The notes beneath the pieces are model-generated. The model was not told where the DNA came from. It did not search any database and saw nothing but the letters and a program-made list of their open reading frames with translations. A program made the position numbers and the translations under genes. From Sphingomonas sp. SORGH_AS_0879 (GTDB lineage: Bacteria; Pseudomonadota; Alphaproteobacteria; Sphingomonadales; Sphingomonadaceae): a stretch of 64,000 nt of DNA. Location: positions 3,905,001 through 3,969,000 of the forward strand of contig NZ_JAUTBJ010000002.1 of assembly GCF_030819175.1 (NCBI RefSeq), in the 5' to 3' direction. Of this stretch, positions 1 to 64,000 are shown piece by piece (position 1 is the first letter of the stretch; the number at the start of each line of letters is the position of its first letter).

Positions 1-762
1 CGGGTTGATGCTCGACATTTCGGCATAGACGGGGATCGGCACGGGGCGTTCCTGGGCGATCTTGACCAGCGCCAAGCCACCCGCGCGCGAGCCGGTGAAG
101 CCGACCGCCGTGATGCGCGGATCGCGGACCAGTGCCCCGCCCAGCTCGTTGCTGGGGCCGGTCAGATGGCCGAACACGCCCTTGGGCAGACCACAGGCTT
201 CGACGGCCCGCTCGATCGCGGCGGCGACCAGCGCGCCGGTCTGCGGATGCGCCGGGTGGCCCTTGACGATCACTGGGCAGCCCGCCGCCAGCGCCGAGGC
301 GGTGTCACCCCCCGCCGTCGAGAAGGCCAGCGGGAAGTTGGACGCGCCGAACACCGCGACCGGACCCAGCGGCACCATGCGCAGACGCAGGTCGGGGCGC
401 GGCAGCGGCTGGCGGTCGGGCAGGGCGGGGTCGATGCGAACCTGGAGATAGGCTCCGGCGCGCAGCACCTTGGCGAACAGGCCCAACTGGCCGACCGTGC
501 GGCCGCGCTCACCTTCCAGACGCGCGCGCGGCAGGCCGCTCTCGCGCATCGCCGCCTCGATCAGCGCGTCACCGACGGCCATGATCTCGGCCCCGATCCG
601 GTCGAGGAACGCGGCTCGCTCTTCACGGCTGGTGGCGCGATAGACGTCGAACGCCTCCTCGGCCGCCGCGCAGGCCGCATCGACATCGGCGGGGCCATGG
701 ACCGCGAAAGCGTCGCCCACCGGCTGTCCGGTGGCGGCGTCGATCGAACGGAAATCGGTCAT
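1..762 (-). CDS. 2-oxoglutarate-semialdehyde dehydrogenase (NADP+), N-terminal part
   Basis: The first 254 residues of an aldehyde dehydrogenase are present; the rest lies beyond the left edge. The start is the ATG at 762, preceded by GGAG. Visible ALDH features are the [16 protein letters not shown] cofactor region, the GFTGS motif and, at the window edge, AEMSSINP, whose Glu is the general base in this family. The catalytic Cys is outside. The family oxidises 2-oxoglutarate semialdehyde to 2-oxoglutarate, the last step of non-phosphorylative pentose or sugar-acid oxidation. It is divergent from the GntR regulator and lies next to lactonase, dehydrogenase and dehydratase genes of the same route. 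The substrate assignment leans on this context. Confidence 0.85.
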
Positions 763-781
763 AGGGGAAGCTCCTTTATAT

Positions 782-792
782 TACTCCGACAT
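782..792. promoter_or_regulatory. Candidate GntR/FCD operator between ALDH and regulator genes
   Basis: TACTCCGACAT resembles the TnGTCnGACnA palindrome bound by many FCD-type GntR regulators, with one mismatch in the core. It lies in the 47-bp divergent spacer. A better match, TAGTCAGACAA, occurs at 8560-8570 in the epimerase/transporter spacer. The shared core suggests autoregulation plus pathway control; this is inferred from the motif only. Confidence 0.4.
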
Positions 793-809
793 ATTGATTT
801 GACGGAGCG

Positions 810-1649
810 ATGGCAATGTTAAACGTTGTGCGCGAAGATAGGGGCGGAGAGGTAAGACACGCGATGACCGACACCAAGATGCAGGACATGCCGCCCGGCC
901 AGGACGTAGAATCGGGGGATGACGCGATCACGACACCGGCCCGCGCACGGCGCGGCACGGGCCGTCGCCTGCACGGCGCGATCGCGCACAAGCTGGGCGC
1001 GGCGATCGTTTCGGGCGAGTACCGCCCCGGCGACACACTGTCGGGCGAGGTCGCTTTTTCCGAGGCGCTCGACGTGTCGCGCAGCGCGTACCGCGAGGCG
1101 GTACAGGTGCTGAGCGCCAAGGGGCTGGTCGAAAGTCGCCCCAAGACGGGCACACGTGTCCTGCCGCGCAACCGCTGGAACCTGCTCGACCCCGATGTGC
1201 TGGCCTGGGCCTTTTCCGGCGAGCCGGACATTCATTTCGTGCGCAGCCTGTTCGAGTTGCGCGCGATCGTGGAGCCCGCCGCTGCGCGGCTGGCGGCGGA
1301 GCGGCGCGACAAGGCCGATCTGAAGGAAATGCGCGATGCGCTGGCCGCGATGCGCCGCCACACGCTGGCGACCGAGGCGGGACGCGCCGCCGACCGGGAT
1401 TTCCACAATGCGGTGCTGGCCGCGACCCGCAACGACGCGCTGGTCGTGCTGACCGCCAGTATCGGCGCGGCGGTCGCCTGGACCACCCAGTTCAAGCAAC
1501 GATCGCGCGCGCTGCCCCGCAATCCGGTGCCCGACCATGTGAAGGTCTATGACGCGATCGCGGCGGGCGATGTGGAGGCGGCAGGAGAGGCCATGCGGCT
1601 GCTCGTCGATCTGGCGCTGGAGGATACCCGCAGCGCGATGGAGAAATAA
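810..1649 (+). CDS. FadR/GntR-family transcriptional regulator (FCD domain)
   Basis: A cytoplasmic DNA-binding repressor or activator. An N-terminal winged helix (about residues 45-115) contains GEVAFSEALDVSRSAYREA and the typical SRPKTGTRVLPR wing. It is followed by an all-helical FCD ligand domain with Asp/His metal or ligand residues, for example the D in RAADRDFHN. ATGs at 816 and 864 are also possible starts: GGAG sits 8 nt before 816, which makes 816 attractive. It is divergent from the semialdehyde dehydrogenase and beside the whole pentose-acid pathway, so it is the likely local regulator responding to a sugar acid or keto-acid. The effector is not readable from sequence. Confidence 0.85.
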   Translation: MAMLNVVREDRGGEVRHAMTDTKMQDMPPGQDVESGDDAITTPARARRGTGRRLHGAIAHKLGAAIVSGEYRPGDTLSGEVAFSEALDVSRSAYREAVQVLSAKGLVESRPKTGTRVLPRNRWNLLDPDVLAWAFSGEPDIHFVRSLFELRAIVEPAAARLAAERRDKADLKEMRDALAAMRRHTLATEAGRAADRDFHNAVLAATRNDALVVLTASIGAAVAWTTQFKQRSRALPRNPVPDHVKVYDAIAAGDVEAAGEAMRLLVDLALEDTRSAMEK

Positions 1650-1651
1650 GC

Positions 1652-1678
1652 GGCCCGCTCCCCTCGAAGGAGCGGGCC
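1652..1678 (+). terminator. Hairpin terminator after the GntR gene
   Basis: Perfect 10-bp arms (GGCCCGCTCC / GGAGCGGGCC) around a 7-nt loop, 2 nt after the regulator's stop codon. There is no T-run after it, so termination strength is uncertain. Confidence 0.55.
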
Positions 1679-1778
1679 ACCCGAGATGCCGGGTTCGGGA
1701 AAGGGGATTCTCAGGGCGGATCGCGATTCTTCTCATTCCTCCCCTGCAAGGATTCCTCTGCAAAACTCCCGCCAGCAC

Positions 1779-1870
1779 CATCCCGGCGAAGGCCGGGATC
1801 CAGTTGCGGAACGATGATAAATGCCTCTCATCGCTTCCAAACTGGACCCCGGCCTCCGCCGGGGTGGTCG
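1779..1870. repeat. Intergenic inverted repeat, family A
   Basis: Two inverted copies of a CCCGGCGAAGGCCGGG-TCCAGT unit (about 1781-1804 and 1840-1868) flank a short spacer. A second copy of the arrangement lies at 58329-58431. It is non-coding. Confidence 0.7.
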
Positions 1871-1913
1871 ATGTTCATGGGCGGCGTCCCGACTTTCGCA
1901 GAGGAATCCTGAT

Positions 1914-2040
1914 AGGGGAGGGGGACCATGCGAAGCATGGTGGAGGGGTGTCCCCGGTTGTTGTTGCAGTCCAACCTCTCACGCCGAGACACCCCTCCGT
2001 CAGGCCCTCCGGCCTGCCACCTCCCCTGCAAGGGGAGGAA
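1914..2040. repeat. Intergenic inverted repeat, family B
   Basis: The outer arms GGGGAGG and CCTCCCC-GCA-AGGGGAGG enclose inner pairs (ATGCGAAGCAT; AGGCCCTCCGGCCT). A diverged copy with the same order of blocks is at 62021-62145. It fills the remainder of the 1650-2061 gap, in which I see no gene. Confidence 0.65.
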
Positions 2041-2061
2041 TAAGGGAGTGTCGATCAGCTC

Positions 2062-2931
2062 TCAGATCACCGCCCGGTGAAGCGGCTTGGCCGGAACCTC
2101 GACACGGAAGGTGAAGATATCGCCCGCCTGGATCTGTTCGGCCAGTTGTTCCTCCGACAGACCCTGCCGCGCGGTGGTGGCATAGGCGGTGCGGCCGTCC
2201 GGGCCGCCGAGCGCGATCTTGGTGATGTTGGAGACGGGGAAGCGCACCTCGTCGGTCATCACGCCGTCGGGGCCATAACGCCGCGCCGCCGATCCGCCGA
2301 AGAAACCGACCCACACGCCGCCTTCGCAATCGCAGATCGCGCCATCGGGATGGCCGTCCGCTTCGCCGAAGCGCGCGAACTCGGTCGCGGGGCCAAGCGT
2401 CCCGTCGCTGAGGATCGGATGCGACAGGATCACCTTGCCCAGCGTATCGACATGATAGAGCGTCGAATCATCAGGCGAGATCGCGGGACCGTTGGTGATG
2501 CACACCGGATCGGCGGCGGTCGGCTCGACCAGACCCGCCGTCCAGCGGAACAGCCGGCCCGACAGCGCGGCCTCGTCATTGTCCATCGTGCCGAACCAGA
2601 TACGCCCCTGCCCATCGACACCGGCATCGTTCAGGCGGTTGGCGGGCAGATGCGCATCGACCTCGGCCAGCCGTTCGAACCCGCCGGTCGCGGGGTCGAA
2701 ATGATGCGGGCCCGACTTCAGCCCCGCGACGAAGCCGCCGCGCTTCGCCGGGACCACCCAGCCGACCATTTCGGGCGAGGCCCAGTGATCGAGCGTGCCC
2801 GCCACGGGATCGTGCCGGTAGATGCGCTGCTGCTTGATATCGACGAACCAGAGCGCCTCATCGACCCAGATCGGGCCTTCGCCCAGCGTCGCGCCCACCG
2901 TCAGGCAATGTTCGGCCTGCTGCATCTGCAT
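2062..2931 (-). CDS. SMP-30/gluconolactonase-family sugar lactonase (xylono/arabinonolactonase)
   Basis: A 289-residue six-bladed beta-propeller of the SMP-30/regucalcin family. It hydrolyses aldonolactones to the open acid and binds one divalent metal. Metal-ligand positions are visible: Glu in GEGPIW near residue 18, Asn in NRLNDAGVDGQGRIW, Asn in ITNGPAISPDD and Asp in the following DT/DG segments. The start is the ATG at 2931 with GGAGAGAG just upstream; earlier in-frame codons read antisense to the neighbour. It lies 31 bp downstream of the sugar dehydrogenase, giving the second step of the pathway. No signal peptide is seen, so it is cytoplasmic. Confidence 0.87.
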   Translation of the reverse strand: MQMQQAEHCLTVGATLGEGPIWVDEALWFVDIKQQRIYRHDPVAGTLDHWASPEMVGWVVPAKRGGFVAGLKSGPHHFDPATGGFERLAEVDAHLPANRLNDAGVDGQGRIWFGTMDNDEAALSGRLFRWTAGLVEPTAADPVCITNGPAISPDDSTLYHVDTLGKVILSHPILSDGTLGPATEFARFGEADGHPDGAICDCEGGVWVGFFGGSAARRYGPDGVMTDEVRFPVSNITKIALGGPDGRTAYATTARQGLSEEQLAEQIQAGDIFTFRVEVPAKPLHRAVI

Positions 2932-2962
2932 CACTCTCTCCTGCTTGCTCTCGCCCGGTCGG

Positions 2963-3751
2963 TCAGCGCCAGCCGGCGTCGATGAAATAATCATGACCCG
3001 TGCACATCTTCGCATCGTCCGAGGCGAGGAACAGCACCAGCGCCGCGACGTCGGACGGCTGGATGCGCCCGTCGAGGCACTGGGCCGCGACGATTTCCGC
3101 CTCGCCTTCGGGCGTGTACCATTTTTCCTGGCGCGGGGTCTGCACATTGCCCGGCACGATGGTGTTCACCCGGATATTCTCACGGCCCAGATCGCGCGCC
3201 AGGCTGCGGGTCAGACCTTCGATCGCGGCCTTGCAGGTCTGGTAGAGCACGAGATCGTTGAGCCCGAGATGCCAACTGATCGACCCGAAGTTCAGGATCG
3301 CGCCGCCCCCTGCCCGCTTCATCGCGGGGATCACCGCCTGGGCGGCGAAGAACTGGTGCCGCAGATTGACGTTCAGCCGCTCGTCCCAATAGGCCGGGGT
3401 GACTTCTTCGATGCTGTGGCGATCGTCATTGCCCGCATTGTTGACGAGAATATCGACCCCGCCCAGCGCCGCTTCCAGATCGGCAAAGATCGCCTTCAGG
3501 CTGTCGAGATTGGTCAGATCGCAGCGGCGATGGATCGGCGCGTGGCGCGCATCGGGGGTCAGCCGGTCGACCAGTACCCGGCTTGCCTCCTCGGCGATGT
3601 CGACGAAGGCGACGCGCGCGCCCTGCGCTACGAACGCCTCGACCAGCCCCTCGCCGATCCCGGAGCCCCCGCCCGTCACGATGACGCGCTTGTCGATCAG
3701 GCTGGGGTAGCGCGCGACCATGTCGGTCGCGGCGCTGGTCTTCTGCAACAT
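2963..3751 (-). CDS. SDR-family pentose 1-dehydrogenase (XylB-like)
   Basis: A 262-residue short-chain dehydrogenase with the cofactor motif TGGGSGIGEG, the structural NNAG motif, catalytic Ser in GSISWH and the YQTCK active-site Tyr-Lys pair. The tail ends FIDAGWR. It resembles the xylose and arabinose 1-dehydrogenases that oxidise the C1 hydroxyl to a lactone with NAD(P)+. I chose the ATG at 3751 (GGAG 6 nt upstream) over the GTG at 3766, which overlaps the upstream gene's stop. Order in the operon is FAH-fold dehydratase, this gene, then lactonase. Pentose specificity is inferred from context; the fold is certain. Confidence 0.85.
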   Translation of the reverse strand: MLQKTSAATDMVARYPSLIDKRVIVTGGGSGIGEGLVEAFVAQGARVAFVDIAEEASRVLVDRLTPDARHAPIHRRCDLTNLDSLKAIFADLEAALGGVDILVNNAGNDDRHSIEEVTPAYWDERLNVNLRHQFFAAQAVIPAMKRAGGGAILNFGSISWHLGLNDLVLYQTCKAAIEGLTRSLARDLGRENIRVNTIVPGNVQTPRQEKWYTPEGEAEIVAAQCLDGRIQPSDVAALVLFLASDDAKMCTGHDYFIDAGWR

Positions 3752-3762
3752 GGAAGTCTCCG

Positions 3763-4908
3763 TCACAACAGGCCGCGCTTGGCCAGGTTGCGCATCAGGT
3801 CGCCCAGCCCGAAGGTCCAGGCGGGGGCATCGGCGCTGGTCGTCACCGGATTGACCAGCGTGCCGAGACGCGGGTTGGTGATGACGACGGTGTCGCCGAC
3901 CTTGTGGGTGAAACCGCGGCCGGGCTCGTCGCGGTCCTGGGTCGGCGCGAACAGCGTGCCGAGGAACAGGACCAGGCCGTCCGGATAATGATGTTCGCTC
4001 AGCGCCTGGCCGAGCAGATCTTCCGGATCGCGGCTGATCTGGTCCATCGAACTGGCACCTTCCAGCACATAGCCGTCGGTGCCGGTGATGGTCAGCTTGA
4101 CCTCGCTCGACCGCACATCGTCCATGGTGAAGCCGTCGTCGAACAGGCGGACCAGCGGCCCCAGCGAGCAGGAGGCGTTGTTATCCTTCGCCTTGCCGAG
4201 CAGCAGCGCCGAGCGCCCCTCGAAATCGCGCAGATTGACGTCGTTGCCCAACGTCGCGCCGACCGCGCGCCCATGCGCATCGGCGACCAGCACCACCTCG
4301 GGCTCGGGGTTGTTCCAGGTCGAGTCGGAGCGGACGCCGACCGGCATCCCCCAGCCCACCGTCGAGAGCACCGGCGACTTGGTGAAGATCTCCGCATCCG
4401 GGCCGATCGCGACCTCCAGATATTGCGACCACAGCCCCTCGGCGATCAGCGCGTCCTTGAGCTGCGCCGCCTCGGGCGAGCCCGGCACGACCGAGCGGAT
4501 ATTGCCGCCCAGCGCCTGTTCCAGCGTGGCGCGAAGCCCCGCCGCCTTGGCATGGTCGCCGCGCGCGCGCTCCTCGATCACCCGCTCCAGCGCGGAAACC
4601 GCGAAGGTCACGCCCGCCGCCTTCACGCATTGCAGATCGATCGGCGACAGCAGGCGGTTGGCCGCGCCCTGTTCGGGCGACAGGGTCAGGTCGGCGAGTT
4701 CGCCCAGCACCTCGCCCCGCGATGCCTCGATCGCGCCATCCGCGATCAGCGCGGAGACGGTCGGCGCGACCCGGCTCATGTCGTAAACCTGGCCCGCCTC
4801 GACCAGAACGGGACAGGGGCCCTCGCCCCGGTCGATGCGACCGACGAAACGCCCCTCGCGCCAATCGTCCGGCAAGGCTTGGATGAGGTCGGTGAACTGG
4901 CTGGCCAT
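3763..4908 (-). CDS. FAH-family 2-keto-3-deoxy-pentonate dehydratase (XylX-like)
   Basis: A 381-residue fumarylacetoacetate-hydrolase-superfamily protein. The C-terminal FAH fold carries the metal-binding set around NPEPEVVLVAD and the family's GNDVNLRDFEG segment. In this subfamily the enzyme dehydrates 2-keto-3-deoxy-xylonate or -arabonate to 2-oxoglutarate semialdehyde, the substrate of the dehydrogenase at 1-762. The start is the ATG at 4908, with GGAGAGG upstream. It is the first gene of the leftward trio. The 142-bp divergent spacer upstream contains GTTAGCGGTATC, a possible LacI-like half-palindrome, but I do not press this. Confidence 0.85.
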   Translation of the reverse strand: MASQFTDLIQALPDDWREGRFVGRIDRGEGPCPVLVEAGQVYDMSRVAPTVSALIADGAIEASRGEVLGELADLTLSPEQGAANRLLSPIDLQCVKAAGVTFAVSALERVIEERARGDHAKAAGLRATLEQALGGNIRSVVPGSPEAAQLKDALIAEGLWSQYLEVAIGPDAEIFTKSPVLSTVGWGMPVGVRSDSTWNNPEPEVVLVADAHGRAVGATLGNDVNLRDFEGRSALLLGKAKDNNASCSLGPLVRLFDDGFTMDDVRSSEVKLTITGTDGYVLEGASSMDQISRDPEDLLGQALSEHHYPDGLVLFLGTLFAPTQDRDEPGRGFTHKVGDTVVITNPRLGTLVNPVTTSADAPAWTFGLGDLMRNLAKRGLL

Positions 4909-5050
4909 AAAGTCCTCTCCGCAAATTTTGTTAGCGGTATCGATTGGTGTCGTTCGCTCGTCAAGCGCTGGATGGCGGTGGCGGGGGCCGTTCATCAATC
5001 CTGTACCAATGTAGATCCATAACCGTCTGGCTTTATGCGATGATTCGCTT

Positions 5051-5500
5051 ATGGCCGCTATTGGTATCAACGCCGCAGCCGCCGATGCGACGAAAACGGG
5101 TGCCCAGGGACAGATGAGTTTGCAGAGAGTCGACGACCCTTCGTTCGTGATCCGGATGGACGATCATCATATCGTCCATGTCCGGGTTTGCGACGTCTGG
5201 ACCCCGGATGCCGCCGAACGCTATTGGCGCGCCTTCCTCCCCTTTCTGCACCAGTCGCGGGCCCATTTCGCGGGCTATGCCAAGGCATTGATCGATCGGC
5301 GCGGTGCCCCCATCATGCCGGTCGCCATGGTCCAGAAAATGCGCGAGGGCATTCTGGAACATTATCGGCCGGAGGATCGGCTGGCGCTCGTCGTCGATTC
5401 CAGCCCGCTGAAAGCGCAAATCCGCCAGAACTATCCGCTGCTCAATCTCGACGCCTTCCTGTCCCACGACGCCGCACTGGCCTGGCTCATCAACACCTGA
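5051..5500 (+). CDS. Conserved hypothetical protein, possibly STAS/SpoIIAA-like
   Basis: A 149-residue soluble protein without signal peptide. The core (from about residue 30) alternates strands and helices: a strand with HHIVHVRVCDVWTP, an amphipathic helix, then LALVVDSSPLKAQIR and a C-terminal AALAWL helix. This pattern resembles the STAS-like fold of SpoIIAA-type proteins. A second start at ATG 5114, with AGGGA upstream, would give about 128 residues and may be the true one. It stands alone between the leftward trio and the leftward sugar-acid dehydratase. The function is not recognised. Confidence 0.55.
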   Translation: MAAIGINAAAADATKTGAQGQMSLQRVDDPSFVIRMDDHHIVHVRVCDVWTPDAAERYWRAFLPFLHQSRAHFAGYAKALIDRRGAPIMPVAMVQKMREGILEHYRPEDRLALVVDSSPLKAQIRQNYPLLNLDAFLSHDAALAWLINT

Positions 5501-5556
5501 GGCCCCCGCAAACGGGCCGGGCACTCGCCCGACCCGCCCGCCCGATCAGTGCCCGA

Positions 5557-7347
5557 TCAATGGTTGTCGCGCGGCAGCCCCTGAGTCTGGGCGATACGCT
5601 GATACTTCTCCGCGCCCTCCAGGATCGCGCCGGTCGACATCTGGCCGACCACCGAGCGCTGGATTTCCTGCCACGGGGTCTGCGACGCCGGATATTTATA
5701 CCCGCCCGCCGCCGCCAGCACCTTGCGACGCTCGGCCAGTTCCTCGTCCGAGATCAGGATGTTGGCGGTGCCCTTGTTCAGGTCGATCCGCACCCGGTCG
5801 CCGGTCTGGATCAGGGCCAGGCCACCCATCGCCGCCGCCTCCGGGCTGGCGTTCAGGATCGAGGGCGATCCGCTCGTGCCCGACTGGCGCCCGTCACCGA
5901 TGCAGGGCAGCGAGTGGATGCCCTCGGTGATCAGATACGCCGGCGGGCGCATGTTGACGACTTCCGCCGCGCCCGGATAGCCGATCGGCCCCGCGCCGCG
6001 CATGAACAGCAAGGTCTGTGGCGTGATGCCGGTCGCGGGATCGTCGATCCGGTGGTGATAATCCTCCGGCCCGTCGAACACGACCGCAGGCCCCTCGAAC
6101 GCGTCGGGGTCGTCCGGGTTGGACAGATAGCGTTCGCGGAACTCGGGCGAGATCACGCTGGTCTTCATCACGGCGGCGTCGAACAGATTGCCCGACAGCA
6201 CGATGAAGCCCGCTTCCTCCACCAGCGGCTGGTCGAACGGACGGATGACCTTCTCGTCCTCGATCGCGCGCCCACGGCAATTCTCGCCCATGGTCCTGCC
6301 GTTGACGGTCAGCGCGTCCTCGTGGATCAAGCCCTGCTCGATCAACTGGTTGACCACGGCGGGAACGCCGCCCGCGCGGTAATAATCCTCGCCCAGATAC
6401 TCGCCCGCCGGTTGCAGGTTCACCAGCAGCGGAATCTTGTGCCCCTCGGTCTCCCAATCCTCGACGGGCAGGTCGACGCCGATGTGACGCGCGATGGCGG
6501 CCAGATGGATCGGCGCGTTGGTCGAACCGCCGATCGCCGAGTTGACCTTGATCGCATTGTGGAACGCCTGCTTGGTCAGGATGTCGGAGGGCTTCAGATC
6601 CTCATGCACCATCTCGACGATGCGCTTGCCGGTGAGGTACGCGACCTCCTGGCGGTCACGGTACGGCGCGGGGATCGCCGCCGAACCCGGCAGCGACATG
6701 CCCAGCGCTTCGGCCAGCGAGTTCATCGTGGTCGCGGTGCCCATGGTGTTGCAATAGCCGGTCGAGGGGGCCGAAGAGGCAACCAGACGGATGAACTCCG
6801 CATCGTCGATCTCGCCCGCCGCCAGCATCTGGCGCGCCTTCCACACGATGGTGCCCGAACCGGTCCGCTCGCCCTTGTGCCAGCCGTTGAGCATCGGCCC
6901 GACCGACAGCGCGATCGCGGGGATGTTCACCGTCGCGGCCGCCATCAGCATCGCCGGGGTCGTCTTGTCGCAGCCGATCGTCAGCACCACGGCGTCGAGA
7001 GGATAGCCGTACAGCACCTCGACCAGGCCCAGATAGGCAAGGTTGCGATCCAGGCCCGCGGTCGGGCGCTTGCCGGTTTCCTGGATCGGGTGAACCGGGA
7101 ATTCCAGGACGATACCGCCCATTTCGCGCACGCCCTCGCGCACCCGCTCCGCCAGCACCAGATGGTGGCGGTTGCAAGGCGACAGGTCGGAACCGCTCTG
7201 CGCGATGCCGATGATCGGCTTGCCCGACTGAAGCTCTTCAAGGCTCAGACCGAAGTTCAGATAGCGCTCCAGATAGAGAGCGGTCATGTCGATATTGTCG
7301 GGATTGTCGAACCAGGCGCGGCTGCGCAGTTTGGGCGTGTCGGTCAT
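5557..7347 (-). CDS. IlvD/Edd-family sugar-acid dehydratase (xylonate dehydratase type)
   Basis: A 596-residue IlvD/Edd dehydratase. The three Fe-S cysteines of the family are visible in [16 protein letters not shown] and GYCNTMGTA. The conserved [15 protein letters not shown] block and [15 protein letters not shown] are present. It would dehydrate xylonate or arabonate to the 2-keto-3-deoxy acid. The length suits the sugar-acid branch. The aldose epimerase gene starts upstream with a 13-bp spacer, so the pair is one leftward operon. With genes at 1-4908 all five reactions of the Weimberg-type route are covered. Whether the preferred pentose is D-xylose or L-arabinose cannot be decided by eye. 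Confidence 0.9.
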
Positions 7348-7360
7348 GTCAGGCTTTCGG

Positions 7361-8509
7361 TCAGCGAACGGTGGAGAAGCGATAGATCATGGTATGCCGG
7401 TAAGGCTTGCCGGGATCGACGCGGGGCGAGACGAAGTCGGGCTTGTTGGGCGAATCCGGGAATTTCTGCGGCTCCAGCGCGATGCCGTCGCCCATGCGGT
7501 ACAGATGGCCCTGCTTCCCGACATAGGTGCCGTCGAGAAAATTGCCCGTGTAGAATTGCACGCCCGGCTCGGTCGACAGCACTTCGAGCACGCGGCCCGA
7601 GGCCGGATCCTCCAGTCGCGCGGCAAGCTGCGGCGTGGCGGTCAGGCCCTTGTCGAGCGCGAAATTATGGTCGTAGCCCTGGCCGTAGCGGATCTGCTGG
7701 TCGTTGCCGTCGCGAATGCCATCCGCCACCACGCGCGGCTGACGGAAGTCGAAGACGCTGCCCGTAACGGGCTTGCGCTCACCGGTCGGGATCAGCTTGG
7801 CATCGACCGGGGTATAGGCCGCCGCCGGGATGGTCAGCTTGTGATAGGTCGCGCCCAGCGGCGAACCCTCGCCGTTCAGGTTGAAGATGGCATGGTTCGT
7901 CATGTTGACGATGGTCGGCTTGTCGGTCTTCGCCTCGAACGCAATGGTCAGCGAGCCCGCTTCGTCCAGCGAATAGGTGACGGTCGCATCGACCTTGCCG
8001 GGATAACCCTGATCGCCATCGGGGCTGGTCAGCGCCATCACCACGCTGGCGGTCGGGCCGTCCTTCATCGAGACGATGCGCCACAGATGCTTGTCGAAGC
8101 CCTTGGTCCCGCCATGCAGAGAATTGACCTTGTCGTTCAGCGTCAGTTGATAGCTGCGCCCGTCGAGCGAGAAGCGACCGCCGCCGATGCGGTTGGCGAA
8201 GCGGCCCACCGTCACGCCGAAGAAGTTCGGATGGTTCACATAATCCTCGGCCTTGTCATAGCCGAGCAGCACATCGGCCAGCTTGCCGTCGCGATCGGGC
8301 GCCATCACCGACTGGAGCGTCGCGCCGTACGTCAGGACGCGCGCCGACAGCCCGGCCCTGTTGGTCAGGGTCACCGATTCGACGCCCGCGCCTTCGACCG
8401 AATAACCGGCGGGCGTACGCTTTGCCTCGCTCGCCAGAGCGGCCGTGGATGTCATTGCGGAGGTTACCGCTACCAAAGTAAGAAAGGTCTTGATTGACGC
8501 CATCGACAT
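7361..8509 (-). CDS. Aldose 1-epimerase (mutarotase), exported
   Basis: A 382-residue galactose-mutarotase-family protein interconverting alpha and beta anomers of aldoses. An N-terminal signal peptide (Lys, then a hydrophobic stretch ending near ALAS) points to the periplasm. Catalytic residues are visible: His in VNSLHGG, His in MTNHAIFNL and the Glu base in [12 protein letters not shown]. The start ATG at 8509 gives a normal signal sequence. It precedes the sugar-acid dehydratase and is divergent from the transporter gene, so sugar entering the periplasm would be mutarotated before uptake or oxidation. Confidence 0.9.
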
Positions 8510-8559
8510 GCCTCATCCCTCCGTCGCCAGACGCCATTGACGCGCCTTTTGCGTCACTA

Positions 8560-8570
8560 TAGTCAGACAA
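8560..8570. promoter_or_regulatory. Candidate GntR/FCD operator, epimerase/transporter spacer
   Basis: TAGTCAGACAA matches the TnGTCnGACnA consensus of FCD-type GntR regulators. It lies midway in the 128-bp spacer between the divergent epimerase and transporter genes and fits control by the regulator at 810-1649. See the weaker site at 782-792. Confidence 0.5.
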
Positions 8571-8637
8571 AATATCAGGAGCAAGCCGGTCGGCGAACAG
8601 TTTTTCGCGCCAGGTCGGACCGAAAGAGAGGAATGCA

Positions 8638-9948
8638 ATGGCGGTACCCGTTACGTCACGCGCCACCGGCGCACCGGTCGGGGGAGGAGGGGCGACCAGC
8701 TACGGACCAGCACTGGCCCTGCTCGCCAGCCTTTTCTTCATGTGGGGCTTCATCACCGTCCTCAACGACATTCTGATTCCCCATCTGAAGGCCGTTTTCG
8801 ATCTCAACTATACCCAGTCGCTGCTGATCCAGTTCGTCTGGTTCATCGCCTATGGCGTGGCCTCCTTCCCGTCGGCCAAGTTGATCGAACGGATCGGCTA
8901 TAAGCGCTCGATGGTGGTCGGGCTGGTCATCATGGCGGTCGGCGCGGTGGGTTTTGTCCCGGCGTCGCAATTCGCCTCCTATGGCTTCTTCCTGACCGCA
9001 TTGTTCGTTCTGGCTTGCGGGATCACGCTGCTTCAGGTCGCGGCCAACCCCTATGTCGCCGTGATCGGGCCGCCCAGCACGGCGTCCTTCCGGCTCAATC
9101 TGGTGCAGGCCTTCAACTCGCTCGGCACCTTCGTCGCACCGACCTTCGGCGCGATGCTCATCCTGTCGCGTTCGGCCTCGGGCACGGCAGAGGGTGGCGA
9201 GGTCAAGCTCACCGCCGCGCAGAAGCTGGCCGATGCGCAGTCGGTGCAGATCCCCTATCTGCTCATCGCAGCGGTGCTGGTCATCATCGCGGTCATCATC
9301 GGCCGGTTCAAGCTTCCCAATCTCGGTTCCGCGACCAGCCGGATGGCAGCGGCCGAACGGCATCGGCATTCGCTATGGAAGCACCGGAACCTGGTCTTCG
9401 GCGTGCCGGCGATCGGCCTGTACGTGCTGGCGGAAATCTGCGTCGGGTCGCTGCTCATCAGCTTCATCCAGCAGCCGAACATCGCCAATCTCAGCGCATC
9501 CGAAGCCAGCCATTACCTCACCCTGCTCTGGGGTGGCATGATGGTCGGTCGTTTCCTGGGCGCGTTCATCATGCGCTATGTCGCCCCCGCGCGCCTGCTG
9601 GCTTTCAATGCCCTCGTCGCGACCATTCTGGTGATGACGGCGGTGCTGGGCAGCGGCCATCTGGCGATGTGGGCACTGGTCCTGGTGGGGTTGTTCCACT
9701 CGATCATGTTCCCGACCATCTTCACGCTGGGCATCAAGGGCCTCGGCCCGCTGACCGAAGAAGGTTCGGGGCTTTTGGTGATGGCGATCGCCGGCGGCGC
9801 ACTGGCGACCGTCCAGGCGTGGATCGCCGATCACCATGGGTTGAGCATCTCGTTCCTCATTCCGGCGGTCTGCGAACTCTACATCCTGTTCTACGCGGTG
9901 TGGGGGTCGAAGCCGACCAACGCCTTCCCCGACGAAGACGCAGGGTAA
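8638..9948 (+). CDS. FucP/GluP-type sugar:H+ symporter (MFS)
   Basis: A 436-residue major facilitator with 12 predicted membrane helices in the inner membrane. Family marks are FFMWGFITVLNDILIPHLK in helix 1, the N-terminal-half ERIGYKR loop, the ANPYVAVIG segment and MFPTIFTLGIKGLG in the C-terminal half. These are characteristic of the FucP/GluP/GlcP sugar symporters. The ATG at 8638 follows GAGAGGAATGC. It is divergent from the epimerase/dehydratase operon and presumably brings in the pathway sugar. Substrate specificity cannot be read directly. Confidence 0.88.
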   Translation: MAVPVTSRATGAPVGGGGATSYGPALALLASLFFMWGFITVLNDILIPHLKAVFDLNYTQSLLIQFVWFIAYGVASFPSAKLIERIGYKRSMVVGLVIMAVGAVGFVPASQFASYGFFLTALFVLACGITLLQVAANPYVAVIGPPSTASFRLNLVQAFNSLGTFVAPTFGAMLILSRSASGTAEGGEVKLTAAQKLADAQSVQIPYLLIAAVLVIIAVIIGRFKLPNLGSATSRMAAAERHRHSLWKHRNLVFGVPAIGLYVLAEICVGSLLISFIQQPNIANLSASEASHYLTLLWGGMMVGRFLGAFIMRYVAPARLLAFNALVATILVMTAVLGSGHLAMWALVLVGLFHSIMFPTIFTLGIKGLGPLTEEGSGLLVMAIAGGALATVQAWIADHHGLSISFLIPAVCELYILFYAVWGSKPTNAFPDEDAG

Positions 9949-9976
9949 TCCCACCCGTTCCGGCGGAATGACGGAC

Positions 9977-10004
9977 AAGGGCGGTGCCGCGAGGTGCCGC
10001 CCTT
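9977..10004 (+). terminator. Hairpin terminator after the transporter gene
   Basis: Arms AAGGGCGG / CCGCCCTT around a 12-nt loop, followed by TCCTTAT. It is 28 bp past the transporter stop. Confidence 0.55.
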
Positions 10005-10086
10005 TCCTTATGGAACCGACCAAAGTCCCTCCCATGCCAAGGGAAGGTAGATCGTCACCCTTTCGCCATCCAATATTCTTTGGTAA

Positions 10087-10101
10087 TGTTACACTGTAAC
10101 A
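10087..10101. promoter_or_regulatory. Zur-like palindromic operator
   Basis: TGTTACA-C-TGTAACA is a perfect 15-bp palindrome, preceded by GGTAA, 9 bp before the DUF1826 ATG. It resembles zinc-uptake-regulator boxes of proteobacteria (AATGTTATA-type). DUF1826 genes are commonly found in Zur regulons, which supports the reading. Confidence 0.6.
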
Positions 10102-10110
10102 CGAAGAGTG

Positions 10111-10737
10111 ATGATGGCAGGCGTGATCCAGAGTCCAGAATGTAAAGCTTCCCGAACGGACCCGGCCTTGCCCGATCACGTCAGGATGGGCGACGACGCC
10201 GAAATCCTCCGCGTGATCGAGGACGACGCCGTGACGCTGGCGGTCTGGCAACGTCCCTCCCCTCTGCCGAGCCCGGATCTGGGCGACTTCCCGGCCATCC
10301 GCTTTGCCAGCGACATGCGGCGGGTGGCGCACGGGATCGCCGACGCACTGGCCGCCCTGCCGCGGCAGGACTGGCATCATCGGCTCGCCGCCGATGTCCA
10401 GCATCTCGCGCAGCTTTATGGCGCGCTGACCGGCGACGACCGGGTGGAGGTGCGGATCGAGCGGGTGACCGGCAATGGCTGCTGGAAATTCCATGCCGAT
10501 TACGTCGCGCTCCGCCTGATCACCACCTATTGCGGGCGCGCGACCCAGTGGCTGCCGCACGGCGCATCCGACGATACCGAGCCTCACGCCCTGTCGACGG
10601 GCGATGTCGGCCTGTTCAAGGGGCGCGAGCGGGCGGGCGACCGGGCGATCATCCACCGATCGCCGCCGATCGCGGGGTCCGGCGAAGACCGGTTGCTGCT
10701 CGTCATCGATGCGCCCTGGCCGGAGGATGACGCATGA
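10111..10737 (+). CDS. DUF1826 family protein (putative zinc-responsive)
   Basis: A 208-residue soluble protein with the DUF1826 signature. This includes the CWKFHADYVALRLITTYCGRAT region, whose Cys/His residues could bind metal, and a C-terminal GDVGLFKGRE...IIHRSPP segment. The biochemical role of the family is not established to my knowledge; genomic association with zinc-responsive genes is. A GTG at 10108 is an alternative start. The Zur-like palindrome directly upstream supports zinc-starvation control. The stop overlaps the ATG of the DUF1624 gene by 4 bp, so the two are translationally coupled. Confidence 0.8.
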   Translation: MMAGVIQSPECKASRTDPALPDHVRMGDDAEILRVIEDDAVTLAVWQRPSPLPSPDLGDFPAIRFASDMRRVAHGIADALAALPRQDWHHRLAADVQHLAQLYGALTGDDRVEVRIERVTGNGCWKFHADYVALRLITTYCGRATQWLPHGASDDTEPHALSTGDVGLFKGRERAGDRAIIHRSPPIAGSGEDRLLLVIDAPWPEDDA

Positions 10738-11915
10738 CCAGCCTCGCTTTGCCCCAAAGCGCGAACCGGACGATCGCGCGTCCCGCCGCCGCGGCCGCGC
10801 GGCTGGCCAGCATCGATGCAGTGCGCGGGCTGGTGATGGTCATCATGCTGCTCGACCATGTCCGCGACACCTTCTGCACCCATTGGCAGGTCGGCGATCC
10901 GATGGATGCGCGGATCGTCGCGCCTGCATTGTTCTTCAGCCGGACGCTCGCCTCGATCTGCGCGCCGACCTTCATCGCGCTGACCGGCCTGTCGGCCTGG
11001 CTCTATGGCCAGACCCACAGCCGCACGGAGACCAGCCGCTTCCTCCTGACGCGCGGCGCCTTTCTGATGCTGTTGGAGGTGACGCTGGTCGCCTTCGGCT
11101 GGTCGGCCAAGTTTCCGCCCGAGACCATCTGGCTGCAGGTCATCTGGGCGATCGGGCTGTGCATGATCGCGCTCGCCGGGCTGATCCATCTGCCGCGCAT
11201 CGCGATCGCCGCGATCGGGCTGGCGATCGTGGCGGGGCATAATCTGCTCGACCCTGTCGTCTTCGCGCCGGACAGCCCCTGGTTCGCCATCTGGGCGCTT
11301 GTGCACAAGCGGACCGCGTTCGAATGGATGGGGATCACGATCAAGACGACCTATCCCGTCCTCGCCTGGATCGGGGTGATCGCGCTGGGTTACGCGGTCG
11401 GCCCGTGGTTCCGGCAAGCGGCCGAGGAACGGCGGCGCTGGTTCGCCGCGCTGGGGGTCGCATTGCTGCTCGGCTTCGTCCTGCTGCGGACCATCAACGG
11501 TTATGGCGATACGCCCTGGGCGCCGGTGGCGGGCGATACGCTTCGCAGCGTGATGAGCTTCCTGGCGCTGACCAAATATCCGCCCTCGCTGATGTTCCTG
11601 ATGGCGACGCTGGGTGTCGCGGCGCTATTGCTCGCCCTGTTCGAAGGGCGCACCGGCCCCGTCGCCCGCGCACTGGCGGTGATGGGCGGCGCACCGATGG
11701 CCTTCTACCTGCTGCACATCTATGTCTTGCGCTTCCTGTATCTGGGCGCGGTGGCGATCTGGGGCACCAATCAGGGGGCGGTGTTCGGCCTGCCCTCGGT
11801 CGGGGCGATGTGGCTGATGTATCTGCTGCTCATCGTGCCGCTCTATTTCCCCACCAAATGGTTCGCCGAGTTGAAGCGCCGCCGTCGCGACCTTCGCTGG
11901 CTGCGGTACTTCTAG
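10734..11915 (+). CDS. DUF1624 / heparan-alpha-glucosaminide N-acetyltransferase-like membrane protein
   Basis: A 393-residue inner-membrane protein with about 10 hydrophobic segments. It begins with the family hallmark RLASIDAVRGLVMVIMLLDHVRD, whose His aligns with the acyltransferase-3/HGSNAT-like motif. Members are thought to move acyl groups across the membrane, but no substrate is known for this branch. The ATG overlaps the DUF1826 stop, so it shares the Zur-like promoter. Its TAG stop shares bases with the TAG of the convergent copB gene: the two stop codons overlap within CTAG. Confidence 0.8.
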   Translation: MTSLALPQSANRTIARPAAAAARLASIDAVRGLVMVIMLLDHVRDTFCTHWQVGDPMDARIVAPALFFSRTLASICAPTFIALTGLSAWLYGQTHSRTETSRFLLTRGAFLMLLEVTLVAFGWSAKFPPETIWLQVIWAIGLCMIALAGLIHLPRIAIAAIGLAIVAGHNLLDPVVFAPDSPWFAIWALVHKRTAFEWMGITIKTTYPVLAWIGVIALGYAVGPWFRQAAEERRRWFAALGVALLLGFVLLRTINGYGDTPWAPVAGDTLRSVMSFLALTKYPPSLMFLMATLGVAALLLALFEGRTGPVARALAVMGGAPMAFYLLHIYVLRFLYLGAVAIWGTNQGAVFGLPSVGAMWLMYLLLIVPLYFPTKWFAELKRRRRDLRWLRYF

Positions 11916-13048
11916 AACCAGGTACGGATACCCAGCGCGAGCGCCGCGCCGCCACCGCTCGCCGGGCCATAGCGCCGCTCCCAGCTGACGCCGACATAGG
12001 GGGCGAATTCCCGCGCGATCTCGTAGCGGAGCCGCACGCCCAGTTCGAGATTGGAGACACCCGACGCGATCCCCTGTTCGGGCACGTCCTGCGCGGCGAG
12101 GTTCATCTCCACCCGGGGCTGAAGGATCGCGCGCTGGGTGATGCGCTGATCGATCCAGGCTTCGGCCCGCGCCAGCACCTCGCCCTTGTCGGACAGGAAC
12201 AACGCTCCCTCCACGTCGAACCAATAGGGGGCGAGCCCCTCGATCCCAAGTACGGCATAGGTCCGCCGAGCCCCCGCCCCGACATCCTGCCGCAGACCCG
12301 CTTGCAGGTTCCAATAGGGATCGATCGCCCGCGCATAGAGCGCCTGCACCTCCGCCGCGCCGATCCGGGCGCCCAGCCTGCCTTCGCCCTCGCTCTTGAT
12401 CACCAGCCGGTCGATATCGCCGCCGAACCAGCCCTCCCCGTCCCAGCGATAGCTGTCGCGGCCATCGCGTATCTGCACTTCGGCCAGATTGAACAGGATC
12501 TGCGAGAAGCGCATGCCGCCATGCTCCATCCGCATCCGGCGATCGGCGACGGCCATCGCGGCGGGATCGTAGAAACGGTCGGCGGCGCGGTCGCTCGGCG
12601 GCAGGGGCGGCGGGGCGTCGCCGACGGGCTGCGGCCCGTTCGCCATGCCCGACATGGCGGCATGATCCATCGCCATGCCGCCATCCGCCGCCGCTGCTGG
12701 TTGGCAATGGCCCATCGCAGCGTGTTCGGGCGGACAGGCTTGCGCGGTCGAAGCCTGGGGCATCGAGGCCATGCCCGGCATCACGTCATGCCCCATGGCG
12801 TCCTGGCCTTGGGACGGTCTCTCCGCTCGGCAATGCCCCATGGCCGCATGTTCAGGCGAGCACGCGCCGGACTGATCGGAAGGGGACGGGGCGGACCGCG
12901 CCTTGGCGGTCGGCCGGGAAGTCTGCCACTTGCCGGCCTTCCGCTTCGCCGCCTGAGCGGCCTTGGGTTTGGCCATCGGCATGGTCATGCCCGGCATCGC
13001 CATGTCATGATGCTGTGGCTGAGCGAGCAGCAGCGCGAGCAGGATCAT
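11912..13048 (-). CDS. copB: Copper resistance protein B (CopB), outer membrane
   Basis: A 378-residue protein: a signal peptide, a long Met/His-rich N-terminal half, and a C-terminal domain rich in amphipathic strands ending in ALGIRTWF, the final Trp-Phe typical of outer-membrane barrels. The Met-rich half repeats the metal-binding block EHAAMGHC twice, plus MPGM and MDHAAM motifs. CopB sequesters copper at the outer membrane together with CopA. The ATG at 13048 follows GGAGGA and overlaps the copA stop by 4 bp. It is the last gene of the copper operon. Confidence 0.9.
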   Translation of the reverse strand: MILLALLLAQPQHHDMAMPGMTMPMAKPKAAQAAKRKAGKWQTSRPTAKARSAPSPSDQSGACSPEHAAMGHCRAERPSQGQDAMGHDVMPGMASMPQASTAQACPPEHAAMGHCQPAAAADGGMAMDHAAMSGMANGPQPVGDAPPPLPPSDRAADRFYDPAAMAVADRRMRMEHGGMRFSQILFNLAEVQIRDGRDSYRWDGEGWFGGDIDRLVIKSEGEGRLGARIGAAEVQALYARAIDPYWNLQAGLRQDVGAGARRTYAVLGIEGLAPYWFDVEGALFLSDKGEVLARAEAWIDQRITQRAILQPRVEMNLAAQDVPEQGIASGVSNLELGVRLRYEIAREFAPYVGVSWERRYGPASGGGAALALGIRTWF

Positions 13049-14871
13049 GCCGGGTCCTCCTGCTTCGCATCGCGCCGCACCGTGACGACCTGCATCATCC
13101 CCGCATGCATGTGATAGAGCAGGTGACAGTGAAAGGCCCAGTCGCCCTCCGCATCGGCGGTCAGGTCGAAGGTCACGGTGCCGCCCGGCGCGACATTGAC
13201 GGTATGCTTGCGCGGGGCGTGGTCGCCATGCCCCGTCACCAGTTCGAAGAAATGGCCGTGCAGATGGATGGGGTGCGCCATCATCGTGTCGTTGACCAGC
13301 GTCACCCGCACCCGCTCGCCCAGCCGGAACGGGATGGGCGCGGTCACGGCGTTCAGCTTCACCCCGTCGAACGCCCACATATAGCGTTCCATATTGCCGG
13401 TCAGATGAATGGTCAGCGCGCGCGACGGCACCCGCCGGTCGGGATTGGGCGTAACGCTCATCAGGTCGCGATAGGTCAGCACGCGGTGCCCGACATCGCC
13501 CAGCCCCTGCGGCGGTTCGCCGGTCCGGTCGACCGGCATCGGTGCGACCGTCTGGACGACGGGCGTGCGCGGCAGGCCGGGCGCATTGGCGAAGTCGCGC
13601 ATGCTGTGCTTCATCGCGCCATGGGCCATAGGTTCGGCGGGCTGGCAATGCCCCATCGCGGCGTGTTCGGGTGAGCAAGCGCCGCCGCCTCCACCGCCGC
13701 CGCCATGGTCCATCGTGCCCATGCTCCCCATCCCCATGTCCTTCATCGTGGCGAGCGGACGCGGGCGCAAAGGGGGGACGGCGGCGATCATGCCGGATCG
13801 CGGCGCCAGCGTGCCCCGCACCATGCCCGACCGGTCCCAGGTTTCCGCGACCAGCGTATAGGCGCGGTCCTCGATCGGGGTGACGATCAGGTCATAGGTT
13901 TCGGCGACCGCGATCTGAAGCTCGTCGACCGTCACCGGTTGCACGTCCTGCCCATCCGCCTGCACCACCTGGAACGACAGGCCCGGTATCCGCAGGTTGA
14001 AGATGGTCATCGCGGAGGCATTGACGACGCGCAGCCGTACCCGCTCGCCCGGTGCGAACAACCCCGTCCAATTGTCCGCCGACCCATGGCCGTTGATCAG
14101 GTATCGATAGGTCGATCCCGTGACGTCGGACACGTCGCTGGGGTCCATCCGCATCGCGCCCCAGCGCAGCCGCTCCGCCAGGGGTTGGTCCCGCCCGGCC
14201 AGCAGGCCCGCCGCCGTCTGCTTCTGATAGTTGAAATAGCCGCCTTGAAGCTTCAGCCGCCGAAAGATCGCATGGGGGTGGAGCGGACTGTGATCCGACA
14301 GCAGGATCACATGTTCGCGGTCCGAGGCGATTGGGTCCGCCCCCGCCGGATCGATGACGATGGGGCCGTAATGCCCCTCCTGCTCCTGCAACCCCGAATG
14401 GCTGTGATACCAATAGGTCCCGGCCTGGACGACCGGAAACTCATAGGTGAAGCGCCCGCCCGCCGGAATGCCGGGAAAGCTGATCCCCGGCACCCCGTCC
14501 ATCTGGAAGGGCAGGAGCAGCCCGTGCCAGTGGATCGAGGTCTCCTCGTCCAGCGTGTTGATGACGGTGATCTTCGCCCGCTGCCCCTCGCGCAGGCGGA
14601 TCAGCGGCGCGGGGGTCGAACCGTTGATGCCGATCGCATGATAAGCTTTGCCGTCGATCATCATCATCTGCCGCGCGACGGTCAGCGTGATCTCCGGCCC
14701 ATTCAGCACGGCCCCATTCAGCACCGGACGCACGCCGGGCATCGCCGTCGATCCGTGCGCCAACCCGCCGCCATGGCTCTGCGCCCAGGCGGGCAGCGCG
14801 ACCAGTGCGCCCAGCCCCATGCCACCGGCCAGCATCTCACGGCGGCGGATCGAAATCGCGATGTCGTTCAT
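13045..14871 (-). CDS. copA: Copper resistance multicopper oxidase CopA
   Basis: A 608-residue periplasmic multicopper oxidase. The N-terminus RRREMLAGGMGLGALVALPA is a Tat-type signal. Copper-ligand motifs are all present: HWHGLLLPFQMDG and YWYHSHSGLQEQEG early, HPIHLHGHFFEL and the type-1 centre HCHLLYHMHAGMM at the C-terminus. A central Met/His/Gly-rich linker carries CSPEHAAMGHC, the same block repeated in CopB. It oxidises Cu(I) and protects the periplasm. It is preceded by the sigma/anti-sigma genes and coupled to copB. Confidence 0.94.
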   Translation of the reverse strand: MNDIAISIRRREMLAGGMGLGALVALPAWAQSHGGGLAHGSTAMPGVRPVLNGAVLNGPEITLTVARQMMMIDGKAYHAIGINGSTPAPLIRLREGQRAKITVINTLDEETSIHWHGLLLPFQMDGVPGISFPGIPAGGRFTYEFPVVQAGTYWYHSHSGLQEQEGHYGPIVIDPAGADPIASDREHVILLSDHSPLHPHAIFRRLKLQGGYFNYQKQTAAGLLAGRDQPLAERLRWGAMRMDPSDVSDVTGSTYRYLINGHGSADNWTGLFAPGERVRLRVVNASAMTIFNLRIPGLSFQVVQADGQDVQPVTVDELQIAVAETYDLIVTPIEDRAYTLVAETWDRSGMVRGTLAPRSGMIAAVPPLRPRPLATMKDMGMGSMGTMDHGGGGGGGGACSPEHAAMGHCQPAEPMAHGAMKHSMRDFANAPGLPRTPVVQTVAPMPVDRTGEPPQGLGDVGHRVLTYRDLMSVTPNPDRRVPSRALTIHLTGNMERYMWAFDGVKLNAVTAPIPFRLGERVRVTLVNDTMMAHPIHLHGHFFELVTGHGDHAPRKHTVNVAPGGTVTFDLTADAEGDWAFHCHLLYHMHAGMMQVVTVRRDAKQEDPA

Positions 14872-14913
14872 ACCCCCTATACGCCCGCCCGGCGGCCTTC
14901 CCTCATGATGCGG

Positions 14914-15474
14914 TCAGGGAATCGCATCGCGCAGCGCGGCCCGCGCGCGGCGGATGCGAAGCTCCACCGCCTTGCCGCTCAGCCCCAGGGCCTCCGCCGC
15001 CTCCGCCTGGCTCAACCCCTCGATCGTACACAGGATCAACGGCACCCTCAGCGCATCGGGGAGGCGGTCCAGCGCCGCCAGCGTCCGCGCCAGCGAATCG
15101 CGGTCGATCGCCGCCGCCTCGCCCCCGACCCGGTCGTCGGCGATCTCGGCGGCGGCCTCGACCGGCAGGACCCGCGCGAGCATCGCGCGCACCCGCCGCC
15201 GCCGCGCCCAGTCGCGGCATTTGTTGAGCGCGATCCGGCTGAGCCAGGCACGCAGGGACCGCGTCTCGTCGAACCGCGCCAGCGCGCCGTGCGCGGCGAC
15301 GAAGCTTTCCTGCACCAGGTCCAACGCCTCGTCGGCATCGCGGACATGCGCCAGGATCAGCCGGTACAGCGCCGTCTTGTGCCGCGTGACGATCACCGCA
15401 TAGGCACCGGGCCGCCCGCTCCGCGCCAGCGCCACCAGATCGCCATCGGCCAGTCCCGCCAGATCGCGGCTCAC
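14914..15474 (-). CDS. ECF-type RNA polymerase sigma factor
   Basis: A 186-residue sigma-70 family protein with region 2 (DADEALDLVQESFVAAHGAL, then SLRAWLSRIALNKCRDWARR) and region 4 (LSQAEAAEALGLSGKAVELRIRRARAAL). The intervening sequence is short, as in ECF factors. It lies between a CnrX/ZraP-like periplasmic gene and copA, 42 bp from the latter. By analogy to CnrYXH-type modules, it probably directs transcription of the copper operon when metal releases it from its anti-sigma partner. I could not identify its promoter sequence. Confidence 0.88.
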   Translation of the reverse strand: MSRDLAGLADGDLVALARSGRPGAYAVIVTRHKTALYRLILAHVRDADEALDLVQESFVAAHGALARFDETRSLRAWLSRIALNKCRDWARRRRVRAMLARVLPVEAAAEIADDRVGGEAAAIDRDSLARTLAALDRLPDALRVPLILCTIEGLSQAEAAEALGLSGKAVELRIRRARAALRDAIP

Positions 15475-15484
15475 CGCCCCCGGC

Positions 15485-15916
15485 TCAACGATCGCTATCG
15501 GTCAGCTTGGCCACGACCAGCCGATCGAAGGTCGCCGCCTGATCGGGACGCAGAACCCTGCGCATCGCGAAGACATGCGCCAGCGTCGCCTTTTGCAGGT
15601 CGCCCATGCTGTGATGGACGGCATCGATCGCCTGGCTGACCCGCGGCCCGTCACGATGCTCCGCCTCGATCGCCGCCGCCAGCCGCGCATTGTCCCCGCG
15701 CAGCCGCGCCTCCAGCGTCGCGCGGGTGGTGGCGAACCGCGCCTCCAGCCGGTCCAGCGCGACGCTCTGCGCCGGGTCGAGCCGGATGTCGCGGTGGACC
15801 AGCGCATGAAGATCGCTCGCCGGCGGCTCGGCGGGCATCAGGACACGGCACCCGATCGCCACGCCCGCCAACGCCGCGACGAAGGCGATCACCAGCGTCA
15901 GCAGGTTGCGCCGCAT
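15485..15916 (-). CDS. Periplasmic heavy-metal sensor/chaperone (CnrX/ZraP-like)
   Basis: A 143-residue protein with one N-terminal membrane anchor (LLTLVIAFVAALAGVAIGC) and a periplasmic all-helical domain of long amphipathic helices. The segment SQAIDAVHHSMGDLQKATLAHVF resembles the Spy/CnrX/ZraP family, in which such His/Met positions bind metal. It is the middle gene of an anti-sigma, sensor, sigma set. It would sense copper and signal to the upstream membrane protein. The ATG at 15916 overlaps the stop of the preceding gene. Confidence 0.72.
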   Translation of the reverse strand: MRRNLLTLVIAFVAALAGVAIGCRVLMPAEPPASDLHALVHRDIRLDPAQSVALDRLEARFATTRATLEARLRGDNARLAAAIEAEHRDGPRVSQAIDAVHHSMGDLQKATLAHVFAMRRVLRPDQAATFDRLVVAKLTDSDR

Positions 15917-16203
15917 CACCGCCCCAGCAACAAGGTCGAAGGGGCCAGGCGCGCATCCAGGGCGACGAGCGCGACGGGGCGCGCCTTCGCCTCGATCCGC
16001 CCCGCCATCACGCCCCCCCCGGTCAGCCCGAGCAGCAAGGCGGCCCCACCCGCCAAGGCGATACCCCGAAGCGACACCCCCTCGCCCGCCAACGCCCCCG
16101 GTTCGATCGCCGAGGCCACACGGCACTCCAGGTCGTTCAGGGCATCGGGCGGCACAAGGCTGGCCAGCCGGGCAAGATCGCGGTCGAAGGCGTCGGTCAT
16201 CAT
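15916..16203 (-). CDS. Small membrane anti-sigma-like protein (CnrY-like position)
   Basis: A 95-residue protein. The N-terminal cytosolic half (DRDLARLASLVPPDALNDLE) could bind a sigma factor. It is followed by one transmembrane helix (IALAGGAALLLGLTGGGVMAG) and a short periplasmic tail. The sequence family is not recognised. The anti-sigma role is inferred from topology and from being first in an operon with an X-type sensor and an ECF sigma factor. ATG codons at 16203 and 16200 are both possible starts. The 16204-16360 stretch upstream should hold the operon promoter; I see no confident element there. Confidence 0.6.
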   Translation of the reverse strand: MMTDAFDRDLARLASLVPPDALNDLECRVASAIEPGALAGEGVSLRGIALAGGAALLLGLTGGGVMAGRIEAKARPVALVALDARLAPSTLLLGR

Positions 16204-16360
16204 GCCGTTATACGCAAAAACCACCCACATCCCTCATCCGCATTTGGAGAAGGCATCCCAAGCTTTGACAGTCACCTGAGCACCAGAGGCATTACAATGG
16301 GGAGCGGCGCCATACCAAGAAGCCGCCAAAACCGAGCGATGGGCTATGCCGGATCGCCAA

Positions 16361-16450
16361 AAACCAAAAACCCCGCCAAGCCGTTGGCTTAGCGGGGTTT
16401 TCGATGGTGGGCGTGGCAAGGATTGAACTTGCGACCCCTGCGATGTCAAC
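16361..16450. repeat. Left attachment site: duplicated tRNA-Val 3' end plus terminator
   Basis: A 90-bp direct repeat of 40751-40840, differing by eye at only two positions, both in the terminator stem (16377 C vs T; 16389 T vs C). The 60 bp at 16391-16450 are identical. They cover the tRNA's CCA end, acceptor 3' strand, T arm, variable region and anticodon-stem 3' side. The tRNA 5' half is absent here, so this copy is not a functional tRNA. Confidence 0.92.
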
Positions 16451-16545
16451 GAAGATGGGACCGCCTAAGTCGTTGATTTTGCGCCATGCGAGCGCGCAAA
16501 CGCGAGAGAACGCGACGAGAACAGGCCGTGAAGGGCGATTGCTTC

Positions 16546-16564
16546 CACGCAAAACACACGCAAG
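16546..16564. other. Putative integrase arm-type site, left end
   Basis: CACGCAAAACACACGCAAG, two CACGCAA units. It matches 40551-40569 at 18 of 19 positions, and a third related pair is at 40705-40725. Paired repeats near both ends of a tyrosine-integrase element fit arm-binding sites. Confidence 0.5.
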
Positions 16565-16604
16565 ACGATTTTCGAGCCTATGTCCTTTTGAACGAAGGGT
16601 TTCC

Positions 16605-17375
16605 TCATGGCCGCGGCCGACGTCGGGTCGCTGTTGTTTCTGACGGCTTGGCGCTGGGGTCCGGCTCATGGTTCGTGGAGACCCAGCACCGCCGGGGCGA
16701 TCGAATGCATTCGTTGGGAGCATTGCGCAATTCGATGCCCATCGACCGCCCGAACAACCGCTTGGCTTCGATCTGGTCGAAGGTCCGGGTGATCCGCCTC
16801 GCGCGCCAGTCGACCTCATAGGCCTTGAAGGTGCCGAAGCTGTCGCAATTGCTGTGGGGCATGATCTCGGCGGCGAGGATCACCTTCTGCGATCCGCCTT
16901 GCCACTGAACGACGGCGACATTGGGATCTTCGCGCCAGCCGCATTTGACCGGGTGCCCGAACGCCGAGCGGATGAGCGGCGATAGGTCCGTTACCTGCAA
17001 CCCGTTCCGTCCCGCCGCGACGACGATCGCGCGATAGAGGCCGATCGCCCCGCCATCGCTGGTCGTCACCGCGAACGCTCTGGAATCCGGTGCCCAGAGG
17101 AGTTCTGAATTAACGCCAGCGCCGAGCGACACGGTGCCCGTTCCGAGCTTGCCGCGCACGCGCAGGGTGACTTCGCCGTCCGTGTTCTCCGTTTCCGTGT
17201 AGCGGGCGAGAACATGCGTTTGTCGATCCGGTGCCTCAAGCCGCAAGCCGGTCGGTGCACCGGCAATCCTGTGCCAGATCGGCTGCGCCTGACGCGCGTA
17301 GAAACCGGCCGGGGCCGCGGCGACCAATAAGGTCGCTGCAGCCGCAGCAAGGATCGATCGCAGGCGAAGGGTCAT
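16605..17375 (-). CDS. Exported hypothetical protein
   Basis: A 256-residue protein with a clear signal peptide (MTLRLRSILAAAAATLLVAA, then cleavage near APAG). The mature part has strand-rich segments such as LLWAPDSRAFAVTTSDGG, which looks like a beta-propeller-type blade, and paired cysteines in VKCGWRED, SNCDSF and ECIRSPRRCW that could form disulfides. It is probably periplasmic. No domain is recognised. It is the leftmost gene of the element, transcribed toward the left attachment site. Confidence 0.6.
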   Translation of the reverse strand: MTLRLRSILAAAAATLLVAAAPAGFYARQAQPIWHRIAGAPTGLRLEAPDRQTHVLARYTETENTDGEVTLRVRGKLGTGTVSLGAGVNSELLWAPDSRAFAVTTSDGGAIGLYRAIVVAAGRNGLQVTDLSPLIRSAFGHPVKCGWREDPNVAVVQWQGGSQKVILAAEIMPHSNCDSFGTFKAYEVDWRARRITRTFDQIEAKRLFGRSMGIELRNAPNECIRSPRRCWVSTNHEPDPSAKPSETTATRRRPRP

Positions 17376-17528
17376 ATCGCGAGGGTAATGGCACGTCGCA
17401 ACGCGTGCAATCAGACGTACCGAGGGAAGAGCAGCTGCGCACGGCGAAGCTGCCGGTGGAATGAAAAAACAGGCGGCCTGATCCGGACCCGAGACGGGCC
17501 GGTGATCCTCTCGCTGAAAGTGCCCAAC

Positions 17529-18047
17529 ATGTTGACCTCCCCGATCAAGCCGTCGCTCGATCCCTCGCTGCGCGTCCTGTCGCTGCCGCTCACCGCCCTC
17601 TACGAAGCACCCGTGCCGATCGGCGCACTGGCCGGTCTGCCCGCTGGCGTGCTCGACATCGCCTCGGCCAATCTCCTGATCGCCGCCACGCCCTGCGATC
17701 CGCCGCTATTCGGTATGAAGATGGAGGATGCCTGCACCCGCTTCGGGCGCGACGTCATGCTCGTGCGTACCGGGCTGTTCCCGGAGACGATGAACCCGGT
17801 CACGGTCGATGTCGCGCTGGTCGGGCCGGACGGGCCGTTCACGATGACTGACCTCGTCTTCATGCGACGGCGCGACGACAGCCTGTGGCTGGTGCCGCAG
17901 CGGGCCGGCGCTTTCGTGGAGATCCGGGGCGATGGCCTGGCGCTGCAGACGACGCCTCCTTTCGTCACCTGGGACGAGCGCTGCGACGGGGTCTGCCGCG
18001 CGGCCGCCGAGATCGTGCGGATCGTGACCTATCGGCGGGGACGCTGA
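17529..18047 (+). CDS. Hypothetical element-encoded protein
   Basis: About 172 residues from the ATG at 17529; the frame is open back to an ATG at 17388, but that N-terminal part is Arg/Cys-rich and looks non-coding. The protein is soluble with alternating strands, for example VTVDVALVGPDGPFTMTDLVF and DSLWLVPQRAGAFVEIRGDG, suggesting a beta-sandwich. No family is recognised. It is the first of a tight group with the genes at 18049 and 18687 (one-base gap, then 4-bp overlap), so they are likely co-transcribed. Confidence 0.5.
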   Translation: MLTSPIKPSLDPSLRVLSLPLTALYEAPVPIGALAGLPAGVLDIASANLLIAATPCDPPLFGMKMEDACTRFGRDVMLVRTGLFPETMNPVTVDVALVGPDGPFTMTDLVFMRRRDDSLWLVPQRAGAFVEIRGDGLALQTTPPFVTWDERCDGVCRAAAEIVRIVTYRRGR

Positions 18048-18048
18048 C

Positions 18049-18690
18049 ATGGCTGCGCGCAAGCCCCCCAAGCTGCCGGTCAAGCCGACGCCGACCGACG
18101 CCGATCCGCAGAGCTGGCTCTATCTGAACCCGTCCGGGCCGTCCCCGGCGGGGACGGTCTTTGCTGTCCTGCGCCGGGGCTACGCCGGTCGCGTCAACAG
18201 CGCGCTGGAGTTCGGCTATCGCAAGGCGCATCTCGGCCCCGCCGTCGCGGGCGCGGATCTCACCGCCTGGTCGCCCAACGTTGAGCGGCTGGAGGTGCTC
18301 CTCCCCGCAGGCGCCGACGACAGCCTCGCCGATCCGGCGACGCTGTTGGGGCAGATGGACGCGTATGCCGTCGAGCGCGAGAAGGCGCTGCTCACCTATC
18401 TGACGCTGCCGCTCGGCGACGTCGACCGGGTGCATGTCGGCTGGGAGCGGGCGCGCGCCTTCCTGCACGATCGGTTTGCCCGGGATCGCCAACTCGCGTC
18501 TGTCCTGATCCTGCATGCGCCGGGGACGATCAACGCCGCCTTCCCGCTCCACGCACACGCGTTGATCGTGCCCAGGCGCCTCACCGGTCTCGGCATCCGC
18601 CAGGGCCTGTACGACGAGGACATGATTCACGATCGCGGACAGGCGATCGTCGAGGCGATGTGGGCCGACCATCTGGCGGGATCCCGGTGA
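18049..18690 (+). CDS. Hypothetical protein with an HxH relaxase-like motif
   Basis: A 213-residue soluble protein. Near residue 177 the sequence FPLHAHALIVPRRL resembles the HUH metal-binding strand of MobA/MobL-type relaxases (His-x-His followed by a hydrophobic strand and Pro-Arg). The segment before it, LASVLILHAPGT, is also strand-like. No N-terminal catalytic tyrosine context is evident, and the protein is far shorter than the relaxase at 31894, so this is a weak resemblance. It is coupled to the next gene by a GTGA overlap. Confidence 0.5.
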   Translation: MAARKPPKLPVKPTPTDADPQSWLYLNPSGPSPAGTVFAVLRRGYAGRVNSALEFGYRKAHLGPAVAGADLTAWSPNVERLEVLLPAGADDSLADPATLLGQMDAYAVEREKALLTYLTLPLGDVDRVHVGWERARAFLHDRFARDRQLASVLILHAPGTINAAFPLHAHALIVPRRLTGLGIRQGLYDEDMIHDRGQAIVEAMWADHLAGSR

Positions 18691-19085
18691 CCGGCACACA
18701 GGACGGAGACAGCGCGGCGCTGGTCGATCTCGCCGGCCGGATCATGCTGACCCATGGCATCAATCCCGGCTATGCCATGCGCCTGCTCGACATCGACCGC
18801 GCCGAAGCCGAGGACATGGTTCATCTTGGTCGGCTGCGGTCGCCAACGGACACCGCTCGCGTGGAGCGGCTGCGCCTGTTCATCAACATCCTGATGCGTC
18901 TGGAATGGCGGCTGAACCACGACAGCCGCGCGATCCGCCATGTGCTGGACCTGCCGCTCGATGCGCTGGGCGGCGCTTCCCCTGCCGACCGGTTCGGCGG
19001 CAGCCTGGACGACCTGCGCGAACTGCGCGGCGCGATCGACAACGTCGCCGCGCCCGCGATCAAATGGTGGCGGGTCGGTCACTGA
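18687..19085 (+). CDS. Hypothetical protein, possibly MbcA/ParS/Xre antitoxin-like
   Basis: A 132-residue helical protein starting with GTG at 18687, which overlaps the upstream stop. The C-terminal half, DLPLDALGGASPADRF followed by SLDDLRELRGAIDN, resembles the DUF2384 region of ParS/MbcA antitoxins (Pro-Leu, Ala-Leu-Gly-Gly, Pro). No RES-domain toxin is adjacent, so a toxin-antitoxin role is not supported by context. The other reading is an uncharacterised component of the preceding gene pair. Confidence 0.45.
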   Translation: MTGTQDGDSAALVDLAGRIMLTHGINPGYAMRLLDIDRAEAEDMVHLGRLRSPTDTARVERLRLFINILMRLEWRLNHDSRAIRHVLDLPLDALGGASPADRFGGSLDDLRELRGAIDNVAAPAIKWWRVGH

Positions 19086-19154
19086 CCGCCCGCCAGAATG
19101 AAGAGGAGGCGAAGGCGATCCCGGATTGCGGGATGAAAACAGGAGTAAGCGACC

Positions 19155-19655
19155 ATGACCCACCACGACGACGCCATCCTCCGCGCCTACACCATTGCGG
19201 CGACCTGGCTTCTGCTCGGCAACCGCAAGCTGAAAGACGGCGTCGTCGTCACGGGTGGTGAGGCGCTCGATCAGGAAGAGCGCGCCCAGATGGCGCGGAC
19301 GGCGGCCCTGTCCAGCACCGACGTCGTCGCGCTCGAGTTCGGCACCACCGCGGACGGTCGATTCGGGCGGACCGGGATCACGGTCTACCTGCCGCGCGAC
19401 GAGGGCTGCTATGTCCAGACCGACTGCCGCTTCTGGCTGAGCAAGGCGGGCAACCGCGCCGTGATCCTGCCCCGGCAGGAATCTCGGGGGCATTTCCGCT
19501 TGTCGCCGCGCGAACTGATCCACATCGACGGCAAGCCGGCGGAGGATGTGGTCGACGGCATCGCGCGGGCGGATGCCTGGCTGGCTCGTCGGATGGGGGC
19601 GAAGTTTGCCAAGGCCGCGAACGCAGATTTCTTCAGCGTGCATGAACTGGCATGA
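19155..19655 (+). CDS. Hypothetical element-encoded protein
   Basis: A 166-residue soluble protein. A helical N-terminus (DAILRAYTIAATWLLL) is followed by a strand-rich region, GITVYLPRDEGCYVQTDCRFW, and a C-terminal helix, DVVDGIARADAWLARR. No catalytic motif or family is recognised. It lies 69 bp after the three-gene group in the same direction. The ATG follows AGGAGTAAGCGACC, a reasonable ribosome-binding site. Confidence 0.5.
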   Translation: MTHHDDAILRAYTIAATWLLLGNRKLKDGVVVTGGEALDQEERAQMARTAALSSTDVVALEFGTTADGRFGRTGITVYLPRDEGCYVQTDCRFWLSKAGNRAVILPRQESRGHFRLSPRELIHIDGKPAEDVVDGIARADAWLARRMGAKFAKAANADFFSVHELA

Positions 19656-20056
19656 TCACCTGCTTTCGCAAAAGGGCGTTCGCTCATGGCAGGCGCACGC
19701 GTCAAAGAGGGAATTGCTGGGTTTGGGGATGCGCTTCAGTCAAGTGCGGACCGGAAAGTCTGGTGGAGAGCCGCTGGTCCGCTTTCGGGCGGCCAAGGGC
19801 TAAACTGGACCTTCGTTCATAACGGGATGGGTTTCGCTCGACAGTGCGAATGACGACCTGCGGGGGACGGAGGTCGCCTACTGCGAAGGCTCTGATTGCC
19901 CATCTTGGCGTGCGGTAAACCGCCGTCTTGCGGGAACATGCGCGAACTAAATGGCGTGGCTTCAGTGGAGGGACGGTATGATCCTTGTCGAAACCGGTGC
20001 TTGTGGTAGGCATCGGTGGCGAGCAGTTCGCACTCACAGTCGAGGTCTAAACGCGG
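19656..20056. other. 400-bp stretch without a recognisable gene
   Basis: Every reading frame here is broken or lacks a plausible protein, and base composition is less GC-rich than the neighbours. It precedes the rightward Dnd-associated operon and probably holds that operon's promoter. I see no confident -35/-10 pair, repeat or RNA gene. Confidence 0.4.
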
Positions 20057-20254
20057 GTGGCGACAAACGAGGTTCTTGAGGAACAGCTGATGGAGGTAAG
20101 CAGCAGACACGGTGTGCCTGTCCGCGTCCTGCGGCGCCTCCTTGCTTTAGAAGATGATCATCGGAATCTCCACGGTTGGGGCGCTCGTCCGGCTCTGCGG
20201 CGAGACATCGCAGCGGTAATCGAGGAGGAGATGCGGGAAGGTGCCGCGGACTGA
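20057..20254 (+). CDS. Small DNA-modification-system-associated protein
   Basis: A 65-residue basic/acidic helical protein beginning GTG-GCG-ACA. Its helices (VLEEQLMEVSSRHGVPVRVLRRLL and DIAAVIEEEM) look like a small DNA- or protein-binding unit. Short proteins of this kind are found at the head of phosphorothioation-linked operons, and I assign it by that position and general resemblance. Its stop overlaps the ATPase ATG (TGATG), so translation is coupled. No biochemical role is known to me. Confidence 0.6.
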   Translation: MATNEVLEEQLMEVSSRHGVPVRVLRRLLALEDDHRNLHGWGARPALRRDIAAVIEEEMREGAAD

Positions 20255-22296
20255 TGCGTTTCCTCCGGATCGAACTTTCCAACATCTTCGCCTATGATCG
20301 CGCGGTCTCCATCGATCTGTCGGTGACCACGCCAGAGCGGCCGATTGTGCTTGTCTGGGGCAGGAACGGCATGGGTAAGACGAGCTTTCTCAATTCAATG
20401 AAGCTCCTGTTCATCGGCACTGACGACGACCGACTGCGCCACGTCGGCTTCCCGCCACGCAAGCTGCAACCGAAGGCCTACGTGCTCGGCGACGAGGGCG
20501 GCTGGTCAGGCGTCATCAACAGGCGCGCGCGTCATCGTGCGCAGAGCACCGGCGTGCCGGTGACCGCCCACGTTGGGGCCACGTGGGAGATGCCCGACGG
20601 GAGGATCATAACCGCGACGAGAAGTTGGACGTCGAGCGGCGGCGGGTTCCAGGAGGGGCTGGTCGTGACCGACGGTGAGGCTCGGCTGACCGGGCTCGCG
20701 GCGGGTGAGCGGCTCGAGGAGTTCATGCCCCGGGAGTTCGTCGGCTTCTTCTTCTTCGACGGTGAAGACATTAAGAGCCTCGCCGAGGCCGACGGGATCT
20801 ATCAGACCCAGTTTGATCGTCTGCTTCGCATCACCTTCGTGGACAGTCTCGCCGGCGAGGTGCGCAAGCTCGCGGCCGACCGGGGTCGCGGCATGCTAAG
20901 CGACAGTCTGCGGGAACAGATTCAACAGGCCGAAGAGAGTTTGCTGCGGCTGAGGAATGGTCGCGAGATCGCACAGCAGGAGCTCGAGCGGCTGAATGCG
21001 CTTCTGAATGTGGACGAGGCCGATCTGCGGCGTCAGCTGATCAAGCGCGAGAACCTCAGCGGCGGTGCGTCGGAGGCCAAGCGCGAGGCTCTAGAACGGC
21101 GGCAGGGCGATCTGCGCGCCGACCTCGCGCGCGTGGAGAGCGAGATCATCGAGAGGGCGCCGGCCGACGCTCCGATGCTGGCCAACCTCGAGCTTCTGGT
21201 CGCGGCTGAGGAGGCACTCCGTCACCGCCTCAAGTCGCTCGGTGGCAACGCGCACGACGTGTCGGGCCGTATCGTGGGCGCGCTACCGAGGTGGTTGGAC
21301 GAGATCGATCTGCCCGTCGACCTTGATGAGAGACGCAGGGTGGTGGCGTTCCTGTCCGAGCGCATGACAGGGTTAACCGCGGCGCCCAGAACGGGAGGCC
21401 CGTTCGACTCCCTCGACGCTTTGCACGCGCAGCGCATGCTGGACGACGTCATGCGCTGGACGACGGCCGGCCGCGACCTTCGCCGTGGCCAGGTGGCCCT
21501 GCTTGCACAGGTCCGCCGCCTCCGTGGCGATCTGGCCGACCTCGCAGAGGAGATGATGCAGCTGGAGGTCGGCTCGCAGACGACCCTCGAACGGTACAGG
21601 GAGGCCGCGGCGGCCGTCGCCGCGCTCGAGGTCCGCGTGGCCGAATACAACCAAGCGATCGGACGGTACCGCACGCAGCTCGACGAGGCCGATCAGCGAG
21701 AGCGGAACGCGGCCGAGCTCCTGGCGGGTCTGCGCGCCCGGGAGGACGAGGAACTGCGCAACCAGGAGGAGTCGCGCCATATCCTCAAGATCAGCGCGGC
21801 GCTCGTCGACCTGAGGGAGGGGCTGCGCTCCGCGCTCAGAGGACGTCTCGAGGATCGGATCAACGAGCGCTTCCAGTCACTGCTGCACGACAATGAGGTG
21901 GTCGAGAGGGTCGCGATCGATGAGAGCTACACGCTCACGTTTTACGGTCGCCTTGGTGACCGCATCGGTCGATCGAGCCTTTCGAGCGGCCTCAAGCAGC
22001 TTGCCGCGACGGCGCTTCTCTGGGCGCTGAAGGACACGTCGGGGGTGGTGATGCCGGTCGCTGTCGACACTCCGCTCGGGCGCATCGATCGGGCTAACCA
22101 GGGCAGGATGCTCCGTGACTACTATCCCCGCGTCGCGGAGCAGGTGATCGTGCTCCCGACGGACGCTGAGATCGACGCGGAGAAGTATCGCATGCTGCTG
22201 CCGCACGTCGCGACCGAGTACCTGATCGAGAATCCTTTCGGCGACGGGGCCGGAATCTCGCAGGGTAGCCTCATGCCGGAGAGCGTACGTGGTTGA
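20254..22296 (+). CDS. DndD-like SMC/Rad50-type ATPase, second copy
   Basis: A 680-residue ATPase of the Rad50/SMC shape: Walker A GRNGMGKTSFLN near residue 38, a long central coiled coil (about residues 220-560, e.g. LLRLRNGREIAQQELERLNA), a signature-like SSLSSGLKQLAATA, and Walker B/D-loop VAVDTPLGRID. The VDTPLxRxD end is shared with the dndD product encoded at 26276 (VVDTPLSRLD). The length also fits DndD. As a paralogue in the opposite operon, it may recognise or remodel phosphorothioated or unmodified DNA. It overlaps both neighbours. Confidence 0.8.
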   Translation: MRFLRIELSNIFAYDRAVSIDLSVTTPERPIVLVWGRNGMGKTSFLNSMKLLFIGTDDDRLRHVGFPPRKLQPKAYVLGDEGGWSGVINRRARHRAQSTGVPVTAHVGATWEMPDGRIITATRSWTSSGGGFQEGLVVTDGEARLTGLAAGERLEEFMPREFVGFFFFDGEDIKSLAEADGIYQTQFDRLLRITFVDSLAGEVRKLAADRGRGMLSDSLREQIQQAEESLLRLRNGREIAQQELERLNALLNVDEADLRRQLIKRENLSGGASEAKREALERRQGDLRADLARVESEIIERAPADAPMLANLELLVAAEEALRHRLKSLGGNAHDVSGRIVGALPRWLDEIDLPVDLDERRRVVAFLSERMTGLTAAPRTGGPFDSLDALHAQRMLDDVMRWTTAGRDLRRGQVALLAQVRRLRGDLADLAEEMMQLEVGSQTTLERYREAAAAVAALEVRVAEYNQAIGRYRTQLDEADQRERNAAELLAGLRAREDEELRNQEESRHILKISAALVDLREGLRSALRGRLEDRINERFQSLLHDNEVVERVAIDESYTLTFYGRLGDRIGRSSLSSGLKQLAATALLWALKDTSGVVMPVAVDTPLGRIDRANQGRMLRDYYPRVAEQVIVLPTDAEIDAEKYRMLLPHVATEYLIENPFGDGAGISQGSLMPESVRG

Positions 22297-23785
22297 TCGG
22301 ATTCATCTGTCCGGAGAGGATCGCGAGACTCTGCAGTCCGTCCTTCGCAAGGGCCTCGCGCAGAGGACGGAGCAGTGGCTCCCCGCCAGGATCGCGCTTG
22401 CCCAGTCGCTCCGTATACCCGAACCCCCCGACGCCGAGCGCTACAAGGCGCTCTCGTCCCGACCGGGAGGCGTCGAGATGCACGCGCCCCAGCTCATCGG
22501 GGAGGGAAGGGGCCGCGGCGGCGACCTCACCGACGTCATGAGAGCCATGCTCTCCATCTACCACGGCGCGGACGTGGCGGAGGACGACGAGCTGCTGCGG
22601 GATCTGCTGCAGCGGCACGTCAGGCGGGGTCTGGACCACATCCGAGCGAGATGGGACGGCGAACGCGACTTCGTCGACTACATGCTGGACGACCTCTACT
22701 TCGACGAAGGCGCGGTCGACGAGGCGGCGGCCGCTACCGCCGATGGCGAGGAGAGGCTCGCGCGTGTGCTGGGCCAGCTCGGCGTCGGCGCCACCGTCGT
22801 CGAGGTGCGCGACGGACCCAGGCTCACCCGGTTCACCCTCGACCTCCACTCCCTTGAGGATCTTGACCGCCTCCGGCGCAACCTCGCCAAGCTGGCGTTC
22901 GCGCTGGGCTTGGACGACAATGCCATTACCCAGACCCGTGCGCCGGGCGAGCAGCAAGTCCACCTTCTCGTCCCGAGGCCCCCGGCGACGTGGCGCACCG
23001 TCTCCTGGGTGGATCTGCGCGGCGAACTCTCCTCGGCGCAGGCACGCGCCATGCGGCTTCCGCTCTGCCTCGGCACGGATGCGATGGGGACGCCGCTCCT
23101 GCGGGATCTTGCCGACGCGCCGCACCTGCTCGTCGCCGGCACCACCGGCAGCGGGAAGAGCATGACGCTGCACGCGATGCTGCTCTCGCTCATCGAGGCG
23201 CCCGACGCCGCGAGCGAGCTCCTGTTGATAGATCCGAAGGCGGTGGAGTTTTCCGCCTACTCGAAGTTCCCGCGGCTCCGCACCGGCGGCGTCGTCACGA
23301 CGGCTGACGCCGCGCTGGTCGCACTCGAGGATCTCGTCGAGGAGATGGGCGTCCGACAGGAGAGGATGCGCGCCCTCGACGCTCGCGACATCGACGAAGC
23401 AAATGCGCTGGGTGCGCGCATGCACCGCATCGTCGTCGTGGTCGACGAGCTCGCCGACCTCTTCTTCTCCAAGAGCGATGTCGAGACGCCGCTGATCAGG
23501 CTGGCGCAGAAGGCTCGATCTTCCGGCATCCACCTCGTGCTGGCGACGCAGCGTCCTGAAGCGGCGACCTTCTCGGGCTTGCTGCGGTCGAACATCCCGA
23601 GCCGGATCGCTTTGACGGTCCAGAAGGCTGCGGAGTCGCGGATCATCCTGGACGAGGGCGGTGCGGAGGCGCTGCAGAAGCGGGGCGACATGCTTGTGCG
23701 GTTCACCGGCGAGAGCACGGTGCGGGCGCATGGCTGTCGCATACTGCCCGGCGACATCCAGGCCGCCATGGGAGATTTGCGATGA
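22289..23785 (+). CDS. DndE-domain/FtsK-HerA-type translocase fusion
   Basis: A 498-residue protein starting with GTG, overlapping the ATPase gene by 8 bp. Residues 1-120 resemble DndE (IHLSGEDRETLQSVLRKG, LPARIALAQSLRIPEPPD and LLRDLLQRHVRRGLDHI), the nicked-DNA-binding subunit of PT modification. Residues about 200-498 are an FtsK/SpoIIIE-type motor: Walker A AGTTGSGKSMTLH near 284, LLLIDPKAVEF, Walker B IVVVVDELADLFF, and the LVLATQRPEA sensor motif. No membrane or gamma domain is present. The fusion suggests a DNA pump loaded at PT-type sites. Confidence 0.82.
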   Translation: MVDRIHLSGEDRETLQSVLRKGLAQRTEQWLPARIALAQSLRIPEPPDAERYKALSSRPGGVEMHAPQLIGEGRGRGGDLTDVMRAMLSIYHGADVAEDDELLRDLLQRHVRRGLDHIRARWDGERDFVDYMLDDLYFDEGAVDEAAAATADGEERLARVLGQLGVGATVVEVRDGPRLTRFTLDLHSLEDLDRLRRNLAKLAFALGLDDNAITQTRAPGEQQVHLLVPRPPATWRTVSWVDLRGELSSAQARAMRLPLCLGTDAMGTPLLRDLADAPHLLVAGTTGSGKSMTLHAMLLSLIEAPDAASELLLIDPKAVEFSAYSKFPRLRTGGVVTTADAALVALEDLVEEMGVRQERMRALDARDIDEANALGARMHRIVVVVDELADLFFSKSDVETPLIRLAQKARSSGIHLVLATQRPEAATFSGLLRSNIPSRIALTVQKAAESRIILDEGGAEALQKRGDMLVRFTGESTVRAHGCRILPGDIQAAMGDLR

Positions 23786-24924
23786 GCCTCCGGGTGAGCG
23801 ACTGGAAGATGGTCGGACTGACCCTCAGCGAGGTCGGCCCGTTCAGATCCGGCAAGCGCGAGTTCTCGTTCATAGGGGAGACCGCTCCCGCCGACGCGGA
23901 TCCGGGCTCGAGCCCGGGTCCAAGCAACCTCTACATGCTCCTCGCGCCCAACGGCATGGGCAAGACGACCGTCATGGAATCGATCCACGGGCTTTTCGGT
24001 CTCATGGCCGATCCCGTAGCCGGACGCTTCTCGAACCCGCGGCATGGAGGTGCGGCCCAGCTTGACGTCCGGGCGTCCTGGGAGATCGATGGCGCGAGCC
24101 AGACAGTCCTGCTGTCGATATGGACCGGCGCCGACGCGCCGCTGAAGTTCTGGACCGAGGATCAGATAGCGGATCAGGTCCAGGCCGAAGGGTGGGTGCG
24201 GCTCGGACTGACGAGCGGTCTTCAGGGGCCGATCGTACTTCCGGGAACCGACGACCTCGGCCGTAGGCTCTTCACGACCATCCGCGAGGGGCAGAGCGAC
24301 AAGACGCGGTCGCTGACGGATGAACCAAGCCTCCTGCCCACCGTCCTCTACTTTCCTGCTGACCGATCCCTTGTCGCGCCCCAAGGCGAGAGGGTCGTCA
24401 TACCTCCCGAAGACTGGGGCTATTCGCCAGTGTACCGGTTCGGGCACGACGGTCCTGAGTGGCGTACCACCGTGGACAGCCTCTTCGTATGGCTTGAGTG
24501 GCTCGGCGAGGAGAACGTCAAGCCGTTCCTCGACCGCGTGAGCAGGCACGTCTTCGAGGATGAGAGCGGGAAGACGATCCTCAGGCCCGAGCGCGCCGAA
24601 CTTACGACCTACGTCGCGACGAGGGACGGTCCGCATCCGCTCGCCGGTTTGAGCCATGGCGAGCGAGCGCTGCTGCAGATGTTCGGCCGCATCTTCAGCT
24701 ACAGCACGTCCAACACTATCGTGCTCATCGACGAGATAGAGCTTCATCTGCACACGAGATGGGTGAACAGGATGTTCCGTGAGTTGAAGGCGATGCTTGT
24801 GGATAAACCCGGGGTGTCATTGTTCTTCTCGACGCACGACCGCGAGCTGATCAAGACGTTTGACTACGAGAACCCAGAAGTTGGCCTGACGAAGGGCGGC
24901 TTCCTAATCGATGAGATGAATTGA
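23782..24924 (+). CDS. AAA/ABC-type ATPase (OLD-family-like) partner of a TOPRIM-like protein
   Basis: A 380-residue ATPase: Walker A APNGMGKTTVME near residue 55, signature LSHGERALLQMF, Walker B TIVLIDEIELHLH and a switch His in FFSTHDRELI. This layout is that of AAA_15/AAA_21 proteins, which in OLD-type systems drive a TOPRIM nuclease carried on the same or the next polypeptide. ATGA overlap with the FtsK-type gene and a TGATG overlap with the following gene place it firmly in the operon. A restriction role is inferred. Confidence 0.8.
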   Translation: MSLRVSDWKMVGLTLSEVGPFRSGKREFSFIGETAPADADPGSSPGPSNLYMLLAPNGMGKTTVMESIHGLFGLMADPVAGRFSNPRHGGAAQLDVRASWEIDGASQTVLLSIWTGADAPLKFWTEDQIADQVQAEGWVRLGLTSGLQGPIVLPGTDDLGRRLFTTIREGQSDKTRSLTDEPSLLPTVLYFPADRSLVAPQGERVVIPPEDWGYSPVYRFGHDGPEWRTTVDSLFVWLEWLGEENVKPFLDRVSRHVFEDESGKTILRPERAELTTYVATRDGPHPLAGLSHGERALLQMFGRIFSYSTSNTIVLIDEIELHLHTRWVNRMFRELKAMLVDKPGVSLFFSTHDRELIKTFDYENPEVGLTKGGFLIDEMN

Positions 24925-25835
24925 TGCCTCGTCTTTCGGAAATTGGTGACAACGAGGCCATCGACAATCGTTACGCGCGAAAGGTCATCGTCTACGTCGA
25001 GTCGGAAGCCGACGCCACGATCTTCTACGGCCTCACCGAGCCGGGCATCAGGGAGTTCCTGGAGTTCAAACCGCCAACGTCTTTGTCCAGAGGAGCCGAC
25101 GCGGTCATTGAGGAGGTGAGGCTCAGACGTCCGCAGTACCGGCGAACCTTCGGCCTGATCGACGGCGAGGAGGCGGCCGGTTACGGCGCGATCGACGTAT
25201 TGCTCGAATGTCGCACGACGATCTTCAGGCTCCAGGAGGCCGAGGAGGGTCTGATCTTCCTGGGTCAGCACGAGATCGAGAACGTCCTGATCCTGCACGG
25301 CGGTCTGGCGGAGCTCATACGCCGCGACCGCAGCATCCTTTCCTCGGCCGAGCTGTCTGACGGCGAGATCGCGGAGCGGGTGGCGACCGTGGTGCGCCAG
25401 TTCTTCCAGGCGGCTCTGCTGAAGTACGCCTCGATGACGTACAACCACCTGGTCAACAAGGTGACGCCAAAGAGCGGCTGCAAGGTTATCGACAGCGCGC
25501 GGTTCCTGCGATCGGCACCACGGGGCGCGGTACTCGGTGAGATCAAGGCGTCGGTCGAGGCCGAGGGCATCGTCGCCTGGGATGATCTCATGCGGGAGGT
25601 CAAACGGACGTGGCGCCTCGTGCGGCGGGAGTTCATCGACACGCGACCTGATTCCGCGCGGTGCGGCCTCGAGCGCATGCGCCTCACGGATGGGAAGAGC
25701 GTGGTGGCGAGGCTGGCCGCCTTGTCGTCGTCGGACTCGGGCAAGTGGAGCAACCATCTGCTCGAGACCGCGAAGACCAGCGACTACGCTGACCGCTTCA
25801 GGGCGGAGCTTCTCGAGTTCACGGGCGCCGCCTGA
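24924..25835 (+). CDS. TOPRIM/DUF4435-like putative nuclease subunit
   Basis: A 303-residue protein from the ATG at 24924. The N-terminal part reads as a TOPRIM-type fold: strand with acidic residue VIVYVESEADATIFY, then FGLIDGEEAAGYG where the DGE could supply metal-binding acids, and later GQHEIENVLIL. This order (Glu, then Asp-x-Glu, then the HEIEN-type motif) is that of DUF4435 proteins, which pair with AAA ATPases. It would be the cleavage subunit of the ATPase above. The divergent DGE makes activity uncertain. It ends 15 bp from the convergent dndE stop. Confidence 0.65.
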   Translation: MPRLSEIGDNEAIDNRYARKVIVYVESEADATIFYGLTEPGIREFLEFKPPTSLSRGADAVIEEVRLRRPQYRRTFGLIDGEEAAGYGAIDVLLECRTTIFRLQEAEEGLIFLGQHEIENVLILHGGLAELIRRDRSILSSAELSDGEIAERVATVVRQFFQAALLKYASMTYNHLVNKVTPKSGCKVIDSARFLRSAPRGAVLGEIKASVEAEGIVAWDDLMREVKRTWRLVRREFIDTRPDSARCGLERMRLTDGKSVVARLAALSSSDSGKWSNHLLETAKTSDYADRFRAELLEFTGAA

Positions 25836-25850
25836 AGGCCGGGCCGGGCT

Positions 25851-26279
25851 TCACCGCCTCTGAAGAACCTGGCCCGCCGCCTCGAGCAGGGGATCGGCGC
25901 GATTGCGCAGGCCGTCCCAGAGCAGCCCCGCACCGCGGGCCCAATGAGCGGCCACAGCGTCTTGTAGTTCCCGGCGACCCAGCGGGCCCGTGTTCGAGTA
26001 GCCGGTGATCACGCTGATCCAGGAAGCGAGATCCTCCGCCCCGGCCCCGAAGAGGGTCTCACCGCGGATCACCTTGCCGTCAAGGTTGTCGACGGCGGCC
26101 GGAGGGGTCGTGATACTGAGGGACTTGGCGATCGCGAGACGCGCGGGTTGATAGCGGTACTGGAACTCGAGCGCCTTCAGGAGCGAGAGCGTCGCGGTCT
26201 CTCCCGAACGGGAGGTGCGGAAATCGATCCGGCCGATTTCTGAGAGGCTGAGGAGCTTTGGAGCGGGAGGGACGTTCAC
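25851..26279 (-). CDS. dndE: DNA phosphorothioation protein DndE
   Basis: A 142-residue small protein beginning GTG, overlapping the dndD stop (GTGA). The family's helical core is visible: IDFRTSRSGETATLSLLKAL, YQPARLAIAKSLSITTPP, and the C-terminal HWARGAGLLWDGLR. DndE binds nicked DNA and is needed for sulfur insertion with DndC and DndD. It is the last gene of the leftward dndACDE operon. Confidence 0.85.
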   Translation of the reverse strand: MNVPPAPKLLSLSEIGRIDFRTSRSGETATLSLLKALEFQYRYQPARLAIAKSLSITTPPAAVDNLDGKVIRGETLFGAGAEDLASWISVITGYSNTGPLGRRELQDAVAAHWARGAGLLWDGLRNRADPLLEAAGQVLQRR

Positions 26280-28501
26280 GCGGCCACCTCCTCGACGTAT
26301 CCGTCGGCGAAGTCGCTGACGCCGACCCCTGAGCCGAGCTGCAGGCGGTGGGTGATGCGTACGACGCCCGCCGTCGCTGGCGCCAGTGCGGAGAGGTGCC
26401 GATGGCCGATCTCCTCGGGCTGCGTCAGCAGTATGGTCTGACCGCCGCGCTCCATGAGCATCTTCATGACGCCGGCTCGATGCTGGGAGTCGAGCCGGCT
26501 GAGCGGCGTGTCGACCACCAAGGGCAGCTCGCGCTTGGCGACCGCTCCGACCGCGGCGATGAGCGACAGGGCGAACAGCTGGCTCTCTCCGGCCGACAGC
26601 CTGTAGTCGGTAACGTCGTGGCCGTTGGCGTCGAACAGCGCGACGGATCCGTCCCGCTTTATCGATACCCGCGCGATCTGGTCCTTGTGGGACAGTCGCC
26701 TGAAGCACTCGCTCACTGCCTCGGCGAAGCGGTCGTACTTGGACGCCGCCTGGGCGGCGATCCACCGTTCCAGCTCGTCAGCCAGGTGGCGCGCGGCCGA
26801 CGCGCCCTTCGTCTTCGGCGCCAGGGTTGCAAGTCTACCTTCGACTTCGCGCAGTTCACGGAGCTCGGGTTCGAGAGAGGCTTCCAGGAGGGACAGCTCG
26901 CGCTCGATGCCGCGACGCTGCTCCTCTGCCCTTTCCAGCCGTGCGGCAATTTCCACCAGCTCTCGCTGAGCGTCCTCTCGCCCCGCCTGCCGGCGCTGCT
27001 CGTCGAGGCGTGCCATCTCAAGCTTCGTCACCTCGCCGCTGACCTGCTCGAGCTCCGTCCGCAGGGCGCCCACCCGCCCGACCGCGTCGGCTCCCGCGCT
27101 CCGGAGGCGGTTAGCGACCATGCGATGCTCGGTACCGGCGAGATGCACATGCACGGGGGCGCCCGCGGGAGCTGCGCCGTCGCCCGCCCAAGCGCGCTCC
27201 AAGCGCGAGCGCATCGCCTTCGCCACCGACCGATCCAAAGGAGGGTGAAGCGCTGCGAACCTATGCCAGACCTCCTCCAGACCGGCTCGTCCAAGTTCCG
27301 CCGTGGAAGCTATCTGGCCCTCCCGCTCGACCTCGTCGGCAACACGCGACGTGAGTGCCGAACCCATCACGGCGAACGGGCCGAACTCGGCAAGGACGGC
27401 GGCGAGTTCCCGGCGGAGCCGCGCCTTCTCGACCTCGAGCGCGTGGCTGTGCTCAAGCGACGCCTGGAGGTCGGCGTGCGTACCGTTGGCTGTGACGGCC
27501 AGGGCGATCAGAGCGGCTTCGCGCAGACCGCGTTCTCGCTCCACCTCCTCCTTGACGGCCACGAGGCGCTCGTCGGCGCTGGCGATGGTATTCCTCAAGC
27601 GCCCGATGCGATCGTGGAGCTTGACCAGTTCGTCCGGGTCACCAGCGGCCGCGCCGCGTTCGCGATCCTTGGCGTAGGCGCGAAGGTCGTCGGCCAGCGC
27701 CACGACGTCGTCCAAGCCCAGGACCCTCTCGATCGCGGTCCTCACTTGGTCGGACAGCCTGCGGTCCGCCCAACGCTCGATCTGCTCGCCATCGAAGACG
27801 AAGAACGGCGCGAGGCCGGCGGGCATGATCCTGTGCTCGACCTGCTCCTGCAGCCAGCCGAACGGCTCCGCGCCGTCCGGGGCGCGGAGCAGTTCGCGGT
27901 TCCAGCCGACGTGGACGAAGAGCTCCTCGTCGGCTTCGATGAGCGACCCGGACTCGTCGAAGTACCACTTCCTTTCGACTTCGATCGGACCGTCGGCGGT
28001 ATCGAAGTCCAGCCGGACGGCGCAGGCGCCCTCGCGCCTGGAACGTTCCGCTCGGTGCAGGACGCGTTCCATGACCGCGGCGTAAGATCGACGCAAAGAG
28101 TTGCGGCCGGTCGTCACGCCGATGAGCGGTGCGAGGTCGACGAGGGCACGCCGCCCGAACAGCCCGAACGCGAACGCTTCGAGGATCGAGCTTTTGCCGA
28201 AACCGTTCTGGCCACCGACGATGAAGAGGGGACGCGCAGGATCCGCGTCGCCGAGACGGAGCTCGGCGCGTTCGAAGGAGCGCCAGTTCCTGAGCCGGAT
28301 GCGGCTGAGCCGAACTGGGCCTCGATCCGTAATCGAGTCCCCGGCCGCGCGGGGCTCGTCAAGACCTTGGAGCTCGGGGGCGGCCAGCAGCTCGTCGAAC
28401 TTCGCAAACAGCGTGCGGCGGTTGCCGGCTCCCAGGCTCGCGGAGCGGTTGAGCAGCAAACTCGGGACAATTGCTGGAAGGCGGTCGTCCATGAGCGTCA
28501 T
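26276..28501 (-). CDS. dndD: DNA phosphorothioation ATPase DndD
   Basis: A 741-residue SMC/Rad50-like ATPase. An N-terminal extension of about 80 residues precedes VRLSRIRLRNWRSF; Walker A is GGQNGFGKSSILEAF, followed by a FVFDGEQIERWAD motif typical of DndD, a long coiled coil (about residues 250-590), signature LSAGESQLFALSL and Walker B PLVVDTPLSRLD. It powers DNA handling during sulfur incorporation. The ATG at 28501 overlaps the dndC stop. Together with the paralogue at 20254 the element carries two DndD-type ATPases. Confidence 0.9.
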   Translation of the reverse strand: MTLMDDRLPAIVPSLLLNRSASLGAGNRRTLFAKFDELLAAPELQGLDEPRAAGDSITDRGPVRLSRIRLRNWRSFERAELRLGDADPARPLFIVGGQNGFGKSSILEAFAFGLFGRRALVDLAPLIGVTTGRNSLRRSYAAVMERVLHRAERSRREGACAVRLDFDTADGPIEVERKWYFDESGSLIEADEELFVHVGWNRELLRAPDGAEPFGWLQEQVEHRIMPAGLAPFFVFDGEQIERWADRRLSDQVRTAIERVLGLDDVVALADDLRAYAKDRERGAAAGDPDELVKLHDRIGRLRNTIASADERLVAVKEEVERERGLREAALIALAVTANGTHADLQASLEHSHALEVEKARLRRELAAVLAEFGPFAVMGSALTSRVADEVEREGQIASTAELGRAGLEEVWHRFAALHPPLDRSVAKAMRSRLERAWAGDGAAPAGAPVHVHLAGTEHRMVANRLRSAGADAVGRVGALRTELEQVSGEVTKLEMARLDEQRRQAGREDAQRELVEIAARLERAEEQRRGIERELSLLEASLEPELRELREVEGRLATLAPKTKGASAARHLADELERWIAAQAASKYDRFAEAVSECFRRLSHKDQIARVSIKRDGSVALFDANGHDVTDYRLSAGESQLFALSLIAAVGAVAKRELPLVVDTPLSRLDSQHRAGVMKMLMERGGQTILLTQPEEIGHRHLSALAPATAGVVRITHRLQLGSGVGVSDFADGYVEEVAA

Positions 28502-29625
28502 GCCGCATTCCCCACGGCAGGCGCGAGTGCATCCTCCACCCAATGGCGGTGGATGGCGTCGATCTCGTCCTGTCGGATCAATTCGAAACCGACCTCGGCC
28601 TGGGTCGTGAGCAGTCGGTCGAGGATTTCGCGACGCGCCTGCAGCGTGAAGGGGCCGGGGATGAGGCGGCCGCTCCCCACGAAGTTATGGGAGCCGTTGC
28701 GCCGCGTGGGGCTCCGCTTGCTGTTGTCGTCGCGCAGCGCCTTGAGCCAGTCCCGCATCTCGAGCAGTGGCTCCAGGGCCTCGTGACCGGCGTCGACGAA
28801 CGCCTCGGCGCTCTTGTCCTTCTCCACCACCGTGCACGTCCAGCATCCAAATCGCGAGGACTTGGTGCCGCAGGACGGTGCCTCCTCCTTGTCCGTCACG
28901 AGGGGGCATTCGCCGCCGCCGGCGTTCCGGTAGATGGTCACCAAGTCGCGATGGCTCCCTCCCCATGGCGGATCGGACTGCAGCAACACCTGCCAGACCT
29001 CGTCAGTCGACAGGTCGACTATAGGCTTGAAGATGAAGCATTTCTCGAGGCTGTTGTGCGGATTCAACCGCTTACCCCCGTTGCGATAGCGATGCACGCT
29101 GACGGCACGTTGGGGGGACTCCGCCGCCCGAACCCCGAGCAGAAGGACGCTCCTGCCCGCGGACTCGGTCTGCTGCCGTATGTACTTGCTGGTCGGTGCG
29201 ATCTTCATCCTGTCCGTGCACCAGCGGAACATCCGGCTGGGGGAGGGATAGCCGCGACCGATCAAGTTCACCCAGAACGTCTGTTCGACCTCTGGCATTG
29301 TGCGCGCCACGGTGAGCGGCAGGCGGAGCGGCTCGACGCACGCTTCGATCCGGTCGAGGACGGTGTCGAGGTGGCGCGCGATGATGGGTGATTCCACCAG
29401 CGTGTCGTTGGCCACCACGTGGACGTGCCGCTTCCGTGCCCTGGGCGGGAGGTCCATCAGCATCTCGAAGACCAGCTGCGCAAGGAGGGTGCTGTCCTTG
29501 CCTCCGGAGAAGCCTATGATCCAGGGCGCCGCGTCGGGCTGCGTATACTCGTCGCGGAGCTCGTCGATAATCCCCCTGATCTTGACGTCGAGCGTGGGCT
29601 GCTCGTTCTCTCGGGCTGGAGTCAT
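28498..29625 (-). CDS. dndC: DNA phosphorothioation protein DndC (PAPS-reductase/ATP pyrophosphatase family)
   Basis: A 375-residue protein with the PP-loop IIGFSGGKDSTLLAQL near residue 40. Conserved cysteines occur in GGECPLV, APSCGTKSS, FGCWTC (about residues 239-265), matching the 4Fe-4S ligands of DndC. DndC activates the phosphate or sulfur with ATP and takes sulfur from DndA. The FRWCTDRMKIAP motif is also typical of the PAPS-reductase fold. The ATG overlaps the dndA stop and the TGA overlaps the dndD start, so all four dnd genes are coupled. Confidence 0.92.
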   Translation of the reverse strand: MTPARENEQPTLDVKIRGIIDELRDEYTQPDAAPWIIGFSGGKDSTLLAQLVFEMLMDLPPRARKRHVHVVANDTLVESPIIARHLDTVLDRIEACVEPLRLPLTVARTMPEVEQTFWVNLIGRGYPSPSRMFRWCTDRMKIAPTSKYIRQQTESAGRSVLLLGVRAAESPQRAVSVHRYRNGGKRLNPHNSLEKCFIFKPIVDLSTDEVWQVLLQSDPPWGGSHRDLVTIYRNAGGGECPLVTDKEEAPSCGTKSSRFGCWTCTVVEKDKSAEAFVDAGHEALEPLLEMRDWLKALRDDNSKRSPTRRNGSHNFVGSGRLIPGPFTLQARREILDRLLTTQAEVGFELIRQDEIDAIHRHWVEDALAPAVGNAA

Positions 29626-30779
29626 GCTACCTTCCGGTTCATAGATCGCAGTGAGGTGACCGCTTCGGCAAGCGCGTCAATGGCGGTGCTGACTTCGGCA
29701 CGGTTGGTGGAGGGCCCGAGACTGATGCGGACCGCTCCCCTGGCGCGGCGGTCGTCGGCACCGATCGCCTTCAGGACGTGGGAGGGGTCCAGCGACGAGG
29801 ATGTGCAGGCCGAACCAGTGGCGAGCGCTATCCTCTGCCTTACGGCCATTACGAGAGCCTCTCCGTCCACTCCTTGGAAGCTCACGTTTAGGTTTCCGGC
29901 GAGCCGATGCTCGAGGCCGCCGTTGACCGTGAGACCGCCGAGCGCGCGTAATCCGGTCAGAAGCTTGTCGCGGAGTTCGCCGACACGCGCCTCTCGCTCG
30001 ACCATCTCCTTAGCGGCGTGTTGGCAGGCGGTACCGAAGGCAATGCACAGGGGTGCGGGCACGGTGCCGGACCGCAGACCGCCCTCCTGTCCGCCGCCTC
30101 TGAGCAGCGGCGCGAGCCGGCGTCGCAGGCGCCGGCGGCAGTAGAGGGCCCCGATGCCGGAAGGCCCTCCCATCTTGTGTGACGATAGGCTGGCCAAGTC
30201 CATTCTCGCCGCCTGCAACGGGACCTTCGTCAGCGCCTGCGCGACATCAGAATGCAGCAGCGCGCCGGACGCTTCGACGAGGTCGGCGATCTGGTCGATC
30301 GGCTGGACGGTGCCGATCTCGTGGTTCGCCGCCGCGATCGACACGAGGCCGACGTCCGGACCCAGGAGGTCGGCGAGATGGTCTAGGTCGACCCGGCCGT
30401 CGGCGGCGAGGCGAACCTTATCCACCGCGAAGCCCGGCAGGGACTCTGCCGCCGCGAGGACGGAGGGATGTTCGCCGGCTGATACGACGAGGCGGTTGCG
30501 TCCCCCTTCAAGCAGGAACGCGGCGACGCCGCCGAACGCCAGATTGTTGGCCTCGGTTGCGCCAGACAGGAAAACTATCTCTCCCGGCTGCGCCGAGATG
30601 GTCCTGGCCACCTCGGCCCGGGCGACTTCGAGCGCGGCCTTGGTCGCCTCACCGGGGCCGTGGGAGGAGTGCGGATTGAAGTCGTAGCGCCCGTACGCGT
30701 CGTTCAGCGACGAGAGGGCGCGGGGGTCGATCGGGGTGTGCGCCTGATGATCGAGATAGATGACCGTACCAACCGACAA
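29622..30779 (-). CDS. dndA: Cysteine desulfurase DndA (IscS-like)
   Basis: A 385-residue class-V PLP enzyme that mobilises sulfur from cysteine. Visible are IYLDHQAHTPID, the PLP-lysine motif SSHKMGGPSGIGALY, GGGQEGGLRSGT, and the catalytic Cys325 in ALATGSACTSSS. I chose the TTG at 30779: it has GGAG 6 nt upstream and gives the standard N-terminus, while the open frame further upstream is arginine-rich and unrelated. First gene of the dndACDE operon. dndB, the usual modification modulator, is absent. Confidence 0.88.
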   Translation of the reverse strand: MSVGTVIYLDHQAHTPIDPRALSSLNDAYGRYDFNPHSSHGPGEATKAALEVARAEVARTISAQPGEIVFLSGATEANNLAFGGVAAFLLEGGRNRLVVSAGEHPSVLAAAESLPGFAVDKVRLAADGRVDLDHLADLLGPDVGLVSIAAANHEIGTVQPIDQIADLVEASGALLHSDVAQALTKVPLQAARMDLASLSSHKMGGPSGIGALYCRRRLRRRLAPLLRGGGQEGGLRSGTVPAPLCIAFGTACQHAAKEMVEREARVGELRDKLLTGLRALGGLTVNGGLEHRLAGNLNVSFQGVDGEALVMAVRQRIALATGSACTSSSLDPSHVLKAIGADDRRARGAVRISLGPSTNRAEVSTAIDALAEAVTSLRSMNRKVA

Positions 30780-30833
30780 ATCGTGCTCCAGCTTGCATCG
30801 GCGCTGCGAGCTTCGCTCCAGCGACGTGGTCTT

Positions 30834-30862
30834 CTTATAGTTTGACGGTGCTCCGCTTTGAA
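30834..30862 (-). promoter_or_regulatory. Candidate sigma-70-type promoter of dndACDE
   Basis: On the minus strand, TTCAAA and TATAAG are separated by 17 nt, 55 bp upstream of the TTG start of dndA. They match the consensus at 4 of 6 and 5 of 6 positions. The region is AT-richer than its surroundings. Confidence 0.45.
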
Positions 30863-30912
30863 GCGATTTCCAGTTCGGTAGCCTGGGACTTGCGATGTAA
30901 TTTCCAGACACG

Positions 30913-31110
30913 GTGTCAGCGGCGGACGACAATGGGGGCACCGTGCCGACGCGCGAGCCGCGGGGAGGCTCCAAGCGGCACGCGGACGTGCTCGTCGGCT
31001 ATCGTCAGGACGGACATCCGAAGATGCGCAATTCGTGGGGGCTGCGAAACCCGGACGGGGACGCCATCCGCGATCGGAGCCACTGCCATCTCCCACACGG
31101 GTATTTCTAG
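30913..31110 (+). pseudogene. C-terminal remnant of a papain-like (C1A) peptidase
   Basis: About 65 codons ending in TAG at 31108. HADVLVGYRQDG followed by MRNSWGLRNPDGD and HCHLPHGYF matches the end of C1 peptidases: catalytic His (HAxxxVGY) and catalytic Asn (RNSWG), then the GYF turn. The catalytic Cys domain is missing, so this is a fragment. The stop is directly followed, in the same frame, by the HNH-endonuclease remnant. No start codon with a good ribosome site is evident. Confidence 0.45.
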
Positions 31111-31632
31111 GGCATCGTCTCGGCCGGGCTCGACGACACCAGCCCGCTGCTGCCGCGCACCGACGACGTTGATCCTCCAGCCGCCGTCCGGGAGGATCGC
31201 ACGCCCTTCGTCTTCGACGAAGCCCGCGAACGGGTCGCAACGCTGGTCTCGCGCGTGGTCCGGGACCGGGTGTTCCGTCGTATCGTGCTGCGCGCCTATG
31301 ACGAGCGCTGCGCCGTCACCGGGCTAAAGCTGATCAACGGCGGCGGTCGTGCCGAGGTCGAGGCCGCCCATATCCGGCCGGTCGAGGCGAACGGTCCCGA
31401 CATCATAAGCAACGGCATGGCGCTGTCGGGCACGGCGCACTGGATGTTCGACCGGGGCCTGATCGGCTTCGACGATGACATGCGCATCCTGGTGTCGCGC
31501 CAAGTCAACGATCCCGACAGCGTCCGCTTGATCGTGAACCCGTCCGGGCGCGCGATCCTGCCCGCGCATCTGGTGAGCCGACCGCACCCGGACTTCGTGC
31601 GGTGGCACCGCGACCACCGCTTCAAGCAGTAG
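31111..31632 (+). pseudogene. HNH endonuclease, 5'-truncated
   Basis: Downstream of the TAG at 31108 the frame stays open and encodes an HNH domain of the restriction type: VVRDRVFRRIVLRAYDERCA, CAVTGLKLINGGGRAEVEAAH, then IRPVEANGPDIISNGMALS and HWMFDRGLIGF. His/Asn residues of the motif are intact. Full-length relatives have a long N-terminal region that is missing. A GTG at 31255 could start a 125-residue product, so residual activity is possible, but lack of a proper N-terminus makes a decayed gene more likely. Confidence 0.6.
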
Positions 31633-31689
31633 CTGACACCGGTCCGAACGCTCCGTTGAGGCGGAGCGGTGAACAGCGTGATTCAGGGA

Positions 31690-31775
31690 GGCGCAATTCC
31701 GCTAAGGTGAATCCTTCACCTTTGCGTGCGTCGCCATGCGGCGAGGCGAGGCCGGGACGCCGGGGTCGGCGTCCC
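31690..31775. other. Candidate oriT upstream of the relaxase
   Basis: AAGGTGAA-TCC-TTCACCTT (31704-31722) is an inverted repeat with 8-bp arms and 3-nt loop, preceded by GGCGCAATTCCGCT and followed by TTGCGTGCGTCGCC. An inverted repeat beside a TGCG-type sequence, near a MOBQ-type relaxase gene, is the usual oriT layout. A second hairpin (GGGACGCC/GGCGTCCC, 31754-31775) follows. The nick site is not assignable by eye. The rest of the 31633-31893 spacer shows nothing else. Confidence 0.5.
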
Positions 31776-31893
31776 CAAGGGCGCGCCGGGGGCGCGGCCC
31801 GTCGGTGTCGGGGCCACCTCGGGGAAATCGACATGGAGGTGATTCTCACCGTGATTCACGTCCTGTACCATAGCGGGCATCAGGAGCCCGGCT

Positions 31894-34842
31894 ATGTCGA
31901 TCCAGCGTCCCCTCGGTCCCATCGGTCATTGTTCTGCACGGTTGCGACGCCTGCTGGCGATCGAGGAGGAAGAGGCGCTCGGCCGCACGGTACGGGTCCG
32001 GCGGGATGTCCGTGACGCGGTCAGGGACCGGAAGCCGCACGGCAATCGCTGGTCGCGCTCCCCCAATTTCGCGGTGCCGGGTGCCTTCCACCAGCGGTTC
32101 GTCTCGGCAGACGGAAAGGTCACCTTCAACTTCACCTTCGAGCCGGTCAGCAAGACCAGCGATGGCGGCTGCCAGATCAAGACGTCGGAGGGAACCAGGC
32201 GATTGGAGGCCGGGGCGGCGAAGGATCACGACGCCTATATCGACCGTCCCGGGGCGGTGGAGGTCACGATCTCGCCGGACTGGTTCGATCGCTATGCGGT
32301 GCGACCGTCCGCGACAGAGGCAATCGATGGCAAGCGCGCCGTCTTTTCCAACATCTCGCCCGACCCACTGGAACGGCAAGCCTATTGGCAGGCCGTGCAC
32401 GAGTGCGAACGCACGCCCGGCGTGGACCGGCTGACGCTGGTGCCGGAGAATGCGTCGCGCGGCGCCTGGCAGGCGCTGGCGGCCGCGCCCGATGTCCCCG
32501 AGGCGGTGCGCGACATTGCCGCCGTCTTCGCCACCGCCAGGGGCAAGCGCAAAGCCCGCGCCATCCCGCTCGATGATCTGGCAATCGACGGTGCCGCCGC
32601 GCGCGAATTGGCGGAGACGCTCGCCACGATCCTGGGGACCGGCAAGAAGAAGTCGGCTGTCAGGGTCTCGAAGGGACGTGGCGGACGGACGCAATACCGG
32701 TTGACGGCGGAGTTTCCCGATGGGCTCGATGCCGCGGGTCGGCGAGCGGTCACCCAAGCCATCTGCGACCGGCTGGATTCGGCCGGCATCATGTACGTCG
32801 CCGCGATCCATGCGCCCGATCATCACAATGACCACCGCAATCACCACCTGCACCTCGCCTGTCATGACCGACCCGCCAGGAAGATCGGGGACCGTTGGGA
32901 CTTCACGATCGCCGAGAAGGTCGAGGGACAGCATCGCCGGGTCCGCTATCCGTACGCACAGAAGAAGGTGGCCGAATGGTCTCGCGATCCGGACGGCGGT
33001 AACCATCGCTACTATGGCAGCACCTCGGTGGCTGAGATGCGGGCATTCTTCGCCGACCGGTGCAACGAGGAACTCGACCGACTGGGCGCCACCCGCAAGT
33101 TCCATCCAGGCACGCTGCGCTCGCTGGGGTGCGAGCGCGACGGGCAGAAGCCACTCGGCACCCGTGCGGCGCCGCTGGAGGCCGTCGGCGTGCCGACCGC
33201 GACGGGCATCGACAATGCCGAGCTCCTCTGGTCGGCCCTGCTCTGCGAAGCGTGGACCGCGGCTGAGGAGCGCACCAAGGCCCGCACCGCCCTCCGCCGC
33301 CGGCTGGCCGAGGCGGAGCGTCGGTTCACGGAGGGAGCGGGTGTCGATCAGGCCCACGTCGCCGCCATCCGTGATCTCACCGCCCGGCTCGATGTGGCCG
33401 ACGCGGTGCTGCGCCAGCATGATGCCGAATGCGCCGAGTACGACGTCACGCTGGCAATGGCACGCGCCCGGCCGGACAAGACGATCACCGTCTGCCGCCG
33501 CATCCTGAAGGCTATCGGCGAAGGCAAGGCGGACTCGGCCGAGCAGCGGGCGAACGCCGCGATCGCCGCCCGCGCCGACGCAGCCGAGGCGTTCCTCGCC
33601 GGCATCGCTGCCATCGAGCGCGATCATGCCCCGGTGCTGGCCAAGTACCGGACGGCGGTCACAACGGCCCGGGCAGAGGTCGAGGCGATCGCGGATGCTG
33701 CAACGCCGCTGATCGAACGCCCTGCACCGGCTCGCACGCTCGAGCCGGCCCGTCCGGACCCGCGGGCAACGCTTGAGGCGCTGTTCGACCGGATCATGAC
33801 GGACGACATACCGATCCTGCCGCCGGGCGGCACGGTGACCGAATATCGTGTGCCCGGCGTGACGCGCGTCGAGTTCGCCGCTCTGACCACGCCCGCCCTG
33901 GCGGAGATGGCGCAGAAGCGCCTCGCCGTTCTGGCCGACATCCAGGCCAAGCGGATGACCGCTGCCGCAAAGCACCTTGCATCGGTCGGCACGGAGGTCC
34001 TGACGCGTGCCGCCGCCGATGGCGACCCCGGCGCAGCGCGGACACTGAAGCACGTCCGCGCCTATGGCGCCCATCCCGTCTATCTGCGCGCTCTGGCCGA
34101 GGCGCAGAAGACGGAGCCGCCGGTCACTGCGCCCGCCGAGAAGACCGGCCGCACGTGGCGGGATTTCATCGGGGGCCTGCTGGGTCACAATCCGCCGGTC
34201 CAGCCTTCTACTCCCATCGAACCGACGCCACAGCCGCCCGTCCCGGAACCGGTCAGGGATGCGGCACTCTCGTCGCGTGACGAGGCGATCGCGGCCCTAG
34301 CCGCCGCGCTCCTTGTCGACTCCACCCTGCGGGTTGTCGAAGGGAAGCATGGGCTCGTCATCGACACTGCCGACGCTCCCGACTGGCGGGTGTCCGCCGA
34401 CGTCTTTGCCGACGCGCCTGCGGTCCTTGACGCGATGCGTCGACGTCACGCGGCGCCGTGGCTTGACCACAGTGCCATCGAGCGGAACCGCCTGCTGGCC
34501 GACCTCCGCGCCGCGCTGATGAGTGTCACCCGGCCTCCCCTCCGGAAGATCGGGGAACAGTGGAACGTCGATCTCCCCGACAAACGGCTCGCTGCCCTCG
34601 TCACCCGCTGGCGCGGGTACGACAGTCTCGACGCCCTTCTGACTGACGTCGATCGCCAGTGGCGGGGGACCGACGTAGACCGGTACATCGTCGAGGGATC
34701 GACTAGCGTTGGAACCGGCGACGCGACCGTCAGCCACGTCCCGGATCTCGGCACGGACCGTGGTGATGGGCTGCACGACGACCGCGCCTTCGCCCCCATG
34801 GGCTGGGGGGACCGGGGTCGGGGGTGGAGTGGTGAACGCTAG
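31894..34842 (+). CDS. MobA/MobL-family relaxase
   Basis: A 982-residue HUH relaxase. The metal-binding histidine cluster is at about residues 305-322 (IHAPDHHNDHRNHHLHLACH), preceded by strand YVAAIHAP and followed by DRPARKIGDRWDFTIAEKV. The relaxase would nick oriT and pilot the strand during transfer. The middle (about 450-650) is a long helical, Ala/Arg/Glu-rich region, and the C-terminus holds a DUF-type domain ending GWSGER. It lacks a helicase module. The last 546 bp overlap the serine recombinase gene on the other strand. An accessory T4SS from another element would be needed for transfer. Confidence 0.85.
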   Translation: MSIQRPLGPIGHCSARLRRLLAIEEEEALGRTVRVRRDVRDAVRDRKPHGNRWSRSPNFAVPGAFHQRFVSADGKVTFNFTFEPVSKTSDGGCQIKTSEGTRRLEAGAAKDHDAYIDRPGAVEVTISPDWFDRYAVRPSATEAIDGKRAVFSNISPDPLERQAYWQAVHECERTPGVDRLTLVPENASRGAWQALAAAPDVPEAVRDIAAVFATARGKRKARAIPLDDLAIDGAAARELAETLATILGTGKKKSAVRVSKGRGGRTQYRLTAEFPDGLDAAGRRAVTQAICDRLDSAGIMYVAAIHAPDHHNDHRNHHLHLACHDRPARKIGDRWDFTIAEKVEGQHRRVRYPYAQKKVAEWSRDPDGGNHRYYGSTSVAEMRAFFADRCNEELDRLGATRKFHPGTLRSLGCERDGQKPLGTRAAPLEAVGVPTATGIDNAELLWSALLCEAWTAAEERTKARTALRRRLAEAERRFTEGAGVDQAHVAAIRDLTARLDVADAVLRQHDAECAEYDVTLAMARARPDKTITVCRRILKAIGEGKADSAEQRANAAIAARADAAEAFLAGIAAIERDHAPVLAKYRTAVTTARAEVEAIADAATPLIERPAPARTLEPARPDPRATLEALFDRIMTDDIPILPPGGTVTEYRVPGVTRVEFAALTTPALAEMAQKRLAVLADIQAKRMTAAAKHLASVGTEVLTRAAADGDPGAARTLKHVRAYGAHPVYLRALAEAQKTEPPVTAPAEKTGRTWRDFIGGLLGHNPPVQPSTPIEPTPQPPVPEPVRDAALSSRDEAIAALAAALLVDSTLRVVEGKHGLVIDTADAPDWRVSADVFADAPAVLDAMRRRHAAPWLDHSAIERNRLLADLRAALMSVTRPPLRKIGEQWNVDLPDKRLAALVTRWRGYDSLDALLTDVDRQWRGTDVDRYIVEGSTSVGTGDATVSHVPDLGTDRGDGLHDDRAFAPMGWGDRGRGWSGER

Positions 34843-35418
34843 ATAGCGCTTCACCGTCGCCCCGCTGATGCCGAAGTGCCTGGCGGTGACGGACAGGCTC
34901 GCCCCGTTCGTGATGCGCCAGGCGATGACCTCGACGGGATCCGCCTTGCGCGGTCGTCCGAGGCTCGGCTTGCCGCGATGCGTCAGACCGGTGGCGGCGA
35001 GCGACTTCCTAGCGAGATCACGCCCGGCCTGGGTGCGCTCGCGGATGGTCTCGCGCTCCATCTCCGCGATCTGCGCCAGCACCGCGAGGACCAGGAGACC
35101 GACACCCGACGTGATCGTACCGAGCGTGGGCACCACGACTTCAACCTTCTTGTCCATGAGCGCCCGCACCGTCGCCTGGATGTCCAGCGCATCGCGGCCG
35201 AGCCGATCGATAGCGGTGACGTGCAGCCTGTCGCCCTCGCGGATGTATTCGAGCAACGCGGCGAAGCCGGGCCGGTCCTGGGTCAGCACCGAGCCGCTGA
35301 CGTTCTTATCGAAGAACTCCTTGTCGAAGGGCTGGACGATCGATCCGAGCAACGCGCTACGCTGCGCCTCGATCGTCTGACCGCTGGTCGACACACGGTA
35401 ATAGGCAATCTCACTCAT
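34297..35418 (-). CDS. Serine recombinase (resolvase/invertase family) with extended C-terminus
   Basis: A 373-residue open frame. Residues 1-140 are the catalytic domain: AYYRVSTSGQTIEAQR with the nucleophile Ser, FFDKNVSGS, RPGFAALLEYIREGD, TAIDRLGRDALD and MERETIRERTQAGR. A helix-turn-helix follows at about 175-195 (SLSVTARHFGISGATVKRYL). A normal resolvase ends here. The remaining ~175 residues lie entirely antisense to the relaxase gene and look like a shadow frame. Resolvases of this type resolve dimers or invert DNA. Two palindromes just upstream could be its binding sites. Confidence 0.82.
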   Translation of the reverse strand: MSEIAYYRVSTSGQTIEAQRSALLGSIVQPFDKEFFDKNVSGSVLTQDRPGFAALLEYIREGDRLHVTAIDRLGRDALDIQATVRALMDKKVEVVVPTLGTITSGVGLLVLAVLAQIAEMERETIRERTQAGRDLARKSLAATGLTHRGKPSLGRPRKADPVEVIAWRITNGASLSVTARHFGISGATVKRYLAFTTPPPTPVPPAHGGEGAVVVQPITTVRAEIRDVADGRVAGSNASRSLDDVPVYVGPPPLAIDVSQKGVETVVPAPAGDEGSEPFVGEIDVPLFPDLPEGRPGDTHQRGAEVGQQAVPLDGTVVKPRRRVTSTHRVKDRRRVGKDVGGHPPVGSVGSVDDEPMLPFDNPQGGVDKERGG

Positions 35419-35429
35419 TCTTTTTCATC

Positions 35430-35450
35430 CTGGGGTGAAAGTTACCCCAG
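35430..35450. promoter_or_regulatory. Inverted repeat upstream of the resolvase gene
   Basis: CTGGGGT-GAAAGTT-ACCCCAG: 7-bp arms and 7-bp spacer, 12 bp upstream of the resolvase ATG. It is suited to an operator or a res subsite. Confidence 0.45.
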
Positions 35451-35522
35451 CACTTCCGAACCTAGCTCAATTGCCTTTCTTCTATCTTCTGGGCCCGCGC
35501 TGACGCCCGCCGAGACCTTGGC

Positions 35523-35542
35523 GCGAAAGTTGGAACTTTCGC
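35523..35542. promoter_or_regulatory. 20-bp palindrome between resolvase and small ORF
   Basis: GCGAAAGTT-GG-AACTTTCGC: two perfect 9-bp arms around GG. It is in the 168-bp divergent spacer, 45 bp before the ATG of the 68-residue gene. It may be a res crossover-type site or a regulator's operator. Confidence 0.45.
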
Positions 35543-35586
35543 ACGGAGGAAGATGAGGAAGGACCGATTGTGTGGAGGAGGATGAA

Positions 35587-35793
35587 ATGAGACCACCGAC
35601 GATGACGGACGAAGAGGCAGACGCCCTGTGGCGCGAGATGTGCCTCGAACTGGCGAAGCCGCCCACCGAAATCATCGCGGTGAACGACAATCCTGGTCAC
35701 ATGCCCGTCAGAAAGGACCGGGGACCGCGTCGTTACGATTTCATCTATACCGCTCGGGCATTCATGATGGCCGAATGGCAGGCTGTTCGCTGA
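35587..35793 (+). CDS. Small hypothetical protein
   Basis: A 68-residue protein starting at ATG 35587, with GGAGGAT 4 nt upstream; an in-frame GTG at 35572 is less well placed. It is acidic at the N-terminus (TMTDEEADALWREMCLEL) and ends with an aromatic helix. No family is recognised. It is divergent from the serine recombinase across a palindrome-rich spacer and could be a co-regulator, but nothing in the sequence shows this. Confidence 0.5.
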   Translation: MRPPTMTDEEADALWREMCLELAKPPTEIIAVNDNPGHMPVRKDRGPRRYDFIYTARAFMMAEWQAVR

Positions 35794-35833
35794 TCGACGT
35801 ATCGATCATGAGAACGCGAACGCTTGGCGTTAA

Positions 35834-35901
35834 GTGGGGGTAAGGGGGTGTAGTCGCTGTGCAGTTCCCACTGCTCATCGCCTCCACCCCCTTACCCCCA
35901 C
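35834..35901. repeat. Perfect 17-bp inverted repeat with G-tracts
   Basis: The arms GTGGGGGTAAGGGGGTG (35834-35850) and its exact complement (35885-35901) are separated by 34 bp, without a T-run. It lies 142 bp before the RepA-like ATPase gene. The G5-TAA-G5 arm could also fold as a G-quadruplex half. It is plausible as an origin/primosome site, terminator or operator. The rest of 35794-36042 shows nothing else. Confidence 0.6.
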
Positions 35902-36042
35902 AACTATTATACTGCCCAATCCCTGCGATCCGGTTAACATCTGCGTGCCCTCGACAAAGCGATCGGGATCGCCGGTCGCTGTGCGTAAGCCTGACTTTAA
36001 CGACCCGACCGTATCTCAGCTGCCTAAAGGGGGAACCGCCAG

Positions 36043-37356
36043 ATGACCGGAGAAAGTTGGACTGTCCGCGCACGCCAGGGACACTATCAAGCTGTCGATG
36101 CGGCATCGGACCGACAGACGATGGACTATGCCGTCGAGGGCCTGATGCCTGCCACCGGGGCCACGATCTGGTTCGGCGCGGGATCGACCGGCAAGACGCA
36201 GCTTCTCCTCTGGCTCGCGGCGCATGTTGCCGCCGCCGGCGACAAGGCGCCGCGTCAGTGGCTGGGCGCGGACGTCAACGTCCGCGGCCACGTGCTGGTC
36301 CTGACCGCCGAGGATCTGCGCGAGCATGTGCTCCAGCGCATCGGCATGATCGCCCGCCGCATGATCGACCAGTCCGGCGGCTCCGACGAGGACGTCGCGG
36401 CGCTGTGCCGGCGCATCCATGTCATGGCGTTCCTGAGCATGGATACGGCCGAGTTCACGGAGCCTAATCCCTGCCTGTTCAAACGGGGAGCAGGCGGATG
36501 GCAGCCAAGCGCTGTCCTCAAGGGCGTCGAATCCTTCCTCGACGACTGGAACGCCCGCGCCGAGGACAATGGTCGCCCCGAGGACCGGATCGTCGGGGTC
36601 ATTCTCGACTCCGCCGTGTCGATGGCGGGATTCGAACTCGCCAATTCCGAGGCGACGACGAACTTCCTCTTCTACCTGAATCGCCTGTCACGGCGGCAGA
36701 AGATGTTCTGGGCGGTGATCGGCCACACGCCGAAGGACGCGGCAAAGAAGGCCGACGACGCCGCGATCGAGCGGCTGCGTGGCTCGGCCATGTGGTCGAC
36801 CACGCCCCGTACCGTCGTCGAAGTCCGGCTCGCCGGACCGTCCGAGGACCTGGAATCCGTTCGCGCCGCCCATCCCGGCCTGACCGACCGCGACGTCGTC
36901 ATCGTCGAGGTGGCCAAGGCAAACTCGCTCGGCGCCGATCTGCGGCCTCGCGCGCTGCTCCGGGACAAGCGCGGCGCCTATGACGATATCACGTCGGACT
37001 TCCCCGGCATCTTCAGTGCGGCCCCTTCGCCGTCGCGGGGCAAGGCGACCCTGCATACACCCGAGCTCCGCCGCGCCGTTCTAGCCCTGCTCGCGACGTT
37101 CGACGGCGGTAAGCCAGGCACCGTCATCGAACGGGACGCGATCCGTGGCGCGTTCAACGCGGCGAAGGCATCGTCCCCGGTCCTCGCCGCAATCTCCGAC
37201 GAGATCGAAGGCAAGCGTGGAAAAACACCCGGAACGCTGGCCAAGGAACTGGCGGACATGAACAAGGCTGGTCTGATCGATACGCACCGGGGTAACATCC
37301 GCATCGTCGATCTCGCGGCCGACAATGACCAGTCGTTGGCTAAGGCCGCAGAATAG
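36043..37356 (+). CDS. RepA-like AAA ATPase / hexameric helicase
   Basis: A 437-residue RecA-fold ATPase (AAA_25/RepA type). Walker A is FGAGSTGKTQLLLWLAAHVA near residue 46, then HVLVLTAEDLREH (catalytic Glu), Walker B IVGVILDSAVSMAG, and FWAVIGHTPKD as sensor. The C-terminal third carries a winged-helix-like region. Such proteins serve as replicative helicases of mobilizable plasmids and some elements, so excised replication is possible. The ATG follows AAGGGGGA. An inverted repeat lies upstream and the hipBA operator follows the stop. Confidence 0.72.
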   Translation: MTGESWTVRARQGHYQAVDAASDRQTMDYAVEGLMPATGATIWFGAGSTGKTQLLLWLAAHVAAAGDKAPRQWLGADVNVRGHVLVLTAEDLREHVLQRIGMIARRMIDQSGGSDEDVAALCRRIHVMAFLSMDTAEFTEPNPCLFKRGAGGWQPSAVLKGVESFLDDWNARAEDNGRPEDRIVGVILDSAVSMAGFELANSEATTNFLFYLNRLSRRQKMFWAVIGHTPKDAAKKADDAAIERLRGSAMWSTTPRTVVEVRLAGPSEDLESVRAAHPGLTDRDVVIVEVAKANSLGADLRPRALLRDKRGAYDDITSDFPGIFSAAPSPSRGKATLHTPELRRAVLALLATFDGGKPGTVIERDAIRGAFNAAKASSPVLAAISDEIEGKRGKTPGTLAKELADMNKAGLIDTHRGNIRIVDLAADNDQSLAKAAE

Positions 37357-37370
37357 CAAGAGCCTGCATT

Positions 37371-37427
37371 CGTCCAAATATGGCCATCAATGTTGCGCGA
37401 TCTCGCTTTACGGGCCATATTTGGACG
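37371..37427. promoter_or_regulatory. hipBA operator: perfect 15-bp inverted repeat
   Basis: CGTCCAAATATGGCC (37371-37385) and its exact complement GGCCATATTTGGACG (37413-37427) are separated by 27 bp. The right arm ends at the base before the hipB ATG. This is the expected layout for autorepression by HipB, and its position implies a very short or absent leader. Confidence 0.7.
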
Positions 37428-37751
37428 ATGCTGCACACACCTGGTGAAATCGCGGCGGATCTCGGCCGGAGGATACAGCATCGTCGCCTGGCGATGAACC
37501 TGACGCAAGTCGACGCGGCGGCCCGCGCCGGCGTCTCCTATCGCACCTGGCGGCGCCTCGAGGCCGAGGGCAAGGCGTCGATCGACGACCTCGTCCGCGC
37601 GGCCGTGGCGCTGCGGTGCGAGCAGGATCTGTTCACCCTCTTCCCGGAGCCGGTGGCCAGTTCGATGGATGCCCTGCTGGAGCAAAAACGGATGACCGAA
37701 CGCACCGCGCCGAAGCGCCGCCGCCGGGCCGCGTCGAGGATTCCATCGTGA
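37428..37751 (+). CDS. hipB: HipB-like Xre-family antitoxin
   Basis: A 107-residue DNA-binding protein. Residues 12-70 are an Xre helix-turn-helix: LGRRIQHRRLAMNLTQVDAA, then RAGVSYRTWRRLEAEGKASI. It would neutralise HipA and repress the operon through the 15-bp inverted repeat abutting its ATG. An in-frame ATG at 37380 lies inside the operator's left arm and is less likely. The C-terminus is Arg-rich (RRRRAAS). GTGA overlap with hipA. Confidence 0.82.
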   Translation: MLHTPGEIAADLGRRIQHRRLAMNLTQVDAAARAGVSYRTWRRLEAEGKASIDDLVRAAVALRCEQDLFTLFPEPVASSMDALLEQKRMTERTAPKRRRRAASRIPS

Positions 37752-38992
37752 AGCTGAGGCCGGGGGCACCGCTGGGGCTCGCACTGGCGTTCGACGATTC
37801 CGCGCCGGCCGCGCAAGCGGGGCGAGTCGTGATGGCCGGTGGCGTCGCCCAGCTCGAATGGTCTCCCGATGTGATCCGCAGCGGCTTGCTCGTTGCCCCG
37901 CTGCTCTATCCTCCCGAGCCGGGCTTGCACGCCGCGCGGAGCCGGTCGTTCGGCGGGCTGCACGGCTTCCTGGCAGACAGCCTGCCCGATGCCTGGGGAC
38001 GGCTGCTGCTGCGGCGTCGCCTCGCCAGGATCGACGTCCAGTTCGACACGCTGAACCCGGTCGATCAACTGGCGATCATCGGCGCCGGTGGCCGTGGCGC
38101 GCTGGTCTATCAGCCAGCCACCACGCCTGACGATGCGATCGGGACGATCGACCTAGATGCCCTGGCCGAGGAATCGCGGTTGCTCCTCGCCGGGGACGAG
38201 GGCGCACTGGTCGACACGCTGGCGGCGCTGGGCGGCGCGTCGGGCGGCGCTCGTCCCAAGGTCCATGTCGGCTTCGCCCCCGACGGCGCGATCAGCGTCG
38301 GCGAGGCCGCGGACGGCCATGACGCCTGGATCGTCAAGTTCCGCGCGACCGGCGACCCGGTCGACATCGGCCCGGTCGAGGAAGCCTATGCCCGCATGGC
38401 CCGCGCCGCCGGTCTGACGATCGCGGAATCCCGCGTCCTGCCCGAGCGCGACGGGCCTGGCTATTTCGCGACGCGCCGCTTCGACCGACCGGCCCCCGGA
38501 CGCCGGCTGCACATGGTATCCCTCGCCGGGGCAGCCGAAGCCCCGTCCGAGATGCCGAGCCTCGACTATGACGGATTCTTGCGTGCGACCATGGCGATCA
38601 CCCGCCATGCCGGCGACGTCGAACAAGCCTTCCGCCGCATGGTCTTCAACGTCCTGGCGCATAATCGCGACGACCATACCCGGCAGCATAGCTATCTGAT
38701 GGGACCGAGCGGTGAGTGGCGCCTCGCCCCGGCCTATGATCTGACCTTCTCGGTCGGCCCGGGCGGCGAACACTATCTCGCGGTCGAAGGCGAAGGCCGC
38801 ACCCCGACCCGCGCCCACGTCCTCGCGCTGGGCCGCCGCCATGGCCTGTCGGATCGCGTCATCGCCCAGATCATCGACCGAACGCGCGGCGCGCTGGCCG
38901 AATGGCCGGTCATCGCCGCCGATGTCGGCGTCACTGTCTCGCGACGCGAGATCGCGGATCGTCTGAAGATCACCGACGACCGCTTCGGGTGA
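37748..38992 (+). CDS. hipA: HipA-family serine/threonine kinase toxin
   Basis: A 414-residue HipA-fold kinase, starting GTG in overlap with hipB. Characteristic elements: N-terminal lobe ending RSFGGLHGFLADSLPDAWG, then GGASGGARPKVHVG (P-loop-like), WIVKFRATGD (ATP lysine), catalytic VLAHNRDDHTRQHS and metal Asp in LAPAYDLTFS. HipA kinases phosphorylate aminoacyl-tRNA synthetases or related targets and cause growth arrest. The pair would stabilise the element by addiction. All key residues appear intact. Confidence 0.9.
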   Translation: MKLRPGAPLGLALAFDDSAPAAQAGRVVMAGGVAQLEWSPDVIRSGLLVAPLLYPPEPGLHAARSRSFGGLHGFLADSLPDAWGRLLLRRRLARIDVQFDTLNPVDQLAIIGAGGRGALVYQPATTPDDAIGTIDLDALAEESRLLLAGDEGALVDTLAALGGASGGARPKVHVGFAPDGAISVGEAADGHDAWIVKFRATGDPVDIGPVEEAYARMARAAGLTIAESRVLPERDGPGYFATRRFDRPAPGRRLHMVSLAGAAEAPSEMPSLDYDGFLRATMAITRHAGDVEQAFRRMVFNVLAHNRDDHTRQHSYLMGPSGEWRLAPAYDLTFSVGPGGEHYLAVEGEGRTPTRAHVLALGRRHGLSDRVIAQIIDRTRGALAEWPVIAADVGVTVSRREIADRLKITDDRFG

Positions 38993-39039
38993 GAAGAAGG
39001 CCCTGCACGTGGGGTAACCCACGACAGGAAGGAAAAGAC

Positions 39040-39453
39040 ATGATGAGCATCGACGCGGACGCCGGCGGCACCGTCGCGATGACGCCGGGGACCGGCCCGG
39101 TCCTCCCCCAGGACATGATCGACGCGGCAACCGCCGACGCCATCCTGCGGCTCGACCGCAAGATCGCCCGTGCGATCCAGACGGACCGGGGCATCAACCT
39201 CAAGTCGGAGGATCTCGACCTCCTTACCCTGGTGGGTGCAGTGAACCTGCTCGGAAAGGCGCGAAGCGAAATCCTGAAGGAAAAAGCGCAGTGCCGGCAC
39301 CGAAAGTTCTCTACCGCCGGGGTGAATTCCACCTCGATCACGTCCGGGGCAAGGACGGCGAGGTTGCCAGTCCGAACTTCTACGTCTGCTGGTACGACCA
39401 AGCCACCGGCCGGATGCAGCGACGCAGCACGCGCACGGCTGATCTTCGCCTAG
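39040..39453 (+). CDS. Small hypothetical protein overlapping the integrase gene
   Basis: A 137-residue open frame starting ATGATG at 39040 with AGGAAGGA upstream. Residues 1-85 look like a genuine acidic helical protein (MIDAATADAILRLDRKIARA, LDLLTLVGAVNLLG). The last ~54 residues run out of frame through the start of the integrase gene and are Ser/Thr/Arg-rich, typical of a shadow. Either a true protein lost its stop by frameshift, or translation coupling with the integrase is intended. Position just before int suggests an excisionase-type or regulatory role; unproven. Confidence 0.5.
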   Translation: MMSIDADAGGTVAMTPGTGPVLPQDMIDAATADAILRLDRKIARAIQTDRGINLKSEDLDLLTLVGAVNLLGKARSEILKEKAQCRHRKFSTAGVNSTSITSGARTARLPVRTSTSAGTTKPPAGCSDAARARLIFA

Positions 39454-40601
39454 CGATCGAGGTGCTCGACCGTCACTATCTGGCGTTCCACCAGCCTGCC
39501 GATGACGACAAGGCGTCCTACACGGTTCATCAGGCGATGACCGACTATTGGACGCTGCACGGCGCCGAACAGGCCAGCGCCGACGCGATCCGCGCCCGGC
39601 TGAAACTGGTGAACCGGTTCATCGACCATGAGATCGCGATCGGTGTACTGCGTGAACCCGTGCTGCCGACGGTGCTGGACGCCGAATGGCTGATGCGTTT
39701 TCGAAAATGGGGGACCGAGATCGATCCCGTGACCCAGCGGCGGCGTGACCCGGAGACCGGCGAATGGACCGTGTCGACCCGCAAACGGGCGAAGTCGACG
39801 GTCGAGGAGAGCATCATCCAGCTGAAGGCAGCCTTGCGGTTCAACGTGAAGCGTATGGAGGCGGTGCCCGAACTGAAGCACCTGCCCCGCGCCGCCGTGA
39901 CGCCGGAGCGCAACTTCCGCCTCTCGCTCGACCAGATCGCCGAGATGCTCGACTATACGGCGGAAGGAGAGCCGGAGCTCAGCCCGGCGCATCCGGCACG
40001 ACTGATGCCACTGCGCCGCTACCTGATCGGTGCGATCTGCACGCTAGCGCGGCCGGACGCGCTCTACGATATCTCGGTGCGGCCCGACCGGCAGCAATGG
40101 CACCGCGACGCCGGCGTGCTCGACCTCAACCCAGCGGGGCGGATCCAGACGCGCAAAAACCGACCGGCGCTCCCCGTCACATCGCTTCTGGCGAACTGGC
40201 TCGAGGCGACGGACGACCGGCTGGTCTGTCACGAGAGCGTGGCAGAGGAGGACGAGGACCGTTGGGTCGTTCAGCGGCCCGTGGCAGACGTCAAAAAGGC
40301 ATGGAGCGTCATGGCAAGGCGGTTCGGGGTGCCGGTCGGCTTCGGCCCCAAGCTGATGCGCCACAGCATGGCGACCCTGATCGCACAGCGCGGCGTCTCG
40401 CAGCAGGAGATCCCGTTGGCGCTCGGACACGTGGTGCTGCCTCAGTCGACGCGGCGCTACGTGATCTTCAGTCCGGCTTATCTCTCCGAGACCCGACAGG
40501 GGCTGGAGGACATTGCCTCCGAGCTGGCGCGGAAGATGTCGACGCCGCTTCACGCAAAACCCACGCAAGTCGGTCCCGATGGACGGCGGCGGCGGACGTG
40601 A
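39291..40601 (+). CDS. Tyrosine site-specific integrase
   Basis: A 436-residue integrase of the tRNA-island type. N-terminal arm-binding region (VLYRRGEFHLDHVRG), SAM-like core-binding domain (YTVHQAMTDYWTLHG), and catalytic domain with Arg in LARPDALYD, RIQTRKNRPALPV, LMRHSMATLIAQRG near 355, LALGH, and the nucleophile Tyr in STRRYVIFSPAYL near 389. Start is GTG 39291, with GAAGGA 9 nt upstream. It recombines the tRNA-Val attB with the element end. Downstream spacer holds CACGCAA repeats. Confidence 0.9.
   Translation: MPAPKVLYRRGEFHLDHVRGKDGEVASPNFYVCWYDQATGRMQRRSTRTADLRLAIEVLDRHYLAFHQPADDDKASYTVHQAMTDYWTLHGAEQASADAIRARLKLVNRFIDHEIAIGVLREPVLPTVLDAEWLMRFRKWGTEIDPVTQRRRDPETGEWTVSTRKRAKSTVEESIIQLKAALRFNVKRMEAVPELKHLPRAAVTPERNFRLSLDQIAEMLDYTAEGEPELSPAHPARLMPLRRYLIGAICTLARPDALYDISVRPDRQQWHRDAGVLDLNPAGRIQTRKNRPALPVTSLLANWLEATDDRLVCHESVAEEDEDRWVVQRPVADVKKAWSVMARRFGVPVGFGPKLMRHSMATLIAQRGVSQQEIPLALGHVVLPQSTRRYVIFSPAYLSETRQGLEDIASELARKMSTPLHAKPTQVGPDGRRRRT
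40551..40569. other. Putative integrase arm-type site within int 3' end
   Basis: CACGCAAAACCCACGCAAG, 18 of 19 identical to the left-end copy at 16546-16564, in the last codons of the integrase gene. Confidence 0.5.
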
Positions 40602-40704
40602 CGGCCTGGCATTTTCACGCCATCGCTGCCGCTCCCAATCCGCTGGCGCAGCCGCCCTAGTGCCCTCGAGGCCCCCGTGGACCCGGATGTTCCACTCGGC
40701 ATGA

Positions 40705-40725
40705 CACGCAAAAGGCACGCAAAAC
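40705..40725. other. Putative integrase arm-type site, right end
   Basis: CACGCAAAAGGCACGCAAAAC, a third tandem CACGCAA pair, 26 bp left of the attachment repeat. Repeated spacing (units 11 bp apart at all three sites) supports a binding array. Otherwise 40602-40750 shows nothing. Confidence 0.5.
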
Positions 40726-40750
40726 CTTGACGCGCAACTCGGAAGCCTGA

Positions 40751-40791
40751 AAACCAAAAACCCCGCTAAGCCGTTGGCCTAGCGGGGTTTT
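40751..40791 (-). terminator. Rho-independent terminator of tRNA-Val
   Basis: A 12-bp stem with one mismatch (CCCCGCTAAGCC / GGCCTAGCGGGG, GTT loop) followed on the minus strand by TTTTTGGTTTTC. It lies 4-10 bp beyond the tRNA CCA end and is duplicated at the left element end. Confidence 0.8.
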
Positions 40792-40794
40792 CGA

Positions 40795-40869
40795 TGGTGG
40801 GCGTGGCAAGGATTGAACTTGCGACCCCTGCGATGTCAACACAGTGCTCTACCACTGAGCTACACGCCC
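40795..40869 (-). tRNA. tRNA-Val (GAC anticodon)
   Basis: A 75-nt cloverleaf on the minus strand including encoded CCA: acceptor GGGCGTG/CACGCCC, D arm AGCTCAGTGGTAGAGC, anticodon stem CTGTG/CGCAG with loop TTGACAT (GAC), T arm GTTCAATCC. It reads valine codons GUC/GUU. The 3' part is the integration target; the element restores the intact gene on this side. Confidence 0.95.
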
Positions 40870-40913
40870 GCCGGAGGTGGGCCAATTAGCAGGTTCGATC
40901 GGGCTGGCAACCC

Positions 40914-41291
40914 CTAAATTGCGCCGTCGACCGAATCCGTGTGAAAAAGTCGGTCCACCTCCATCACCAGGTCACGCAGGTGGAAGGGTTTGGACAGGAC
41001 GCGGGCGTTGGGCATCGCCTGCCCGGCCTTCAGCGTGACCGCCGCGAAGCCGGTGATGAACATCACGCGCAGATCGGGGACGATCGCGGCGGCGCGCTGG
41101 GCCAGTTCGATGCCGTCCATCTCGGGCATGACGATGTCGGTCAGCAGCAGATCGAACCGCTCGCTCTCCAGCAACGGGAGGGCCGCCGTGCCGCGATCGA
41201 CCGCCGAAACCCGGTATCCCGACCGGGTCAGCGCGCGCGTCAGATATTCGCGCATGACCTCGTCATCTTCGGCCAGCAGAATGTGAAACAT
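40914..41291 (-). CDS. cpdR: CpdR-like single-domain response regulator
   Basis: A 125-residue receiver domain alone: ILLAEDDEVMREYLTRAL, phospho-acceptor Asp52 in LLLTDIVMPEMDG, MFITGFAAVTLKAG and Lys in LSKPF. No output domain. In alphaproteobacteria CpdR controls ClpXP-dependent proteolysis through the cell-cycle phosphorelay; the LxxDIxMPxMDG and GFAA features resemble it. ATG at 41291. Symbol is assigned by resemblance, not by alignment. Confidence 0.8.
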   Translation of the reverse strand: MFHILLAEDDEVMREYLTRALTRSGYRVSAVDRGTAALPLLESERFDLLLTDIVMPEMDGIELAQRAAAIVPDLRVMFITGFAAVTLKAGQAMPNARVLSKPFHLRDLVMEVDRLFHTDSVDGAI

Positions 41292-41391
41292 GTCGTGATT
41301 CCGATCCATCTTGGCCATCAGCTTAGCGAAAAGGTGGTTAATATTTCCAGACCATTGCGTCGATCCGTGCCCCGACCTAGGCTCATGGGCA

Positions 41392-42246
41392 ATGGCAAGC
41401 CCGATCCCCGGCGCATCTTTCCAAAGCCTTGGCGGGCCGGTCACTGGCCCGGTCGTGATCTCGGTGCCCCATGGCGGGCGCGATTATCCGCATGCCCTGA
41501 TCGAGGCGTTGCGCGTGCCGCTTTCCGCCGTGATGGGGCTGGAGGACCGGCTGATCGATCTGGTCGCGCAGGGGGCCTGCACCGACGAGCCGATGCTGGT
41601 CCAGACCCTGCCCCGCGCCTGGATCGACCTCAATCGCGACGAGGGCGAGCGGGATCCGGTCATCGATCTGGGCGCACGACCACGAGGGCGCGCCTCGGCC
41701 AAGTTGCGCAGCGGGCTGGGGCTCGTCCCACGCCGCGTCGCCGGGCATGGCGACATCTGGTCGCGCCGCTTCAGCGATGCCGAGATGACCGAGCGGATCG
41801 CGACCGATCACCGCCCCTATCATGAGGCGCTGGAACAGGCTCTGGCGGAAGCACGGGCGCGGTTCGGCGTCGCCGTCCTGCTCGACCTTCATTCGATGCC
41901 GCCGCTGGGGGCCGCCGACCTGGTGCCCCGAATCGTGATCGGGGATCGCCACGGGGTGACGGCGGACACCCGCTTCGTTCGCCGGATCGAGGCGGAGGCG
42001 CGGGCTTGCGGCATCGCCGTGACCCGCAACGCGCCCTATGCCGGGGGCCATATCGTGCAGCGCCATGGCGCCCCCCGACGCGGCATCCATGCGATCCAGT
42101 TGGAACTCGACCGCTCGCTCTATCTCGACAGCGCGCTGGAGGCCCCCGGTGCGGGCTTCGACGCGACGGTGGCGATGGTCCGCACGATGCTGGCCGCCCT
42201 GGCCGCCGAGGCGCTGGGCCAGCCGGTTTCGCTCGCGGCGGAATAG
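41392..42246 (+). CDS. N-formylglutamate amidohydrolase
   Basis: A 284-residue FGase-family zinc hydrolase: VVISVPHGGRDYP near the N-terminus, DEPMLVQTLPRAWIDLNRDE, then LLDLHSMPPLG as metal site, GDRHG and PYAGGHIVQRHG. It hydrolyses N-formylglutamate to glutamate and formate at the end of one histidine-degradation route, or acts on related N-acyl amino acids. Start chosen at ATG 41392 since upstream codons overlap the divergent cpdR leader. It stands alone here, without hut genes. Confidence 0.85.
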   Translation: MASPIPGASFQSLGGPVTGPVVISVPHGGRDYPHALIEALRVPLSAVMGLEDRLIDLVAQGACTDEPMLVQTLPRAWIDLNRDEGERDPVIDLGARPRGRASAKLRSGLGLVPRRVAGHGDIWSRRFSDAEMTERIATDHRPYHEALEQALAEARARFGVAVLLDLHSMPPLGAADLVPRIVIGDRHGVTADTRFVRRIEAEARACGIAVTRNAPYAGGHIVQRHGAPRRGIHAIQLELDRSLYLDSALEAPGAGFDATVAMVRTMLAALAAEALGQPVSLAAE

Positions 42247-42486
42247 CCCGAACAAAAAACCACCTCGCGCAAGGGGGAGAGCGCGAGGTGGCCAAGGTTC
42301 AGGGAGGAGACACGCTGAAAGCGTGTCATACGACATCGCGAAAGGGGGGACACGACGCCGTACAGGATATAAATAAGAAGGGGCCTATTTGGTTCAACCC
42401 TGCCCAGCACAATTCGTCATTTTTTCGTCACGGCTGGTGGAAGACCGCCCATTGCGGCCGCCGGGCGAATGTGAAACGCTCCCGCC

Positions 42487-42965
42487 ATGATTACCAATAT
42501 GCAGGCCAGCACCGGAGGATGCCAGTGCGGAGCGGTGCGCTTTCGTGTCGAGGGGCCTTTGGGCGACGCCTCCATCTGTCATTGCCGAATGTGCCAGAAG
42601 GCCACGGGCGGATTGTTCGGTCCTTATGTCAACGCTCTACGCGATGCGGTGACCTGGACCAGGGGCCAGCCTGCTCATTTTCAGAGTTCCAACAAGGTGC
42701 GCCGCGGATTCTGTCGGACTTGCGGGACACCCTCACCTTTGAATATGGGGAAAGCATCAGTTTTGCGATCGGCGCGATGGACGAACCGCGATCGATCGAA
42801 CTGAAAGAGCAACTGGCTTCGCCGGAACGGATCGCGGACTTTGAAGCATGGGCGAAGCTACCGGAACATCCGGTGGATGAGCCCGAGGCAGCGGCCTATC
42901 TCGCCCAAATCGTCTCGTTCCAGCATCCCGATTTCGATACGCACGATTGGTCGCCAAGGGCATAG
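42487..42965 (+). pseudogene. GFA-family protein with a 1-base frameshift
   Basis: Two frames together encode one protein of about 160 residues. The first (42487 to about 42730) has zinc-binding Cys in GGCQCGAVRF, ICHCRMCQKATGG and FCRTCGTP. The second continues LTFEYGESISFAIGAMDEP and EHPVDEPEA to a stop at 42963-42965. Adding one C to the CCC run at 42730-42732 joins them as CGTPLTFEYG. GFA proteins are Zn-dependent carbon-sulfur lyase-like enzymes. It is either a recent inactivation or a sequencing error. Confidence 0.8.
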
Positions 42966-43034
42966 GCGGGGCTATTCGCCCCTCGGCGGTCTTGGGCCGG
43001 GTCTGGTTTGTCGAAGCCCCTATCCGGGGGACCA

Positions 43035-43574
43035 TCAGCGCGCGCGAAAACTCATCCGGGCGAGCAGGCCGTCGCGCAGCAGGAAATGATGGCGCAGCGC
43101 CGCCGCGACATGGATCGCCACCAAGGCCAGCATCACCCAGCCGAGAATCTCATGCGCCTCATGCCCGACCCCGGCGGCGGCCTTGCCGATCGGCAAGGGC
43201 GGTACGTCGAACAGGCCGAACCAGCTGACCGGGCGCGGCACGTCGCGGCCCGATCCCATCGCCCAGCCGGTCATCGGCATGGCGATCATCAGAAAATAGA
43301 GGGTGGCGTGCAGCGCATGGGCACTGCCACGGGCCCAAACCGGAATTTCGGCGGGCAGGAACGGCGGGCGATGGCCCAGTCGCCAGACGATCCGCGCGGC
43401 GGTCAGCGCCAGCACGGTCAGGCCGATCGCCTTGTGCAGGGGGATGGTCCCCGGCAACAGGCTTTCGTGAAGCAGTCCGATGGCCAGATTGACCACGACC
43501 AGCGCCGCGATCGTCCAGTGAAAGACGATCGCGACCTGGCTGTAGCGCGGACTGGCAACGACCGGCCCGCGCAT
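43035..43574 (-). CDS. Cytochrome b561-type membrane protein
   Basis: A 179-residue inner-membrane protein with four hydrophobic helices. Haem-ligand histidines lie in VFHWTIAALVVV, IPLHKAIGL, AHALHATLYFLMI and GWVMLALVAIHVAAALRHH, the classical b561 pattern of bacterial quinone-linked cytochromes. It transfers electrons from quinol, typically to superoxide or a periplasmic acceptor. It lies 4 bp after the SapC gene in the same direction. Confidence 0.88.
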   Translation of the reverse strand: MRGPVVASPRYSQVAIVFHWTIAALVVVNLAIGLLHESLLPGTIPLHKAIGLTVLALTAARIVWRLGHRPPFLPAEIPVWARGSAHALHATLYFLMIAMPMTGWAMGSGRDVPRPVSWFGLFDVPPLPIGKAAAGVGHEAHEILGWVMLALVAIHVAAALRHHFLLRDGLLARMSFRAR

Positions 43575-43578
43575 CCCA

Positions 43579-44352
43579 TCAACCCAGCGGCTGGAGCTGC
43601 GGCTGCGGCATCTTGCCGAGCTGCGCCTGGCGGGCGAAGATGTCGCGCATCAGCGACAGCGAGAAGAGATGCGCATAGAGCAGCGGCAGCATGCCCGACT
43701 GGCTCATCTTGCGGAGCTGGTCACCGCGAAGGTCGACCAGCTTTTCCTCGTTGATCATCTGGAAACCGCGATAGACGAAGGGCTGGTCCGCGCCTTCCGG
43801 CTGGATCGAGACTTCGCCGTCCATCAGCAGACCCATTTCGGTCAGCTCGGTCATGAAGTTCTGGGTGCGGGCACCGGCCTGTTCGAACGATTCGTTGAAC
43901 GACAGGATGTTCTTGGTCAGCTCGCTGGGCTGGTTGCCGTCGAACAGCGCATCGCCCTCGTCGAACGCGCCGATCGTCGGCGAGGTCGGGTCGAAGCAGA
44001 GCGACAGCTCTTCCGACTCGGGGCGCAGCTTGGCCAGCATGTACGGATAGCGGCGGATATAGGCCGGGACGTAGAAGTTCGTCTCGGTCAGGCGGCCTTC
44101 GTCGTCGACGAAGACGTTCACGCCCTCGTTCAGGCCCATCAGCGCCAGCGGGATCGGCTGGTCGCCGACCGAGAAGACGATCGGCATGAAACGCTGCACC
44201 AGCGGAAATTCATCGACGGTCACGGGGATCGCGTGCTGGCCGACCAGGAAAGGCGCGGTCTCTTGCGGACGAACCTTGAAGTTGGCGTGAGCCTCGCTCG
44301 AAAGCGGCTCCAGGCCGTTATAGAAAAGGGGAAGGGACGGCGCGCTGGCCAT
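43579..44352 (-). CDS. SapC family protein
   Basis: A 257-residue protein with the SapC signature: PLFYNGLEPLSSEAHANFKV, PLVQRFMPIVFS, FYVPAYIRRYPYML and a C-terminal MLPLLYAHLFSLSLMRDIF. SapC was first noted as a Campylobacter surface-array-associated protein; in alphaproteobacteria it is often near outer-membrane genes but its function is not settled. Start ATG 44352 with GGAGATTATC upstream. Adjacent to cytochrome b561, possibly co-transcribed. Confidence 0.85.
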   Translation of the reverse strand: MASAPSLPLFYNGLEPLSSEAHANFKVRPQETAPFLVGQHAIPVTVDEFPLVQRFMPIVFSVGDQPIPLALMGLNEGVNVFVDDEGRLTETNFYVPAYIRRYPYMLAKLRPESEELSLCFDPTSPTIGAFDEGDALFDGNQPSELTKNILSFNESFEQAGARTQNFMTELTEMGLLMDGEVSIQPEGADQPFVYRGFQMINEEKLVDLRGDQLRKMSQSGMLPLLYAHLFSLSLMRDIFARQAQLGKMPQPQLQPLG

Positions 44353-44427
44353 GATAATCTCCAAAAAACTCGTCCACGCGAGCCCCCCGGCCGCGCGTCG
44401 TGCCCCCGTGTCTATGGGCCCGGAGCC

Positions 44428-45852
44428 TCATGCGCAAGCGACGAGCTTGCCGGGATTGAACAGACCGTGCGGATCGAGCGCCGTCTTGATCGCGCGGATC
44501 GCGCTAACCCTTTCAGGGGAAAGGCGTAGCAGTTCGTCGCGCTTCATCTGGCCGATGCCATGCTCCGCCGAAATGGTCCCCCCCGCCGCCATCACCAGGT
44601 CATGGACGAAGCGGGTGATGGTCGCCGCCTGCTCGGCATAGAATCGGTCGCGATCGGTGCCGGGGGCGGCGCGGACATGGAAATGGATGTTGCCGTCGCC
44701 CAGATGACCGAAGCCCGAGGCATGGGTGCCGGGAAAGCGCGCGTCGCACGCCGCCGCCGCCTCGACCATGAAGCGCGGCATCGCCTCGACCGGCACAGCG
44801 ATATCGTGCTGCACCGCCGGGCCCAGCGCCCGCTCGGCATCGGACAGCGAATGGCGGAGCAGCCAGAAGGCCTCGCTCTGCGCCTGCGACGCGGCGATCA
44901 CCGCATCGGCGGCGATGCCCTCGGCCAGCGCCTTGGCCAGTTGCGCCTCCAGCATCGCGGCTGGATCGGCGGCGGGATCGCCGGTCACCGCCTCGATCAG
45001 GACATGCCAGGGGTGGCTGGTCTGCAACGGGCTGCGCGCCCCGGGCAGATGCGCGACGGCGGCGGCCAGGCTTTCGGCGGGCATGATCTCGAAACTCTCG
45101 ATCATGTCGCTCGCCGCCTGCAACCGGCGGAGCAGCGCCAGCCCGGCGGCGGGGTCGGACAGGCCGACCCAGGCGGTGGCGCTGGCCGCGATCGCCAGGG
45201 CGAGCCGCAGCGCCGCCGCCGTGACGATGCCCAGCGTCCCCTCCGCGCCGATCAGCAACTGGCCGAGATCATATCCGCGATTGTCCTTCTTGAGCGCGGA
45301 CAGCCCGTCGTAAAGCGTCCCGTCGGGCAGCACCGCCTCCACGCCCAGGGTCAGCCCGCGCATCGTCCCGAAGCGCAGCACCTGCGTCCCGCCCGCATTG
45401 GTCGAGACCAGCCCCCCCACCGTCGCATTGCCCTTGGCCCCCAGGGTCAGCGGAAAGCGTGCCCCCTCCCCTTCGGCGGCGGCGTGCAGATCGGCCAGGA
45501 TCACGCCCGCCTCGGCCACGATCATCGCCGACCCCGTGTCGATCCGCCGAACCCGGTTCATCCGTCGGGTGGACAGGATCAGCGCCGACCCGTCCGCCGG
45601 TGGCGTCGCGCCGCCGACCATCGAGCTGTTCCCCCCCTGCGGAACCAGAGGCACGCGGTGCTCGGCCGCCGCGCGCAGCACCGCCTGCACCTCGCCTTTG
45701 TCGGCGGGAGCGAGGATGGCGGGGGCATGACCCGAAAAGCGACGCCGCCAATCCACTTCCCATGGTGCGATCAGCGCGGGGTCGGTGACGATCCCCTTCT
45801 CCCCCAAGATGGGCGACAGGGCGTGGAGCAGGGCGGTCTGGGCAGGCGTCAT
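44428..45852 (-). CDS. FAD-binding oxidase (GlcD/D-2-hydroxyacid dehydrogenase family)
   Basis: A 474-residue flavoprotein of the VAO/GlcD family. FAD-binding region: VPLVPQGGNSSMVGGATPP, LTLGAKGNATVGGLVSTNAGG, and LLIGAEGTLGIVTAAALRL. C-terminal domain: FGHLGDGNIHFHV and TISAEHGIGQMKRDEL, which hold the metal and substrate residues of D-2-hydroxyglutarate/D-lactate-type dehydrogenases. It oxidises a 2-hydroxyacid to the oxo-acid. Substrate is uncertain. Monocistronic here. Confidence 0.88.
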   Translation of the reverse strand: MTPAQTALLHALSPILGEKGIVTDPALIAPWEVDWRRRFSGHAPAILAPADKGEVQAVLRAAAEHRVPLVPQGGNSSMVGGATPPADGSALILSTRRMNRVRRIDTGSAMIVAEAGVILADLHAAAEGEGARFPLTLGAKGNATVGGLVSTNAGGTQVLRFGTMRGLTLGVEAVLPDGTLYDGLSALKKDNRGYDLGQLLIGAEGTLGIVTAAALRLALAIAASATAWVGLSDPAAGLALLRRLQAASDMIESFEIMPAESLAAAVAHLPGARSPLQTSHPWHVLIEAVTGDPAADPAAMLEAQLAKALAEGIAADAVIAASQAQSEAFWLLRHSLSDAERALGPAVQHDIAVPVEAMPRFMVEAAAACDARFPGTHASGFGHLGDGNIHFHVRAAPGTDRDRFYAEQAATITRFVHDLVMAAGGTISAEHGIGQMKRDELLRLSPERVSAIRAIKTALDPHGLFNPGKLVACA

Positions 45853-45919
45853 GGCGAATGCGACTAGGACAGGTTCATAAAGCGTTCAACGATGGGGCTT
45901 ATGAAGGGCTCCTGCTGAC

Positions 45920-46366
45920 ATGTTGCGCCGCTATCGAAACCTCGCCGCCATCGCGTCGATGACGCTGACGACGCCCGCCTTGCTGGGGGCGGCGGATGCG
46001 CCCGCGCAAGTGCAATATGCCCAGGTGATCCTGCGCGAACGGGTCGTAATCCGCGTGCCGCGCACGGCGATCCGCCCGATCGCGCCGACCCGCTGGAAGG
46101 AGCGCAAAGGCCCCCGCTGCATTCCCGCTCAGCAACTGGCCGGGGCCCTGCCGGGCGAGGACGGGACGGTCGATATCGTCCTGACCGGCGGCAAGCGGGT
46201 GCGCGCCAAGCTGGCCCGCGCCTGTCGCCAGATCGATTATTATTCCAGTTTCTATATCCGCCCCGGCCCCGACGGACAGATTTGCGCCGATCGCGATCCC
46301 ATCCGCACCCGCGCCGGTCGGACCTGCGATATCCAGAAATTCCGCGCGCTTACGCCGATCCCCTGA
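45920..46366 (+). CDS. Exported hypothetical protein
   Basis: A 148-residue protein with a signal peptide (arginine-rich start, then IASMTLTTPALLGAA, cleavage near ADAPA). The mature part has four cysteines (PRCIPAQ, RACRQ, QICADR, RTCDIQK), consistent with two disulfides, and a basic strand region. Similar small secreted proteins are common in sphingomonads, but no family name is recalled. Upstream gap is short; function unknown. Confidence 0.6.
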   Translation: MLRRYRNLAAIASMTLTTPALLGAADAPAQVQYAQVILRERVVIRVPRTAIRPIAPTRWKERKGPRCIPAQQLAGALPGEDGTVDIVLTGGKRVRAKLARACRQIDYYSSFYIRPGPDGQICADRDPIRTRAGRTCDIQKFRALTPIP

Positions 46367-46511
46367 CCGGGCGGCCCACACGCCGAATCGCGTCGCCCGG
46401 ATGCTCCCGATTCGGGAGAAACCTTGACTTTTATCGTGGAATCCGCAAGCGCCGGATCGCTGCTGGGCGAGCGCGGGGCGATTCCCATCCCGCCATATCT
46501 CGGAAAACTGC

Positions 46512-47915
46512 ATGAGCTTTGCCGATCTCGGCCTCTCCGACGAACTCCTGAAGACGGTCAACGACGCCGGCTATACCGAGCCGACGCCGATTCAGGCCTC
46601 CGCCATCCCGTCCGTGCTGATGATGCGCGACATCATCGGCATCGCGCAGACGGGCACGGGCAAGACCGCGTCCTTCGTGCTGCCGATGATCGACATCCTG
46701 GCGCATGGGCGCAGCCGCGCGCGGATGCCGCGCAGCCTGATCCTGGAGCCGACGCGCGAACTCGCCGCGCAGGTCGCGGAGAATTTCGAGAAATACGGCG
46801 CCAACCACAAGCTTTCGATGGCCCTCCTCATCGGCGGCGTGTCGATGGGCGACCAGGTCAAGGCGCTGGAAAAGGGCGTCGATGTGCTGATCGCGACGCC
46901 GGGCCGGTTGATGGACCTGTTCCAGCGGGGCAATATCCTGCTGACCGGCTGTTCGATGCTGGTCATCGACGAGGCGGACCGGATGCTCGACATGGGGTTC
47001 ATCCCCGATATCGAGGAAATCTGCACCAAGTTGCCGTCGCAGCGGCAGACCCTGCTCTTCTCCGCGACGATGCCGCCGCCGATCAAGAAGCTGGCGGACA
47101 AGTTCCTCGACAATCCCAAGACGATCGAGGTGGCCCGTCCCGCCTCGACCAATATCAACATCAAGCAATGGGTCGTGCCCGTCGCGGCGCAATCGTTCGA
47201 GAAGCGCAAGCGCCTGCGCCAGCTGCTCCAGCAGGAGGAGGTGCGCACCGCGATCATCTTCTGCAACCGCAAGACGACCGTGCGCGAGCTGAACAAGTCG
47301 CTCAAGCAGCATGGCTTCCGTTCGGGCGAAATCCATGGCGACATGGAACAGCCGCAGCGGCTGGCCGAGCTGGAACTGTTCAAGCGCGGCGAGGTCAACA
47401 TCCTGGTCGCCTCGGACGTCGCGGCGCGCGGGCTGGACATCAAGGGCGTCAGCCATGTGTTCAACTTCGACGCGCCCTGGCACCCGGATGATTATGTGCA
47501 TCGCATCGGCCGGACCGGGCGTGGCGGTGCGACCGGCATCGCCTATACCTTCGTCGCGCCGGACGACACCGAGAATCTCGACAATATCGAGAAGCTGACC
47601 GGCCAGAAGATCGACCGGCTCGAACTCCCCGCCCCCGCCGAAGAGGAACGCCCGGCCCGTCGTTCGCGTCGCGACCGGAGTGCGCGCCCGACCGAGACGG
47701 AGGCTCCCGCGCCCCAGGCCGAAGTCGTGGCGGAGGAGCCCCGCGCCCGCCCGCCGCGTCCGCGTCGCGAAGAGCCCCGGTTCGAGGAACCACGCGCCCC
47801 CCGTGCCGAGGCTCCGCGCCGCGACCGTCGCCGGTCGGGCGGCGAGGAGGTGGCGGACGACAATGGCTGGAACGGCCCGATCCCGGACTTCCTGAAAGTC
47901 TCGTTCGGCCTGTAA
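46512..47915 (+). CDS. DEAD-box RNA helicase (RhlE-like)
   Basis: A 467-residue helicase. Q-motif region TEPTPIQ, motif I AQTGTGKT, Ia PTRELAAQ, II VIDEADRMLD, III FSATMP, V VASDVAARGLDI, VI HRIGRTGRGG. A low-complexity, Arg/Pro/Glu-rich C-terminal tail follows from about residue 380. It unwinds short RNA duplexes in ribosome assembly or decay. Closest in layout to RhlE. Followed after 7 bp by the DUF1289 gene, so they are likely co-transcribed. Confidence 0.92.
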   Translation: MSFADLGLSDELLKTVNDAGYTEPTPIQASAIPSVLMMRDIIGIAQTGTGKTASFVLPMIDILAHGRSRARMPRSLILEPTRELAAQVAENFEKYGANHKLSMALLIGGVSMGDQVKALEKGVDVLIATPGRLMDLFQRGNILLTGCSMLVIDEADRMLDMGFIPDIEEICTKLPSQRQTLLFSATMPPPIKKLADKFLDNPKTIEVARPASTNINIKQWVVPVAAQSFEKRKRLRQLLQQEEVRTAIIFCNRKTTVRELNKSLKQHGFRSGEIHGDMEQPQRLAELELFKRGEVNILVASDVAARGLDIKGVSHVFNFDAPWHPDDYVHRIGRTGRGGATGIAYTFVAPDDTENLDNIEKLTGQKIDRLELPAPAEEERPARRSRRDRSARPTETEAPAPQAEVVAEEPRARPPRPRREEPRFEEPRAPRAEAPRRDRRRSGGEEVADDNGWNGPIPDFLKVSFGL

Positions 47916-47922
47916 CCCGATC

Positions 47923-48144
47923 ATGTCGCTCGACATCATCAGCTTCGTCGAACCCCAGCCGCCAAGCCTGGCCAGCCCCTGCGTCAATGTCTGCACGATG
48001 GACAAGGCGACGGGCTGGTGCTTGGGCTGCGCGCGGACGATCCGCGAAATCTCCAACTGGAGCGCCAAGCCCGCCGAGGAACGCCAGGCGATCCTGGCGG
48101 CCCTGCCCGCCCGCAAGACGGAATTGGCGAAGCGCAAGGGGTAG
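47923..48144 (+). CDS. DUF1289 family protein
   Basis: A 73-residue protein with the DUF1289 cysteine pattern SPCVNVCTMD then GWCLGCARTIREISNW, which likely binds a metal, and a basic tail. Biochemical function not established. It lies 7 bp after the DEAD-box helicase, suggesting an RNA-linked role by context only. Confidence 0.85.
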   Translation: MSLDIISFVEPQPPSLASPCVNVCTMDKATGWCLGCARTIREISNWSAKPAEERQAILAALPARKTELAKRKG

Positions 48145-48176
48145 GGTCGCGCGTTCCGACGCTCCCCCCTTTCCCC

Positions 48177-48199
48177 CCTCCGTTCAGGCTGAACGGAGG
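48177..48199. terminator. Hairpin between DUF1289 and enoyl-CoA hydratase genes
   Basis: CCTCCGTTCA-GGC-TGAACGGAGG: perfect 10-bp arms, 3-nt loop, in the convergent spacer. Preceded by a pyrimidine run on the plus strand. Related CGTTCAGCCTGA units occur at 55827-55944. Confidence 0.5.
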
Positions 48200-48241
48200 T
48201 GAGGGCCTTGCCGGAACGGAGGCGAAAACCGTGACCGCCCC

Positions 48242-49009
48242 TTACCGTCCCACGAAACGCCCCGGCCGTCGCTCGCTTACGGCCCGCACGCCCTCGGCGA
48301 AATCCTCGGTCCGCATCAGCTTCGCCTGTTCGGCCAGTTCGTGATCCGTCGCCGCCTCGACCAGCGCACGCAGATCGCCGCGTAGCGTCCGCCGAGTCGC
48401 CGCCACCGCCAGCGGAGCCGCCGCCGCGATCTCATGCGCCAGGGCCAGCGCGGTGTCGTACAGCGCGTCGGCGGGTACGAGCTGGTCCACCAGCCCCCAG
48501 CGCTCCGCCTCTTCGCCCCGAATTCGCCGTCCGGTCAGCAACATCATCGCCGCCCGCTGTCGCCCGATCACCCGTTCCAGCACCGCCGAAATGCCGAAGC
48601 CCGGATGCAGCCCCAGCGCGACGAAGTTCGCCACGAACCGCGCCTCGGGCGCGGCGATGCGGAAATCCGCGACCAGCGCCAATCCCAGCCCGGCCCCGAC
48701 CGCCGCCCCCTGCACCGCCGCGACCACGGGTGTCGCCACCCCGAACAGCCGGGCCGCCGCCATGTAGAAGGGGCTGCGCTCCCCCTGCGGCAGGGGATCG
48801 GCCACCGGATTGGCGTTGACCAGATCGGCTCCGGCGCAAAATACCCGACCCTCGGATCGAAGCAGGATCGCACGGATATCGGGATCGGCATCGGTGGTAT
48901 CGAACGCACCCGCCAGTTCGGAAATGGTTCCCAGCCCCAAATGATTATTTGGGCTATTCCTTAGCGTTAGGATCGCGACAGGTCCGTCACGGCGAATTTC
49001 CACAGTCAT
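48242..49009 (-). CDS. Enoyl-CoA hydratase/isomerase family protein
   Basis: A 255-residue crotonase-fold enzyme. Oxyanion-hole segments: EGRVFCAGADLVNA and VAAVQGAAVGAGLGLALVADFRIA; LHPGFGISAVLERVIG follows. In true hydratases two Glu residues are catalytic; here the second position reads as HPGFG, so another acyl-CoA reaction is possible. It is likely in fatty or branched-chain acid degradation. Single gene, convergent with DUF1289. Confidence 0.83.
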   Translation of the reverse strand: MTVEIRRDGPVAILTLRNSPNNHLGLGTISELAGAFDTTDADPDIRAILLRSEGRVFCAGADLVNANPVADPLPQGERSPFYMAAARLFGVATPVVAAVQGAAVGAGLGLALVADFRIAAPEARFVANFVALGLHPGFGISAVLERVIGRQRAAMMLLTGRRIRGEEAERWGLVDQLVPADALYDTALALAHEIAAAAPLAVAATRRTLRGDLRALVEAATDHELAEQAKLMRTEDFAEGVRAVSERRPGRFVGR

Positions 49010-49373
49010 GCCCCCCCTTTTAGCGCGGTTTTGGAACCCATTGCCACCACCATACCCGTTGCTCGAAAGTCACACCCGCCGGGCTTTGTAACCGGTACCA
49101 TGAAGGGGCGCTTGAGGCCTTCGTGGCGTTGGGACTAGATGACGGGCATGTCACGATGATCGGTCGGCACAGGCCGGGATCGGGCATCAGGAGCCGGCGG
49201 GCTCCGTGCCGGGAGAGGATGCCGGGCGGCCCGATGGCGGGTCGCCCTTTCCTCCCCAGCCGACCCGCCCCGCGCGCCCTTCGCGTCGCGGGAACCCGTT
49301 CCGGGTCCGGTACCAAAAAACATGGACCGGCGCGGGACGCAGCATCTCAGCCGTCGGCATATGGGGAACAGAC
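49010..49373 (+). promoter_or_regulatory. 364-bp leader of the TonB receptor gene with a possible LacI-like operator
   Basis: There is no gene here. TTGTAACCGGTACCA at 49086-49100 is an imperfect palindrome centred on CCGG, the form bound by LacI-type sugar regulators. GC-rich hairpins follow near 49190-49300. The operator is speculative. Confidence 0.3.
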
Positions 49374-52313
49374 ATGAAGACGATGATGACGGCTGCATTG
49401 CGCGCGGCGCTGGCGACCTCCACGATCCTGGGCAGCGCGACGATGCTGGTCGCGCCCGCCGCCGCGCAGACCACGACCGCGCAGGTGCGTGGACAGGTGC
49501 GTAGCGCGGATGGCACCCCTGCCGGAGGCGCACAGATTGCCGCCGTCAATACCGGCACCAACCAGACCTTCCGCCAGATCGCGGACGCACAGGGCAACTA
49601 TGTGCTCGGCGGCTTGCGTCCCGGCCAGTATCGCATCACCGCGACGGCAACCTCGGGTGAGACCGTCACGCAGGTCGTGGTCGTCGCGATCGGCCAGTCG
49701 GCGACGCTCGACCTGACGATCGGCACCGCCGCCCAGCCCGGCGGCGCGGACACGGCGGACATCGCCGGCGGCGGCAGCAGCAATGTCGAGGGCGGTGAAA
49801 TCGTCGTGACCGGTGGCCGACTGGTCGAAACCAAGACCAGCGAAATCGCCACCAACATTTCGCAGGAGCAGATCCGCACCCTGCCGCAGACCGACCGCAA
49901 CTTCCTGAGCTTCGCAGCGCTCGCTCCCGGCGTCCGCTATAATGACAGCGAGACCGACAAGAGCTTCTCCTCGGGGGCCTCGCCCGCCGGGCAGGTCAAC
50001 GTCTTCATCGACGGCGTCAGCTACAAGAACAACGTGCTCGACAGCGGCGTCGCGGGCCAGGAAGACAGCCGTGGCAATCCCTTCGGCCAGCTGGCGGTCG
50101 GCGAATTCCGTGTCCTGACCCAGAATTACAAGGCCGAATATGAACAGGCCGGCGCCGCGATCATCACCGCGACGACCAAGTCGGGCACCAATGAATTCCA
50201 TGGTGAGGCCTTCGCCCAGTATACCGACCGCAACCTGTCCTCGACCGATTATTTCGTGAAGCAGGCCGGGCTGCCCAAGCCCGCCTTCGAGCGCAAGCAA
50301 TATGGCATCTCGCTCGGCGGCCCGATCATCAAGGACAAGCTGTTCTTCTTCGCCGCCTATGAGGGCAACGACCAGAATCGCGCGTTCAACGTCCGCCTCC
50401 AGAATCGCACGCCCGAAAACGTCGCGCGCTTCGGCCAGTATGAGGGCGCGTTCGTCAGCCCGTTCCGCGGCGATTTCTATTTCGGCAAGCTGACCTTCGT
50501 CCCCGACGATCGCCAGACCTTCGACCTGATCGTCAGCAAGCGCGTGGAAACCGACATCACCGGCTTTGGCGGGGCGTCGACCAACGCCTATTCCAACGCG
50601 CTGAACAAGAAGAACAACGTCGACACCTATATCTATCGCTGGACCTATCGCGGCGACAGCTTCATCAACGAATTCAACGCCAGCTATCTGAACTATACCT
50701 ACAACCCGACCTCGCTCGATCCGAACAGCAGCACGTTCAACTATCAGGGCGTGATCCGCTTCGGCGGCAAGGAAAGCACGCAGCGGATCAGCCAGGCGAG
50801 CTACACGCTGCGCAACGACCTGACCTGGACCGGGATCGACAACCACGTCATCAAGGGCGGCATCCGCTTCGCCTTCCAGGACTATACGTTCCTGAAGAAC
50901 TTCTTCGTCCAGCCCTTCTACGATTTCCGCAACGATCCGACCAACGGGCTGGACTTCTCGTTCCCGGCGACCGCGCAGATCGGCATCGGCAACCCGCGCA
51001 TCGCCGCATCCAACTCGCAGGTCGGCCTGTATCTCCAGGACGACTGGGACGTGACCGACAAGTTGCAGGTCAATGTCGGCCTGCGCTGGGATTATGAGAG
51101 CAATCTGTTCAACAACAACTATCGCACGCCGGACGCCGCCGCCGCGCTGCTGCGCCAGTTGCCGCAGACCTCCTATTTCAATCCCACCGACTATATCACC
51201 GACGGGACCAACCGCCCGCCCTTCCTGGGCGCATTCCAGCCGCGTGCCGGCTTCTCCTATGACTTCAAGGGGGATCAGAGCACGGTGCTGTTCGGCGGCT
51301 ATGGCCGCTATTACGACCGCAACGTGTTCAACAACACGCTGGATGAGCAATTCCGCCTGCAATATGCCTATGGCCAGCTCTTCTTCTCGCGCGACGGTCG
51401 CCCGCGCGCGGACGGCACGCCGACCGTGGTGTGGAACGACCGCTACCTGACGCGCGACGGCCTGCTCTCGCTGATCGCCAATGCGCAGACCGGCCAGCCC
51501 GAGCTGTTCGCGGTGAAGAACAACGCCCGCCCGCCCGTTACCGACCAGTTCACCCTGGGCGTGCGCCAGCGGATCGGGATTTTCCAGGCGAGCCTGAGCG
51601 GCAGCTATGTCGCGGGGCGCAACGGCTATACGCATCTGTTCGCCACCCGGAACGCCGATGGCACCTGCTGCAATGTCGGAGACGGCAGCCCGACGCGCAA
51701 TGCGGGCTTCTCCAACGTGCTGATCGGCTATGACGGGCTGAAGACGCGTTACAAGGCGCTCTTCTTCACCCTCGACAAGAACTATACGCAAAGCTCGGGC
51801 TGGGGCTTCAATCTGGCCTATACGCTGTCGAAGGGCGAGCAGAACGGCAACGACCTGTTCAGCCTGCAATATGCCACGCCCGAGGCCTATGGCTATCGCC
51901 CGCGCCCCGGCGACGAGCGGCACCGGCTGGTCCTGTCGGGGATCGTCGACCTGCCGCTGGGCTTCAAATTCTCGACCATCACCACGCTGGGCAGCGGCAG
52001 CGCGTACCAGGTCACCGACGAGACGCGGGGCAGCACGCCCAGCCAGGTGCAGGTCTATACCGTCTATCCACCCAAGAACTGCATCAAGGGCATCGCTGCC
52101 TTCTGCGAGGTCAACATGACGTTGCAGAACGACATCGAGATTTTCGCCGGCCACAAGCTCAATCTCGCGGTCGACCTGCTCAATGCGTTCAACAGCAAGA
52201 ACTTCGGCGGCTTCGACGATTTCACCAATGCCACCGACCCGCTGACGCAATTGCCGCGTGAGCTGATCACCCTGCCCCGCCGGGTGCAGTTCCGGGTCGG
52301 CTATCGCTTCTGA
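49374..52313 (+). CDS. TonB-dependent receptor with carboxypeptidase-regulatory-like N-terminal domain (Oar-type)
   Basis: A 979-residue outer-membrane receptor. Signal peptide to about residue 32 (AAAQ), then a carboxypeptidase-regulatory-like beta-sandwich (GQVRSADGTPAGGAQIAAVN to GQYRITATATSGE). The plug holds EIVVTGGRLVETKTSEIATN and LPQTDRNFLSFAALAPGVR. A 22-strand barrel ends with RVQFRVGYRF, with terminal Phe. It imports a TonB-dependent substrate, probably an oligosaccharide, because the next gene (69 bp on) is a glucoamylase-type lipoprotein. Confidence 0.87.
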   Translation: MKTMMTAALRAALATSTILGSATMLVAPAAAQTTTAQVRGQVRSADGTPAGGAQIAAVNTGTNQTFRQIADAQGNYVLGGLRPGQYRITATATSGETVTQVVVVAIGQSATLDLTIGTAAQPGGADTADIAGGGSSNVEGGEIVVTGGRLVETKTSEIATNISQEQIRTLPQTDRNFLSFAALAPGVRYNDSETDKSFSSGASPAGQVNVFIDGVSYKNNVLDSGVAGQEDSRGNPFGQLAVGEFRVLTQNYKAEYEQAGAAIITATTKSGTNEFHGEAFAQYTDRNLSSTDYFVKQAGLPKPAFERKQYGISLGGPIIKDKLFFFAAYEGNDQNRAFNVRLQNRTPENVARFGQYEGAFVSPFRGDFYFGKLTFVPDDRQTFDLIVSKRVETDITGFGGASTNAYSNALNKKNNVDTYIYRWTYRGDSFINEFNASYLNYTYNPTSLDPNSSTFNYQGVIRFGGKESTQRISQASYTLRNDLTWTGIDNHVIKGGIRFAFQDYTFLKNFFVQPFYDFRNDPTNGLDFSFPATAQIGIGNPRIAASNSQVGLYLQDDWDVTDKLQVNVGLRWDYESNLFNNNYRTPDAAAALLRQLPQTSYFNPTDYITDGTNRPPFLGAFQPRAGFSYDFKGDQSTVLFGGYGRYYDRNVFNNTLDEQFRLQYAYGQLFFSRDGRPRADGTPTVVWNDRYLTRDGLLSLIANAQTGQPELFAVKNNARPPVTDQFTLGVRQRIGIFQASLSGSYVAGRNGYTHLFATRNADGTCCNVGDGSPTRNAGFSNVLIGYDGLKTRYKALFFTLDKNYTQSSGWGFNLAYTLSKGEQNGNDLFSLQYATPEAYGYRPRPGDERHRLVLSGIVDLPLGFKFSTITTLGSGSAYQVTDETRGSTPSQVQVYTVYPPKNCIKGIAAFCEVNMTLQNDIEIFAGHKLNLAVDLLNAFNSKNFGGFDDFTNATDPLTQLPRELITLPRRVQFRVGYRF

Positions 52314-52381
52314 CGATCGACCGGGCCGGGCGCCGCACAGGCCCCGGCCCGGCCCATCCCGGATCGAAGCGAGGAGAGACC

Positions 52382-53809
52382 ATGTACGATCGTCGCCGCG
52401 TCCTGACACTGGGCGGGCTGAGCCTGGCCGCGCTGGCGACGGGCTGTACCGGAATGGCAGAGCGGGTTCGCCCTCCGCGCATCATTCCCCCGCCCCAGCC
52501 CGACCTGATCCGCGATCTTCAGGAGCGCACCTTCCGCTTCTTCTGGGAAACCACCGATGCGGAGACGGGCCTCGCCCCCGATCGCTGGCCGACGCCGTCC
52601 TTCGCCTCGATCGCGGCGGTGGGCTTCGCGCTGACCGCCTATCCGGTGGGCGTGGTCAATGGCTGGATCACGCGGGAAGAGGCGCGCGTGCGGACGCTGG
52701 CCACACTGCAATTCTTCGCCGACGCGCCGCAGGGGCCGGGCGAGACGGGGTTCAGCGGCTACAAGGGCTTTTTCTACCATTTCCTGGGCGTGACCAAGGG
52801 CCAGCGCTTCGCCCGGTGCGAGCTGTCGACGGTCGACACCGCGCTGCTGCTGGGCGGCGTGCTGTTCGCGCAGAGCTGGTTCGACGGCGATCATCCCGAG
52901 GAAGCGCGCATCCGCACGCTGGCGGACCGGATCTACGGCGCGGTCGACTGGACCTGGATCACCCCGCGCGCGCCGCTGCTGTCGATGGGCTGGCACCCGG
53001 AGACGGGGTTCATCAAGTCCGACTGGAACATCTATAACGAGGGGATGCTGCTCTATCTGCTGGCGCTGGGCTCCCCCACCCATCCGCTGCCCGAGGGTAC
53101 GTGGCAGGCCTGGTCGAGCCGGTTCGAGCCGAGCTGGAGCGATCGCTGGGGAGAGCCGCACCTGCATTTCGCGCCGCTGTTCGGCCATCAGTACAGCCAT
53201 GTCTGGGTCGATTTCAAAGGCATCCGCGACGGCTATATGGCCGCCAAGGGCATCGACTATTTCGAGAACAGCCGTCGCGCGGTTCATGCCCAGCGGCAAT
53301 ATGCCATCCAGAATGCCGGGCGCTGGCGCGGCTATGGCGCGGATGTTTGGGGGCTGACCGCATGCGACGGGCCGGGCGATTTCGTCCAGACGATCGACGG
53401 CGTCCCTCGCGAATTCTACAGCTATTCGGCGCGCGGGCCGGGCGAGCGCGACGATGGAACGCTGGCCCCGACGGCGGCGGCGGCCTCCATTGCCTTCGCC
53501 CCCGACATCGCCATTCCGGCGGTGCGCGCAATGCATGACCGCTATGGCCAGGCCATTTACGGCAAATACGGCTTTCTCGACGCGTTCAACCCGACGCTGA
53601 CCGATCCGCCCGAGCCGTTGAAGCACGGGCATATCGTCCCCAGCATCGGCTGGGTCGACAAGGATTATCTGGGAATCGACCAGGGCCCGATCGTCGCGAT
53701 GATCGAGAATCAGCGGACCGGCCTGATCTGGAAGACGATGCGACGGAACCCGCATCTGCGGCGGGGATTGCAACGGGCAGGATTTACCGGCGGCTGGCTG
53801 AACGAATAG
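52382..53809 (+). CDS. Glucoamylase-family (GH144-like) lipoprotein
   Basis: A 475-residue (alpha/alpha)6-barrel glycosidase. The N-terminus combines RRRVLTLGGLSLAALATGC, with a twin Arg and a lipobox Cys. Domain segments: RTFRFFWETTDAETGLAPDR, FSGYKGFFYHFLG, ELSTVDTALLLGG, DWNIYNEGMLLYLLALGSP, FGHQYSHVWVDFKG and YGKYGFLDAFNPT. These match the glycoamylase-like family that includes beta-1,2-glucanases. It likely cleaves beta-glucan at the outer surface or periplasm for the upstream receptor. Exact linkage is not readable. Confidence 0.83.
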   Translation: MYDRRRVLTLGGLSLAALATGCTGMAERVRPPRIIPPPQPDLIRDLQERTFRFFWETTDAETGLAPDRWPTPSFASIAAVGFALTAYPVGVVNGWITREEARVRTLATLQFFADAPQGPGETGFSGYKGFFYHFLGVTKGQRFARCELSTVDTALLLGGVLFAQSWFDGDHPEEARIRTLADRIYGAVDWTWITPRAPLLSMGWHPETGFIKSDWNIYNEGMLLYLLALGSPTHPLPEGTWQAWSSRFEPSWSDRWGEPHLHFAPLFGHQYSHVWVDFKGIRDGYMAAKGIDYFENSRRAVHAQRQYAIQNAGRWRGYGADVWGLTACDGPGDFVQTIDGVPREFYSYSARGPGERDDGTLAPTAAAASIAFAPDIAIPAVRAMHDRYGQAIYGKYGFLDAFNPTLTDPPEPLKHGHIVPSIGWVDKDYLGIDQGPIVAMIENQRTGLIWKTMRRNPHLRRGLQRAGFTGGWLNE

Positions 53810-53835
53810 CCGCCGCCCCTGTTGGGAGCGCGGCG

Positions 53836-54615
53836 ATGACCGACACCATCCTGATCACCGGCGCCTCCGCCGGACTGGGCGCGGATTTTGCGCGGGCGCT
53901 GGCGAAGAAGCCCGTCACGCTGGTCCTGACCGCCCGGCGGACCGACCGGCTCGCGGCGCTGGCGACCGAACTGGCGCAGCGGCCGGGCGTGGAGATTCAT
54001 GTCATTTCCGCCGATCTGGGACGGCCGGAGGGGGTGAAGGCGCTGCTCGCCGGGATCGCCGACCGTAGCCTGTCGGTCGACACGCTGATCAACAATGCCG
54101 GTTACGGCGCACTGGGCGACTTCGCCGACAGCGATCTGGCGACGCAGACGGGGATGATCGACCTGAACATCCGCGCGCTGGTGACGCTGACCCATGCGCT
54201 GATCCCGCCCATGCTGGCGCGCGGGCGTGGAAGGGTGCTGAACATCGCCTCCACCGCCGCTTTTCAGCCGGGGCCCTATATGGCGGTCTATTATGCCAGC
54301 AAGGCGTTCGTGCTGCATTTCTCCGAGGCGCTGCACGAGGAGGTGAAGGGCCGGGGCGTGACCGTCACCGCCCTGTGTCCGGGGCCGACCAGGACCGAGT
54401 TCGCCGATGTCGCGGGGATGGCAGAGACGCCGCTGTTCACCCGTTTCGCCTCGGATTCCGAACAAGTGGTGCGCGACGGGCTGGCGGCGCTGGAGCGGGG
54501 ACAGGCGGTGATGGTGTCGGGACTGCTCAACCGCCTGACCGCCGCCAGCACCAGGGTGACGCCGCGCGGCGTTCTCCGGCGGGCGGTGGCGAAATTGCAG
54601 AGCGGGCGGCGATAG
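53836..54615 (+). CDS. SDR-family oxidoreductase
   Basis: A 259-residue short-chain dehydrogenase: ITGASAGLGADFARAL cofactor motif, LINNAGYGALGDFAD, NIASTAAFQPGPYMAVYYASKAFV with Tyr-x-x-x-Lys and Ser, then CPGPTRTEFADVA. NADP preference is suggested by Arg residues in TARRTDR. The substrate is unknown; the family resembles DltE/YdfG-like dehydrogenases. It follows the glucanase gene by 26 bp in the same direction but is not obviously linked functionally. Confidence 0.85.
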   Translation: MTDTILITGASAGLGADFARALAKKPVTLVLTARRTDRLAALATELAQRPGVEIHVISADLGRPEGVKALLAGIADRSLSVDTLINNAGYGALGDFADSDLATQTGMIDLNIRALVTLTHALIPPMLARGRGRVLNIASTAAFQPGPYMAVYYASKAFVLHFSEALHEEVKGRGVTVTALCPGPTRTEFADVAGMAETPLFTRFASDSEQVVRDGLAALERGQAVMVSGLLNRLTAASTRVTPRGVLRRAVAKLQSGRR

Positions 54616-54621
54616 GTTTTT

Positions 54622-54779
54622 GTTCGCGCGGAGGCGCGGAGACGCGGAGGTGTCTGGACGCGCCGCGCTGGCGACTTTCATCTCGATCGGCAGACAAAGC
54701 CGCCTGGTTGTTGAAATAGGCGGCCTGCGGCGGGGCGGGACACCTCCGCGTCTCCGCGCCTCCGCGCCTCCGCGCGAAC
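54622..54779. repeat. Inverted pair of 9-bp-unit repeats
   Basis: TTCGCGCGGAGGCGCGGAGA... at 54622-54654 is mirrored at 54739-54779, which has an extra GGCGCGGAG unit (three vs two). The unit is GGMGCGGAG-like. It lies between the SDR gene and rarD. Confidence 0.7.
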
Positions 54780-55674
54780 CTATTCCACCGTAACCGGCGT
54801 CCGGCTCCCCCGAACGCTGTCGAAGGCATAGAGCGCGCAACCGGTCCAGATCAGCGCGAAGGTGACGATATGGACGGGCTTGAGCGGCTCGCCGAACAAC
54901 AACACGGCCTGTGCGAATTGCAGGGTCGGGGCGATATATTGCAGCAGCCCCAGCGTCGTGTAACGCATCCGCCGCGCCGCCGCCGCGAACATCAGCAGCG
55001 GCGCCCGCCGTCACCGCCCCCGCCAGGATCAGCAGCATGTCGAGATGCCGGTCCGCCCCGAACGCCGCCGTGCCATTCGCGCTGGCATGGAACAGCACCG
55101 CCAGCGCAGGCGCGGCCAGCAGCAATGTCTCCACCGTCAGACCACCCAGCGCGTCGATCGCCGCGATCTTGCGGACGAAACCGTAAAAGCCGAACGACAG
55201 GGCCAGCGCCAGCGAGATGCCGATCGCTCCACCGCCGCTGAACGCCAGCACCGCGACGCCGAGCGCGGCGATCCCCACCGCCACCGCCTGTCCCCGCCGG
55301 ATCCGCTCACCCAATAGCGCGACGCCGAGCGCGACATTGACCAGCGGATTGATGAAATAGCCGAGGCTCGCCTCCAGCACATGATTGTGCTGGACCGACC
55401 AGATATAGACCAGCCAGTTGATCGCGATCAGCGCGGCGCTGATGCACAGCAGCAACAGCGTCCGCCCTCGCGCCGCCGCCACGATCGCCCGCCCCCGCCG
55501 CGCGATCACCACCACGGCGGCGAGCAGCAACAGCGACCACAGGATGCGATGCGCCAGCACCTGGAGCGCGGGCACGCCCTTCAGCAATTTCAGATAGAGC
55601 GGCAATATGCCCCAACTGACATAGGCTCCGATGCCGAAAAGCAGACCGGTGCGGGCGGTGCGATCGATTGTCAT
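54780..55674 (-). pseudogene. rarD: RarD/EamA-family transporter with a 1-base frameshift
   Basis: The first frame from ATG 55674 encodes SWGILPLYLKLLKGVPALQV, ISAALIAINWLVYIWSV and LEASLGYFINPLVNVALG, the hallmark of RarD. After residue ~224 it loses hydrophobicity. Another frame continues MFAAAARRMRYTTLGLLQYI, APTLQFAQAVLLFGEPLKPV and TFALIWTGCALYAFDSVR to a stop at 54780. Removing one base from the CCC run at 55004-55006 joins them. RarD is a 10-helix inner-membrane drug/metabolite transporter. It is either inactivated or a base-call error. Confidence 0.85.
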
Positions 55675-55826
55675 GTCGCCTCTGTTCCACGCACGGCGGG
55701 CGGTTGGCAAGCGGCGGCCATGACCGTGATGGTCGTGCGAGCGCCGGACGCCACGATCCCATCGCAGCCGACATGCCGTCCCGCGCTTTGGAGGGACGCG
55801 CGCTGGGGGATAGGTTCAAGCGTGCG

Positions 55827-55944
55827 CTTCGACTTCGCTCAGCGTGAACGGATGTCGGGTATGAGGTGCGGCTGCCGGGTGCGGATGCGGGTTAGGGTCG
55901 CGGAACCTCAACCCCCACCCCGTTCAGCCTGAGCGAAGTCGAAG
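55827..55944. repeat. Inverted repeat pair in the rarD/E2 spacer
   Basis: CTTCGACTTCGCTCAGCGTG-AACGG (55827-55851) and its near-complement (55920-55944) differ at 2 of 25 positions. This unit type is common in sphingomonad spacers. The remaining spacer (55675-55958) shows nothing else. Confidence 0.7.
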
Positions 55945-55958
55945 GCCAAGGGAACCCC

Positions 55959-57257
55959 TCAATCCGCGAACAGCATCACCGGCGTCTCCAGCAACTGCTT
56001 CAACGCCTGGACATAGCTTGCCGCATCATAGCCATCGACCACCCGGTGATCGCAACTGATCGACAGGTTCATCAGCTTGGCCCGCGCGATCGTCTCTCCC
56101 CCGCGTCCGTCGGAGCGGAAGACCGGGCGCTCGACGATGCGGTTCGGCCCGATGATCGCGACCTCGGGTCGATTGATGACCGGCGTCGTCGCGATCCCGC
56201 CCAGCGGCCCCAGCGAGGTCAGGGTGATCGTCCCGCCGCCCATATCGGTGCTGGCGATATTCCCCGCGCGCGCCGCATCGGCCAGCCGCCCGATCTCGGT
56301 CGCGAGTTGCCAGACATTGCGGCTCTCGGCGTTGCGGATGACCGGGACCATCAGCCCGGCGGGCGTCTGCGTCGCCATGCCCATATGCACCGCACCCGAA
56401 CGGTTCACCACGCCCGCCTCGTCATCGTAGCGCGCATTGAGCATCGGAAAGTCGGGCAGCGTCTTGCAGATCGCAACGATCAGCAGCGGCAGCATCGTCA
56501 GCTTGGGGCGGTTGCCGCGCCCCGCGTTCAGCTGCGCACGCGTCTCCTCCAGCGCGGTGACGTCGATTTCCTCGACATAGGTGAAATGCGGGATGGCGCG
56601 CTTGGACGCGGCCATGTTCTCGGCGATGCGGCGGCGCATCCCGATGACGCGGACCTGCTCGTCGGCGCGGGGGGCACGGATGGGGGTGTAGCCCTGTGCC
56701 GAACCATAACGAAGGAAGGCGTCGAGGTCCGAATGGCGCACCCGGTCGCCCTCGGCGGGCTTTACGCTGGCCAGGTCGATGCCCAGGTCCAGCGCACGGG
56801 CACGAACCGCGGGCGAGGCCAGCACCTTCTTCTGCTCCCTCTCCCCTTGTGGGAGAGGGTCGGGGTGAGGGGTGGCCACGGGGGACGTCGCTTGCGGCTC
56901 CCCCTCACCCCGCCCCTCTCCCACAAGGGGAGAGGGAGTTTGCGCTTCTTCGACGCCGGGATTTTCGGCTTCGAGCACGGGTTCTTCCGTCGCGGGCGAT
57001 ACCGTCTCTTCCACGACGTCCGTCTCGATCACCATCAGCGCCGATCCGATCGGCACCTGATCGCCGACCTCGCCCGCCAGTTCGACCACCGTGCCGGACA
57101 CGGGCGACTCCATCTCGACGGTCGCCTTGTCGGTCATCATGTCGGCGACCGACTGGTCCTCCTCGACCCGGTCGCCGAGCTTGACGTGCCAGGCGACGAT
57201 CTCGGCCTCGGAAATGCCTTCGCCGATATCGGGCAGGCGGAAGGTGAAACGAGCCAT
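55959..57257 (-). CDS. bkdB: Branched-chain 2-oxoacid dehydrogenase E2 (dihydrolipoyl acyltransferase)
   Basis: A 432-residue E2: lipoyl domain (residues 1-76) with Lys44 in MMTDKATVEME; linker; subunit-binding domain ASPAVRARALDLGI and GDRVRHSDLDAFL (about 147-185); catalytic domain from ~205 with PHFTYVEEIDVTALE and the active-site motif SCDHRVVDGYDAA near the end. A palindromic repeat is inserted in frame in the linker (residues about 108-142). It transfers acyl groups to CoA. Last gene of the E1alpha-E1beta-E2 operon; E3 is not in the window. Confidence 0.9.
   Translation of the reverse strand: MARFTFRLPDIGEGISEAEIVAWHVKLGDRVEEDQSVADMMTDKATVEMESPVSGTVVELAGEVGDQVPIGSALMVIETDVVEETVSPATEEPVLEAENPGVEEAQTPSPLVGEGRGEGEPQATSPVATPHPDPLPQGEREQKKVLASPAVRARALDLGIDLASVKPAEGDRVRHSDLDAFLRYGSAQGYTPIRAPRADEQVRVIGMRRRIAENMAASKRAIPHFTYVEEIDVTALEETRAQLNAGRGNRPKLTMLPLLIVAICKTLPDFPMLNARYDDEAGVVNRSGAVHMGMATQTPAGLMVPVIRNAESRNVWQLATEIGRLADAARAGNIASTDMGGGTITLTSLGPLGGIATTPVINRPEVAIIGPNRIVERPVFRSDGRGGETIARAKLMNLSISCDHRVVDGYDAASYVQALKQLLETPVMLFAD
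56835..56938. repeat. 104-bp palindromic repeat inserted in the E2 gene
   Basis: Perfect 25-bp arms (56835-56859 and 56914-56938: CTCCCTCTCCCCTTGTGGGA... and complement), extending with few mismatches by about 13 bp inward. It translates as PSPLVGEGRGEGE ... PHPDPLPQGERE, a low-complexity peptide typical of such repeats, and keeps the frame. Confidence 0.85.
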
Positions 57258-57258
57258 G

Positions 57259-58317
57259 TCAGGCGTCCTTCAACAGGGTCTTGAGCGCCTGGCCGATGCG
57301 GACCGGGCCGGGGAAATAGGCCCATTCCAGGCTGTGCGGATAGGGCGTGTCGAAGCCGGTCACGCGCGCGATCGGCGCTTCGAGGTGATAGAAGCAGCGC
57401 TCCTGGACCAGCGCGGACAGCTCCGCGCCGAAGCCCGCCGTGCGCGTCGCCTCGTGCACGATCATGCAGCGTCCGGTCTTCTTCACCGATTCCTCGATCG
57501 ACTCGATGTCGAGCGGGATCAGCGTGCGCAGGTCGAGGATTTCGGCGTCGACGCCCATCTCCGCGACCACGGCGGCGCAGACATGGACCATCGTGCCATA
57601 GCAGAGGATCGTCACCGCCTCGCCCGCGCGCACCGTCGTCGCCTTGCCGAGCGGGACTTTGTAATAGCCGGTCGGCACCGCGCCACCGGGATGCTTCGAC
57701 CAGTTCTCGGCCGGGCGATCCCAATGGCCGTTGAACGGGCCGTTATAGATGCGCTTGGGCTCGAAGAAGAGGACGGGGTCATTGTCCTCGATCGCGGCGA
57801 TCAACAGGCCCTTGGCGTCATAGGGCGTGGCCGGGATCACCGTCTTTATCCCGGAGACATGGGTGAAGATGCCCTCCGGCGACTGGCTGTGCGTCTGCCC
57901 GCCGAAGATGCCGCCACCGAAGGGCGAGCGCACCGTGATCGGCGCGGTGAACTCGCCCGCCGAGCGATAGCGCAGCCGCGCCGCCTCGCTGACCAACTGG
58001 TCGAGCGCGGGGTAGATATAGTCGGCGAACTGAATCTCCGGCACCGGTCGCAGGCCGTACGCGCCCATGCCGACCGCGACGCCGATGATGCCGCATTCGG
58101 TGATCGGCGTGTCGAACACGCGGGTCTTGCCATATTTCTTCTGGAGGCCCGCAGTCGCGCGGAAGACGCCGCCGAAATAGCCGACATCCTCGCCCATCAC
58201 GACCACATCCGGGTCGCGCGCCATGACCACGTCCATGGCGGAGTTGATCGCCTGGATCATGTTCATGCGGGTGGTTTCGCCCGTTTCGGGGGCGGTTTCG
58301 GTGCTAGGATCGCTCAT
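57259..58317 (-). CDS. bkdA2: Branched-chain 2-oxoacid dehydrogenase E1 beta
   Basis: A 352-residue transketolase-like pyrimidine-binding subunit: VVMGEDVGYFGGVFRAT, PITECGIIGVAVGMGAYG, FADYIYPALDQLVSEAARLR, RSPFGGGIFGGQTHSQSPEG, and C-terminal DLRTLIPLDIESIEESV. With E1alpha it decarboxylates branched-chain 2-oxoacids using ThDP. Start ATG 58317; a repeat of family A lies in the spacer upstream. 1-bp gap to the E2 gene. Confidence 0.92.
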   Translation of the reverse strand: MSDPSTETAPETGETTRMNMIQAINSAMDVVMARDPDVVVMGEDVGYFGGVFRATAGLQKKYGKTRVFDTPITECGIIGVAVGMGAYGLRPVPEIQFADYIYPALDQLVSEAARLRYRSAGEFTAPITVRSPFGGGIFGGQTHSQSPEGIFTHVSGIKTVIPATPYDAKGLLIAAIEDNDPVLFFEPKRIYNGPFNGHWDRPAENWSKHPGGAVPTGYYKVPLGKATTVRAGEAVTILCYGTMVHVCAAVVAEMGVDAEILDLRTLIPLDIESIEESVKKTGRCMIVHEATRTAGFGAELSALVQERCFYHLEAPIARVTGFDTPYPHSLEWAYFPGPVRIGQALKTLLKDA

Positions 58318-58328
58318 CGATACTCTTC

Positions 58329-58431
58329 CACCCCGGCGAAGGCCGGGGTCCAGTTGCAAGACGATAGGAGGCGCGCAATGCCCTGCGGACGCCGGGACGT
58401 GGCGACTGGACCCCGGCCTTCGCCGGGGTGG
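58329..58431. repeat. Intergenic inverted repeat, family A (copy 2)
   Basis: CACCCCGGCGAAGGCCGGGG-TCCAGTTG (58329-58357) faces ACTGGACCCCGGCCTTCGCC-GGGGTG (58405-58431). Same unit as 1779-1870. It sits between E1alpha and E1beta, possibly attenuating operon expression. Confidence 0.75.
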
Positions 58432-58444
58432 TGCGGACGGGTGT

Positions 58445-59740
58445 TCACTTGCGCGCCCATGGCCGTCCGCTCGCCCGTTCCTCGTCGAGCATCTGCTGGC
58501 GCTGCTCGCGAAGGTGCCAGGGCATCTCCTCGAACACGCCGTCGAACATGCTGTCGAGCGGCTGGTGCAGGCCGTGACCGAGAATGCCGTTCGCCTCGGC
58601 CGCCTTTTGCGCGGCGCGGACTTGCTCGGCGACTTCGCGGTCCTGAGCCGCGTGGCGGTCCTCGTCCCATTCGCCCAAGCCGATCAGATGATCCTTCAAC
58701 CGCCGGATCGGATCGCCCAGCGGCCAGGCGGTCGGCTCGCCCGCCGAGCGATACTGGGTGGGATCGTCGGAGGTCGAGTGCCCCTCGGTGCGATAGGTGA
58801 AATGCTCGATCAGCGTCGCGCCCTGATTGGTCCGCGCCCGCTCGGCCGCCCATTGCGTGGCCGCATAGACCGCCAGCGCGTCATTGCCGTCCACCCGAAG
58901 GCCTGCAAGGCCATAGCCGATCGCCCGCGCGGCAAAGGTCGTCGCCTCCGCGCCCGCGAAACCGGAAAAGCTGGAGATCGCCCACTGGTTGTTGACGACG
59001 TTCATCACGACCGGCGCGCGATAGACGGCGGCGAAGGTGCAGGCCGAGTGGAAGTCGCCCTCCGCCGTCGAGCCCTCGCCGCACCACACCGCCGCGATCC
59101 GCGTATCGCCCTTCGCGGCCGAGGCCATCGCCCAGCCCACCGCCTGCGGATACTGCGTCGTCAGATTGCCCGAGATCGAGAAGAACCCGGCCTCTTTCGC
59201 GGAATACATGATGGGCAATTGCTTGCCCCCCAGCCGGTCCGCGCTGTTGGAATAGATCTGGTTCATCATGTCGACCAGCGGCCAGTCGCGCGCGATCAAC
59301 AGCCCCTGCTGGCGATAGGAGGGGAAGCACATATCCTCATGATCCAGCGCATGGGCGGCGGCGACGGCGACCGCCTCCTCGCCCAGCGCCTTCATGTAGA
59401 AGCTGGTCTTGCCCTGACGCTGGGCGCGGAACATGCGCTCGTCAAAGGCGCGGAGCAGCACCATGTGGCGCAGCATCCGGCGGAGCCGATCGGGCGAGAG
59501 CTTGGGATCCCAAGGGCCGACCGCGCGGCCCTCGTCATCGAGCACGCGGATCAGCGTGTAGGCGAGTTCGTGGAAGCTGTCGGCAGGCGCGGCGGTGTCC
59601 GGGCGGCGCTGGGCACCGGCGGGCGGAACCTCCACCCCGGCGAAGTCGACCGCATCGCCCGGCCGGAATTTCGGCTCGGGCACGTGCAGTTGCAACGGGG
59701 CCAGGTTGGCGCGCGAAATGCCTTCTGGCGGCACGGCCAT
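58445..59740 (-). CDS. bkdA1: Branched-chain 2-oxoacid dehydrogenase E1 alpha
   Basis: A 431-residue ThDP-binding subunit: ALGEEAVAVAAAHAL, MCFPSYRQQGLL, ThDP motif AVWCGEGSTAEGDFHSACTFAAVYRAPVV..., and RTEGHSTSDDPTQYR, the phosphorylation-loop region of E1alpha proteins. First gene of the operon (GGAGAGAG before ATG 59740). Converts 2-oxo-isovalerate-type acids with E1beta and E2. The N-terminal PEPKFRPGD extension is typical of the branched-chain type. The 59741-59948 spacer upstream shows only a short CCCCAGC/GCTGGGG hairpin. Confidence 0.92.
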   Translation of the reverse strand: MAVPPEGISRANLAPLQLHVPEPKFRPGDAVDFAGVEVPPAGAQRRPDTAAPADSFHELAYTLIRVLDDEGRAVGPWDPKLSPDRLRRMLRHMVLLRAFDERMFRAQRQGKTSFYMKALGEEAVAVAAAHALDHEDMCFPSYRQQGLLIARDWPLVDMMNQIYSNSADRLGGKQLPIMYSAKEAGFFSISGNLTTQYPQAVGWAMASAAKGDTRIAAVWCGEGSTAEGDFHSACTFAAVYRAPVVMNVVNNQWAISSFSGFAGAEATTFAARAIGYGLAGLRVDGNDALAVYAATQWAAERARTNQGATLIEHFTYRTEGHSTSDDPTQYRSAGEPTAWPLGDPIRRLKDHLIGLGEWDEDRHAAQDREVAEQVRAAQKAAEANGILGHGLHQPLDSMFDGVFEEMPWHLREQRQQMLDEERASGRPWARK

Positions 59741-59948
59741 GCTCTCTCCTCAACGCTTCGCCCGATTCCGTCGGGTCGTTGCTATCTTTCAACCGGATGA
59801 CATTTTATTTCAAGCACCTTTTGGAGCGCTTCATCCGGTCGAACGCGTCGAGTGGCGGGATTTCTCCCATCATTCCCGTCGCCCCAGCGCAGGCTGGGGC
59901 CTTTTGGAGAGGGAAGGCTGCTCTCTCCAAGGGGCCACGACGGGTGCT

Positions 59949-61922
59949 TTACTGGCCGCTGATCGCCATCTCGAACGGCACCACCGGATGCGGGGCCTCG
60001 TCATAGACATTGACGACCGGCGCATCGGCCCAGGCATAGCGGACGCGGACATCGCCCGGCGTCGCACCGGCCAACCGCACCTCCGCGCCGTTCACCGTCG
60101 CACTCGCGTAGCGACAGGCCGACGCATCGCACAACTCGAACCCGATCGGTGCCGCCCCGCTCCACGCATGGAGCGCCCCCTGCACGCCCGCAAAGCGCAG
60201 CACCACCTCGCCCTGGCCCCGCGTCGCAGAGGCGATCATCGGGCCCGAGGCATTGGCGCGGTCCCCCGCGTCCAGATGCGTTTGCGCGAAGACCAGCCGC
60301 TTGGCGAGTTCGTTCTTGTCCGCCGGGTGGATGTCGTTGCGCACCCCGATATCGATCGTCGTCGCCAGCGCGCTATGCGCATCGCGCAGCACCGCCAGCC
60401 GCTGCGTCTCCCGCAGCGCCGCCCAGCCGCTATCCTCGATCTTGACCGGCGGCGCGCCGAAATTGGCGAGTTGCACGATCAGGAAGGGCAGGTTCGCATC
60501 CCCGAACTGCCGCCGCCACCCGGTCATCAGCGCGGCCAGACGGTCGCCATAATCGGCACGGCCCACATCGGATTCGCCCTGATACCAGGCGACGCCCTTC
60601 AACCCGATCGGCCCCAGCGGTGCGATCATGCCGTTATAGAGGGTGCCGAGCCCCGCATGGCTTTCCCAAGGGCTGCGCGGATAACTCTGGTCGTTCGCCT
60701 TGTAGATGGAATAGCGCCAGCCGGAGCCGAGCGGGATCGGCTGGCCGCCGGCGGGCGTGAACCGGATCTTGTCGCCGGGCCCGAACATGCCGCCCGGACC
60801 ATAGGTATCGCCCAGCCCGATGACGATCTCGTTGCGCCCCTTCTTCAACGCCGCACGCGGCACGGTGTAGCGCCGCCAGTCGCCCCAGCCGAAGGTCGCC
60901 CCGACCACCACGCCGTTGATCCACACGGTGTCGAGTTCGTCGATCCCCGCCAGTTCGATCACCCCGTCGCCGGTCGGCGCGGCGGGAAGGTCGAAGTCCT
61001 GCCGGAACCAGACCAGCCCGTTATAATCGGCAAGCGCAGGCACGCCCCATTCCTCCCAGGGGCTGAATTTGGGCACCAGTTGCCAGGTCAGGCGGTCGGG
61101 CGCGTTCCATGGCTCCTGCCCGCGCTTCGTCCCGCTCGCCTTGCGCCACCAGTCACCCCAGCGATCGCCGAACGCGCGGAGCCCCGCCGCATGGTCGCGG
61201 GCATAAAGCGCCAGCAGATCGGCATCGGCGGACAGGCCCGGCAGCTTGCGCGCGTCGGCCCCGGCGATCCAGGGCAGGATCTTGGTCCCGCCCCAACTCG
61301 AATCGATCGCGCCCATCGGCACGTTCGCCTTGGCGGCCAGGTCCTTGACCATCAGATAGCAGGCCGCCGAGAAATCGCGGACGCTCTCGGGGGCCGACGC
61401 CGCCCAGACGGGACGCTTCTCCAGCATTTCGTCGGCGGACAGTCCGACATGATGCGCGATATCGAGCAGCCGGATACGGTCATTGGCCGAACCGCCGACC
61501 AGCCCTTCGCCGTTCAACGCCTGCTTGGTCGGATATTCCATGTTGGACTGGCCCGAACACAGCCAGACATCGCCGATCAGCAGATCGTCCATGCTGTCCG
61601 CCGCGCCGTCCCTGCCGGTCGCGCTCAGGGTCAGCGGGGTCGCCGTCGCCGCCATGGCGGGCAGCGTCGCGCGCCAGCGGCCCTGGCGATCGGCCGTGGC
61701 ATCGGTGCTTTGGTCACCCAGCTTGACGGTCACGCGCTCGCCCGCATCGCCCAGCCCCTCGACGACGATCGGGCGGTCGCGTTGCAGGACGGCATGCGCG
61801 CTCATCGGGGTCAGGATGCGGGGCCGCGCCTCCGCCATGAGCGGCCATGCCGCCACCGCGCCAAATGCGAGCGCCAGACCCACGCCGCCCCGAGCACCCG
61901 AACGCCATTGCCCCTTCCGCAT
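59949..61922 (-). CDS. Sialate O-acetylesterase-like SGNH protein
   Basis: A 657-residue exported esterase. Start ATG 61922 gives a signal peptide (GLALAFGAVAAWPLMAEA). The nucleophile Ser lies in WLCSGQSNMEYP, followed by SSWGGTKILPWI and, later, VAWYQGESDVGRADYG and a GVRNDIHPADK motif with the Asp-x-x-His pair. A beta-sandwich insert is between. It deacetylates sialic acids or acetylated xylan-type sugars. Single gene; context includes sugar degradation but no sialic-acid genes. Confidence 0.87.
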   Translation of the reverse strand: MRKGQWRSGARGGVGLALAFGAVAAWPLMAEARPRILTPMSAHAVLQRDRPIVVEGLGDAGERVTVKLGDQSTDATADRQGRWRATLPAMAATATPLTLSATGRDGAADSMDDLLIGDVWLCSGQSNMEYPTKQALNGEGLVGGSANDRIRLLDIAHHVGLSADEMLEKRPVWAASAPESVRDFSAACYLMVKDLAAKANVPMGAIDSSWGGTKILPWIAGADARKLPGLSADADLLALYARDHAAGLRAFGDRWGDWWRKASGTKRGQEPWNAPDRLTWQLVPKFSPWEEWGVPALADYNGLVWFRQDFDLPAAPTGDGVIELAGIDELDTVWINGVVVGATFGWGDWRRYTVPRAALKKGRNEIVIGLGDTYGPGGMFGPGDKIRFTPAGGQPIPLGSGWRYSIYKANDQSYPRSPWESHAGLGTLYNGMIAPLGPIGLKGVAWYQGESDVGRADYGDRLAALMTGWRRQFGDANLPFLIVQLANFGAPPVKIEDSGWAALRETQRLAVLRDAHSALATTIDIGVRNDIHPADKNELAKRLVFAQTHLDAGDRANASGPMIASATRGQGEVVLRFAGVQGALHAWSGAAPIGFELCDASACRYASATVNGAEVRLAGATPGDVRVRYAWADAPVVNVYDEAPHPVVPFEMAISGQ

Positions 61923-62020
61923 CGTCAACCCTCTCCTGTACCGACGATACCGCCCGTTCGCGTCCATCGGCTGTCCCGCCGATCATAGGTTCTCCGGAAT
62001 GATAACGCTATCGGGAAACG

Positions 62021-62145
62021 ATCCTCCCCGGCACGGGGAGGGGGACCAGCGAAGCTGGCGGAGGGGCGTCCCACACAGGACATGCCTTGCGGAAGCCCCC
62101 CTCGTCAGGGCTTCGCCCTGCCACCTCCCCTGCCGGGGAGGATTT
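62021..62145. repeat. Intergenic inverted repeat, family B (copy 2)
   Basis: CCTCCCCGGCACGGGGAGG start, inner blocks AGCGAAGCT and AGGGCTTCGCCCT, and CCTCCCCTGCCGGGGAGG at the end. Block order matches 1914-2040. Its right end overlaps the stop of the next gene. Confidence 0.65.
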
Positions 62146-62999
62146 CAGCGATCGTCCTCGAACGACACTATCGCCTGGATCGGGAAATGGTCCGATGGAT
62201 AGGTCTTGCCCTGATGGTAGGTATCGGTGGCGACCGTGTCCGCCCTGAACCCGCGCAGGAACAGATAGTCGATCCGCCGGTCGGGCGTGCCGGTGAAGTC
62301 GTGAAAGGTCATCTCCGGCCCCTCGCGCCGCTTGGCGGTGGTCCATGCATCGCTCAGCGCGGTCGCCAGGGTGCGATAGGCGGCGGTGTCGGGCCGCGCG
62401 TTCATGTCCCCGGCCAGCACCACCGGCAAGTCCTTCGCCAGCTTGGGCAGGCGCGACAGGATCAGCTTCGCCGAGCGGTCCCGCGCCTCGGCATCCTCCT
62501 CCCGGTGCGCCAGATGGGTGTCGATGAACAGGAAGCGCTGGGGCTTTTGCCCCTTGGTCTCGAACACCGCCCAGTTCGCCATGCGCGGCAGGTCGGTGCC
62601 CCAGCTCCGGCTGCCGACGGTTTCGGGTGTATCGGACAACCAGAAGTCGCCATGCCCGATCAGGGTCAGGCGATCCGGACGATAGAATATGCCCATATGC
62701 TCGTCGCCATGCCCGCCACGCCGGTCGCGCCCGAACCAGCGATAGGCGGGAAGCGCGCGCACGATGTCGTCACCCTGCCGCTGGAGCAGTTCCTGCGTGC
62801 CTATCAGATCGGGCGCGGCGCGGCGGAGCAGTTCGACCAGCACGGGCCGCCGCACTGCCCAGCGCTGCGGCCCCTCGTCGGAGGCATAGCGGACGTTGAA
62901 CGTCATGACCTTCAGCGGCTGGGCGATGGCCGCCACCGGGGCCAGCAGCGCCGCCGCCAGCGCCATCACGATCCGCCCGTTCCGCCACGCTTTCATCAT
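62145..62999 (-). CDS. Endonuclease/exonuclease/phosphatase family protein, exported
   Basis: A 284-residue EEP-fold hydrolase with a signal peptide (RIVMALAAALLAPVAAIAQ). Motifs: VMTFNVRYA (Asn), IGTQELLQRQ (Glu), FIDTHLAHRE, VVLAGDMNARPD and RRIDYLFLRG, YPSDHFPI (Asp-His). It cleaves phosphodiester or phosphomonoester bonds with Mg2+; in sphingomonads such proteins may hydrolyse phospholipids or sugar phosphates. Start ATGATG at 62999. Located 145 bp after the PiuC-type gene. Confidence 0.85.
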   Translation of the reverse strand: MMKAWRNGRIVMALAAALLAPVAAIAQPLKVMTFNVRYASDEGPQRWAVRRPVLVELLRRAAPDLIGTQELLQRQGDDIVRALPAYRWFGRDRRGGHGDEHMGIFYRPDRLTLIGHGDFWLSDTPETVGSRSWGTDLPRMANWAVFETKGQKPQRFLFIDTHLAHREEDAEARDRSAKLILSRLPKLAKDLPVVLAGDMNARPDTAAYRTLATALSDAWTTAKRREGPEMTFHDFTGTPDRRIDYLFLRGFRADTVATDTYHQGKTYPSDHFPIQAIVSFEDDR

Positions 63000-63112
63000 C
63001 TCGCCATCCTCAAACACCCGCCCGCCCCGATCGGAGCAGGCCATGGCCGCTCTTGGCAAGCCTGCATGGCATTGGCGTGACGGTTTGACGGTTCGGATGC
63101 TTACCCCAGCGA

Positions 63113-63796
63113 TCAGGCGTCGGCCCAGCGCCTTAGCAAATTATGATAGACCCCGGTCAGTTCGACCACCGACCGGTCGCCCTGCCCCTTGTCCGCCCCG
63201 ACCCGCTGGATCGCGCGGTCGAGGTCGAACAGGATGCGCCGCTCGCCATCGTCGCGGACCATCGACTGGATCCACAGGAACGAGGCGACCCGCGTGCCGC
63301 GTGTCACCGGCTCGACCCGGTGGAGGCTGGAGGCCGGATAGAGGACCGCGCTGCCCGCCGACAGCTTGACCCGCTGTTCGCCGTACAGATCCTCGACCAC
63401 CAGTTCGCCGCCGTCATAGGCCGCCGCGTCCTCCAGGAAGAGCGTCAGCGACAGGTCGGAGCGCATCCGAAAGTCGCTGCCCCGCTTCAACCGGACGGCA
63501 TTGTCGACATGCACGTCGAACGCCTGCCCCCCGGCATAGCGGTTGAACAGCGGCGGATAGACTTTGAGCGGCAGGGCCGCCGCCACGAACAATGGCGAGC
63601 GGCCCAGCGCGTCGAGGACCATCCGCCCCGCCTCGATCGCCGCCGCCGAATCCTCGGGCAACTGGTCGTTGCGTTTCGCCAGCGCCGCCTGTGGCCCGGA
63701 GGTGGCGTTGCCGTCCGCCCAGGCGCCCGCATCGATGAGGCTGCGGACCCGGGCGACCCCGGCGGGATCGAGGATGTCGGGGAGGACGATCAACAT
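63113..63796 (-). CDS. piuC: PiuC/PKHD-type Fe(II)/2-oxoglutarate hydroxylase
   Basis: A 227-residue dioxygenase: [19 protein letters not shown] with the HxD metal motif, [41 protein letters not shown] with the distal His and 2-oxoglutarate Arg, and [18 protein letters not shown]. PiuC genes accompany TonB siderophore receptors in iron-uptake regulons. Here the receptor's 3' end lies 18 bp upstream, in the same direction. A Fur site would lie upstream of the window. Confidence 0.9.
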
Positions 63797-63814
63797 CGGC
63801 GAAGCCTAGCCCGT

Positions 63815-64000
63815 TCAGAAATTGTAGAACAGGCTCAGCGTCGCCTGCCGCCGGTCGCCGGGAATCGCCCAGCCGCCGGTGACGACGCCGGTCGTCGCAT
63901 TGATGTTGTTGCGCACGCCCGTGACATATTTCTCGTCGGTGAAATTCTGGACGTTGAGCTGCATCGTCCAGCGCTGCGCGATGGTATAGGCCAGATAGGT
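63815..64000 (-). CDS. TonB-dependent receptor, C-terminal end
   Basis: The last 61 residues of a receptor continuing past the right edge: RWTMQLNVQNFTDEKYVTGV, then NNINATTGVVTGG and ATLSLFYNF with terminal Phe. NVQNFTDEKY is a typical last-strand motif of siderophore receptors. It is co-directional with piuC downstream, as in Fiu/PiuA-PiuC pairs. Confidence 0.85.
   Translation of the reverse strand, partial: TYLAYTIAQRWTMQLNVQNFTDEKYVTGVRNNINATTGVVTGGWAIPGDRRQATLSLFYNF

What the first reader, a model, noticed from the sequence alone, without database searches (positions are those of the whole stretch)
20057..30779. Two converging, translationally coupled operons form a Dnd phosphorothioation locus with a paralogous partner arm
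The leftward operon is dndA-C-D-E with 4-bp overlaps at every junction and no dndB. The rightward operon (small protein, second DndD-like ATPase, DndE-FtsK fusion, AAA ATPase, TOPRIM-like protein) is equally tightly coupled and stops 15 bp away. Both operons carry a DndD-type ATPase and a DndE-type domain, so the partner arm looks like a duplicated modification core converted for another task, probably restriction of unmodified DNA. Known partners of PT modification (DndFGH, SspE, SspFGH, PbeABCD) have different gene content as far as I recall. Modification and coupling are seen; the restriction role is inference.
Basis: partly seen in the sequence, partly recalled or inferred. Interest (0 to 1): 0.9.

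Follow-up and report, generated by a model that had tools for sequence, protein, structure and literature searches.

The report
Merged two-lineage DNA phosphorothioation locus
Nine tightly packed genes join a full set for marking DNA with sulfur to a second, separately evolved copy of the scanning machinery that lacks its own sulfur-adding enzyme and is followed by two proteins resembling the phage-triggered PARIS system, which suggests, but does not prove, an alarm that tells own from foreign DNA.

The parts
20057..20254 (+). Sp: small protein (65 aa), stand-alone version of the DndC C-terminal tail
   Evidence: PF20306 29.1 bits, cut-off 27.2; Sp profile of the nine-gene loci against DndC tails prob 96.3, control 0.1
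20254..22296 (+). D2: right-arm DndD-clade ABC ATPase (680 aa), no CxC Zn hook
   Evidence: TIGR03185 251.3 bits over cut-off; no CxC; clade with dndC-D2-EF operons 99/99
22289..23785 (+). EF: DndE domain fused to FtsK/HerA translocase (498 aa)
   Evidence: PF08870 30.0 bits at residues 4-121, PF01580 at 250-423; 54% identity to M. amorphae EF
23782..24924 (+). AAA: OLD/PtuA/AriA-type ABC ATPase (380 aa)
24921..25835 (+). TOP: AriB-like TOPRIM protein (304 aa), effector candidate
25851..26279 (-). dndE: stand-alone DndE of the left arm
   Evidence: PF08870 23.5 bits (cut-off 25); 230 bits to a small DndE profile that includes this sequence itself
26276..28501 (-). dndD: left-arm DndD (741 aa) with an N-terminal extension of about 65 aa, no CxC
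   Evidence: TIGR03185 209.4 bits, below cut-off; groups with DndD of dndC-Sp-dndD-EF loci 99/99
28498..29625 (-). dndC: PAPS-reductase-like sulfur transferase (375 aa), lacks the C-terminal tail
   Evidence: TIGR03183 383.3 bits over cut-off, match ends at 364/447 of the profile; only dndC in the genome
29622..30779 (-). dndA: cysteine desulfurase
   Evidence: PADLOC SspA 388 / DndA 373 bits, PF00266 216 bits; TIGR03235 323.6 bits is below its cut-off of 480

Best explanation
The locus is a merger of two separately evolved phosphorothioation (PT) machines. The left arm (DndA-C-D-E) is a complete PT modification set and marks host DNA (family membership shown; activity inferred). The right arm is the DNA-scanning core (DndD2 + DndE/FtsK) of a second lineage, which in half of its relatives sits with its own intact DndC. 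In the window that DndC is gone except for its C-terminal tail, kept as the small protein Sp (shown by profile match, and by two relatives with only the tail). The arm is followed by an OLD/PtuA/AriA-type ATPase and an AriB-like TOPRIM protein, so it most likely no longer modifies but reads: DndE and FtsK load on and move along DNA, D2 tests sites, Sp plugs the place where DndC docks, and a site without PT, or a scanner jammed by a phage product, is signalled to the ATPase, which releases the TOPRIM effector; by analogy with PARIS the effector would cut tRNA and stop the infected cell (all inferred).
Against: No activity of any part is shown. In three dndC-Sp-dndD-EF loci a detached Sp sits with a tailless DndC and a single DndD, so a detached tail need not mean loss of modification; the right arm could borrow the left DndC. 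The window TOPRIM protein is below the DUF4435 cut-off (14.6 vs 27), and 1 of 9 family members tested passes it; the R. lemnae member has no PADLOC AriB hit, only a weak JetA one; the model has pLDDT 77.8 and Foldseek TM only 0.34. The ATPase model is nearer PtuA than AriA, and AriA is level with Rad50/SMC heads.
Confidence: 0.5

Rival explanations
1. Both arms modify: the one DndC/DndA pair serves two scanners with different target sites, Sp letting the tailless DndC dock on D2 in trans; the ATPase-TOPRIM pair is a linked back-up effector.
For: D2-EF is the only DndDE seen next to an intact dndC in five relatives (L063, L064, L067, L068, L071), so it belongs to a modification-type core; in three loci a detached Sp stands with a tailless DndC.
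Against: G788 and G881 keep tail-D2-EF-ATPase-TOPRIM with no other DndC match. Sp of the nine-gene loci matches right-lineage DndC tails (96.3) better than it matches Aureimonas-type Sp (53.1; 79.5 the other way round), which in turn matches classical tails (94.7) but not right-lineage tails (15.3), so separate detachments are likely.
Confidence: 0.25
2. Guard model: the right arm does not read PT at all; the PARIS-like pair watches the scanner and fires when a phage anti-restriction product binds or blocks it, as AriA does with Ocr.
For: AriA-AriB resemblance; PARIS is triggered by an anti-restriction protein (PMC9122126, passages; PMC12707154, passages); PARIS-like pairs are reported next to BREX as a counter to anti-restriction (PMC12839542, passages); a stand-alone ATPase-TOPRIM pair exists in G785 without a dnd match nearby.
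Against: In this family the pair is nearly always in the scanner operon (10 of 11 genomes with a strong TOPRIM hit), which favours direct wiring; no trigger is known.
Confidence: 0.2
3. The right arm is the known PbeABCD (CxC ABC ATPase) cassette.
For: PADLOC labels D2 'PbeC' (521 bits); Pbe also has a small protein, a DndD-like ATPase and a DndE cognate (PMC10853773 section 16).
Against: No CxC in D2; no PLD/HKD or helicase domain in the Pfam lists of the five genes. The PADLOC label is not diagnostic: the single DndD of the Aureimonas dndC operon, without CxC, scores 1085 bits against a 'PbeC' model.
Confidence: 0.02
4. The TOPRIM protein is a DNA nuclease (OLD-like), so the right arm is a true DNA-cutting restriction arm.
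Confidence: 0.15

Closest known systems
DndE-FtsK fusion PT systems (Rakesh, Aravind, Krishnan 2024, PMC10853773; HerA/FtsK 'clade-3')
   Same: DndE fused to a HerA/FtsK domain, next to a DndD-related ABC ATPase, in PT systems
   Different: The sections and passages I read do not mention an ATPase-TOPRIM effector, a DndC-tail origin of the small protein, or a nine-gene merger with a second dndACDE; its supplements were not read
Opposed duplicated DndDE pairs (same paper, section 16: 140 taxa)
   Same: Two DndDE pairs in opposite orientation
   Different: Here the second pair is of another lineage, has DndE-FtsK and an effector pair, and no dndB was found
PbeABCD / CxC ABC ATPase systems (PMC6459918; reinterpreted in PMC10853773)
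   Same: dndCDEA plus a second cassette with a small protein, a DndD-like ATPase and a DndE cognate
   Different: No CxC Zn hook, no HKD-helicase PbeA; FtsK, AriA/PtuA-like ATPase and AriB-like TOPRIM instead
PARIS (AriA-AriB; PMC9122126, PMC12409363)
   Same: OLD-type ABC ATPase followed by a TOPRIM protein whose predicted fold is closest to AriB
   Different: Wired into a PT scanner operon; DUF4435 score of the window protein below the PARIS detection threshold; ATPase model nearer PtuA
DndFGH/SspFGH
   Same: FtsK domain of EF matches the C-terminus of SspH (PADLOC)
   Different: EF is 498 aa with DndE at its N-terminus; no listed PADLOC hit of the five proteins is DndF or DndG (lists capped at 25 for D2 and the ATPase)

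Membership tests
PT modification system (DndA-C-D-E) | DndC sulfur transferase, DndD ABC ATPase, DndE, sulfur source | tested here: met
   DndC over its NCBIfam cut-off; left D, E and A below their curated NCBIfam/Pfam cut-offs but full-length and grouped with relatives
PT modification system (DndA-C-D-E) | Phosphorothioate in host DNA | not testable with these tools
   needs mass spectrometry or iodine cleavage
DndE-FtsK PT systems (PMC10853773 clade-3) | DndE fused to HerA/FtsK beside a DndD-related ATPase | tested here: met
   placement in their HerA/FtsK tree not tested
PbeABCD | CxC Zn hook in the ABC ATPase | tested here: not met
   absent from both window DndDs; present in the L061 (second), L070 and L073 ATPases
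PbeABCD | PbeA: HKD nuclease fused to SF2 helicase | tested here: not met
   no such Pfam domain in any of the five right-arm proteins; the rest of the genome was not searched for it
PARIS | AAA_15 (>=32) or AAA_21 (>=27) ATPase, detection rule of PMC9122126 | tested here: met
   AAA_21 54.3 bits
PARIS | DUF4435 >= 27 bits in the partner, same rule | tested here: not met
   window 14.6; of 9 family members tested 1 passes, L064 with 27.2
PARIS | AriB fold of the TOPRIM partner | tested here: met
PARIS | Trigger-dependent release and tRNA cleavage | not testable with these tools
   bench assay needed
DndFGH/SspFGH | DndH/SspH of 1,500-1,800 aa with nuclease domains | tested here: not met
   EF is 498 aa; only its FtsK part matches SspH

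The most novel reading that the evidence does not exclude
A DNA-modification machine was turned into a dedicated modification sensor: a DndD-DndE/FtsK scanner that lost its sulfur-adding DndC domain but kept the DndC docking tail as a separate plug, and that reports unmarked DNA to a PARIS-type ATPase-TOPRIM suicide effector, while a second Dnd set of another lineage does the marking. It would be a PT system that kills the infected cell, probably through tRNA, instead of cutting the invader.
Probability: 0.33. Interest if true: 0.82.

Novelty: new variant of a known kind. Interest (0 to 1): 0.62.

Why it matters
How a Dnd locus tells marked from unmarked DNA and what it does next is unsettled; the 2024 reappraisal (PMC10853773) argues that DndFGH and Pbe are not simple restriction partners. 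Here nature has done the separation: one arm with the sulfur enzyme, one arm with only its docking tail plus an effector. That allows a direct genetic test of whether a DndDE scanner can read PT without writing it. It also suggests an origin for the 'DNA modification system-associated small protein' (a detached DndC tail) and ties PT systems to PARIS-type abortive effectors. For annotation it matters that PADLOC's best model for both window DndDs is labelled 'PbeC'.

Tried and rejected
Local duplication of the modification core: rejected by the AU test and by the trees. Pbe membership: rejected (CxC, PbeA domains). N-terminal extension of the left DndD as a fused Sp: no match (prob 0.1-0.7). 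HNH gene next to dndA as a relative of the HNH gene beside R. phaseoli dndC: no useful match. Viral contigs with the EF N-terminal alignment: 68 pattern stretches, none a relative. TOPRIM profile against solved-structure sequences: 5 irrelevant hits, so the AriB link rests on PADLOC/DUF4435 profiles and the predicted fold. Window TOPRIM in plasmids: 2 records, both nine-gene loci; L064 TOPRIM in plasmids: none. Phage records with D2: 4 partial hits. OLD, retron and other folds at lower Z are not excluded. Rows dropped before counting: L074 (G048), an EF-like FtsK frame at a contig end without a DndE profile match; L075 (G435), an Sp hit with pieces of a broken DndD; both are outside the 15 loci. 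Prevalence is not estimated: the genome-contig scans used peptide patterns (none; 175 stretches, 4 relatives); the window's order gave 1 of 346 for the EF N-terminus (itself), its class 1 of 385 for TOPRIM (itself) and 2 of 385 for PF20306 over cut-off (itself and G435).

Not in print, as far as searched: (open-licence PMC only). Of the papers listed I opened PMC10853773, PMC12839542, PMC8649781 and PMC12707154 (passages); the others were judged by listing. Supplements and Krishnan et al. 2020 (recalled; not held) were not read. PMC8569181 was seen as an abstract only.

Full report
What is there. Nine open genes fill 20057-30779. Leftward: dndA (29622-30779), dndC (28498-29625), dndD (26276-28501), dndE (25851-26279), each overlapping the next by 4 bp. 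Rightward: Sp (20057-20254), D2 (20254-22296), EF (22289-23785), ATPase (23782-24924), TOPRIM (24921-25835), overlaps 1, 8, 4 and 4 bp. The convergent stops are 15 bp apart. Family searches give DndC over its cut-off, D2 over the DndD cut-off, left DndD below it, DndE at the N-terminus of EF, FtsK in its C-terminal half, PF20306 (Sp-DndD) for the small protein, AAA_21 for the ATPase, and weak AriB/DUF4435 matches for the TOPRIM protein. The genome holds one dndC, and a dndB query found nothing.

The same nine genes elsewhere. Plasmid tblastn with EF found two homologues over at least 80% of its length, and a genome scan added two: Mesorhizobium amorphae pM0123d (L013), Rhizobium sp. RCAM05350 plasmid (L012, frame-broken), R. 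rhizogenes (L016) and R. lemnae (L017). All four carry A-C-D-E-Sp-D2-EF-ATPase-TOPRIM in one direction, followed by a DndB (DGQHR) gene on the other strand in L013 or by a PT-associated methyltransferase gene in L012, L016 and L017. The window is the only one of the five with converging arms.

The right arm has its own history. A DndD search in 398 genomes of the window's phylum gave 15 genomes over the cut-off: by neighbourhood and tree 8 carry D2-type DndD (the window included) and 7 classical DndD. With two hits below the cut-off (G777, G828) and G881 there are 10 loci in which D2-EF stand without a second DndDE: nine continue with ATPase-TOPRIM, and L063 has TusA instead before its contig ends. 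With the five nine-gene loci, ATPase-TOPRIM follow EF in 14 of 15, and a second dndD-dndE is present in 5 of 15. Several of the ten lie on short contigs; in the whole-genome search no second DndD match of comparable strength was listed for them, but only two candidates per genome were scored. Of the 10, dndC is intact in 5 (L063, L064, L067, L068, L071), split in 1 (L069), internally deleted in 1 (L066), reduced to its tail in 2 (L065 = G788; L086 = G881, whose genes lie on two contigs) and cut off by the contig end in 1 (L072). A dndC search in those ten genomes agrees: 9 of 10 match, G788 only at residues 373-433, G881 only at 359-435, G828 not at all.

The left arm belongs to another lineage. 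Plasmids of Aureimonas, Burkholderia glumae and R. phaseoli carry dndC-Sp-dndD-DndE/FtsK, two of three with TusA and none with the ATPase-TOPRIM pair. The DndD tree (29 rows) joins left DndD with these three (99/99) and D2 with eight rows of the ten-locus group (99/99), apart from classical DndD. DndC (18 rows) joins the nine-gene DndCs with the same three (99/97). The DndE tree (20 rows) has one main split, 100/100, with left DndE and the three on one side and right EF with the ten-locus group on the other; it is short, holds no classical DndE and carries a long-branch warning. Holding left DndD and D2 of four nine-gene loci together costs 124.8 log units, p-AU 1.7e-35 (26 rows, the three long CxC rows left out). 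So this is a merger of two lineages, not a copy made on the spot.

The small protein is a DndC tail. Window DndC is 375 aa; tailed DndCs are 436-523 aa. PF20306 matches those tails near the C-terminus in 3 of 7 tailed DndCs (E 0.0022, 0.016, 0.054, all below the cut-off) and in 0 of 2 tailless ones. Profile comparison is clearer: nine-gene Sp against right-lineage DndC tails prob 96.3, E 2e-9; against classical tails 93.9; against the left DndD N-terminus, as a control, 0.1. Sp of the Aureimonas type matches classical tails (94.7) but not right-lineage tails (15.3), and the two Sp sets match each other at 53-80, which points to two separate detachments.

How it may work. Shown by sequence: a full writer set, a second scanner without the writer's catalytic domain, and an effector-like pair in its operon. 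Inferred: division of labour between writer and reader, Sp as a plug at the DndC docking place, signalling from the scanner to the ATPase, and tRNA cutting by the TOPRIM protein. The main rivals are that Sp lets the left DndC serve both scanners, and that the pair guards against phage anti-restriction proteins; the data do not separate these.

Relation to what is known. Rakesh et al. 2024 (PMC10853773; I read the abstract, sections 14, 16, 17, 24 and passages) already report DndE fused to HerA/FtsK beside a DndD-related ATPase, opposed DndDE pairs in 140 taxa, and that Pbe is the CxC ATPase system with a small protein and a DndE cognate. Their section on associated nucleases lists HKD, HNH, REase, NERD, URI, HEPN and PIN; in the main text TOPRIM appears only in other contexts and PARIS not at all. 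Xiong 2019 (PMC6459918; abstract, first of seven parts of the text, passages) defines Pbe. PMC12839542 (passages) reports PARIS-like pairs next to BREX, so recruitment of such pairs by modification-based systems is a known theme. PMC9122126 (passages) gives the PARIS detection rule, which the window pair meets for the ATPase and misses for DUF4435. Searches showed no paper that joins PT systems with a TOPRIM/AriB effector or names Sp-DndD; most listed papers were judged by title and abstract start, two more were opened for passages (PMC8649781, PMC12707154), and supplements were not read.

Verdict. I call it a new variant of a known kind.

Noticed in passing
L022 12026-12262, L024 12062-12265, L063 5324-5566, L068 12847-13131: A TusA-family sulfur carrier gene ends several dndC-dndD-DndE/FtsK operons in which no dndA was seen, as if TusA supplied the sulfur. 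Three papers hold both DndC and TusA (listing only).
   Followed up: partly
L065 (G788) 9574-10515 and L086 (G881) 1484-1780: D2 operons whose DndC is reduced to its C-terminal tail; no other DndC match in those draft genomes.
   Followed up: yes
L106 8579-11265 (G785): Stand-alone ATPase-TOPRIM pair of the same family, preceded by a small protein that looks like an FHA domain (recalled motif, not searched).
   Followed up: partly
PADLOC PbeC models PDLC02733, PDLC02721, PDLC02736: These models score DndD-clade proteins without CxC (1085 bits for the Aureimonas DndD), so the 'PbeC' label is not diagnostic of Pbe.
   Followed up: yes
window 31255-31632: HNH_2 endonuclease ORF (125 aa) divergent from dndA; may be a short or truncated nuclease gene.
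   Followed up: partly
window 31894-34842, 37616-38992, 40795-40869: MobA/MobL relaxase gene, HipA-like gene and a tRNA-Val beside the locus, suggesting a mobile region.
   Followed up: no
window 26276-28501, first 65 codons; L013, L016, L017 left dndD: Left-type DndD has an N-terminal extension of about 60 residues that matches neither Sp nor DndC tails.
   Followed up: partly
L016 13649-15553, L017 13651-15555, L012 18717-20499: A PT-associated putative methyltransferase gene (634 aa in L016 and L017) follows the nine genes in three of five loci, frame-broken in L012.
   Followed up: no
G029:C21, G004:C15, G047:C14, G009:C28: Frames of about 1,800 aa with an EF-like FtsK domain in relatives of the host, perhaps DndH/SspH-type proteins.
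   Followed up: no
L075 (G435) 7820-9632: An Sp-DndD hit over cut-off next to pieces of a broken DndD.
   Followed up: no
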